A stretch of DNA of 32,515 nucleotides, from NCBI RefSeq assembly GCF_900115495.1, contig NZ_FOWR01000052.1:1-32515 (forward strand), written 5' to 3'. A program made the translations under genes and the position numbers. Below are positions 1 to 32,515 of the stretch, piece after piece. The notes beneath the pieces are model-generated. The model did no database searches. It had not been told where the DNA came from and saw nothing but the letters and a program-made list of their open reading frames with translations. This DNA is from Enterovibrio norvegicus DSM 15893. GTDB lineage: Bacteria; Pseudomonadota; Gammaproteobacteria; Enterobacterales; Vibrionaceae. Every line of letters starts with the position of its first letter. The first letter of the stretch is position 1.

Positions 1-233
1 CCATTGCGATCGAGTTTGACGGTACTCCAAGAATGGGTTCCGATAAGGTTCACGAAGTAGGTTTTGAGCTGTTGCTGAGAGAGATTATCCGGCGGACAAT
101 CAAAGAACATGGCGATACGCCGTACGGCACGGCTGTAGGCATCAATGGTGGCGGGTCGTTTGCCTTGTAGCGTTAAATTATTGAGGTGCTGTTGGTAAAG
201 CGCATCGAAGTGCTGTTGTTGTTGACGGTTCAT
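1..233 (-). CDS. Tyrosine recombinase/integrase, N-terminal part (cut by window edge)
   Basis: The minus strand reads from an ATG at 233 through 77 codons with no stop to the window edge. The start has a good ribosome binding site (AGGAGA, about 6 nt upstream). The peptide begins MNRQQQQHFDALYQQHLNN and continues with TLQGKRPATIDAYSRAVRR, then PPDNLSQQQLKTYF. This is the SAM-like core-binding domain at the N-terminus of phage-type tyrosine integrases. The catalytic domain lies outside the window. Such integrase genes often accompany insertion sequences or genomic islands, so this is probably part of a mobile element flanking the region. The family call is fairly secure; which element it belongs to cannot be decided here. 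Confidence 0.7.
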   Translation of the reverse strand, partial: MNRQQQQHFDALYQQHLNNLTLQGKRPATIDAYSRAVRRIAMFFDCPPDNLSQQQLKTYFVNLIGTHSWSTVKLDRN

Positions 234-342
234 GGTATTTCTCCTGTCCGCTGCCCGATTGGCAGGGTTGAGAGAAACGTAGGCGGGATATTCTATTCTG
301 CCGCGTAGCGGCTTCGTTCAACAAGCAATTTAAGAGGGATTC

Positions 343-367
343 TGGACCTCCCCCGATTTAGTGGACA
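343..367. repeat. Probable left terminal inverted repeat of the IS3-family fragment
   Basis: The sequence TGGACCTCCCCCGATTTAGT and the following GGACA lie just before the IS3 orfA start. They have the form of a left end in this IS3 subgroup (TGGAC, a C run, then TTTAGTGGACA). The right end is not found because the element is truncated near 834. Confidence 0.5.
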
Positions 368-394
368 CGTACTTCAGTCCATAAAGGGGGCCTT

Positions 395-730
395 ATGCCA
401 GCCTACAAATCAGGAAAAAAGACAGCGGAATATTCACTAGACTTTAAACGTAAAGCGGTGGAATGGAGCTTTCAAAGTCACCGTACAGTGAAGTCAGTTG
501 CCGAAGCATTAGATATCCATCCGTTTATGCTTTCAAAGTGGCGACGCGCTTACCTAGATGGAGTGTTTGGTATGCCTAAAGTCCCTCCAAAATCGCAGAA
601 TAAGCCAAAACCACAAGACGGAATATCTACATTAAAACAGCGTATTGCAGAGCTTGAAGAGGAAAATGACATCCTAAAGAAGTGGCCACGATTTCAAGCA
701 GAACAAAGACGCAAGCCTTCCGATTCATAA
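395..730 (+). CDS. IS3-family transposase OrfA
   Basis: This 111-aa protein is the helix-turn-helix OrfA of an IS3-type element. An N-terminal DNA-binding domain spans roughly residues 14-56 (YSLDFKRKAVEWSFQSHRTV, then SVAEALDIHPFMLSKWRR). A leucine-zipper helix follows at about residues 79-95 (LKQRIAELEEENDILKKW). In intact elements OrfA and the integrase OrfB are joined by a -1 frameshift near this end, and remnants of OrfB continue in another frame from 712. OrfA itself looks nearly complete, but without a catalytic OrfB the element should be unable to transpose by itself. The ATG at 395 follows GGGGGCC. Confidence 0.8.
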   Translation: MPAYKSGKKTAEYSLDFKRKAVEWSFQSHRTVKSVAEALDIHPFMLSKWRRAYLDGVFGMPKVPPKSQNKPKPQDGISTLKQRIAELEEENDILKKWPRFQAEQRRKPSDS

Positions 731-834
731 AGACGTTCAGTGGGATATATTCCGTGAAGCTGATGTGCCTGCATCTTAGTGTGTCGCGCAGCGGTTATTA
801 CGCGTGGCTGCAACGCGCTGTGTCTAAGCGCGGA
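712..834 (+). pseudogene. IS3-family OrfB remnant (truncated)
   Basis: In the frame starting at 712 the sequence reads QAFRFIKTFSGIYSVKLMCL, then HLSVSRSGYYAWLQRAVSKR. SRSGYYAWL is characteristic of the start of IS3-family OrfB integrases. Coding stops abruptly at about 834, exactly where the first GCACTGCGGGGACAGACAC repeat begins. The whole DDE catalytic region is missing. I infer that arrival of the repeat unit, or recombination at it, truncated the element. Confidence 0.7.
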
Positions 835-918
835 GCACTGCGGGGACAGACACTGTAGGTCCTGGCGCACTGCGCGCACTGCGGGGACAGACACCTCAGG
901 CACTGCGGGGACAGACAC
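835..918. repeat. Three copies of the GCACTGCGGGGACAGACAC repeat
   Basis: The 19-mer GCACTGCGGGGACAGACAC occurs at 835-853, 876-894 and 900-918, with a fourth copy at 1391-1409 and a fragment at about 1379. The core CTGCGGGGACAGACAC recurs near 27300 and 32150. Motifs of this GGGGACAGAC type are often seen around Y1/RAYT-type transposase genes, and one such gene lies at 2343-3371. Confidence 0.75.
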
Positions 919-953
919 CCCAAGTCCAGTCCTCCCAAGTCCTTTATATCAAC

Positions 954-985
954 TGCTCCATGGCTATGGAGCAGGCTATTTTTTT
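954..985 (+). terminator. Hairpin with T run, copy A
   Basis: TGCTCCAT (954-961) and ATGGAGCA (966-973) form a perfect 8-bp stem with loop GGCT. GGCTA and seven Ts follow. It has the form of a plus-strand intrinsic terminator, although no intact plus-strand gene ends here. The same hairpin appears in copy B at 1445-1474. It could equally be a subterminal hairpin of a mobile unit. Confidence 0.5.
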
Positions 986-1103
986 AGGGGGATTGTGAGC
1001 GATAATGACGGTGTTATTACCGATGCTGGCATTCTTCCTGTCTTAGGTTTTTTTGGGTATATGGTGCGACTTAGTATGATAGAAAAACTAACGACAACTG
1101 CCC

Positions 1104-1374
1104 TTATTTTTTCAATGTAATTATTAGACCCAGCAGGGTGAAAATTGTGCTTACAAAAGCAAGCATGACAGGAGGATGTGCATCAGTATGTATAATGACA
1201 TGGCTCATCGCAAAGAAAGACCCAATTGATGCAGTCACCAGAGTGAGTGGCAGAACCCAAAGCTTTATGTTTTCTTTTGAACGAAATTGAAACACTAATA
1301 GTGCCAAAGCAGCAAACGCTAACGCAATACTCATCCCTCCGAAGGCGCGCATTAATGCGGTAATCAATATTTGG
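1104..1374 (-). pseudogene. Truncated duplicate of the small membrane protein gene
   Basis: The minus strand encodes QILITALMRAFGGMSIALAF onward to LGLIITLKK. This matches the last ~90 residues of the 140-aa protein at 1596-2018 with a few substitutions (L for P after NIK, H for Q in the DAxPP segment). The first 50 residues are missing because the duplication ends at 1374. The open frame continues into repeat DNA to 1409 but has no homologous start. It is most likely non-functional. Confidence 0.75.
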
Positions 1375-1390
1375 CGAGCACTGCGGGCGA

Positions 1391-1866
1391 GCACTGCGGG
1401 GACAGACACCCCAAGTCCAGTCCTCCCAAGTCCTTTATATCAACTGCTCCATGGCTATGGAGCAGGCTATTTTTATAGGGGGATTGTGAGCGATAATGAC
1501 GGTGTTATTACCGATGCTGGCATTCTTCCTGTCATAGGTTTTTTTTGGGTATATGGTGCGACTCAGTATGATAGAAAAACTAACGACAACTGCCCTTATT
1601 TTTTCAATGTAATTATTAGACCCAGCAGGGTGAAAATTGTGCTTACAAAAGCAAGCATGATAGGAGGCTGTGCATCAGTATGTATAATGACATGGCTCAT
1701 CGCAAAGAAAGACCCAATTGATGCAGTCACCAGAGTGAGTGGCAGAACCCAGGGCTTTATGTTTTCTTTTGAACGAAATTGAAACACTAATAGTGCAAAA
1801 GCAGCGAACGCTAACGCAATACTCATCCCTCCGAAGGCTCGCATTAATGCGGTAATCAATATTTGG
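1391..1866. repeat. Tandem duplication, copy B (476 bp)
   Basis: Second copy of the 900-1374 unit, separated from it by 16 bp containing a broken copy of the short repeat. It is contiguous with the complete membrane-protein gene, so copy B is probably the original locus and copy A the derived one. Confidence 0.9.
1445..1474 (+). terminator. Hairpin with T run, copy B
   Basis: Same stem as in copy A: TGCTCCAT at 1445-1452 and ATGGAGCA at 1457-1464 with loop GGCT, followed by GGCTATTTTT. It is retained between the copies, which fits either a terminator or a structural element. Confidence 0.45.
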
Positions 1867-2018
1867 TACTGATGAGGTACATGTGACCAATCGCTTCCTA
1901 CTGCAACGGCATGGTAAGGCATAAACTCACCTTTAAAGCTATACGTGATACCAATGGCGAAAATTGAAAATGTAGGAATGAGGTAGCAGACGAATGCTAA
2001 CTTTTGGTATTTACTCAT
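1596..2018 (-). CDS. Small four-helix integral membrane protein, unknown function
   Basis: A 140-aa very hydrophobic protein with about four predicted membrane helices: residues 7-27, 53-78, 88-108 and 115-137. A polar, aromatic loop (HAVAVGSDWSHVPHQYQ) lies between the first and second, and the protein ends in a basic tail, LKK. The start at 2018 is supported by AGGAGCGG a few bases upstream. I do not recognise a named family. It has no metal or catalytic motif I can defend. The gene stands alone between transposase debris, and its last two-thirds are duplicated immediately downstream (900-1374). A real but uncharacterised inner-membrane protein is the most likely reading. Confidence 0.7.
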   Translation of the reverse strand: MSKYQKLAFVCYLIPTFSIFAIGITYSFKGEFMPYHAVAVGSDWSHVPHQYQILITALMRAFGGMSIALAFAAFALLVFQFRSKENIKPWVLPLTLVTASIGSFFAMSHVIIHTDAQPPIMLAFVSTIFTLLGLIITLKK

Positions 2019-2114
2019 AAACCGCTCCTATTCGTATATATTTCTAACACCGTACATGAAGGAGGTGTGTGTCACCACACAGTAAAACTTTCTATGCCAT
2101 GAAGCCTAGAGAAC

Positions 2115-2346
2115 ATGCTAAAGCGCGTTTTATACATGGTAGCTAACGGGACGCACACCCTCAAAATGGTAGAAGATCTCCTCATCTATCTTTCTACTAT
2201 TTCGCCCAACAACGTCCCTTCCCCTGAGCTTTGAGCAGGAAAATAGAAAACTCGCTGAAATCATGAGGAATGGGCGTATTACACGAAGGCGAAAGCCACC
2301 AAAACGGTGGTTATTCAAAAGATGGCTATGGTTTTGGTTATGCTAG
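2115..2346 (+). pseudogene. Candidate small gene with a +1 shift at CTT TGA (pseudogene or programmed frameshift)
   Basis: An ORF from ATG 2115 reads MLKRVLYMVANGTHTLKMVE and on to SPNNVPSPEL, then stops at CTT TGA (about 2229-2234). Moving +1 at this point continues EQENRKLAEIMRNGRITRRR and a Trp-rich tail ending RWLWFWLC, to a TAG at 2344. The two halves join smoothly as PEL-EQENRKL, a helix-like stretch. CTT TGA is the slip site used by prfB, but the AGGGGG stimulator is absent here. It may simply be a decayed gene, or chance. No strong ribosome binding site is visible. Confidence 0.3.
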
Positions 2347-3371
2347 TTTGCAGGAAGTCGAAATCCACAAAGACGCTTTCTCCCAAGTAAGGGTAAAGCG
2401 TCTTTGATGGATGACTCAGTGCCAATTAAGGTGCCCTTTTCTACATGTTTATACGCATCAAGCCATTCAACAGAATCAAAACCTAAACGGTTGAGTATTT
2501 CGGGCGTTCGATTGTCGATATGGCCGCACTTGTCTTCTCGGCATTGGCGTCCTGTCCAATCAACAAGCTCTAGATAATCCATCAACTGAAACGGAATCCC
2601 CTCCGGCATGTTTTCTCTGGGGTTTCCAACAAAAGGGAACAAGCCTTCTACGTCTGTTTTATCATTTTCGATGGCGTTAATTCGCGCTTTTACGCTCGTA
2701 AAGCTGGACGTTTCTGGGGTATCTGCAATCGCTGCTCTAACAGGATTCAAATCCACATAGGCCATGGCCGCTGCAAGGGCTTTTTCATCGAGCAATGCTT
2801 GGCTTTTAAACCGCCCTTCCCAAAAGTGCCCCGTACATTTGTCTTCACGGTTGGCCTCGGAGGCAATGTGCTGATTCAACAACCGCATAAACCAACTGAT
2901 GGATGTTAATCGCTCCCGCCATACCTCAATTATCTCACCACATCGCTCCGTTTCAGCCTCTGAGAGTTTATCGCCCTGCATGAAGCGCTGAACTAATGAA
3001 GGTCCTTGATGAAACGCTAACCAACGTTCGATAACATCATGCTGAGTCAAATGTTTGGCTTTATCCGCATTGATATGAAACACCACGTGATAATGGTTAC
3101 TCATGATAGCGTAAGCACAAACATCAATACAAAACGCACCCGCCAATGCAAACAAGCGCTTTTCAATCCATTCACGACGGTGCTCGTAACTTTGCTGAGC
3201 GTGTTCGTCGTAGCCACAGAGAAACGAACGACGCACACAGCGTGAAACACAGTGATAGTAAGGGGTTGCATCGATACTGATAAGGGATGAGCGTGCTTTT
3301 GTCATTATGATTTGAAGTGAATCGTCATTGAGCGATGCGAAAAGCATATCGTCCAACCACCAAGTATTCAT
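2343..3371 (-). CDS. Y1_Tnp / RAYT-type transposase
   Basis: A 342-aa member of the IS200-like Y1 single-strand transposase superfamily, in the longer REP-associated branch. Visible marks are ATPYYHCVSRCVRR near residue 35, the HUH-type metal motif SNHYHVVFHI (His93 and His95), the GHFWEGRFKSQ segment, and AYVDLNPVRAAI, whose Tyr is the likely nucleophile. The family nicks and rejoins single-stranded DNA at hairpins near short conserved motifs. The annotated start at 3371 has only a weak ribosome binding site. MTKARSS at 3304 matches where relatives usually begin and may be the true start. Repeats of the GGGGACAGACAC family surround it and are its plausible substrate (inference). Confidence 0.85.
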   Translation of the reverse strand: MNTWWLDDMLFASLNDDSLQIIMTKARSSLISIDATPYYHCVSRCVRRSFLCGYDEHAQQSYEHRREWIEKRLFALAGAFCIDVCAYAIMSNHYHVVFHINADKAKHLTQHDVIERWLAFHQGPSLVQRFMQGDKLSEAETERCGEIIEVWRERLTSISWFMRLLNQHIASEANREDKCTGHFWEGRFKSQALLDEKALAAAMAYVDLNPVRAAIADTPETSSFTSVKARINAIENDKTDVEGLFPFVGNPRENMPEGIPFQLMDYLELVDWTGRQCREDKCGHIDNRTPEILNRLGFDSVEWLDAYKHVEKGTLIGTESSIKDALPLLGRKRLCGFRLPAN

Positions 3372-3420
3372 CTTTGCTTAACACTTTTGAGCCTAGAAAC
3401 ACAGCCCATTGAAACTGAGT

Positions 3421-3500
3421 AGATTATGATTTTCTTTGAGTGTGTGTCCTCTTTGCTCTCGGATTATGATTTTCTTTGAGTGTGTGTCCTCTTTGCTCTC
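3421..3500. repeat. 40-bp tandem direct repeat, two copies
   Basis: Positions 3421-3460 and 3461-3500 differ at only one base (AGATTATG versus GGATTATG). The unit contains TTTTCTTTGAGTGTGTGTCC and ends in CTCTC, running straight into the 9-bp repeat. It lies just upstream of the Y1 transposase gene. Confidence 0.9.
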
Positions 3501-3566
3501 TGTGCTCTCTGTGCTCTCTGTGCTCTCTGTGCTCTCTGTGCTCTCTGTGCTCTCTGTGCTCTCTTT
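3495..3566. repeat. 9-bp minisatellite, seven perfect GCTCTCTGT units plus one degenerate
   Basis: GCTCTCTGT repeats seven times without error (3495-3557), followed by GCTCTCTTT. On the minus strand the unit would read Thr-Glu-Ser, and on the plus strand Leu-Ser-Val. A 9-bp unit keeps frame, but neither reading is attached to a believable protein, so I treat it as a slippage-prone non-coding array. Confidence 0.9.
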
Positions 3567-3745
3567 ACTTTTATTGTTTGGAAAAGGCATTTTGAGGGGA
3601 TCCGCTAGATGCAGGCGTCATGCCTCTGCCATTTATACAGAGTTAAGGAATGTATCCAGATATGGCATATTTAGCTTGTTTAAGTTCACAGTATTTTTCT
3701 TAACCATTTGATAAATTGAACAAAAATGAGACTGGAGGGTTACTA

Positions 3746-3880
3746 ATGGGAACTGTAATAGGTTTTATTGTTCTAGCTGCTATGGATTGGTATCTTGTTC
3801 GTAAAACAGGACTCCATATTCATCAATGGATTTCCAAAAAATATGAAGATCATTTGTCGAGCAAGGAAAACAAAGAATAG
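3746..3880 (+). CDS. 44-aa small single-pass membrane protein
   Basis: A short ORF starting MGTVIGFIVLAAMDWYLVRK and ending in a charged tail rich in Lys and Glu. A strong ribosome binding site (TGGAGGGT, 3733-3740) sits 5 bases before the ATG. The hydrophobic start, basic residues after the first helix and charged soluble tail fit a small inner-membrane protein. I do not recognise a family. The binding site and composition make it more credible than other short ORFs here. No partner gene is adjacent. Confidence 0.5.
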   Translation: MGTVIGFIVLAAMDWYLVRKTGLHIHQWISKKYEDHLSSKENKE

Positions 3881-4195
3881 CGTTTAATGAATTATGAGAC
3901 AGATAATTCAATAAAGACTTTACCCGCTCACCCTATCGGTTTATGACTGCCTCCCGAGAAGTACGGAAATAAGCCCTGATGTTCAATGTACTGAAAGATA
4001 TAGGTGAATTGGCTATCGGCAAAACGTATACCCGATGCTCTTTGACGATGAACACTCTGAAGGGAGAAGCACTCTATATCTTGCTCACTGTCGCTTCGTC
4101 TAACCGCTCCCAAAAACGAGGAAAATCCCCAAAAAAGAGCGGACCCATTCGGTCGCCCTTTTTTCTTGGTCTTTCTCTGCGTCTCGAAAGCGCCC
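3881..4195. other. Intergenic stretch with no recognisable gene
   Basis: Both strands have short open frames here, but they overlap one another, lack ribosome binding sites and resemble no family I know. A poor hairpin near 4131-4165 (A run, then GACC/GGTC around CATTC, then a T run) could terminate transcription from the FRG gene to its right or from the small ORF to its left. Confidence 0.5.
4131..4165. terminator. Weak bidirectional terminator-like hairpin
   Basis: An AAAAAAG run, a GACC-CATTC-GGTC core with imperfect flanking pairs, and a CCCTTTTTT run lie between the convergent 44-aa ORF and the FRG gene. The stem is short and mismatched, so the call is tentative. Confidence 0.35.
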
Positions 4196-4987
4196 TCAAT
4201 CAAAGTCAAAGTCAGGCACGTATTTCTTCTTGAACTGCTTTAAGTCGCCGTCTGCGGATGCATCAGCCGGTAAGTCTGCGTCTTTAGGGGTGATGCGGCT
4301 GCATTGGTTGTTGTCGTACATCAGGTTGATGTGTCGGCATAGGCCATACAGGCTGTTGTAAATCGAGTGCTCGTTAATGCCCATCTCATTCAGTTCATAG
4401 ATAATTTTGTCTTTCAAATCCGGCATGATCGGCAGTTCGGTTAAGAGGGACTGCAAACCGTCTTCGTCTTCCAACGCGGTGAACTGCGGCTCGCCGTTTT
4501 CTAAGCGTGAAGGGTGCGCGGTGAGGCGCTTGTTCTTGTATGGAGAGCCAGGGTTGACGGGCATGATGTGCAGTTGTTCTATCTTGAACGGGTTCTCATT
4601 AATGCCCAGTGTTGGGATGTCATCCGCGATCAACATATACACATGAGGTTGAGAACCAGGGCTGTGGCAGGCATACCACAGCGCTTCGTACGGATCGACG
4701 CTCCAATCCAGCAAGCGCGTTTCTAGCCCAGCATTGTGCGCTTCTACCAACAACTGACAGGTGGTTGGGTTAGGCAAATCAATGTACTCACGGCCATAGA
4801 GGTTAATCACGGCCAGCATATTGGCTTCGGTTTCGCCAGATTTTGTGATGCTTCGAGCCACTTGGGGGAGCAACTTACTTCGAATGTTGGGTTGGCCTCG
4901 GTACAACACCGTTTTGTGCTGCTTTTTGATGTTATCAATCGCAGCCGTGAATTTGGATAAAGAGTCGATATAGTTGATATGTTTCAT
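4196..4987 (-). CDS. FRG-domain protein
   Basis: A 263-aa protein carrying the FRG domain named after its conserved F-R-G signature. Visible marks are VLYRGQPNIRSKLLPQVARS at residues 27-46, LLVEAHNAGLETRLLDWSVD near residues 82-101, and then PYEALWYACHS. This LYRGQ and TRLLDW-DP-ALWFA pattern defines the family. The start is placed at 4987 (MKHINYIDSL) because GAGGG lies just upstream; the longer frame to 5047 begins with a TTG. The molecular function of FRG domains is poorly established, though they occur in proteins near phage-defence and toxin-like loci. It stands alone between insertion-sequence debris and pta. A function in defence is only an inference from context. Confidence 0.8.
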   Translation of the reverse strand: MKHINYIDSLSKFTAAIDNIKKQHKTVLYRGQPNIRSKLLPQVARSITKSGETEANMLAVINLYGREYIDLPNPTTCQLLVEAHNAGLETRLLDWSVDPYEALWYACHSPGSQPHVYMLIADDIPTLGINENPFKIEQLHIMPVNPGSPYKNKRLTAHPSRLENGEPQFTALEDEDGLQSLLTELPIMPDLKDKIIYELNEMGINEHSIYNSLYGLCRHINLMYDNNQCSRITPKDADLPADASADGDLKQFKKKYVPDFDFD

Positions 4988-5231
4988 GAAACCCTCGTTA
5001 TCGAAAAGCCAATTCGAATGGTTGTCCGTCCTTGCTCTCGCTATCAAAGTGAGCGCGGAACTTACGGTAGTATTCAGTACGGATTACGTTTAGCGACCAT
5101 AAAAAGCACTTAAATGAAATTTTTTATTCCGATTATTGAAGAAAAAGCTAGATTCAAATATACAATGCGTCAATGGCCATCATCGGCTTTGATGCATAAA
5201 ATCCCAACATCGGTGCACTCACTGTTACCTT

Positions 5232-6254
5232 TCATTTCTGGCTCTGACTATTACTTACAGACAGTTCGTTCTGCATCACGGTCACCGCGATCACGTTCAC
5301 GATATCGTCGTTGCTGCACCCCCGCGATAAATCATTCGCGGGCTTTGCCAACCCCTGTAGCAAAGGGCCTATCGCCACTGCACCACCTATGCGCTCTGCC
5401 AACTTGTAGCCAATGTTTCCCGCTTCGAGATTTGGAAAAATCAGGACGTTGGATTGCCCTTTCACGTTCGAATTCGGCAGCTTCTTTTTGGCGACGTCAG
5501 CAACAATCGCCGCGTCTAGCTGCACGTCTTCATCAATGGCGATGTTGGGTGCTTGTTGCTTCACCAACTGCGATGCCCGCACCACCTTGCTGACAGATTC
5601 ATGTTGTGCACTGCCGCTGGTCGAGAAGGACAACATCGCGATTTTCGGCTCGACCATCAGCAGGCTTTCGGCGCTCCTTGCTGCCGCCAGCGCAATGTTT
5701 GCCAGCTCTTCATCGGTAGGGTCGATCACTAAGCCACAGTCAGAAAAAATCAGACCGCCTTTTAAAGTGTGGAATGGTTGGCACAGCATCATCAAAAAGA
5801 AGCTCGACACAATGGTGGCTTTTTTGTCTAACCCTATGATTTGAATCGCGCTGCGTACTACGTCTTTCGTCGTGTGCGTTGCACCCGCCACAGAGCCTTC
5901 CGCCATGCCTTTTGCGACCATGAGGTTGGCAAAATTGATGGGTTTCCGCGTTTCGACTAACGCTTGCTCACGCGTGATGCCCTTCTTTTGACGCAACAAA
6001 AAGTAGTGTTCGGCGAGGTCACCCGTCAATGGGCTGACATCAGGGTCAATCACATCAAAATCATCAAGAGGAATGTCGGCGGCATCGGCGGTTTCTTGTA
6101 TGTTCGCGCTGTTCCCCACCAATATGATGCTGGCAATCCCGCGCGTTTGTACCTCAAATGCAGCGTGTAAAACCCGTTTGTCTTCGCCTTCACACAACAC
6201 GATTCTTGAATGCCGATCCTTTGCTTTCTCGATGATGTTGTTCATGGCTTTCAT
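5232..6254 (-). CDS. pta: Phosphate acetyltransferase (short form)
   Basis: This 340-aa protein corresponds to the catalytic PTA/PTB domain alone, without the N-terminal extension of the long enterobacterial Pta. It interconverts acetyl-CoA plus phosphate with acetyl phosphate plus CoA in the cytoplasm. Marks include RIVLCEGEDKRVLHAAFEVQ at the start, PINFANLMVAKGMAEGSVAG, the SFSTSGSAQHESVSKVVRAS core near residues 205-225, and VLIFPNLEAGNIGYKL near the end. No ackA is adjacent. Short Pta genes are often linked to sulfonate or C2/C3 catabolism, and the TRAP operon starts divergently 500 bp away, but a functional link is only suggested. The start could be ATG 6254 or 6245; neither has a good ribosome binding site. 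Confidence 0.9.
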   Translation of the reverse strand: MKAMNNIIEKAKDRHSRIVLCEGEDKRVLHAAFEVQTRGIASIILVGNSANIQETADAADIPLDDFDVIDPDVSPLTGDLAEHYFLLRQKKGITREQALVETRKPINFANLMVAKGMAEGSVAGATHTTKDVVRSAIQIIGLDKKATIVSSFFLMMLCQPFHTLKGGLIFSDCGLVIDPTDEELANIALAAARSAESLLMVEPKIAMLSFSTSGSAQHESVSKVVRASQLVKQQAPNIAIDEDVQLDAAIVADVAKKKLPNSNVKGQSNVLIFPNLEAGNIGYKLAERIGGAVAIGPLLQGLAKPANDLSRGCSNDDIVNVIAVTVMQNELSVSNSQSQK

Positions 6255-6295
6255 GCTGCACCGCCCAGTGAGTATCGATTATGAATATCAATTAA

Positions 6296-6312
6296 TGAAA
6301 CGTATCGTTTCA
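6296..6312. promoter_or_regulatory. Palindrome TGAAACG-TAT-CGTTTCA
   Basis: A perfect 7-bp inverted repeat with a 3-bp spacer, 42 bp upstream of the pta start. A related GAAAC-AC-GTTTC palindrome lies at 6457-6468. The GAAAC/GTTTC half sites are typical of LacI-type operators. The protein that binds is unknown. Confidence 0.4.
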
Positions 6313-6379
6313 CAAATTAAAATAGCGAACAATTAATAACCACTTTTTCACGTGCGGTCAATAGAAATAAGGAGGAAGC

Positions 6380-6475
6380 ATGATGAGAAGGCGAATACGA
6401 AGAGGTTTGCATTGTGTGTTTTGGTTCTATTTCCATGTACACCTGTTGTTCAGAATGAAACACGTTTCGCGTTAA
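6380..6475 (+). CDS. Possible 31-aa leader peptide
   Basis: ATG 6380 is preceded by AAGGAGGAAGC, one of the best ribosome binding sites in the window. The ORF encodes MMRRRIRRGLHCVFWFYFHV followed by a short basic tail, ending in TAA at 6473-6475. It is very basic at the N-terminus, then aromatic. It may be a leader or small membrane peptide upstream of the TRAP operon, or a chance ORF behind a purine run. No family is recognised. Confidence 0.3.
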   Translation: MMRRRIRRGLHCVFWFYFHVHLLFRMKHVSR

Positions 6476-6533
6476 CCCCTTGTTAAATCCAGATCACATA
6501 AACCGCTAAAAGAAGGGGATATTTGCGCTTCAG

Positions 6534-6547
6534 AAACTACGTAGTTT
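6534..6547. promoter_or_regulatory. Palindrome AAACTACGTAGTTT (candidate response-regulator site)
   Basis: A perfect 14-bp palindrome about 200 bp before dctP. The TACGTA core recurs at 6615-6620. TAC-type palindromes are bound by several NarL/FixJ-family regulators, and a regulator of that family is encoded at 11351-12013. Assignment to it is inference. Confidence 0.4.
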
Positions 6548-6750
6548 TTGCGGGGTATAGACGATGTGCTGAAAAAAATAATCAACCACTTGCAACCAAA
6601 ACCAGTAAAAACCTTACGTAGATATACGGAGATTTTGTGCCGCCAGCCCCCTCTCTTTTGTCGTGCTACGTGCGAAGTAACACGGCTATTTTGTTAACAA
6701 GATGTTTCGCATTCTTAAGGTCGAACGCAACGATCAAAAGGATGTGAATC

Positions 6751-7845
6751 ATGGTCACTGTTACCTCAACCGCGAAAAAAGTGCTGCTCATGCTCGGCAC
6801 GGTCACACTGCTTACAACGGCAAGCTTTTCTTCTTTTGCTGCCGACAAGGTTTACCGCTTAAAGCTTGCAGAAACATGGGGCCCCAACTTCCCCATTTTC
6901 GGTGATGCCACCAAGAACATGGCAGCGATGGCAGAGAAAATGTCGAACGGTCGTCTTCAAATTCGTATCGACTCATCAAACAAGCACAAAGCGCCGTTTG
7001 GTGTGTTTGACATGGTAAAAGCGGGTCAGTACGACATGGGACATTCCGCCTCTTACTACTGGAAAGGCAAAGTCCCGAACACCTTGTATTTCACCACAAT
7101 GCCATTCGGCATGGTCGCCTCTGAACAATACGCATGGTTCTACCACGGCGGCGGCATGGCACTGATGGAAGAGGTGTATTCCCCGCACAACTTGCTGTCA
7201 TTCCCAGGCGGTAATACTGGCGTGCAAATGGGCGGTTGGTTTCAAAAAGAAATCAATAGCGTTGATGATCTGAATGGCCTGAAAATGCGCATTCCCGGCT
7301 TTGCGGGCGAAGTACTCGCCAAGCTAGGCGCAAGCCCAACCAACATTGCGCCGGGCGAGCTCTACACAGCGCTAGAACGCCGCACGATTGATGCTCTTGA
7401 GTGGGTTGGCCCTGGCCTTGATTTGCGCATGGGTTTCCACAAAGTTGCCCCCCTTTACTACACAGGTTGGCATGAGCCAGCAACGGAATTGCAGTTCCTG
7501 TTCAACAAACGTAGCTGGGACAGACTGCCAGAAGATCTGCAAGAAATCTTGCGCGTTGCCATGCGCACTGCCTCTTACGACATGTATATCCAAAACGCCC
7601 ATGCCAGTGCAGAAGCGTGGGAAACCATGTTGAATGAGTACCCCGATATCCAAGTGAAGCAGTTCCCAGAATCTGTGCTTACTGCGATGAAAACCGCCAA
7701 CGATGCCTTGCTCGCTGAACATGCAGCGAACGACGCACAAGCCAAGAAAATTCTCGATTCACAAGCGGAATACCTCAAGAAAGCCCGCCGCTGGACCACG
7801 ATTTCAGACAAGGCATACCTCAACAGTCAGCAGACCGCTGAGTAG
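6751..7845 (+). CDS. dctP: TRAP transporter periplasmic binding protein (DctP/TakP type)
   Basis: A 364-aa solute receptor that captures an organic acid in the periplasm and delivers it to the membrane subunits encoded just downstream. A signal peptide covers about residues 1-31, with cleavage after SSFAA. The mature part shows LKLAETWGPNFPIF, the GNTGVQMGGWF loop, NGLKMRIPGFAGEVLAKLGA and GELYTALERRTIDALEWVGP. These match the TakP-like branch of TRAP receptors, whose known members bind 2-oxoacids such as pyruvate. The TALERRTIDALEW segment is the usual carboxylate-contact region. AAGGAT before the ATG supports this start. A hairpin with a T run after the stop probably makes this subunit more abundant than DctQM. 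The exact ligand is not provable from sequence. Confidence 0.9.
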   Translation: MVTVTSTAKKVLLMLGTVTLLTTASFSSFAADKVYRLKLAETWGPNFPIFGDATKNMAAMAEKMSNGRLQIRIDSSNKHKAPFGVFDMVKAGQYDMGHSASYYWKGKVPNTLYFTTMPFGMVASEQYAWFYHGGGMALMEEVYSPHNLLSFPGGNTGVQMGGWFQKEINSVDDLNGLKMRIPGFAGEVLAKLGASPTNIAPGELYTALERRTIDALEWVGPGLDLRMGFHKVAPLYYTGWHEPATELQFLFNKRSWDRLPEDLQEILRVAMRTASYDMYIQNAHASAEAWETMLNEYPDIQVKQFPESVLTAMKTANDALLAEHAANDAQAKKILDSQAEYLKKARRWTTISDKAYLNSQQTAE

Positions 7846-7851
7846 CCTTTT

Positions 7852-7879
7852 GCGCCGAGCAATTGTTCGGCGCCTTTTT
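7852..7879 (+). terminator. Intra-operon hairpin/terminator between dctP and dctQ
   Basis: GCGCCGAGCAATTGTTCGGCGC (two adjoining arms, GCGCCGAGCAA and TTGTTCGGCGC) folds into a long stem and is followed by CTTTTTC. It lies in the 58-bp gap. Such a partial terminator typically lowers expression of the membrane subunits relative to the binding protein. Confidence 0.75.
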
Positions 7880-7903
7880 CGTTTTGCTTGAACAGGATGT
7901 CTT

Positions 7904-8431
7904 ATGCAAAGCCTCATAGTTCTGGAACGGCTCATAAACCGCATCGCCGACGCGCTCGGTTGGATAGCCAGTTCCTTATTTCTCTTATTGATGCTCAATG
8001 TATTTTACAACGTGGTAATGCGTTACGCCTTCGACAGCGTGTCTATCGCACTGCAAGAAATGGAATGGCATTTGTTTTCTGCCGTCTTTTTATTGGGCGT
8101 GCCTTACGCCGTGAAAGCAGGCGGACACGTGCGCATTGATGTGCTGTATGAACGCTGGAGTGAAAAAACGCAGGCACTTGTTGACCTACTCGGTTGTGTC
8201 CTTTTCCTGATGCCGTTTGCGGTTCTCATCGTTTATTTCGGTATCGACTTCGCCAATGAATCTTTACAACTTGGCGAAAGCAGTGGCGACCCCGGTGGTT
8301 TGCCGCATCGCTGGATCATCAAAGCCATGATCCCGCTTTCCTTCTTCTTTATCGCCGTCACCGGGTTGGGGTTAATCCTTAACGCCCTCTCGCGTATTCT
8401 TCGCCCAGCCGTATCAGGGAGTCTCCAATGA
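7904..8431 (+). CDS. dctQ: TRAP transporter small membrane subunit DctQ
   Basis: A 175-aa inner-membrane protein with four hydrophobic helices (about residues 24-44, 58-74, 97-118 and 140-160), the normal topology and size for DctQ. The segment ALQEMEWHLFSAVFLLGVPY followed by AVKAGGHVRIDVLY is a clear family signature (EMEWHLF, and HVRIDV). DctQ pairs with DctM to form the sodium-driven permease. Its stop overlaps the dctM start by ATGA (8428-8431), so the two are probably translated in fixed ratio. AGGAT precedes the start. Confidence 0.9.
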   Translation: MQSLIVLERLINRIADALGWIASSLFLLLMLNVFYNVVMRYAFDSVSIALQEMEWHLFSAVFLLGVPYAVKAGGHVRIDVLYERWSEKTQALVDLLGCVLFLMPFAVLIVYFGIDFANESLQLGESSGDPGGLPHRWIIKAMIPLSFFFIAVTGLGLILNALSRILRPAVSGSLQ

Positions 8432-9711
8432 TTGGCATTATCATGTTTGTTGTCGCCCTGTTTGCCTTGCTGATCGGCTTTCCTGTTGCCTTTACATTCG
8501 GTGGCATTGCGTTGCTGTTCGGTGTGTGGGCAGAAGGTCTCGATATCTTCGCGTTCATGCCGTTTCGGATCATGAGCATCATGCAAAACACCGTGCTCAT
8601 GGCGGTGCCGCTGTTTGTATTTATGGGCCTTGTGCTACAAAAAACACGCCTTGCCGAGCAATTGCTTGAAGCCATGGCGCGCTTGTTTGGTGGCGTGCGC
8701 GGTGGGCTCGCCATTTCGACCGTGTTGGTCGGTAGCCTGCTCGCGGCATCAACCGGCGTGGTGGGCGCATCTGTCGTGGCAATGGGCTTAATTTCATTGC
8801 CTGTCATGCTCAAGTACCAATACGACAAAGGCCTCGCCTGCGGCACTATTTGTGCGTCCGGCACCTTGGGGCAGATCATTCCTCCATCTATCGTGCTCAT
8901 CCTGCTTGGCGATGTGCTCGGCATTCCCGTCGGCGATTTGTTCCAAGCTGCCGTTTGGCCGGGTTTAATGCTGGTCGGCGCATACATTCTCTACATCCTC
9001 TATTTCGCCTTTCGCCACCCTGAAGCCGCGCAAGCCATGGAGCCCGTTGAAGGCCAATCACGCAAAGAAGAAATCATCGAAGCCTTGAAAGCGGTCATTC
9101 CGCCGCTGGCACTGATCATCGTGGTGCTTGGTTCAATTTTCGCGGGCATTGCGACACCAACAGAGTCTGCTGCTTTGGGCGGCATTGGCGCGATCCTTCT
9201 GTCACTGATCTATCGCCAGTTTTCTTGGAAACTGCTGTATGACAGCGCCTTTGAAACCGTCAAAGTCACCGCCATGGTGTTCGGTATATTGCTCGGTGCG
9301 ACCGCGTTTTCCATGGCGTTTACCTACACGGGCGGCGACTATTTGGTTGAAGAATGGATGCTGGCGCTGCCGGGTGAAAAATGGGGATTTTTGATCATCA
9401 CCATGCTCGTGATTTTGCTATTGGGCTTCTTTATCGACTTCGTTGAAATCTGTTTCATCATTGTGCCGATCCTTGCCCCTGTGGCGGAGCTGATGGGCAT
9501 CAACATGACGTGGTTCGCGATTTTGATTGCGATGAACTTACAGTCCTCCTTCTTAACGCCGCCGTTCGGGTTCAGCTTGTTCTACCTCAAAGGCTGTGCC
9601 CCTGATGGGATAACAACGCGGGACATTTACCGCGGTGTCATGCCCTTTATCTTTATCCAAGTGGCGGTGCTTGCCAGCATTTTGCTCTTGCCAGAACTGT
9701 ATGGATTTTGA
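8428..9711 (+). CDS. dctM: TRAP transporter large permease subunit DctM
   Basis: This 427-aa protein has about twelve membrane helices and is the transport channel of the TRAP system. It uses the sodium gradient to import the ligand handed over by DctP. Family segments are IGFPVAFTFGGIALLFG at the start, PLFVFMGLVLQKTRLAEQLL, GSLLAASTGVVGASVVAMGL, then GTLGQIIPPSIVLILLGDVL, GIATPTESAALGGIGAILL, and SSFLTPPFGFSLFYLKG at the end. Length is normal. It is the last gene of the transporter; a structured palindrome and then the sensor kinase follow. Confidence 0.92.
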   Translation: MIGIIMFVVALFALLIGFPVAFTFGGIALLFGVWAEGLDIFAFMPFRIMSIMQNTVLMAVPLFVFMGLVLQKTRLAEQLLEAMARLFGGVRGGLAISTVLVGSLLAASTGVVGASVVAMGLISLPVMLKYQYDKGLACGTICASGTLGQIIPPSIVLILLGDVLGIPVGDLFQAAVWPGLMLVGAYILYILYFAFRHPEAAQAMEPVEGQSRKEEIIEALKAVIPPLALIIVVLGSIFAGIATPTESAALGGIGAILLSLIYRQFSWKLLYDSAFETVKVTAMVFGILLGATAFSMAFTYTGGDYLVEEWMLALPGEKWGFLIITMLVILLLGFFIDFVEICFIIVPILAPVAELMGINMTWFAILIAMNLQSSFLTPPFGFSLFYLKGCAPDGITTRDIYRGVMPFIFIQVAVLASILLLPELYGF

Positions 9712-9781
9712 TGTTGGAGACGAGCTAAACCCTTCGCGAGTATCGCCTATGGCTTGACGAATATTGGTAATTCTTGCAACA

Positions 9782-9870
9782 GTTTGTGGCGGCTTTATAC
9801 AAGGCAGAGGCTTCGATGTGTAGCAGGCCTACATGAGAAGCCGATAACGCAGTAGAAAGTCGCCACAAAC
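9782..9870. repeat. 89-bp highly structured palindromic element
   Basis: Outer arms GTTTGTGGCGGCTTTATAC (9782-9800) and GTAGAAAGTCGCCACAAAC (9852-9870) pair at 17 of 19 positions. Inside them GGCTTC pairs with GAAGCC, and TGTAG pairs with CTACA, giving a long nested hairpin. It fills the gap between dctM and the kinase gene. The form suggests a dispersed imperfect palindrome (a MITE or ERIC-like unit). It could also act as an RNA structure. Only one copy is in this window. Confidence 0.75.
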
Positions 9871-9929
9871 GCGGCAAAAAGGGTTCTACACTGAGGGGAG
9901 TCATTGAAGTCACGCACGGAGAGCAGTGG

Positions 9930-11297
9930 ATGACACTCAAACTTAAAATCATTTTACTGACGGTGATCCCGCTGATTGTCATCAGTTACATGATTGGCTG
10001 GATCACCATTCAGCAAGCGGAGTCATTGGGAGTGAAAGAGGTTTCCACCTTTCGCGCCAGCATGCTCTCCTCCCGTGAGCAATCGATCAAAGATTACGTG
10101 AACCTCGCGACACAAAGCATCAAGCACATTTACGATAACGCCGATGCGAATGACGCGGAGGCTAAACTCCAGGTACTAGAGATCTTGCGCGAGATGCGTT
10201 ACAGCGATGACGGCTACTTCTTTGTTTACGATGAAAACGGCTACAACCTTGTTCACCCCATCATGCCGGAGCTTGAAGGCCAAAACCTCATTGGCCTTCA
10301 AGATTCAAACGGAGATTTTCTGATCCAAAACCTGATTGCCTCCGCCAAAGCAGGTGGCGGTTTTCATGAGTACCTTTGGCACAAACCGTCTACCGATGAA
10401 ATCGTGCCCAAGCTCAGCTATTCCGTGTGGTTGCCGAAATGGAAATGGATGGTCGGTTCCGGCTTGTACATTGAAGACATTGGTCATCAAATTGAAGAGG
10501 TGAAAACCTCGGTACAAACCAGCATCAACACGACATATCTCGCCATCATTGTGGTACTCATTACCTCCGTGGTGATCATGATCGTGATAGCGTTGGCGGT
10601 GAACCTGCACGAACACCGCATTGCCGATATGCGGCTCAGGGAACTCGCCTACCGCACTGTCATGATGCAAGAAGACGAGAAAAAGCACCTCTCGCGAGAA
10701 CTGCACGATGGCATTAATCAGCTATTGGTGTCCGCCAAATGCCACTTGGAGTTACTGGCCAAAAGCGTGCTCTATCGAAACGAAGACAGCGAACTCACCC
10801 ACCTTCAAAAAAGTGAACGTTCGTTGGTGATGGCCATCAGTGAAGTACGCCGAATGTCTCGAACCCTTCGCCCAACCACTCTTGATGACATCGGCCTGAC
10901 CGCGGCGCTAGAAAGTCTCGCCACAGACTTTGCCTCTGCCACCAATGTTCAAGTCGATACTCACCTCGACCAAATTGATGCCACCCTGGCCCCGGATGTG
11001 ATCACCACCTTGTATCGCGTGGTGCAAGAATCCTTGGTGAACGTTGAAAAACACAGTGGTAGCTCTCTCGTTGAGCTTGAGGTGACACAGCTTGGTGAGC
11101 GCCTACAACTCATTATTCGAGATAACGGCATCGGCTTTAAGGTGTCAGACGCACTGAAAGGTCGCGGCATTGGTTTACGCAACATGCGAGAGCGCATCGA
11201 GTTCATTGGGGGTGATCTGGAAATCAGTTCTAGCACCGCAAACGGCACGGAAATCATGGTGTTGTTAGACTTATCAGTAATCACCAAAGACGTGTAA
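9930..11297 (+). CDS. Histidine kinase with single Cache sensor domain
   Basis: A 455-aa membrane sensor kinase. Helix 1 lies at about residues 7-28. A periplasmic single-Cache domain follows at about 40-190, with GYFFVYDENGYNLVHPIMPE and SYSVWLPKWKWMVGSGLYIE as its hallmark PAS-like strands. Helix 2 is at about 202-226. A HisKA_3 dimerisation domain contains the phosphorylated His259 in SRELHDGINQLL. A HATPase_c domain is seen from TLYRVVQESLVNVEKHSGSS to RDNGIGF and GIGLRNMRERIEFIGG. Single-Cache domains of this kind often bind small carboxylates, which fits the TRAP operon just upstream. It should phosphorylate the response regulator 53 bp downstream. GGAG lies 8 bp before the start. Confidence 0.9.
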   Translation: MTLKLKIILLTVIPLIVISYMIGWITIQQAESLGVKEVSTFRASMLSSREQSIKDYVNLATQSIKHIYDNADANDAEAKLQVLEILREMRYSDDGYFFVYDENGYNLVHPIMPELEGQNLIGLQDSNGDFLIQNLIASAKAGGGFHEYLWHKPSTDEIVPKLSYSVWLPKWKWMVGSGLYIEDIGHQIEEVKTSVQTSINTTYLAIIVVLITSVVIMIVIALAVNLHEHRIADMRLRELAYRTVMMQEDEKKHLSRELHDGINQLLVSAKCHLELLAKSVLYRNEDSELTHLQKSERSLVMAISEVRRMSRTLRPTTLDDIGLTAALESLATDFASATNVQVDTHLDQIDATLAPDVITTLYRVVQESLVNVEKHSGSSLVELEVTQLGERLQLIIRDNGIGFKVSDALKGRGIGLRNMRERIEFIGGDLEISSSTANGTEIMVLLDLSVITKDV

Positions 11298-11350
11298 TCA
11301 GAGACGTTACGGGATCTGGGTGTTCAAAGATTTACAGGAGTAGATAAGCC

Positions 11351-12013
11351 ATGCGCCAAGACACAGACGACATTCGCGTATTACTGGTAGACGATCACCG
11401 CGTCGTCATCGAAGGCTTTATCGCAAGGCTGGAAAGCGAACCGGGTATTGCTGTCGTCGGCACCGCCAGCAATGGCGTTGAAGCCCTCGAACAAGCCAAA
11501 CTGCTTGACCCTGATGTTGTGCTCATGGACATCACTATGCCAATCCTCAACGGCCTAGAAGCCACCGCTTTGTTCAAGCAAGAACACCCCAACACCAAAA
11601 TTCTCATGCTCACCATGCACGACAACCGCGAATACATTCTGGAAGTGATGCAATGCGGCGCGTCCGGCTACATCCTGAAAGATGTTTCCGCCGAGGAAAT
11701 GGTCAAAGCCATTGAAACCGTGCATTCCGGCGCAAGCTACTTCTGTCAATCTGCCAGTAAAGCCCTGTTCAACGCCCCAGAAGAGAGCCCAGTAAAAACC
11801 ACCACAAAGTCTGTCCTCAGCCGCCGGGAAATCACCGTACTCCTACTCGTCACCGAAGGGAAAAGCAGCAAACACATCGCCCAAGAACTCGACATCAGCG
11901 TCAGAACCGTCGAAACCCACCGCCAAAACATCAAACACAAACTCGACATTACTTCGACAGCCGAAATGATCACCTATGCCGTGCAAGCGGGTCTGATTGA
12001 TGGGGTTGGGTGA
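11351..12013 (+). CDS. NarL/FixJ-family response regulator
   Basis: A 220-aa two-domain regulator. The receiver domain (residues about 8-125) has the acidic pocket LLVDDHRVV (Asp14 and Asp15), the phosphoacceptor Asp60 in DVVLMDITMPILNG, the conserved Thr in ILMLTMHDN and Lys in ASGYILKDV. A LuxR-type helix-turn-helix follows at about 152-210 (LSRREITVLLLVTEGKSSKH, then SVRTVETHRQNIKHKL). It is the cognate partner of the Cache kinase upstream and probably controls the TRAP operon. The TACGTA palindromes at 6534-6620 are candidate sites. It is not the quorum-sensing LuxR, having no autoinducer domain. Confidence 0.92.
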   Translation: MRQDTDDIRVLLVDDHRVVIEGFIARLESEPGIAVVGTASNGVEALEQAKLLDPDVVLMDITMPILNGLEATALFKQEHPNTKILMLTMHDNREYILEVMQCGASGYILKDVSAEEMVKAIETVHSGASYFCQSASKALFNAPEESPVKTTTKSVLSRREITVLLLVTEGKSSKHIAQELDISVRTVETHRQNIKHKLDITSTAEMITYAVQAGLIDGVG

Positions 12014-12016
12014 TGA

Positions 12017-12058
12017 TTGAAGGTTGAAGGTTGAAGGTTGAAGGTTGAAGGTTGAGGA
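12017..12058. repeat. Heptamer tandem repeat TTGAAGG x5 plus one degenerate unit
   Basis: TTGAAGG repeats perfectly from 12017 to 12051, followed by TTGAGGA. It starts four bases after the response regulator stop codon. It is likely a simple-sequence slippage array with no obvious function. Confidence 0.9.
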
Positions 12059-12091
12059 TTAAATGTTCATGAGAACGATGAAAAAAGCTGA

Positions 12092-12122
12092 TAAAAATCC
12101 CGCCAAAAAGGCGGGATTTTTT
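12092..12122. terminator. Strong bidirectional rho-independent terminator
   Basis: AAAAATCCCGCC (12093-12104), loop AAAAA, then GGCGGGATTTTTT. The arms pair perfectly and are flanked by A and T runs, so it works on both strands. It separates the convergent response regulator gene and luxI. Confidence 0.92.
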
Positions 12123-12192
12123 CTGTAAAGACGACACAAAATTAGAGAGAAAAGAGAAGCATGTCGGCATTACCGTCCGTGTGTTGATAGAC

Positions 12193-12780
12193 TCAATTAA
12201 TATTGATCTTCAAGCTCTCATCCACTTCCAAGCGCAGGGCGACGGAGCGTTCTTTGCCAACTTTTAGGGATTTTCCATCCCCCATACGGCGCATGTTTAG
12301 GCCGAGTGAACGGAGCATTCTTTCGCAGCCGACGGTAGTAACAAGCACGTAAGCGCGGATGTCGTTTTCTTGGGCGAAATCGTAGAATGAGCGGATGAGT
12401 GTGAGGGCGTTGTTACCGAACCAGCCGTTGGTGTTTTCGTAACTTTCTTTTGACGTCGTGAAGCGCGAGATTTCCCAAATGCCCTCTTCCATTGGCGCTT
12501 CTTCGCCTTGCAGCAATTGGGGGAACACATCTTTCAGCATGTATTCGCCTTGTGTTGGCATGGCACGCCAGCAACCAATCACTTCTTGGTTTTCTTCCGT
12601 CAGTGCGACGTAACTGGTTTGATCCATTTCATCAAAGTTATCTGACTCCATCTCTTGCGTTGAATCGACTTCCCACCCTAGGCGCTCTAGAAAGCTGCGA
12701 TGACGTAGACGGAAGATATTATTTAGAACAGCAGGATTATTGAATTTTGATTCTGGTGTCAGGGTAATTAGCTGGCTCAT
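12193..12780 (-). CDS. luxI: Acyl-homoserine-lactone synthase (LuxI family)
   Basis: A 195-aa enzyme that makes an N-acyl-homoserine lactone from S-adenosylmethionine and an acyl-ACP. All key family residues are present at the expected spacing: Arg26, Phe30 and Trp36 (LRHRSFLERLGW), Asp47 and Asp50 (ESDNFDEMD), Arg72 (IGCWRAM), and Glu103 and Arg106 (EGIWEISRF). The C-terminal acyl-chain region includes AYVLVTTVGCERMLRSLG. The acyl chain cannot be predicted. AAGGAA precedes the ATG at 12780. A lux-box-like palindrome at 12869-12888 lies where a LuxR protein would activate this promoter, giving positive autoregulation. The RibD-like gene diverges from it, and luxR lies beyond that. Confidence 0.95.
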   Translation of the reverse strand: MSQLITLTPESKFNNPAVLNNIFRLRHRSFLERLGWEVDSTQEMESDNFDEMDQTSYVALTEENQEVIGCWRAMPTQGEYMLKDVFPQLLQGEEAPMEEGIWEISRFTTSKESYENTNGWFGNNALTLIRSFYDFAQENDIRAYVLVTTVGCERMLRSLGLNMRRMGDGKSLKVGKERSVALRLEVDESLKININ

Positions 12781-12868
12781 GGTTATTCCTTCAACTTGTC
12801 ATTGGTAATCGTTTAAGGCGATTGCTTGAGAACGAGTTCAAGGCTATGGCAGCACCCAATTACCAGTA

Positions 12869-12888
12869 AGCTGTCGGAAATTACAGTC
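12869..12888 (-). promoter_or_regulatory. Candidate lux box for luxI
   Basis: AGCTGTCGGAAATTACAGTC is an imperfect palindrome sharing 14 of 20 positions with the box at 17278-17297. Its centre is about 42 bp before a possible start site near 12836, with CATAGC as a weak -10. It lies 89 bp upstream of the luxI ATG. This matches class-II activation by a LuxR protein. Confidence 0.6.
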
Positions 12889-12947
12889 GCAATGAGAGAG
12901 CGTTTATCCTCATGATATAAATCAATTAAATTACTAAAACACCTTAA

Positions 12948-12967
12948 ACCTATCACTTGTGACAGGG
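12948..12967 (+). promoter_or_regulatory. Candidate lux box for the RibD-like gene
   Basis: ACCTATCACTTGTGACAGGG has arms CCTATCAC and GTGACAGG that pair at 7 of 8 positions. The outline ACCT...AGG(G/T) resembles the classic lux box. A possible -10 (TATTGT, 12989-12994) lies at the right distance. It would give a start near 13001 and a leader of about 47 nt to TTG 13048. Confidence 0.6.
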
Positions 12968-13047
12968 GATATTTTGCAAGCATTTTTCTATTGTTGAACT
13001 ATGCAAAAACGTGGCGAAACCGCGTTGTGAAAAAGGAAGAAGACACC

Positions 13048-14025
13048 TTGGATAAGCCATACAAAAAGCGCGTATCCGCGCAAAAGATGCCCAGCCGATT
13101 AGAAAAAGAAAAGGCAATGCCAGATGAATTAGTCATGGCATTAAACAAAGCGAAAGCGCTTTCGAGTCGTAATGGCGTTGCTTGGTTGATGTTCGAAAAA
13201 AATCAGCTCATTGCGAGTTATAGTGGCTTTGCGGGTGACCCCATGTTTGCTTCTTTAGAACGATTGGAGCCAGCAACACACAAGCGTCACCTTTATATCT
13301 CTTCCCCACCACATCGCCATTCTTACAAGAGCAGCGAACTGGAAGAAACGGCAGAAAAGTGGGAACTTGATGTGGTTTGCTTCCCTCAACTGTCTAATGC
13401 CATGAACAAAGCATTGGTGGTGGAAGCGCATGAATCGAAAAATTACACACTACACACCCCAGCGTTGAGCCCAAAAAATGAATCGATATTCTTTGGACCT
13501 GCAATGCTTGAGAACCACCAAAGACCTTGGACAACCTGCTTCATCTCAATGAACAGCCAAGGTCAGGGCGTAAAATACGATCATTTTTTATCGGGCTTTG
13601 GTGCAGAAAGTACCTTTCACCATGCGTTGACCAAGCACACCATTGTGGCTATTCAGAAAAGCCTGACCCAATCAGATTCCCAGCTACACGCAATCAAAGA
13701 GAAGTGCTATGCCATCGACATTGAAAATGCAGATGCCCTTGCTCAACTGCAGAGTAAACTCGCCCGAGGCGGACAAAGTTCACTCGTTACCTTGTGCGAC
13801 TATGCGTTCTTCTGCGCACTGGCAGACGCAAACACTGTTGATGAATGTCGAACCTATATGGCCTTAACCGAGTTACCCAACTTCCAGCCCTCACCTATAT
13901 CAATGGGTGAACATACAAATACTGTCCCTAGCCTTTTGGGTTGGAAAGTGACATCTACGCACATTTTTGATGCTGGCGTGCTGATCCAAATACGTCGAGC
14001 AAACCAATATAACCAAACAACGTAA
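13048..14025 (+). CDS. Degenerate RibD-like protein encoded between luxI and luxR
   Basis: A 325-aa protein that appears to align along its length with RibD, the two-domain riboflavin enzyme. LVMALNKAKALSSRNGVAWL matches the start of the deaminase domain. HLYISSPPHRHSYKSSEL sits where RibD has YVTLEPCSHHGRTPPC. RPWTTCFISMNSQGQ matches the reductase start (kLxxSLDGr). SLVTLCDYAFFCALADANTV followed by DECRTYMALTELP matches VEGGP..L...LVDELxxYxAPxLLG. The zinc-binding His and Cys residues and the catalytic Glu are missing, so deaminase activity is not expected. The TTG at 13048 is chosen because AAGGAAG lies 8 bp upstream and the inferred transcript starts near 13001; the frame is open back to 12991. 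The homology comes from reading motifs and needs a profile search. The function, possibly regulatory, is unknown. Confidence 0.6.
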   Translation: MDKPYKKRVSAQKMPSRLEKEKAMPDELVMALNKAKALSSRNGVAWLMFEKNQLIASYSGFAGDPMFASLERLEPATHKRHLYISSPPHRHSYKSSELEETAEKWELDVVCFPQLSNAMNKALVVEAHESKNYTLHTPALSPKNESIFFGPAMLENHQRPWTTCFISMNSQGQGVKYDHFLSGFGAESTFHHALTKHTIVAIQKSLTQSDSQLHAIKEKCYAIDIENADALAQLQSKLARGGQSSLVTLCDYAFFCALADANTVDECRTYMALTELPNFQPSPISMGEHTNTVPSLLGWKVTSTHIFDAGVLIQIRRANQYNQTT

Positions 14026-14500
14026 AGAAGCGGGATTCAGGTTATTTGACGATAATCGCTCGTCTTTCAATTAATTGACATAGTCATAACGATATCTCAA
14101 TCCATTACTGCTGGCGTAGAATCCATTTGTCATAGATAAATAAAACGAACAGGTGTTTAATGGATATTTCAACAGACTTCACAAATTGTTATTAACATTT
14201 TTATTCATTACATGTTTAAAAGAGCGAAATTTATCATTAATAAACACACACCTTCCCTTTTATCCACAACACAGACATTCCGTTTACGGGAATAAAATGA
14301 GAAGAGTATTTGCTTTACTTTTCTCACTTTAGATTCATTGCTGACATTCTCTCAACTAAAGCCCAAAAAGTTGGCCTTTCGATTGACGATTTCTGGGAGC
14401 GAGTGCTATGTTTTCGTGTATTGATAGCCTTACAAAGTAAGCAACACAGAGATCTCTGGCCCAATTGCCCCATTACTATTAGCTGAGTTGTCTTCAGCAT
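14026..14500. other. AT-rich 475-bp intergenic region upstream of luxR
   Basis: No gene is seen. The stretch is markedly more AT-rich than its neighbours and presumably carries the luxR promoter. ATTCC-N7-GGAAT forms a small palindrome at 14276-14292. I found no lux box here, so luxR may not be under AHL control. A very short ORF at about 14297 (MRRVFALLFSL) is probably chance. Confidence 0.5.
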
Positions 14501-15301
14501 ATGAAGATGTCTAATTCGTTTAACTTAGCTCTTCACGTCAAGGATGAAAACGTCGTTTTTATGGATACCGATCAGCTATATGCCATTATTGAAGAATTAG
14601 ATGGTGTGCAAAACAAAGAACAACTTGAGTCATTATGTGAACAATTCTGCAAGCTCGTTGAAATTCCCTATTATTTATTTGGTGTCATCGAGCAAGAATC
14701 ACTTTATGCCCCTGTCATTCATACGTTTACTAATTACCCCGCACCATGGTTAGAAAAATACTTTCAACAGAATAAACAACGTGTCGATCCTGTGGTGAGT
14801 TACATCATGACGCAGCAAGCACCGATACGTTGGGATTCCCTTGTTCAACGTGAAGAATTTCAAGCGCCTCAGCAACAAGAGCTGATGGCACTCGCCAGCC
14901 AATATGGCCTGTGTAATGGGTTCACCGTACCGATCAAATCTGCATCCGGCGATTTTGTGTTACTCAGCATGGCGATTGGGGATGTAGAAAACCAATGTGA
15001 AAAGCTCAACGCCGCCATCCCTTTTGCCCATACACTCGCTACCCATCTTCTTGAATGCTACCTCACCATGAAGATCAAAAACCAAGGCAGTGAAGAAGTG
15101 TCTCTGACGAAAAGAGAAACCGATTGCTTATTTTGGGCAAGCGAAGGGAAAACCGCGTGGGAAATCTCGAAGATCATTAATGTCTCTGAGCGTACCGTCT
15201 TATTCCATCTTAACAACTGCACCAAAAAACTCGCCGCTTCTAACCGTCAACACGCGGTTGCACTTGCAATAAAAAAAGGGCTGCTCAAACCCAATTTGTA
15301 A
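14501..15301 (+). CDS. luxR: LuxR-family acyl-homoserine-lactone receptor/activator
   Basis: A 266-aa transcription factor. The N-terminal autoinducer-binding domain (about residues 35-185) keeps the family-invariant residues Trp83, Tyr87, Asp96, Pro97, Trp111 and Gly140 (PWLEKYF, RVDPVV, IRWDSL, CNGFTVP). The C-terminal LuxR helix-turn-helix (about 198-262) reads LTKRETDCLFWASEGKTAWE, then SERTVLFHLNNCTKKL. With its signal bound it should activate promoters carrying lux boxes; three candidates occur in this window. No clear ribosome binding site precedes ATG 14501, and MSN two codons later is possible. It is convergent with the decarboxylase gene, with a terminator between them. Confidence 0.95.
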   Translation: MKMSNSFNLALHVKDENVVFMDTDQLYAIIEELDGVQNKEQLESLCEQFCKLVEIPYYLFGVIEQESLYAPVIHTFTNYPAPWLEKYFQQNKQRVDPVVSYIMTQQAPIRWDSLVQREEFQAPQQQELMALASQYGLCNGFTVPIKSASGDFVLLSMAIGDVENQCEKLNAAIPFAHTLATHLLECYLTMKIKNQGSEEVSLTKRETDCLFWASEGKTAWEISKIINVSERTVLFHLNNCTKKLAASNRQHAVALAIKKGLLKPNL

Positions 15302-15342
15302 ATACTGGCTCTTGCCCGTTTTATCCAACAAGCTCACTTCCA

Positions 15343-15378
15343 AACAAAAACGCGGGCCTCATGGCGCCGCGTTTATTA
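15343..15378. terminator. Bidirectional terminator between luxR and the decarboxylase gene
   Basis: AAACGCGGGCC, loop TCAT, then GGC-G-CCGCGTTT (15348-15374). It is an 11-bp stem with one bulged G and A/T-rich flanks. It serves the two convergent genes. Confidence 0.8.
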
Positions 15379-15397
15379 CATCGAAGAGTCGAAAAAA

Positions 15398-16744
15398 CTA
15401 ACTCACACGTCGCAATGATTCCGATGCCAGTTCCTGCTCAATGTCTGTATATCTTCGTTTCATCTCGTCGATGGAATCTTGCTTACCCACTTGTTTCACC
15501 CCGGCTGGCGTGACCAAATATTCAGCGGGGAACCCGTGCCCAATGAACAACCCGGGGGAGCTAGTGATCGCGTACGCGCCCACTTGATGCACCACTAAGT
15601 AATCGCCAACAGCGAGAGGCTCAGAATCAAACTTATCCGCGATAATGTCAGACGGTGTGCACAGTGGGCCAACGAGGGTGTACCGCTGTGTCTCTGCTTT
15701 TGTTTCTACTTCTGTCTCTAAGCGACTTGCGCCAACCGTCATGCTCGCGCGATCTGGCAGTGCTGCACATGCAATGTCATCCAAGTTCGTGCTTGTCGCC
15801 TTGTCGATGAAATAAGGTTTTCGCATCAAGTTCGCAAACGCCGTTGCACCGTGAAATAGGTTGTAACCTCCATCACATACAACAAAAGTTTTACCGCCTG
15901 ACTGCTTGATGGATTTCACCTGAATCACGGCCTTACCGTGTTCACCCACAATAAAACGACCACTTTCGAAGAATAAGCGTGTCGCCCCTGTTTTCTCTAT
16001 CAAGTTTTGCTGTAAGGACAATAACGCCTCTCGCATCGGCTCGACAGATAGCGCCTTTTCCCCTTTGTAATAAGGAATACCAAAGCCACCGCCCAAGTTA
16101 AGCGCATGCAGCGGCAAGGCAAAACGCGTTTGTAACTCAATCAAGTAATCACACAGTGCTGAGAAGTTAGCAATAAAACTGTCAGGGTCGAGCACCCGTG
16201 TGGTGGCATATATGTGTACGCCAGAAATGGCAATGTTATGAGATGCTGCCAGCGCCAACAGAGACGGTAAATCCTCCTCCGTGATGCCAAATTGCGATGC
16301 CGCACCGCCCATTTTCATTGAGCCGCCAGAGATTTCCACGTTCGGGTTTAAGCGCAGTAAAATCGCCGTGTCCGAATCATAGCGCTGTTTCAGCGCGCCC
16401 AGTTCCACCAATTCATCGGCGCTTTCTACCGCAACAAAAGCAATGTTGTTTCGCGCACATTCCGTTAAAAGTCGCGTGGATTTATACGGGCCAACACAGC
16501 CAATGTTGTTCGGCGCAACGCCGCTTGAAAGTGCCACATCTAGCTCAAAGGCGCTGCTCACATCACAGCCCAACCCTTGGTTCACAATGGTGTCAACAAG
16601 TGACGGATTCGGGTTCGCTTTCAGGGAATACAACACGGTGGCGACATCCGGCAAAGTCACGGCTTTCAAGCGGTCGCATTGCTGCTGGATCCCGGCTTGG
16701 TCATACACATAAAACGGCGTATGAGGCATCGAAGTATTTAACAT
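15398..16744 (-). CDS. Group IV PLP-dependent decarboxylase (DAP/ornithine decarboxylase-like)
   Basis: A 448-aa fold-type III enzyme that removes the carboxyl group of an amino acid, or of an amino acid bound to a carrier (as BtrK does in butirosin synthesis). PLP Lys42 lies in VLYSLKANPNPS, the substrate-side His177 in ISGVHIYA, and the phosphate-binding loop GGGFGIPYY at 218-226. Other marks are E260-S-G-R263, the VVCDGGYN strand, the Cys362/Asp366 pair in VGPLCTPSD, and Tyr391 in QVGAYA. Family members usually have EPGR and a CHIGSQ-type loop; ESGR and HIYATT here mark a divergent branch, so substrate cannot be assigned. The gene follows a small exported-protein gene 29 bp upstream and faces away from the biosynthetic operon. 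Lysine biosynthesis is unlikely from context. Confidence 0.88.
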   Translation of the reverse strand: MLNTSMPHTPFYVYDQAGIQQQCDRLKAVTLPDVATVLYSLKANPNPSLVDTIVNQGLGCDVSSAFELDVALSSGVAPNNIGCVGPYKSTRLLTECARNNIAFVAVESADELVELGALKQRYDSDTAILLRLNPNVEISGGSMKMGGAASQFGITEEDLPSLLALAASHNIAISGVHIYATTRVLDPDSFIANFSALCDYLIELQTRFALPLHALNLGGGFGIPYYKGEKALSVEPMREALLSLQQNLIEKTGATRLFFESGRFIVGEHGKAVIQVKSIKQSGGKTFVVCDGGYNLFHGATAFANLMRKPYFIDKATSTNLDDIACAALPDRASMTVGASRLETEVETKAETQRYTLVGPLCTPSDIIADKFDSEPLAVGDYLVVHQVGAYAITSSPGLFIGHGFPAEYLVTPAGVKQVGKQDSIDEMKRRYTDIEQELASESLRRVS

Positions 16745-16773
16745 CTTGAACGTCCTATTATGGGGGCTTTCCT

Positions 16774-17154
16774 TTAAGGGTTCTTAAACTCAACGTAACT
16801 CAGGCAGCGCTTTGCAGGAGCGTGATGCACCATGTCTACCGATTCCAACTTATCGTTACTGGTGTTGATCGTGATAAGGCTCAGCACGTTATGGCACGCC
16901 TTTTCAGCGCGTAAGCTCATATAGACAAAGTATTCAAGATACTCTTGGTTGCGTTCTTCACGCAGAAATTTGAAGTGGGTGATGTCATCACTTTCCTCAA
17001 ACACCCATGGGCTTCCTGACAGCTCATGGCCGTTCAACATGTCACGCAGTTCCTTTTTGTCGAAACTGGATTTTGCATTCACAAAAGGCACCACCAGCAA
17101 GAGCGCAAGAAGATAGCGTTTTTTCATTCGAGTTTTGAACATAGACCTAAACAT
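16774..17154 (-). CDS. Small exported protein of unknown function
   Basis: A 126-aa protein with a signal peptide: a basic start, then MKKRYLLALLLVVPFVNA, cleaved before KSSFDKKEL. The mature part of about 100 residues has two Cys (KACHNVL and KRCLSYVEF) that could form a disulfide in the periplasm. AAGGAGGAAAT directly precedes ATG 17154, so that start is favoured. It is the first gene of a two-gene minus-strand unit with the decarboxylase and is divergent from the biosynthetic operon, 204 bp apart. I recognise no family. A periplasmic accessory, immunity or binding role is conceivable but not shown. Confidence 0.65.
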   Translation of the reverse strand: MFRSMFKTRMKKRYLLALLLVVPFVNAKSSFDKKELRDMLNGHELSGSPWVFEESDDITHFKFLREERNQEYLEYFVYMSLRAEKACHNVLSLITINTSNDKLESVDMVHHAPAKRCLSYVEFKNP

Positions 17155-17277
17155 ATTTCCTCCTTGGATATGATGAGAATGCGTCGATTCCCAGCGTCGT
17201 ATCTACACAAGCAACCTGAGAAGGTTTGAATTCAGATTGCCTAGGTACACACCATCGCATATCAAAGGAATCGGGCT

Positions 17278-17297
17278 AACTGTCAGAATTGACAGCT
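17278..17297 (+). promoter_or_regulatory. Candidate lux box for the eight-gene biosynthetic operon
   Basis: AACTGTCAGAATTGACAGCT contains the perfect palindrome CTGTCA-GAAT-TGACAG. It is the best of the three related boxes. Its centre (17287.5) is about 43 bp before a start near 17331, given AACAAT at 17320-17325 as -10. The first operon gene starts at 17358. This spacing is the normal one for LuxR-type activation. Confidence 0.72.
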
Positions 17298-17357
17298 GGG
17301 TGAAGAACAAATAACCAACAACAATGTGAGTCATACGTTCGCAAGTGGATAGGCACT

Positions 17358-18374
17358 ATGACCCAATTGAATTACTGGTCGGACACAGCAACCAACAGAG
17401 AGCCTGTAGAAACGACCCTCTCCCATCTCGGCTATGACGCTGGCTATGTCGGCATCATCAAGAAGATATTCCGCATTGCACAAACGCCAGTATCTAAACT
17501 GTCGCCGCAGCAATATTTGATGCAAGACGCCTTTTGTCAGCGAACCGAGCTGCTGGAATCCGACGCACTCACCTACACCCACACAGGGCAGGAAGTGTAT
17601 CCCTTTGGGCAGTCATGCTTGCGCTCGCTAAACCGTTCAAGTCGCGGAAATGGCGCGCTGTTTGGCTCAACCGCCTGCAATTGCGCGTCCACGTTCAAAG
17701 TCATCGACCTGTATCGCCGTCGTCAACAAAGTGCGGATAACAAGGCATCGGCGAGGAAACGCCACGTGATTGTCACCTGCGACACCGGCTTCACGCCAAT
17801 CCTCAAAGACATTCCCGGCTCAACCGTCACAGGCGATGCACGCAGCGCGATTTGCTTGGATGACGGCGCAGCGGGCGACTACCAATTAATCAGTTACGAA
17901 TCGCAGGTTTACCCCGCCCATTTTGGCGGCGCGTGGGAAGACGAAGAAAAGCATTCGGTCTACGAGAAAACCTATAAAGATCGGATTGTTGCGCTGATCG
18001 AACAATCATTAGCAGGGCTAGCGTTGGATGCAGAAAGTCGCATCGCCATCGTGCCCCACAACGTCAATGTGTACACCTGGAAAGCCATCGAGAAGAAACT
18101 CAACAACCCGCAACTTTCCTTCTTCACCGACGGCGTGGCTGACCACGGACACTGCTACGGCAGCGATGCCTTCATCAACCTACAATTGCTCGAACAACGC
18201 TACGCAGAGCAAGACTCAGCAGAACAAGACTGTGCAGAGCAACACGACGCCCCCCATTCGCCACCTCACCCGATACCCGATTACTTCCTGTGTGTAACCG
18301 CGGGTGTGGGTGGCTTTTTTTCAAGCGTGACGCTGAAACGGACCGATACAAATAAGGACCCGTCTTATGACTAA
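17358..18374 (+). CDS. KASIII-like acyltransferase/condensing enzyme 1
   Basis: A 338-aa thiolase-fold protein of the ketoacyl-ACP synthase III type, first gene of the operon. The nucleophile is Cys109 in STACNCASTFKVIDLY (Cys107 lies nearby). The conserved His is His234 in IVPHNVNVYTW. Where FabH has the second catalytic residue in GNTSAAS, this protein has GHCYGSD, putting His265 in the Asn place. FabH-type decarboxylative condensation normally needs Cys-His-Asn. Relatives without that Asn, such as PqsC, use the fold for other acyl transfers. The C-terminal VTAGVGGFFSSVTLK is the usual glycine-rich strand. A Glu/Gln/Asp-rich insert (AEQDSAEQDCAEQHD) near residues 283-300 is unusual. Its end overlaps the next gene by 8 bp. 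Confidence 0.8.
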   Translation: MTQLNYWSDTATNREPVETTLSHLGYDAGYVGIIKKIFRIAQTPVSKLSPQQYLMQDAFCQRTELLESDALTYTHTGQEVYPFGQSCLRSLNRSSRGNGALFGSTACNCASTFKVIDLYRRRQQSADNKASARKRHVIVTCDTGFTPILKDIPGSTVTGDARSAICLDDGAAGDYQLISYESQVYPAHFGGAWEDEEKHSVYEKTYKDRIVALIEQSLAGLALDAESRIAIVPHNVNVYTWKAIEKKLNNPQLSFFTDGVADHGHCYGSDAFINLQLLEQRYAEQDSAEQDCAEQHDAPHSPPHPIPDYFLCVTAGVGGFFSSVTLKRTDTNKDPSYD

Positions 18375-19956
18375 CACTCCCTCGAATGAGCGTGTAATCG
18401 CGCACGACTCAACGCCACAAGGCACATCACTGCAACAAACCATTGTGGCGAACATCAACAAATACGGCGATAAAACCGCGGTGCGGTATCGCAATACGAC
18501 TTACAGCTATCGAGGCTTATTGGTGCTCGCCAGCCAACTCCGTGACATGCTTGCCGCGCACAGTGGCATCCAAAAGAACGTGCCGATTTTGACATGTTCG
18601 CGCTCGCCACTGTTTGCCAACTTATTCAATTTGTTACTCGGGTTAGAAGGCATCCCTTACGAACCCTTGTCGCTCAATGAGCCGTTCGATCGCGCCATTG
18701 CTAAAGCGAGTAAGTGGCAGAACTTCGTTTTGCTGACAGATAGCCAAACCGAGAGCGAGTTGGGCCCAATTTCCGCCCGCGCTAGCCTCACGGTGATTGC
18801 CGACGAAAACTTGTCTTACCGTACCCATTCGCGCCCTGAAAACGCAGGAGAAAATCACCTTTCCCTCGATGAGTGCGTCTACATACTGTCAACGTCAGGC
18901 TCGACGGGCGTGCCAAAGTCTGTCCCGATAAAAAGCCACAATCTCGATGCCTACTTGTCTGCCGCCACGCGCTTTTTCGGCGTCGAACAGGACGAACATT
19001 TCTCCGTGATCCACGATGTCTGTTTCGACTTCAACATCCATGAATTGTATTTACCGATCCACAATCATGGCTGCCTGTGCATTGCGGATAAATCTGACTT
19101 GCTCAGCCCTGCCACCGTCAGCAAATTCGTTGAACGCCACGGCGTTACCTTCTGGTCTTGTGTGCCCTCTTTCATCAACCATTTAGACCACTTACGCAAG
19201 TTCAACAGCAACACCTTCAATCGCATTCGCAAAACCATGATTTGCGGTGAAGCGCTGACGTTAGTGATTCAACAAGCATGGCGCGCCCTCGCCCCAAACA
19301 GCCGCATTTTTAACTTGTATGGCCCGACTGAATGTACCGTTTCCGTTTCAGGGAAAGACATCACCTTCCCACAGCAAGACGACATTCGAAACGGCGTGCT
19401 TACCATTGGCGAAGCCTGGGACAACACCCTGTTCTACGTGCTCAATGAAGGCCACATCAGTCAAGAAGGCCGCGGGGAATTGCTCGTGGGTGGACCACAA
19501 GTCTTTGATGGGTATTTTCGCGAAGGCAGCGTCTGCCGTGAAAAGCTAGTGGAAGAACCGCAAAGCGGCCAATTGCTTTATCGTACTGGCGACAACGTAG
19601 AGCTCTCGCCCAACAAGCCGAATCACTACCTCGGACGCGGCGACGATCAGTTGCAAATTCGCGGACATCGCATCCAAAAGAACGAAATCCTGCACCTGAT
19701 TTGCCAAACCATTCCGTGCTCCAACCTCGCCGTGGTGGAAAAGAATTCCTGTAACGGCACCACCATCGGCATCGTGTTGTTCATCTCAGGGGAAAACCTG
19801 CAGGAAGTTGATATTCGCCGCCGTTTGGCCGCCACACTCCCCAGCTATGCCCTGCCGCTGAAGATCAATATCGGCCCATTGCCGATGAACAAAAACATGA
19901 AGATTGACCACAAAACGCTATATGCAAACGTGAACCCAGAGGCGGAAACCTCATGA
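18367..19956 (+). CDS. Adenylating ligase 1 (stand-alone NRPS A-domain type)
   Basis: A 529-aa ANL-family enzyme that activates a carboxylic acid as its adenylate, with no carrier domain attached. Core motifs are A3 STSGSTGVPKS (about residues 172-186), A4 CFDFNIHEL, A5 NLYGPTEC (about 317-325), A7 LLYRTGDNVEL, A8 GRGDDQLQIRGHRI, and the A10 Lys in MNKNMKIDHKTL (about 512). Read against GrsA, the pocket is Asp-Phe-His-Ser-Met-Cys-Leu-Val-Ser-Lys. The leading Asp suggests an alpha-amino acid, but the code matches none I know. It forms a pair with the KASIII-like gene before it. It overlaps that gene by 8 bp and the next gene by ATGA. Confidence 0.85.
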   Translation: MTNTPSNERVIAHDSTPQGTSLQQTIVANINKYGDKTAVRYRNTTYSYRGLLVLASQLRDMLAAHSGIQKNVPILTCSRSPLFANLFNLLLGLEGIPYEPLSLNEPFDRAIAKASKWQNFVLLTDSQTESELGPISARASLTVIADENLSYRTHSRPENAGENHLSLDECVYILSTSGSTGVPKSVPIKSHNLDAYLSAATRFFGVEQDEHFSVIHDVCFDFNIHELYLPIHNHGCLCIADKSDLLSPATVSKFVERHGVTFWSCVPSFINHLDHLRKFNSNTFNRIRKTMICGEALTLVIQQAWRALAPNSRIFNLYGPTECTVSVSGKDITFPQQDDIRNGVLTIGEAWDNTLFYVLNEGHISQEGRGELLVGGPQVFDGYFREGSVCREKLVEEPQSGQLLYRTGDNVELSPNKPNHYLGRGDDQLQIRGHRIQKNEILHLICQTIPCSNLAVVEKNSCNGTTIGIVLFISGENLQEVDIRRRLAATLPSYALPLKINIGPLPMNKNMKIDHKTLYANVNPEAETS

Positions 19957-20963
19957 GGATCGAAGATAACAACAGCGTAGCCCTGTCGATAGACGCCATT
20001 CGCGTGGTCAGGCCGAAGAAAAAGCTCGTGTTGGTGGATGACTTTGACGCCGTGCATTGCACCTCGTTCAACGCCCACATTCTGAAAAAGATGATGGGCA
20101 TTGAAACCGTCAATTTGCTGCCAGAGGGCGTACCGCACGATGCGTTGATGATGCCGCTGGTGTCTCTTTCAGATGCTCAAACCTACGAAGAGTTCGGCAA
20201 TGATGTGGAGCTCCGCAGCGCCAACACCGGCGCGATGCGGGCACAGTTCGGTCACTCTGTTGACCGTACATTGGCGCGCATTCACAACCTTATGCCGCTT
20301 GGGCTAAGCAACGCCAATCGCTGTGTGTCGCTGTTTAAGCAACTCGACATGATTGCGCGTTCCGCCCCTGCACCGCGTCAGTATTGCATTCACAATACCG
20401 AACTCGCATTCAGTAAAGACATGCGTATCACCCGTGGCTTGTCTGTACAAGGTGACAGCAACACAAGTTTGCGATTGAGCCACACAGACGATCCAAAAAT
20501 TCGGGTGAGTAGCGTGCATTTGCATTACGACCGTCGCTTTGCACGGGGCATTTGGGGCGACAACGTCGAAACCAAAACTTACGAAGAAAATTATCGGCAG
20601 AACATGCATCAGGTGATCCACCGCGCGTTAGACAAAGCGGGCGTCACCCTGTCACAGATAGACCACTTACTCCCACACAATATCAACATCAAATCATGGC
20701 GCTTTCTTTGCCAATCGCTCGACGTGTCTGAATCGCGTTTGTTTTCGCGAAACATACAGACCGAAGGTCACTGCTTTTGCAATGACATGGTGATCAACCT
20801 CAGCGATGCACTTGAAGCATTTGCCCATGAAGACACACCTCCCACCGCAGAAAATCCATTGCGTTTTCTCGCCGTGGCTGCCGGCGCTGGCGGGATGTTC
20901 GGCGCCTGTGTGCTTGATGTCATTCAGTTAGAAGGATTACGCAATGAGAGACACGCTATATAA
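19953..20963 (+). CDS. KASIII-like acyltransferase/condensing enzyme 2
   Basis: A 336-aa paralogue of the product of 17358. The nucleophile is Cys124 (LSNANRCVSLFKQLDM). The general-base His is in LLPHNINIKSW, and the Asn position is again His in EGHCFCNDMVINLSDAL. The N-terminal half diverges, with only weak similarity to canonical FabH. The end shows AVAAGAGGMFGACVLD, the glycine-rich core strand. It could be a catalytic enzyme or, as with PqsB/PqsC, half of a heterodimer with one of the other two. Its start overlaps the previous stop by ATGA, and its end overlaps the next gene by 20 bp, so translation is tightly coupled. Confidence 0.75.
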   Translation: MRIEDNNSVALSIDAIRVVRPKKKLVLVDDFDAVHCTSFNAHILKKMMGIETVNLLPEGVPHDALMMPLVSLSDAQTYEEFGNDVELRSANTGAMRAQFGHSVDRTLARIHNLMPLGLSNANRCVSLFKQLDMIARSAPAPRQYCIHNTELAFSKDMRITRGLSVQGDSNTSLRLSHTDDPKIRVSSVHLHYDRRFARGIWGDNVETKTYEENYRQNMHQVIHRALDKAGVTLSQIDHLLPHNINIKSWRFLCQSLDVSESRLFSRNIQTEGHCFCNDMVINLSDALEAFAHEDTPPTAENPLRFLAVAAGAGGMFGACVLDVIQLEGLRNERHAI

Positions 20964-22491
20964 CGTCATGGTGGAAGCGGCAGACCGTATTGCCGTTCTC
21001 GACCAAGATAAAACCTTCCGTTATCGCGACGTCTTAGACGATGCCGCACACCTGCACGAGCAGCTAAACACGGCGGCGAGAGGCGGACCAACGGGCACGC
21101 ACATTATCATGTCCGCCGAGCGTTCTTACACCAGTGTGGTCATGTACGTGTTCAGCGTGGTGTATGGCTATACCCTTGTTCCCGTGACAGCGGAAATCGA
21201 CAACCGATCGCTAACCCGTTTGATCAACGAACTGCCAGTCGCCTTCTTCTTTACTGACACACTGACGGATAAGGGCACGTCGCGTTTACTCGCTGTTGCA
21301 CAACAAGCCTCTTGCCCAACATTGGTCGCTGAACGAGGCAAACCTTTGAGCGATGGGGCGTTCCATCAGCCACTGCCACCATTGAATAACAGCCGCGAAT
21401 GGTTAGCAGCACCCAGCCAAGACAACCCTGATCTGTATTTGATTTTCACCTCAGGCAGCACAGGTAACCCAAAAGGCGTGAGTGTGGAAACCCACAACCT
21501 GCTTAATTACCTAGAGGCCACACGGGACGAGTTCGGTGTTCATGCTGACGATGTGCTGAGCCACATTTCCCCGCTCAGCTTTGATTTCAGCATTCACGAG
21601 ATCTTCATTGCGCTGTTCAATCAAGCGGCCATTGCCGTGCTGCGTGAAAACGACAAATTCAACTTCTCAGGTTATCTCACCCGCCATGCAGTGAGCGTGT
21701 GGGCATCGGTGCCTTCTACCGTGGCGTATTTGAACAAAACCCGTCAATTGAACCCGAACCAATACCCTGCGCTGCGATTGGCGTTTGTTGGCGGCGAACC
21801 CGTGCAACCTTCGCTGCTGCACACGCTCACGCAAGCAGCCCCCAACTGCACCGTGTATAGCTATTACGGCCCAACCGAATGCACCGTCGCCATGATGGCG
21901 TGTTTGTACGACCCCACCAAAGAATACGCCCAGCACATGCCCCTTGGCAGACCGTTCGGCGGGCACCGTTTGTTAATCCAAACCGAAGCCGACGGCAAGT
22001 TTCATGCCACAGGTACAGGCGAAGCCTACATTGCCGGACCACAAGTATTGAAAGCCTATTGGAATAACCCTGAACAAACCGCGCTGCGTTTTTCTTATCA
22101 CCCTGAACACGGCTACATGTTCCGCACGGGCGACATCATCCGCATCGAGGAAGACGGTAACCATGTGTTTATCGCACGCCAAGATGACGACATTAAAATC
22201 GGCGGATATCGCTTTAACACTGCCGCCTGTCGAACCTTTGTGGAAGAACAAACCAATGCAGAAGATGTGGTGGTCACGCCCTTTTCTCACAGCAACGAAG
22301 GCACGTTCGATCGCCTTTTAGTGGTCACCGTAAACGCCGAGATCAGCGAAGCCGCGTTAGCCCGCATCTTCCGCGACCAATACGATAACTATGTGCAGCC
22401 GCACTTCGTCAACGTTTCGGAACTGCCGATGAACCGAAACGGCAAACTCGACAAGAAAGCCTTGATGGAAAAGGTGGCCTGCCATGTTTAA
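20944..22491 (+). CDS. Adenylating ligase 2 (stand-alone NRPS A-domain type)
   Basis: A 515-aa ANL-family ligase, second of the operon. Motifs are A3 FTSGSTGNPKG (about residues 168-180), A4 LSFDFSIHEIF, A5 YYGPTECTVAM (about 307-317), A7 MFRTGDIIRI, A8 RQDDDIKIGGYRFN, and the A10 Lys in MNRNGKLDKKAL (about 502). The pocket read against GrsA is Asp-Phe-His-Ser-Phe-Gly-Tyr-Val-Ala-Lys. Its first four residues equal those of ligase 1, so the two probably accept related amino acids. No phosphopantetheine site follows, so the acyl acceptor must be CoA, a carrier encoded elsewhere, or the KASIII-like Cys itself. It overlaps the next gene by 8 bp. Confidence 0.85.
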   Translation: MRDTLYNVMVEAADRIAVLDQDKTFRYRDVLDDAAHLHEQLNTAARGGPTGTHIIMSAERSYTSVVMYVFSVVYGYTLVPVTAEIDNRSLTRLINELPVAFFFTDTLTDKGTSRLLAVAQQASCPTLVAERGKPLSDGAFHQPLPPLNNSREWLAAPSQDNPDLYLIFTSGSTGNPKGVSVETHNLLNYLEATRDEFGVHADDVLSHISPLSFDFSIHEIFIALFNQAAIAVLRENDKFNFSGYLTRHAVSVWASVPSTVAYLNKTRQLNPNQYPALRLAFVGGEPVQPSLLHTLTQAAPNCTVYSYYGPTECTVAMMACLYDPTKEYAQHMPLGRPFGGHRLLIQTEADGKFHATGTGEAYIAGPQVLKAYWNNPEQTALRFSYHPEHGYMFRTGDIIRIEEDGNHVFIARQDDDIKIGGYRFNTAACRTFVEEQTNAEDVVVTPFSHSNEGTFDRLLVVTVNAEISEAALARIFRDQYDNYVQPHFVNVSELPMNRNGKLDKKALMEKVACHV

Positions 22492-23494
22492 CGATTACCC
22501 ACATTTAATGTCCCTAATCAAAACACAGCCGCCCACACAAGAGGTGTCACTCACCAATATCAAAGAGGCGTCGGTATACGAAGAAGCTCTGCGACTTTTA
22601 GAAAAGCAGTCACTGAGCAAACGACAACGCATCGTCGTGTTTAACCGCTTGGTTCCCATAGAAGGGAAACCCACCAATGTCGCAATATGGGCACCTAAAC
22701 ATGCTGTCGAAGAAGGTTCTGATCCATTCAAACCCACCAAGCCCATGCGCTATTACCTTACACATAAAGGGGAAGCGATAAGAGCACGCAGTATTCAGGC
22801 AAAGTCCGATGTTCAGGTAACCAAGTTTTGCCTACTACTTCCCGGCTTTAACGGCGGGCCGTTCGATCAGTTTCACCTTGCTGAAGCGCTCGCCAAAAAA
22901 GGCTATTGGGTCATATCCGTGGGCTGTTACATCAATCCGGAACTCAAGCCGAGTGATGATCCGGACAAAATCGCTCTCGCCCTTGAAGACGCTTACGCCA
23001 CATACCCAGCGATATTACAAACCTTCACCGAACTTACCGGGCTCGCTCTCTCTGCCGAGACCTTAAGTGAAGTACGTTATGTCTCGTTCTCTGCTGGCAT
23101 TTACCCTTTATTGCGTGCCATCAGAAAAGGCCATTGTCCGAAGTGGCAACACCGTGTGTTACTCATGGCGCCGGGGTTATCCGCCACCCCAGGGCAGGCG
23201 AAATTGCTGACACAAGCACCCGTATCCCGTATGGACCTGATTCATTCAGAACAGGACACACACCCCACCTTTGGCGACCCCCTGCATTACTTAACCTTTT
23301 TTGATGCATCACGCACCCAACTTCACTTGCTGCCGAAAGGTGAACACTACGATTTCATTCATCTTCCGTTGTCCGTCACCAAAGACGCGAACACCACGCC
23401 CACGGGCGGATTCACCCAATCTCAACACGAGCACGCGGTAAAGCAGGAATGCTTGGCGGTTCTCGACAGTCTGATTCATGGAGAAACACGATGA
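22484..23494 (+). CDS. Cytoplasmic alpha/beta-hydrolase-fold protein
   Basis: A 336-aa protein with an N-terminal extension of about 110 residues and then an alpha/beta-hydrolase core. The oxyanion loop is CLLLPGFNGGPFDQFH. The nucleophile elbow is VSFSAGIYPLLRA, a variant of G-x-S-x-G with Ser before Ala-Gly. The likely acid is in MDLIHSEQDTHPTFGDP and the His in PKGEHYDFIHLP. No signal peptide is seen. It may release, cyclise or proofread thioester intermediates, in the manner of a type II thioesterase; this is inferred from the cluster. Its stop and the next start share ATGA at 23491-23494. I do not recognise the subfamily. Confidence 0.7.
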   Translation: MFNDYPHLMSLIKTQPPTQEVSLTNIKEASVYEEALRLLEKQSLSKRQRIVVFNRLVPIEGKPTNVAIWAPKHAVEEGSDPFKPTKPMRYYLTHKGEAIRARSIQAKSDVQVTKFCLLLPGFNGGPFDQFHLAEALAKKGYWVISVGCYINPELKPSDDPDKIALALEDAYATYPAILQTFTELTGLALSAETLSEVRYVSFSAGIYPLLRAIRKGHCPKWQHRVLLMAPGLSATPGQAKLLTQAPVSRMDLIHSEQDTHPTFGDPLHYLTFFDASRTQLHLLPKGEHYDFIHLPLSVTKDANTTPTGGFTQSQHEHAVKQECLAVLDSLIHGETR

Positions 23495-24459
23495 GCTCAA
23501 CAACCACGCAAGTCCCAAATAGCCGAGATGCTCACACCATCATGACCAACATCAATGACGTGTACACCACCCCAACGCCCTACACCGCGTTTGATGATTG
23601 GGCCAGCTTCAGCCCTGCCTATGGCGACAACATTTTGTCTGACCCACAAAGCGCGATTGATCTCGCGAATGACTTGGTCGCGCACTACACCAATTCTGAG
23701 TTTCACAAAATGGCACCAGAGCGCGCGGACGATCTCGAACTGCGCTCTGTCAGAGATATCATCGCCCGTTACCACACGCTGAACACAGATCCAGCAGCCT
23801 CCATCACACCAGTGGGTGGACGTTGCCGCGACCTTGCATTACTGGTGTGCAGCCAGTTTCGCGCCCAAGGTGTGCCTGCTCGTCTTCGCTTTGGCTTCAC
23901 CCACATGTATTACGACACCAAACGCGCGCTGGCCGACCACGTGGTGGTGGAATACTTCGACGAAGGGCGCTGGAAAATCCTTGAGCCACGCGGCAGTTCG
24001 CGTTTGATGGCACATCAAGATCTGGGCATTAACCCCATCGACGTCGACCCGAAAAAATTCATCAATGGACCGCGTGCGTGGCACAACATCCGCAACAAAA
24101 ACATGCGTGCAGAATGGTTCAGCGGCACCACGCCCAATGCACAAATGGGCTTGTGGTACGTCAGAAAAATCATGCTGTTTGATTTGGCGAGCCTGTGCCG
24201 ATACGAAGCCGATGTGTTCGATTTGTGGGGCTATTTGACCGATTCAAAACCCGGCGTGATGCCGAAGTTCAAACCCCATTTAGACGCGCTCGACAACATC
24301 GCCGCGACAGATTTTCTGGATGAGCAAGCCTTCGCCGAATGCTATCAACTGCTGGTCCAAGACGAGCGCTTTTTACCAGACGGGGAAATCAGCGTGTCGC
24401 CCACCCTTGGCAAACGCTCAACCCTGTCAGTAAGGAAGGAAGACTATGTTCTATATTAG
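23491..24459 (+). CDS. Transglutaminase-like cysteine enzyme
   Basis: A 322-aa protein of the transglutaminase-like superfamily. The core reads GGRCRDLALLVCSQFRAQGV, with Cys112 the nucleophile, followed by PARLRFGFTHMYY. ADHVVVEYFDEGRWKILEPR supplies His150, with Glu165 where the third residue is commonly Asp. In andrimid synthesis a transglutaminase homologue (AdmF) makes an amide bond between thioester-bound substrates, so an amide-forming step is a reasonable guess here. ATG 23491 is chosen over an upstream in-frame start because it shares ATGA with the previous stop and has GGAG before it. The end overlaps the next gene by 14 bp. The substrate is unknown. Confidence 0.72.
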   Translation: MSSTTTQVPNSRDAHTIMTNINDVYTTPTPYTAFDDWASFSPAYGDNILSDPQSAIDLANDLVAHYTNSEFHKMAPERADDLELRSVRDIIARYHTLNTDPAASITPVGGRCRDLALLVCSQFRAQGVPARLRFGFTHMYYDTKRALADHVVVEYFDEGRWKILEPRGSSRLMAHQDLGINPIDVDPKKFINGPRAWHNIRNKNMRAEWFSGTTPNAQMGLWYVRKIMLFDLASLCRYEADVFDLWGYLTDSKPGVMPKFKPHLDALDNIAATDFLDEQAFAECYQLLVQDERFLPDGEISVSPTLGKRSTLSVRKEDYVLY

Positions 24460-25432
24460 TCGCAACATCACGGCTGACGCGCCGCGGGTGCTGAACGTGT
24501 TGGACGACCACGATGCGCTGTTCCTGAGCGCATCCTCCGCCAAAGTGTTTAGCCAATGGTATGGGTTCAAAGAATTGCCCTACTACGACCACACGCCCTG
24601 CACCGAGTATTACCAGCAGGCATTGCAAACCTACGTGGAATCGGATGATGCGAAGGACAGCGGCACGCCCAAATCTCTCGCTGACACTTACGATGCCGTC
24701 GTACACAACCATACCGGCGCGTTATGCGGCGTGTTCGGCGAGCGTGTGATGCTGCGAAGCAGCCGCGCCACACTCAATAACGACGACCCAAAAGACAGCA
24801 ATTGGCTGCCCTTCTCCTCGTCTGCCGCCAAGTGCGCCACGCCCATGCAGCTGATGAAATACTTCGAACGCAACCGCGCCCTCAACAACATCTTGTTGGT
24901 CACGGGTGACATTGCAGACAACGTGGACATGCGCGTTAATCCCGTTGCTTTGAGTTCAGACACCATCAACATGGTGAAACTCAGCCGCACCCCGAGCGAT
25001 ATCTCCGTATTGTCCGTCGCGACCTTGTTCGACGGCCAATTCTCCGGCGGGATTTACCTTGAATCTAATGACGGCATTCAAGAGAAGTACAACGCGTTCT
25101 ACCAAATCAACGTCGAGAAAGTGGTCGACCGCTGTTTGAAAGAGGCCAACCTCACCCGAGAAGACATTGACGTGGTGCTGCCACACAACGTCAACGCACA
25201 AACATGGAAGAAATTGGCTGCAAAATTAGGCATTTCTATTGATAAGGTTTACACCAAAAACATCGCCCGATATGGTCACTGCTTCGGCGGTGATCTGTTC
25301 GTTAATCTCAATGATTTGTACAACGAATTAGATAGCCCACGAACCGTCACCTGCTTAGCCGTTGCGGCAGGTATTGGTGCCTCTTTTGGTGCCACACTCT
25401 TCGGCATATCTAAAGGAAAGGAAACTGAATGA
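24446..25432 (+). CDS. KASIII-like acyltransferase/condensing enzyme 3
   Basis: A 328-aa third KASIII-like paralogue. The nucleophile is Cys130 (SSSAAKCATPMQLMKYF). The base is the His in VVLPHNVNAQTWKKL, and the former Asn position is His in RYGHCFGGDLFVNLNDL. The end has AVAAGIGASFGATLFG. All three paralogues therefore keep Cys and His and share a G-H-C-F/Y-x-x-D segment, which argues for one specialised clade with altered chemistry rather than fatty-acid initiation. It follows the transglutaminase-like gene rather than a ligase. It overlaps the last gene by ATGA. Confidence 0.78.
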   Translation: MFYISRNITADAPRVLNVLDDHDALFLSASSAKVFSQWYGFKELPYYDHTPCTEYYQQALQTYVESDDAKDSGTPKSLADTYDAVVHNHTGALCGVFGERVMLRSSRATLNNDDPKDSNWLPFSSSAAKCATPMQLMKYFERNRALNNILLVTGDIADNVDMRVNPVALSSDTINMVKLSRTPSDISVLSVATLFDGQFSGGIYLESNDGIQEKYNAFYQINVEKVVDRCLKEANLTREDIDVVLPHNVNAQTWKKLAAKLGISIDKVYTKNIARYGHCFGGDLFVNLNDLYNELDSPRTVTCLAVAAGIGASFGATLFGISKGKETE

Positions 25433-26433
25433 GAGGTCGATTGAAGAAAATGAGTATTTTTCTGATTTCCACTATCGTCGTGCTCGGCGTTATCGTGTTG
25501 GCAGTTTTTCTGCTGCAACGCCCGCCCGTCGATCCCGCGCTAGAGAAAGGCCTAGAGGTCTCTAAATTCACCGTGGAAGATGCAACAGGCCAAACCGAAC
25601 TTACCGCCCAAGTGTGGCAACTTCCCCCTGAGAACGCAGAGCCGCCAAAAGGCGTGATCTTAATGTCTCACGGGTTTTCTGCCACCGCAGGCACATTGCG
25701 TGTTTATGCCGCCCAATTGGCGCGCGCTGGTTATGTGGTCGCCGCCGTCACCCATGACGATCTCAAAGGTTTGCGCAGCGGCCTGGTAGAAAACGACCCC
25801 ATGGTCGCAAGGCAGCGCCACTTGCAGCTATTGCTCGAACAGCTTTACGCGAGCGATGAACAAAACACCCTGCGCACGCTACCTGTTGGCATCTTGGGTT
25901 ACTCCCTCGGTGGTTATGCCGCGCTCACCAGCACCGCATTCCCGCCAGTGCTAGACAAGCAACCTGCGTTTTGTGAAACCCAGCCACGCGGCGAAAACAT
26001 CTTGTTGTGTAACCCGCGCTTTAGGCAACGCATTCAAGCGATTTTGTCTCAAGAACCCAACGCGGCAGCACGAAGCCAAACACCCGCGATTCCCGCATCG
26101 GCCATTGCGTTGTTTGCCCCAGCTTACACGCAGCTCGTTGACATGGCAGACCAAGAAAACACCCCTGCCGTGTTTCTTGCCAACGGTCAGTTTGATGAAT
26201 ACGTGAGCCCAACGGACATGCAATCCCTCGCGCAATCGCACAGCTACATTAAAGCACACAAGGAACTGGAAGATGCCGGCCACTATGTGTACCTGCCTTC
26301 ATGCCCTTGGCCGCTCTCCCTCTTTATGGAGAACTGCAAAGACCCAAAACCGATAGAACGCGCACCCAAGCAAACTGCGTTAGCGAACGAATTGGTGGCG
26401 TTTTTTGATGAGAACTTGGTGGGGGCGAATTAG
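25429..26433 (+). CDS. Membrane-anchored periplasmic alpha/beta hydrolase
   Basis: A 334-aa protein with an N-terminal signal anchor (about residues 8-29, SIFLISTIVVLGVIVLAVFL) that should place the hydrolase domain in the periplasm. The core shows GVILMSHGFSATAGTLRVYA (oxyanion region), GYVVAAVTHDD, the nucleophile elbow LGYSLGGYAAL, the acid region LANGQFDEYVSP, and the catalytic His in EDAGHYVYLP. It resembles the PAF-acetylhydrolase and dienelactone-hydrolase-like group. Four Cys in the domain may pair outside the cytoplasm. As last gene of the operon and its only exported enzyme, it may remove a masking group from the exported product or degrade it. That role is inferred. Confidence 0.75.
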   Translation: MRGRLKKMSIFLISTIVVLGVIVLAVFLLQRPPVDPALEKGLEVSKFTVEDATGQTELTAQVWQLPPENAEPPKGVILMSHGFSATAGTLRVYAAQLARAGYVVAAVTHDDLKGLRSGLVENDPMVARQRHLQLLLEQLYASDEQNTLRTLPVGILGYSLGGYAALTSTAFPPVLDKQPAFCETQPRGENILLCNPRFRQRIQAILSQEPNAAARSQTPAIPASAIALFAPAYTQLVDMADQENTPAVFLANGQFDEYVSPTDMQSLAQSHSYIKAHKELEDAGHYVYLPSCPWPLSLFMENCKDPKPIERAPKQTALANELVAFFDENLVGAN

Positions 26434-26462
26434 GACAAAGCTAGTTAGAACGAATACTGAAT

Positions 26463-26499
26463 GGCGCTAAGCATGTCTGGATAGATGTGCTTGGCGTTG
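26463..26499 (+). terminator. Long hairpin after the biosynthetic operon
   Basis: GCGCTAAGCATGTCT and AGATGTGCTTGGCGT (26464-26497) form a stem of about 14 bp with a few GU pairs. No T run follows directly, so it may be a rho-dependent or processing signal rather than a classic terminator. Confidence 0.45.
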
Positions 26500-26629
26500 G
26501 TTCCTCACACTGCCAGCCACGAAAGCAATTCGCATATTGGGACTGTTTTTTTTGACCCTAATCTGTATACACTTTCTGCATAGCCGTCGGGACGATTAGT
26601 GTTTCTAGTGATAAAAGGTAGGAAAAACT

Positions 26630-27274
26630 ATGCCTAAATTGCCTTTTGGCCTTTCCATCATAATGGGTATTTCTGGATGCACATTTCATCCATCCGCCAT
26701 GCATGTAGATATCACCAATGTTGAAATAACTAATCAAAAAGCCCCGTCGATAGCTCGGGAAAATTTAGGCGACGTAAGGCTACCGACCGTTGAAATAAGT
26801 TTGACTGGAAATGCACTTGTCTATACCACCGACAACAATCAATTGAGTCAGTTTCGCTGTGAAGTTATGAACGGCAAAGAGAAGCTGGTTCGTTATTCAA
26901 TGGGACAATTAGGAGATTTTATCTATCTTGATAGTGATGGAGTCTGGCAGGATTTTTCCCTAAGTGACGTTGAAGATTCATCGTCGAAACTAACCAGTTT
27001 CTCAGCTCTCGTTTATCGAGATCTCAAGGTCGTGTTTTATGCTAGAGAAGCCGATTCCAAGGTTGGAAAAACAACCCGCCATGACTTGCTGTCGTTAGAT
27101 TTCACACATGTCCAATGCAATGTCGTTGGTGTGACTTGGCCGATTTCCCTGAACTATTCGAATGACATTATCATCACCAAAGCACAGTTAGTTCAGAGTT
27201 ATCGTGATTTCTTGCTCAAAGAAAACATGGCAGAAATCAAAGACATTTTAGCGACTGAAAGGCAACTTCTATAG
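26630..27274 (+). CDS. Lipoprotein of unknown function
   Basis: A 214-aa protein with a short signal peptide and lipobox (SIIMGISGC, Cys17 the lipidated residue), so it is probably anchored to the inner or outer membrane. The mature part starts TFHPSAMHVDITNVEITNQK and is mostly beta-rich, with a charged helix at the end (ENMAEIKDILATERQLL). I recognise no domain. AGG-TAGGAAAAA precedes the ATG. It is lower in GC than the biosynthetic operon and stands alone between that operon and a GGGGACAGACAC repeat. A link to the cluster is not supported. Confidence 0.7.
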   Translation: MPKLPFGLSIIMGISGCTFHPSAMHVDITNVEITNQKAPSIARENLGDVRLPTVEISLTGNALVYTTDNNQLSQFRCEVMNGKEKLVRYSMGQLGDFIYLDSDGVWQDFSLSDVEDSSSKLTSFSALVYRDLKVVFYAREADSKVGKTTRHDLLSLDFTHVQCNVVGVTWPISLNYSNDIIITKAQLVQSYRDFLLKENMAEIKDILATERQLL

Positions 27275-27293
27275 ACATAAGCACTTTAAGCCA

Positions 27294-27316
27294 GATTGCT
27301 GCGGGGACAGACACTC
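27294..27316. repeat. Copy of the GATTGCTGCGGGGACAGACAC repeat
   Basis: GATTGCTGCGGGGACAGACA followed by CTC. It is identical over 23 bp to 32142-32164 and shares the core with the copies at 835-918. It lies between two convergent genes. Confidence 0.85.
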
Positions 27317-27372
27317 TAGAAAGCTGAGGTATTCCGCCTAAGCCGCAAAAGATCGACGGGGTACGCCGCGAT

Positions 27373-28320
27373 TTACTCCGGCATTCTCGCCAAACAATAT
27401 TCGGAGATGGCCAAGTCTAATTTAGCGATGCCTGTCAAATCACAGATTGTGATACCAGGACTTGGCCCTCGAAGCACATCTCCTAATTCAATGGGCGTAA
27501 ATGCCTCCCCAAACATATCGTCGGATATTCCCTTTAGCTCACCCAAGACGGCAGACTGACTGATGTCATCGCATACCCAACGGTTGCTTTCTAACACCAA
27601 AGCTTCTTCCAACTCCCGCTTTTCTGCGCTATCAGACCCCATTGCAACAATCAGAAGATCACGAGACTGACGAGTACCAAGTACCGCCTCTTTATGCAGC
27701 ACAGGCGTTCGACTGGTGGTTGCTGTGATCACCAAATCGGCATTAGCCATTGCAAGCGCCTCATCCGTAAAATAGGCCACCTTGATACCATGCGTGTCTA
27801 ACGCCCAGTCGACAAAACACTTAAGACTTTCGGTGTTTCTACCAAAACATCTGATTTCTTTGGGTTGCCTTACGAGCATTAGCGCAGAGAGTTGCATTCT
27901 CGCCTGTCGTCCTGTTCCGACTATCACCGCGATGTCGAGCGTTTGAGGGGCAAGTAAATCGATGGCATACCCGCCCGCTGCTGCTGTGCGTATCTGGGTC
28001 AAATAGCCATTGTCTGCAAGCACCGCCTTTAATTGACCCGAGGCTGAGTCATACACTGCGTTCATACCGTGTGTCTCGGAGACATTGCCTCCGTTGGGGC
28101 GGTAATTGCCCGCCATTTTCACCACAAAGTGCTTTTTCAATGCCGTGTAAAATGACTTCACGCACAGTAAGCCATTCAACGGTGCCAACATCATCTGCTG
28201 CACAGGAGGTTGGCAGGTAAATGCAGCACCCTCTGACTGAAATGCTGCACCCATTTCAACAATCACATCACTATTTAGCGAGACAATGTTGCGAATGTCC
28301 GCTTCGTTCATAACCACCAT
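27373..28320 (-). CDS. Ornithine cyclodeaminase/mu-crystallin family protein
   Basis: A 315-aa NAD(P)-dependent enzyme. The Rossmann motif is IAVIVGTGRQARMQLSAL (about residues 129-147). The substrate lobe has HFVVKMAGNYRPN and the arginine in YLTQIRTAAAGGYA. The end shows ELGDVLRGPSPGITICDLTG. Family members are cyclodeaminases, imine reductases or amino-acid dehydrogenases. Paired with a threonine-dehydratase-like gene 11 bp upstream, it resembles EutB-EutC of ectoine breakdown, or the dehydratase and iminosuccinate reductase (BhcB, BhcD) of the beta-hydroxyaspartate cycle. The partner genes of both pathways are absent here, so I assign neither. GGGTGGG precedes the ATG. Confidence 0.85.
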   Translation of the reverse strand: MVVMNEADIRNIVSLNSDVIVEMGAAFQSEGAAFTCQPPVQQMMLAPLNGLLCVKSFYTALKKHFVVKMAGNYRPNGGNVSETHGMNAVYDSASGQLKAVLADNGYLTQIRTAAAGGYAIDLLAPQTLDIAVIVGTGRQARMQLSALMLVRQPKEIRCFGRNTESLKCFVDWALDTHGIKVAYFTDEALAMANADLVITATTSRTPVLHKEAVLGTRQSRDLLIVAMGSDSAEKRELEEALVLESNRWVCDDISQSAVLGELKGISDDMFGEAFTPIELGDVLRGPSPGITICDLTGIAKLDLAISEYCLARMPE

Positions 28321-28331
28321 ATTCCCACCCT

Positions 28332-29288
28332 TTATGACTGCGCGGAAAAATCACGGTTACGCCCGCTGACAACGCAAAGGATCTGTTTTCCCTCGCGCCT
28401 CTCCCCGTCGGTCAAGGCAGCTGCCAGCGTAATCGCGCCGCACGGTTCAGTTGCGAGTCCAAGATAGGATTCCAACATGTTCATGGATGCACGAACCTCA
28501 TCATCGGACGCTGCGATAAAACGGGTAACATTTCCCTTCACTATCGGCCAAGTAAGCTCGCCCGGCATTGGGTGTGGAGGAAGAATCGCATCACAGATAG
28601 AGGGGCCAGTTTGCGCATAATGTGTCCGTTGGCCTTTGTTCATCGAGTTAAACCAAGGCCGAGATACGTCTGATTCCACCCCCACTATTTCACAACGAGG
28701 AAAATGTTTGGCAATGGCTATCGACACGCCAGCGAGGTACCCACCGCCAGACGCTGGTACGTAACAATAGTCAGGTGTGATATGTCGGCTATGACAATAA
28801 TCGACCATCTCAAGACCACTTGTACCCTGACCCGCGATAACTTCTGGATGGTCATAGGGCCGGATCAGAGACAGTCCCTGTTCTTTTTCATAGTGTTCGG
28901 CAATCGCCTCCCTGGTTTCAGTTTCAGGATCAAACAAGACAACATCAGCACCCAATAATCGTGTGTTCTCAATTTTTACAGCGTTCGCTGTCTTGGGCAT
29001 GATGATGACACTTCTCACGCCAAACGTTAGGCCTGCATAGGCCACCGCCTGCGCATGGTTGCCCGTGGAAAAGGCAACAACGCCTGCCTGTTTTTGTGCG
29101 TCAGAGAGCGTCGACACAGCATTGATTGCCCCTCGAAGCTTAAATGCACCTGTTGGGCATAAGCAGTCGGCCTTCATGAAAACAGATCCCTTCATGTGCT
29201 TATCGAGTAACGGTGACGAGAGCATAGGGGTAACGTCCATATAAGGTTGGATATTGTCTCTTGCTTCAATCAACATCTGATAGTTCAT
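28332..29288 (-). CDS. Threonine/serine dehydratase-like PLP enzyme
   Basis: A 318-aa fold-type II PLP enzyme of the serine racemase/threonine ammonia-lyase group. The PLP Lys is Lys50 in CPTGAFKLRGAINA. FSTGNHAQAVAYAG is the substrate-carboxylate loop and PASGGGYLAGVSIA the phosphate-binding glycine loop. It lacks the regulatory ACT domain of biosynthetic IlvA, so it is a catabolic or specialised form. The chemistry is likely elimination of water from a hydroxy amino acid, giving an enamine/imine that the downstream cyclodeaminase-family enzyme could reduce. It is the first gene of a two-gene unit, with a divergent LysR gene 207 bp away as likely regulator. Confidence 0.88.
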   Translation of the reverse strand: MNYQMLIEARDNIQPYMDVTPMLSSPLLDKHMKGSVFMKADCLCPTGAFKLRGAINAVSTLSDAQKQAGVVAFSTGNHAQAVAYAGLTFGVRSVIIMPKTANAVKIENTRLLGADVVLFDPETETREAIAEHYEKEQGLSLIRPYDHPEVIAGQGTSGLEMVDYCHSRHITPDYCYVPASGGGYLAGVSIAIAKHFPRCEIVGVESDVSRPWFNSMNKGQRTHYAQTGPSICDAILPPHPMPGELTWPIVKGNVTRFIAASDDEVRASMNMLESYLGLATEPCGAITLAAALTDGERREGKQILCVVSGRNRDFSAQS

Positions 29289-29436
29289 TTACCTTTCCTT
29301 GATTCTGTTTAAAGGCGCGAGCACCAGCAACCGATGTTCCTGCATAAGTGATTTTGGCAATGTCATTCCACTATTTAGAGTCTAGAGCGTGACAAAACGA
29401 AAACAATCAGGATTTCTCGCTAACACACTTTAGAAA

Positions 29437-29458
29437 ATCTTAACTATTATGGTGAGAT
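29437..29458. promoter_or_regulatory. Candidate LysR-type operator
   Basis: ATCTTAAC and GGTGAGAT, separated by TATTAT, form an imperfect inverted repeat (6 of 8). It lies in the divergent region, about 40 bp before the LysR start. The position and size fit an autoregulatory LysR site. Confidence 0.4.
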
Positions 29459-29495
29459 AAAAGGAAACTATTCACGAAGGTCAAGGCAAACAACG

Positions 29496-30416
29496 ATGCC
29501 AATATTTCCATCAATGAACGGACTGCGTGTATTTGAAGCAGTTGGGAAACATCAGAGTATCCGACAGGCAGCCAAAACACTCCACATCAGCGAATCTGCG
29601 GTTAGCCAGCAAATTAAAAACCTCGAAGAACGTTTGCAGGTAAAACTAATTGAAAAGGTTGGGCGAGACATACAACTCACCGAAAAAGGCGCGCTGTTTT
29701 ACCCCTTCATAAAAAACGGTATGGCTGCCTTTTCGGAAGGGCTCTGCGCACTTGAAGAAGCGCAAAGTGATCAATTAGTCACGATATCAGTCATCCCTTC
29801 TATGGCGAAATGGTTGATACATAAGCTCCCTGATTTCCACCGCTCCAACCCTGGCATTCGTGTCCGTGTGCATTCAAGCAATACACAAGTTGATGAACAC
29901 AATGTTGAGGTAGATTTTTCCTTACGATTCGGTTTAGGCAACTATAAGGGCATGGTGGCGACACCAATCTTGCACGACAAAATCGTGATAGTCGCAGCGC
30001 CATCAATAATGACAAGCGACAAAGGAAAGACAGAGCATGAGAACGCACTTTCTCTGCCTTGGCTGGGCTATCACGCCAAAGACATTGATGATATCAATCA
30101 CGCTATTCAGAGGTTTACAGGGGATACAACTCAAAATATCGCGAAATTATCATCCGAAATTGATGTTAATGACGCAGTGTATGTTTTAGAAGCTGCAATA
30201 TCCGGTCAAGGGATCGCCGTAACCAGGCACACGATGGCAGTTCAATATTTGGCATCTGCACAGCTTGATTGCTTATTTGAAATGCCAACCTTTACCACAT
30301 TCAGTTACTTCATTGTTCACCCCAAAAAACGACCTTTATCTAAAGAAACGGACATATTCAGCCGTTGGCTAAAAAACAACCTCATTAAAGATTTTCCAGA
30401 GTTGGCATTTTATTAG
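29496..30416 (+). CDS. LysR-family transcriptional regulator (GcvA-like)
   Basis: A 306-aa LysR-type regulator. The N-terminal winged helix-turn-helix is clear (GLRVFEAVGKHQSIRQAAKT, then HISESAVSQQIKNLEERL, residues about 8-45), followed by the linker helix. The effector-binding domain spans about 90-300. PSMNGLRVFEAVGKH and the overall layout place it near the GcvA subgroup. It is divergently placed from the dehydratase/cyclodeaminase unit, the standard arrangement for a LysR regulator and its target, so it probably responds to the amino acid that unit degrades. No ribosome binding site stronger than AAGG is visible. Confidence 0.88.
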   Translation: MPIFPSMNGLRVFEAVGKHQSIRQAAKTLHISESAVSQQIKNLEERLQVKLIEKVGRDIQLTEKGALFYPFIKNGMAAFSEGLCALEEAQSDQLVTISVIPSMAKWLIHKLPDFHRSNPGIRVRVHSSNTQVDEHNVEVDFSLRFGLGNYKGMVATPILHDKIVIVAAPSIMTSDKGKTEHENALSLPWLGYHAKDIDDINHAIQRFTGDTTQNIAKLSSEIDVNDAVYVLEAAISGQGIAVTRHTMAVQYLASAQLDCLFEMPTFTTFSYFIVHPKKRPLSKETDIFSRWLKNNLIKDFPELAFY

Positions 30417-30953
30417 CGTCATACCCAAATCGCATCAAGGCAAGGCAGTGCAGGGGCAGATACTGGCAAACCTCGCTATATCTATTGGAACCTTCTACCC
30501 GCCGTTCATTGCCACGGTGCTGGGGATTGATTGCTGCGAAGACCGACACTCAACATCGATGGCATCACCGATCCTGCTCTCCGTATCTATAACCCCTCTA
30601 ACTGCCCCATTGAAAAGTGTGGAGAATCTAAGAGCCATTTCACTCACGCTTCTGGCTCTTTCTCTTATCTCCTATCTTGATACTCACAATCTCACTTTCT
30701 TGTGCCTTACCCTTATCTCGATACTCGCAATCTCACCTCTCGCAACCTGTTCTCCCCATTTTCTTAACCGAATCAGACTATTCCCAATAACGACGCATTT
30801 TCCCACCACCGCCTTTGCTAGGTTCAATCTAAGTGGCTTTCTTTATTGCTGTTTTGTTAGAGCGCTAATACAGAATTTACGTTTAACACACATCAAATAA
30901 GCATCTGCTTTCACAACATAATGATGACCAAATAATTAATATAGGCGCATACT
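30417..30953. other. 537-bp region without a convincing gene
   Basis: A 150-codon frame opens from a GTG at 30448, but it has no ribosome binding site, an odd Leu/Ser/Thr composition and no recognisable motif. The stretch includes a diverged copy of the GATTGCTGCGGGGACAGACA repeat (30529-30551) and two 23-bp direct repeats at 30673-30695 and 30714-30736 (TATCTYGATACTCRCAATCT plus CAC). It is probably decayed or intergenic. Confidence 0.55.
30529..30551. repeat. Diverged copy of the GATTGCTGCGGGGACAGACA repeat
   Basis: GATTGCTGCGAAGACCGACA followed by CTC differs from the copies at 27294 and 32142 at three positions. Similarity continues past it: CAACATCGATGGCA here against CAAAATCGGTGGCA at 32164. 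The unit is therefore longer than the core. Confidence 0.7.
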
Positions 30954-32123
30954 ATGAGTTGTTTGATAAGGGTAGCTTTCATTTTTGTTTTATTGTTTCC
31001 TACATTTTCAATCGCAGCAGATCTCCAAAATTTCACCGCTAATTTTTTGTTCACTGACTCAAACGGTGCAAATCCCATTCATAATCGAGCCATTTGTAAA
31101 TGTGAAAATATCTATCTAAAAAACGTCTCGACGCATGGGGTGAATAACACCCCAATAGGTAGTGCTCTAAATACGGGGGTTTACAAGGTGTTTCGCCGCG
31201 TACCCTATCAACTTATTGCTACGTTTACGGCGAACAGTTGGTCTTACGGTGAAGTGAAAAGTATTCAGGTATGCCAAAGCTTTACGGGGGGTGGGCTTAA
31301 TTTAAGCGTTCAGCATTACGGCTCAGGAATTGCCGCAAATGGAGAGAGAGGCGACAACATAAATTTATCCACCTTTAAACCCACTGTGCTTACTACCCCA
31401 ACGCCAAGTACACAAGCATGCCAAGGTGAGACGGTTCAACTGAACGCAACAGGCGCAGATTCTTATGTGTGGTCGCCGTCAACGGGGCTAAATTCAAACA
31501 CAATTCCAAATCCGACTGCCACGCTTATGTCTTCCCAAATGTTTACTGTTACAGGGTCGAAAACATACAACCTTGCGAATATGTGGAGTCCATCTTCTTT
31601 GACGTGCAGCAGTTCTCGAAGCGTCACCATTAACGTTGAGAACATTTACGCGTGTGACGCCGGAAGAAAGGGAATGACTTGGCAAAAGAACAGTCATGGT
31701 GACGTTGCGACCGTTGTTGATGTCGGGTGTGGTAACGGTGCAGACAAATGCGATCCCATACAAGGAGATACTTTGTGTACGGAGGTTAGACCCGTGTTGT
31801 GTATCCATCCTTCTAACTTCGCTAAACCAGAGGGCAACCTTGGAATCTATCAGCCAGGATGGCTAAATGAACCGAATAAGTATCACAAGTGGTCTGGTGG
31901 CGTTATTGCTACGTCCCCACCGGTTTCTCCAGAGGCGGAAAACTTTGATTCAGTGACTGAAGTGAACAAGTTCTGTAAAAAGACATTTGGTGAAGACTGG
32001 CGCGTGGCTGAGTTTCATGATGGCTGGGGCTGGAATTTCATGGCGTATGGAAATCCAATCAATACCTCTCGATTTTGGGTAAACATCAACGATCAGATAA
32101 ATGGGAACTGTTGGATAAATTGA
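30954..32123 (+). CDS. Secreted Cys-rich protein with an Ig-like segment
   Basis: A 389-aa protein with a signal peptide (about residues 1-21, cleaved after FSIAA). The first third has paired Cys (CKCENIYL). Residues about 150-225 read TQACQGETVQLNATGADSYV, then WSPSTGLNSNTIPNPTATL and FTVTGSK. This is the pattern of bacterial PKD/Ig-like surface domains. The C-terminal part contains several Cys and an aromatic stretch, FHDGWGWNFMAYGNP, ending FWVNINDQINGNCWIN, loosely like lectin-type folds. No catalytic motif is seen. It is probably extracellular or surface attached, with an adhesive or binding role as a guess. The copied repeat and an IS256 element follow 20 bp after its stop. Confidence 0.7.
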   Translation: MSCLIRVAFIFVLLFPTFSIAADLQNFTANFLFTDSNGANPIHNRAICKCENIYLKNVSTHGVNNTPIGSALNTGVYKVFRRVPYQLIATFTANSWSYGEVKSIQVCQSFTGGGLNLSVQHYGSGIAANGERGDNINLSTFKPTVLTTPTPSTQACQGETVQLNATGADSYVWSPSTGLNSNTIPNPTATLMSSQMFTVTGSKTYNLANMWSPSSLTCSSSRSVTINVENIYACDAGRKGMTWQKNSHGDVATVVDVGCGNGADKCDPIQGDTLCTEVRPVLCIHPSNFAKPEGNLGIYQPGWLNEPNKYHKWSGGVIATSPPVSPEAENFDSVTEVNKFCKKTFGEDWRVAEFHDGWGWNFMAYGNPINTSRFWVNINDQINGNCWIN

Positions 32124-32141
32124 TCACGACTCTCGAGACGT

Positions 32142-32164
32142 GATTGCTGCGGGGACAGACACTC
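32142..32164. repeat. Copy of the GATTGCTGCGGGGACAGACA repeat
   Basis: Identical over 23 bp to 27294-27316. It abuts the left end of the IS256 element. Confidence 0.85.
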
Positions 32165-32177
32165 AAAATCGGTGGCA

Positions 32178-32206
32178 GAGACTGTAACTAATTTTGTGTA
32201 ACTGGC
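32178..32206. repeat. Probable left inverted repeat of the IS256-family element
   Basis: GAGACTGTAACTAATTTTGT followed by GTAACTGGC. The GAGACTGT-A/T-rich start is typical of IS256-group ends, and the transposase gene begins about 40 bp further on. The right end is outside the window. Confidence 0.6.
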
Positions 32207-32244
32207 TATCACACCATACTCTAATGAGAGTTAAGGATAGGCAG

Positions 32245-32515
32245 ATGCGCATGAACAAGAAAGAACTCGAAGCTTTCGCAAAGGAAGCAGCCAAAGGTAT
32301 CAAAACACCTGAGGACTTGAACGAATTTAGCCAGATGTTGAAAAAAATCACCGTCGAAGCAGCGTTGAATGCTGAAATGGATGAGCACCTAGGCTACGAA
32401 AAACATCAAAAGTCGCCATCAAACAACAGTCGGAATGGCACGAGCAGCAAACGTGTCAAAACCGAAGAGGGCGAATTTGATCTTGATACACCGCGCGACC
32501 GCGATGGCTCCTTTG
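32245..32515 (+). CDS. IS256-family transposase, N-terminal part (cut by window edge)
   Basis: From ATG 32245, with AAGGAT seven bases upstream, the frame stays open to the window edge (90 codons). The protein begins MRMNKKELEAFAKEAAKGIK. LKKITVEAALNAEMDEHLGY followed by EKHQKSPSNNSRNGTSS is the characteristic N-terminal signature of IS256-group (mutator-type) DDE transposases. Only the DNA-binding part is inside the window. ATG 32251 is an alternative start. Confidence 0.9.
   Translation, partial: MRMNKKELEAFAKEAAKGIKTPEDLNEFSQMLKKITVEAALNAEMDEHLGYEKHQKSPSNNSRNGTSSKRVKTEEGEFDLDTPRDRDGSF

Follow-up and report, generated by a model that had tools for sequence, protein, structure and literature searches.

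In the butirosin pathway (BtrI/BtrJ/BtrK), BtrK works on carrier-bound amino acids, and a BtrK-like decarboxylase, a ligase and an ACP occur in one cluster, as they do in the system described here; the butirosin pathway is not known to have KAS enzymes or a transglutaminase, and its partners differ from those of our cluster. The andrimid protein AdmF uses a transglutaminase fold to make amide bonds in an assembly line. Exosortase-A-associated ligases and decarboxylases share their top NCBIfam models with two proteins of our cluster, which score below the cut-offs and stand in no visible exosortase context. We know of no single pathway that covers the chemistry proposed below. A precedent is the beta-amino-acid starter pathway of vicenistatin (VinN/VinL/VinO/VinM), which resembles our cluster in having a stand-alone adenylating enzyme, a stand-alone ACP, a PLP decarboxylase whose substrate is the amino acid bound to that ACP, and another adenylating enzyme that forms an amide (PMC11284099). 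The present cluster differs in its four KAS-fold proteins, transglutaminase, acyl-CoA dehydrogenase and probable AHL control. A vicenistatin-type macrolactam starter pathway was rejected since no VinK-like acyltransferase or PKS domain was found in the cluster proteins scanned against Pfam. No published description of the cluster appeared in the titles, abstract openings and passages of the literature searched, and within that material the claim of the first-pass annotation that no characterised cluster is known to have this composition still holds.

The window is the whole stretch analysed, 32,515 nucleotides of Enterovibrio norvegicus DSM 15893, and it constitutes an entire contig. Beside luxI and luxR it carries three KASIII-like enzymes, two A-domain ligases, a transglutaminase, two hydrolases and a PLP decarboxylase. 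All nine reading frames are present, and their domains and overlapping junctions bear out the gene set and tight organisation that had been read from the letters alone. The features are as follows.

12193..12780, minus strand: LuxI-type AHL synthase, 195 aa (PF00765, E 2.8e-30)
12871..12886, no strand: lux-box-like site CTGTCGGAAATTACAG (CTG-N10-CAG), 90 bp from the luxI start
12950..12965, minus strand: second box-like site CTGTCACAAGTGATAG, one mismatch, 25 bp upstream of the U344 start
12991..14025, plus strand: U344, protein encoded between luxI and luxR, in 5/5 cluster genomes
14501..15301, plus strand: LuxR-type AHL receptor/regulator, 266 aa (PF03472, PF00196)
15398..16744, minus strand: BtrK-like fold-III PLP decarboxylase (Orn/DAP decarboxylase domains PF02784, PF00278)
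16774..17154, minus strand: 126-aa protein, apparently with a signal sequence (by eye), conserved with the cluster
17280..17295, no strand: lux-box-like palindrome CTGTCAGAATTGACAG, 62 bp upstream of the operon
17358..18374, plus strand: KAS A, KASIII-like, Cys-His-His
18367..19956, plus strand: ligase B, stand-alone A-domain enzyme (AMP-binding, PF00501)
19953..20963, plus strand: KAS C, KASIII-like, Cys-His-His (PF08541)
20944..22491, plus strand: ligase D, stand-alone A-domain enzyme (AMP-binding, PF00501)
22484..23494, plus strand: F, alpha/beta-hydrolase, assigned via its Vibrio ruber counterpart, Ser and His kept
23491..24459, plus strand: G, transglutaminase-like, 322 aa (PF01841, Transglut_core)
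24446..25432, plus strand: KAS H, KASIII-like, Cys-His-His (PF08541)
25429..26433, plus strand: I, alpha/beta-hydrolase (PF03403, 20.5 bits, cut-off 20)

From 17358 to 26433, all seven operon junctions overlap by 4-20 bp when the transglutaminase start is taken as 23491; this start was chosen from the 322-aa database protein P0015, and the frame itself opens at 23449. The KAS enzymes of the operon share one active site. KAS C and KAS H, like 3/3 KAS of V. ruber, exceed the cut-off of ACP_syn_III_C (PF08541) and thereby belong to the thiolase/KASIII fold. KAS A gave no match in the Pfam scan; it aligns with KAS C and KAS H and retains Cys/His/His. The Cys, the His and a further His in place of the Asn of FabH are invariant in the 17 KAS aligned, which rejects the Cys-His-Asn site of FabH. 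Assignment as FabH was likewise rejected by TIGR00747, which KAS C and KAS H matched at only 26.1 and 40.5 bits (cut-off 292.1) and KAS A did not match. Ligase B scored 225.5 bits with TIGR01733 (cut-off 317.4), and its closest PDB chains are NRPS A domains. A nonribosomal peptide synthetase was rejected because the carrier and the A-domain enzymes are each encoded as an individual protein and no condensation domain was detected in the cluster proteins scanned against Pfam.

Catalytic residues are also kept in the decarboxylase, the transglutaminase and hydrolase F. The decarboxylase has BtrK as its best PDB match (E 1.9e-51), with the Lys and Cys kept in 5/5 aligned sequences. In the transglutaminase-like G, a possible counterpart of AdmF, Cys and His are kept in 7/7 aligned sequences with Glu at the third position (catalytic positions assigned by eye). 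Hydrolase F has no Pfam match of its own; its V. ruber counterpart, identified by position and alignment, matches PF03403 (PAF-AH_p_II) at 23.9 bits (cut-off 20), and the SAG serine and HY histidine are retained in 5/5 aligned. Hydrolase I, with an N-terminal hydrophobic segment, is probably membrane-anchored as judged by eye; it is kept in Enterovibrio and Grimontia, and tblastn of the V. ruber stretches gave no match to it. The 126-aa protein has no Pfam match and is 71-89% identical in four relatives.

No phosphopantetheine carrier was found on the contig of the window, and the first-pass annotation had seen none in the gene set. This is true of the window and not of the system. An orthologous carrier (PF00550) leads a second block on another contig of the same genome (C23), so the carrier seemed to be missing because its gene lies there, and the operon looked carrier-free because its contig ends where it does. 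The second block comprises an ACP, a KAS-fold protein lacking the active Cys (KAS4), a protein designated U, an acyl-CoA dehydrogenase (ACAD), a MATE protein, a third ligase and an RND pump; together with seven further genes, the carrier is located on C23 in this genome and beyond the operon in relatives. In 4/4 relatives, the carrier follows the operon by 0.2 to 10.5 kb on the same strand, and in both Grimontia genomes it starts 214 bp past the last operon gene. A carrier gene within the operon had been named as a finding that would overturn the annotation: in Grimontia and V. ruber the carrier does lie in the same run, and on the contig of the window it does not. Since the two blocks stand on different contigs in E. 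norvegicus, their adjacency there rests on the relatives. The carrier Ser (DS motif) is kept in 6/6 aligned. KAS4 is assigned to the thiolase/KASIII fold by its predicted structure (model pLDDT 85.5, pTM 0.86; Foldseek probability 1.00, TM about 0.6) and has Ser where the active Cys would be in 10/10 sequences. For U, which lies between KAS4 and ACAD, the hhalign comparison with ACAD was null and the fold model was poor.

LuxI has orthologues of at least 76% identity in the four other cluster genomes, and one of 77% in a congener that lacks the cluster (G006, 87% complete); LuxR is 78-94% identical in four relatives. U344 gave no Pfam match and seven database matches, of which all five named ones are from Enterovibrio or Grimontia. 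A CTGTCA-N4-TGACAG box precedes the operon and a variant of it precedes luxI. The CTGTCAGAATTGACAG palindrome is present in 5/5 genomes and is one of only five CTGTCANNNNTGACAG sites in 5.45 Mb; the operon is thus preceded by a CTG-N10-CAG box conserved in relatives, as expected of a LuxI/LuxR-controlled operon. The CTGTCGGAAATTACAG site is kept in 5/5 genomes at 12 to 16 of 16 aligned positions, and the CTGTCACAAGTGATAG site matches at no fewer than 12 of 16 positions in the three Enterovibrio and is absent from the two Grimontia. The three box sites on the window compare with 0.16 expected, and none of 100 shuffles contained three, with a consensus drawn from these very sites. The box also precedes the carrier block where that block stands apart (C23:60058-60073), and does not in Grimontia. 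Judging from these sites, the cluster is probably switched on by AHL via the adjacent LuxR. The boxes before the transcription units and the strict co-inheritance of both blocks strengthen the earlier idea of an AHL-linked pathway whose product is a small, amino-acid-derived molecule. The stretches fetched from V. ruber, Photorhabdus and Xenorhabdus contained no match to LuxI or LuxR; control by AHL is therefore not a general feature.

Taken together, these results make it quite likely that the locus is a two-block, AHL-controlled cluster with about seventeen genes for biosynthesis and export. It would encode an amino-acid pathway tethered to a carrier, with Cys-His-His KAS enzymes and stand-alone ligases doing the work of NRPS modules. 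The window would hold the first half of the cluster, and the second half would supply the dedicated ACP, the Cys-less KAS-fold partner, an acyl-CoA-dehydrogenase-like oxidase, the third ligase and the MATE/RND exporters. From the observed gene content, conservation, co-inheritance, shared box and kept catalytic residues, we infer the steps, substrates and product as follows. The third ligase would activate an amino acid and load it on the carrier, and the BtrK-like enzyme would decarboxylate the carrier-bound amino acid to a GABA- or beta-alanine-like omega-amino thioester, which the dehydrogenase may then oxidise. The KAS-ligase pairs A-B and C-D would each add one activated aminoacyl unit, with the KAS Cys as acyl acceptor, and so replace NRPS modules. 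KAS H and the transglutaminase may form the final amide linkage or set the chain free, the hydrolases may edit, release or unmask it, and the MATE and RND pumps would export the product.

The same genes could serve another chemistry, in which the KAS enzymes make C-C bonds by decarboxylative or Claisen condensation, ligases B and D acylate the carrier-bound amine directly in the manner of VinM, and the product is an amino-acid/polyketide hybrid. The Cys-His-His site, which is also that of the C-C-bond-forming KAS I/II, is compatible with this, as are the A-domain enzymes B and D, neither of which has its own carrier. VinM adds its amino acid directly to a carrier-bound amine (PMC11284099). Against it, no malonyl-loading acyltransferase or ketoreductase was detected in Pfam scans of 18 proteins from the cluster and its neighbourhood (several of which had no match at all), and four KAS-fold proteins beside three ligases suit acyl transfer equally well; we regard it as possible and on balance doubtful. 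Of the three loading routes offered by the first-pass annotation, a carrier encoded elsewhere is what was found, as the first gene of the cluster's second half, whereas a pathway through CoA thioesters, or one in which the KAS Cys is loaded directly, has become very improbable: the operon and its contig do lack a carrier and none was matched in the related Burkholderia locus, but the block with the dedicated carrier shows synteny and co-inheritance and has the same box in front of it, and the closest solved structure to the decarboxylase is that of an enzyme working on carrier-bound substrates.

A cell-surface or exopolysaccharide modification system of the exosortase-A-associated type is suggested by the top NCBIfam models of the third ligase (TIGR03098) and the decarboxylase (TIGR03099), and is improbable. 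The proteins of this genome fall under both cut-offs (238.4 of 592.35 bits for the ligase, which scores 368.0 in V. ruber, and 301.7 of 478.45 for the decarboxylase, a cut-off passed by the orthologues of V. ruber at 587.6 and Burkholderia at 558.6 bits), the cluster proteins scanned against Pfam include no glycosyltransferase or exosortase, and exporters of the MATE and RND types suggest that the product is small and diffusible. Other genes separate the two blocks in Enterovibrio and 2/4 Photorhabdus copies contain split genes, as might be seen in a decaying remnant that is functionless in this strain; this is hardly credible, as the frames examined in both blocks of this genome are open with catalytic residues kept, the cluster proteins are 73-100% identical to those of E. 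baiacu, and the carrier block has its own box.

The genes recur together in other genomes, contrary to the possibility, raised earlier, that they co-occur nowhere else. KAS H (E < 1e-150) and KAS4 occur in the same five of 61 genomes, all five among the 18 of the genus. In V. ruber a single-strand run of about 20 kb reads ACP-KAS4-U-ACAD-MATE-lig3-RNDa-RNDb-A-B-C-D-F-G-H-106aa-DC, with 14/16 shared genes identified by tblastn and the other two, F and U, from their position. Synteny extends to Photorhabdus and X. mauleonii, which lack C-D; there are two KAS-ligase pairs in Enterovibrio and V. ruber and one in Photorhabdus and Xenorhabdus, and these variants make the role of the pairs directly testable. 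In the KAS tree, A, C and H of Enterovibrio have no one-to-one match to the V. ruber KAS, so phylogeny provides no demonstration that one pair adds one unit. If our reading is correct, a conserved, rare cluster common to marine Vibrionaceae and insect-pathogenic Photorhabdus/Xenorhabdus makes an exported metabolite that is quorum-controlled in Enterovibrio and Grimontia.

Related cores were found in Photorhabdus, Xenorhabdus, Rahnella, Burkholderia and actinomycetes. Pseudomonadota, Actinomycetota and Bacillota all have examples of the core of GHxFG-type KAS, BtrK-like decarboxylase, ACP, dehydrogenase and ligase; one solved product would therefore open many uncharacterised clusters. More speculatively, and rather unlikely in our view, the GHxFG-type Cys-His-His KAS with a stand-alone A-domain ligase might be a general substitute for NRPS condensation domains, taking an aminoacyl-adenylate onto the KAS Cys and passing it to a carrier-bound amine. 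The pairs would then be addable modules of a peptide assembly line that lacks condensation domains and occurs in at least three phyla. The loci of Rahnella/Pseudomonas/Dickeya/Lonsdalea, Agrobacterium vitis, Tritonibacter, Burkholderia and actinomycetes share the GHxFG-type KAS, and most also share the BtrK-like decarboxylase, ACP, acyl-CoA dehydrogenase and ligases; no named product was found for the KAS-decarboxylase-ACP-dehydrogenase loci from Rahnella to the actinomycetes. No carrier was matched in the stretches of 11 of 77 related loci, nor in the 24.7 kb of the Burkholderia locus. Unlike the cluster of the window, just 2/67 of the more distant loci have a transglutaminase match. Among the distant loci, LuxI was matched only in Burkholderia and LuxR in Burkholderia and A. 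vitis, and a cytochrome P450 is annotated in five of the eight plasmid loci.

The genome of Enterovibrio norvegicus DSM 15893 consists of 99 contigs (5.45 Mb), of which the window is one complete contig (C61), and its closest named relatives belong to Enterovibrio and Grimontia. The first-pass annotation listed nine biosynthetic genes beside luxI and luxR; a matching reading frame was present for all nine, and LuxI and LuxR were both confirmed as neighbours of the cluster. Eight of these genes form an operon:

17358..26433, plus strand: KASIII-like enzyme (KAS) A, stand-alone ligase B, KAS C, ligase D, hydrolase F, transglutaminase G, KAS H, hydrolase I

All seven junctions overlap by 4 to 20 bp, given a transglutaminase start at 23491 taken from the length of the database protein (322 aa). 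Two genes diverge from the operon: the decarboxylase gene and one for a 126-aa protein that appears to have a signal sequence. KAS A and hydrolase F (two of the nine proteins) had no Pfam match of their own, and their identity was assigned via relatives. Promoter and terminator scans at the operon ends gave no result.

The first-pass annotation saw no carrier-protein motif in these proteins and proposed a pathway using CoA, a carrier encoded elsewhere or direct loading on the KASIII Cys. When the five cluster genomes (this one, E. baiacu A649, E. norvegicus FF-33, Grimontia indica AK16 and G. celer CECT 9029) were searched with PF00550, C61 gave no carrier. Each of the four relatives has one downstream of the cluster, in an open frame of 93-102 aa, and in the window's genome the orthologous carrier lies on another contig, C23. 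The carrier opens a second block of genes:

Second block, in order: carrier, KAS4 (296 aa), U (210 aa), acyl-CoA-dehydrogenase-like protein, MATE transporter, third ligase, HlyD-like adaptor, RND transporter

The distance from hydrolase I to the carrier, which is on the same strand, is 214 bp in both Grimontia, 1.7 kb in E. norvegicus FF-33 and about 10.5 kb in E. baiacu; this stretch seems to be a gene insertion site. In FF-33 it holds a gene (L025:3358-4356) for a 332-aa protein that by eye resembles TIR-like nucleotide-binding defence proteins. The right end of the window aligns to the E. baiacu locus as far as L021:4896, and the end of C23 aligns from L021:7525 in the opposite orientation, as expected, which places the two contig ends ~2.6 kb apart on E. 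baiacu, a distance that leaves out ~1.7 kb of unmatched sequence at the C23 end. Since the ends map so close together, the two blocks are likely adjacent in the window's own genome, as judged from this alignment.

The two blocks are inherited together. KAS H had matches at E <= 0.001 in 44 of 61 genomes, and strong matches (E < 1e-150) in only five, each with two further KAS enzymes; the remaining 39 matches (E 2.5e-7 or weaker) are read as ordinary KASIII enzymes. KAS4 matched exactly the same five genomes and none of the other 56. Thus the proposed search for co-occurrence elsewhere found both blocks together in the same 5 of 61 genomes, all within the 18 genomes of the genus. Among 394 genomes of the order, evenly drawn out of a larger group, the KAS4 of Vibrio ruber DSM 16370 matched only the window's genome, which indicates that the cluster is rare. 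The transglutaminase by itself was rejected as a cluster marker: it matched 27 of 329 genomes of the family, of which five are the cluster-bearing members of the genus and one is V. ruber, and in seven of the other 21 (L047-L053) no KAS or decarboxylase matches were found near it. Among these seven regions, L051 alone has ligase matches beside the transglutaminase.

The LuxR box usually takes the form CTG-N10-CAG. In the intergenic alignments, a palindrome, CTGTCAGAA(T/C)TGACAG, precedes the operon in all five genomes, and a related CTG-N10-CAG site precedes luxI in all five. A consensus scan of the window with one mismatch allowed found three sites against 0.16 expected, a number never reached in 100 shuffles; this chance figure is flattering since the consensus was derived from the sites it found, and the genome count of the strict palindrome is the fairer test. 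The strict form, CTGTCA-N4-TGACAG, occurs five times in the 5.45-Mb genome against a chance expectation of 0.3 (hand estimate), and two of the five are at the two blocks, at window 17280-17295 and at C23:60058-60073. As a negative control, the backwards pattern occurred nowhere in this genome and once in one of ten genomes (G015). Where the carrier block is detached (three genomes), the strict site lies ~200 bp upstream of the carrier; the two Grimontia, whose carrier directly follows the operon, lack it at that place. One to three strict sites also occur elsewhere in each of four congeners that lack the cluster, so not every site marks this cluster. A conserved protein of 344 aa (U344; window 12991-14025) is encoded between the LuxI and LuxR genes; it has no Pfam match, its named homologues are in Enterovibrio and Grimontia only, and a box-like site lies 25 bp before its start. 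In a congener (87% complete) where the cluster was not found, there is an orthologous LuxI with 77% identity (G006:C3:35548-36123), so the AHL signal system may exist apart from the pathway.

The carrier-free reading is therefore rejected on the synteny, co-inheritance and shared box of the carrier block; the carrier seemed absent because the contig ends there. The gene cluster itself proved real and unusual, and it is rare, conserved, quorum-linked and new in composition.

In V. ruber, the whole cluster lies in one ~20 kb run on a single strand:

V. ruber, in order: carrier, KAS4, U, dehydrogenase, MATE, third ligase, two RND genes, A, B, C, D, F, G, H, 106-aa protein, decarboxylase

Fourteen of these genes match Enterovibrio proteins at roughly 22-47% identity (tblastn); F and U were negative by tblastn and were placed through position and alignment, and no counterpart of hydrolase I was matched. 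Four Photorhabdus and Xenorhabdus mauleonii share the V. ruber gene order at ~39-71% identity to V. ruber, without the C-D pair, and X. mauleonii retains an 82-aa frame resembling KAS C. One Photorhabdus stretch (L059) starts inside KAS4, and its carrier is therefore outside the data. The dehydrogenase of P. luminescens DSM 3368 (L056:1810-2888) and the MATE gene of P. akhurstii DSM 15138 (L059:2323-4293) are each split into two frames, which may reflect decay of some Photorhabdus copies or sequence errors. The A/B and C/D pairs were also considered as a traced tandem duplication, which is not claimed since the trees, with a long-branch warning, do not resolve the KAS copies of Enterovibrio against those of V. 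ruber.

Members of at least three phyla carry the enzyme core. Scanning genome contigs with one pattern, GHCFG[AGS]Dx[FYM], gave 77 loci, and the following counts (phmmer, E 1e-4, on fetched stretches, several cut by contig ends) apply to this set preselected by the KAS motif: a BtrK-like decarboxylase in 70, a carrier in 66, a dehydrogenase in 59, a ligase in 57, a MATE-like protein in 32, a KAS4-like protein in 20, the transglutaminase in 12 and an F-like hydrolase in 10. Decarboxylase, carrier, dehydrogenase and KAS occur together in 51 of the 77; within the fetched stretches, seven loci have no decarboxylase match and 11 no carrier match. Further loci are in plasmid records of Rahnella, Agrobacterium vitis, Rhizobium, Tritonibacter, Gemmobacter, Streptomyces, Paenibacillus and Burkholderia cenocepacia. 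For seven of these eight, the annotation lists one or two carriers, a further argument against a carrier-free logic; the eighth, the unannotated Burkholderia locus, had no carrier match. That stretch (L013:9127-21258) holds KAS copies, a ligase, a TIGR03099 decarboxylase and dehydrogenase-like genes adjoining its own LuxR and LuxI, and presumably resembles the cenocepacia island. Lentzea aerocolonigenes (L074) and Micromonospora sp. ATCC 39149 (L079) are the only actinomycete loci among the 77 to combine the core with a transglutaminase match. A cluster resembling that of Rahnella recurs in Pseudomonas, Dickeya, Lonsdalea, Prodigiosinella and one Vibrio; its three ligases and two dehydrogenases are accompanied by two or three KAS matches, and no product name was found for it:

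Rahnella-like cluster loci: L073, L083, L092, L093, L095, L096, L098, L101, L102, L106, L108, L111, L130, L131

The active sites are largely kept. Three residues are invariant across 17 KAS proteins drawn from the window, Grimontia, V. ruber, Photorhabdus, Xenorhabdus and database matches: the Cys, a His in the PHN motif and a second His, in the GHC motif. This second His aligns to the FabH Asn. A different 17 KAS, taken from the window plus nine more loci and read by eye, all keep the Cys and second His, and 15 of them the first His. In all 10 KAS4 sequences compared, Ser replaces the Cys, and another Cys lies four residues earlier; KAS4 matched the KAS profile weakly (probability 93.6), and its confident model has a thiolase/KASIII fold. 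KAS4 seems to be a non-catalytic partner, comparable to PqsB in its pairing with PqsC. At positions assigned by eye from family knowledge, the carrier Ser (6/6), dehydrogenase Glu (4/4), decarboxylase Lys and Cys (5/5), transglutaminase Cys and His (7/7) and a Ser and a His in each hydrolase (F 5/5, I 3/3) are all kept. Among solved structures the decarboxylase is nearest to BtrK, whose PDB title describes a decarboxylase acting on glutamate bound to the BtrI carrier. After the A4 aspartate, ligases B and D share the residues FDF..H (by eye, GrsA numbering); we know of no published specificity code matching it, so no substrate is predicted for either. U as a second acyl-CoA dehydrogenase subunit was kept as a lead only: its model is poor (pLDDT 64.6, pTM 0.42), most of the best 50 of 440 Foldseek matches are acyl-CoA dehydrogenases (best E 0.01, none of the 440 at 0.001), and hhalign against the ACAD profile was null.

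It is quite probable that the cluster makes a carrier-tethered, AHL-controlled, amino-acid-derived product that is exported; the individual pathway steps are putative. The KAS enzymes may perform aminoacyl transfer or C-C bond formation, between which sequence alone does not choose. The nearest described chemistry found, in PMC11284099, is that of VinN, which puts 3-methylaspartate onto the stand-alone carrier VinL, VinO, which decarboxylates the carrier-bound substrate, and VinM, which attaches an amino acid to the amine on the carrier. No description of the cluster was found among the open papers searched, PMC11284099, PMC12141560 and PMC10204066 among them; subscription papers could contain one.

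Elsewhere in the window, 2343-5047, near the left contig end, holds an IS200-like transposase relative (19.0 bits; Pfam cut-off 23) and an FRG-domain protein. The genes at 27373-30416 form a divergent group reminiscent of eutC/eutB of ectoine breakdown: one is ornithine-cyclodeaminase-like, one encodes a PALP-type PLP enzyme and one a LysR regulator.
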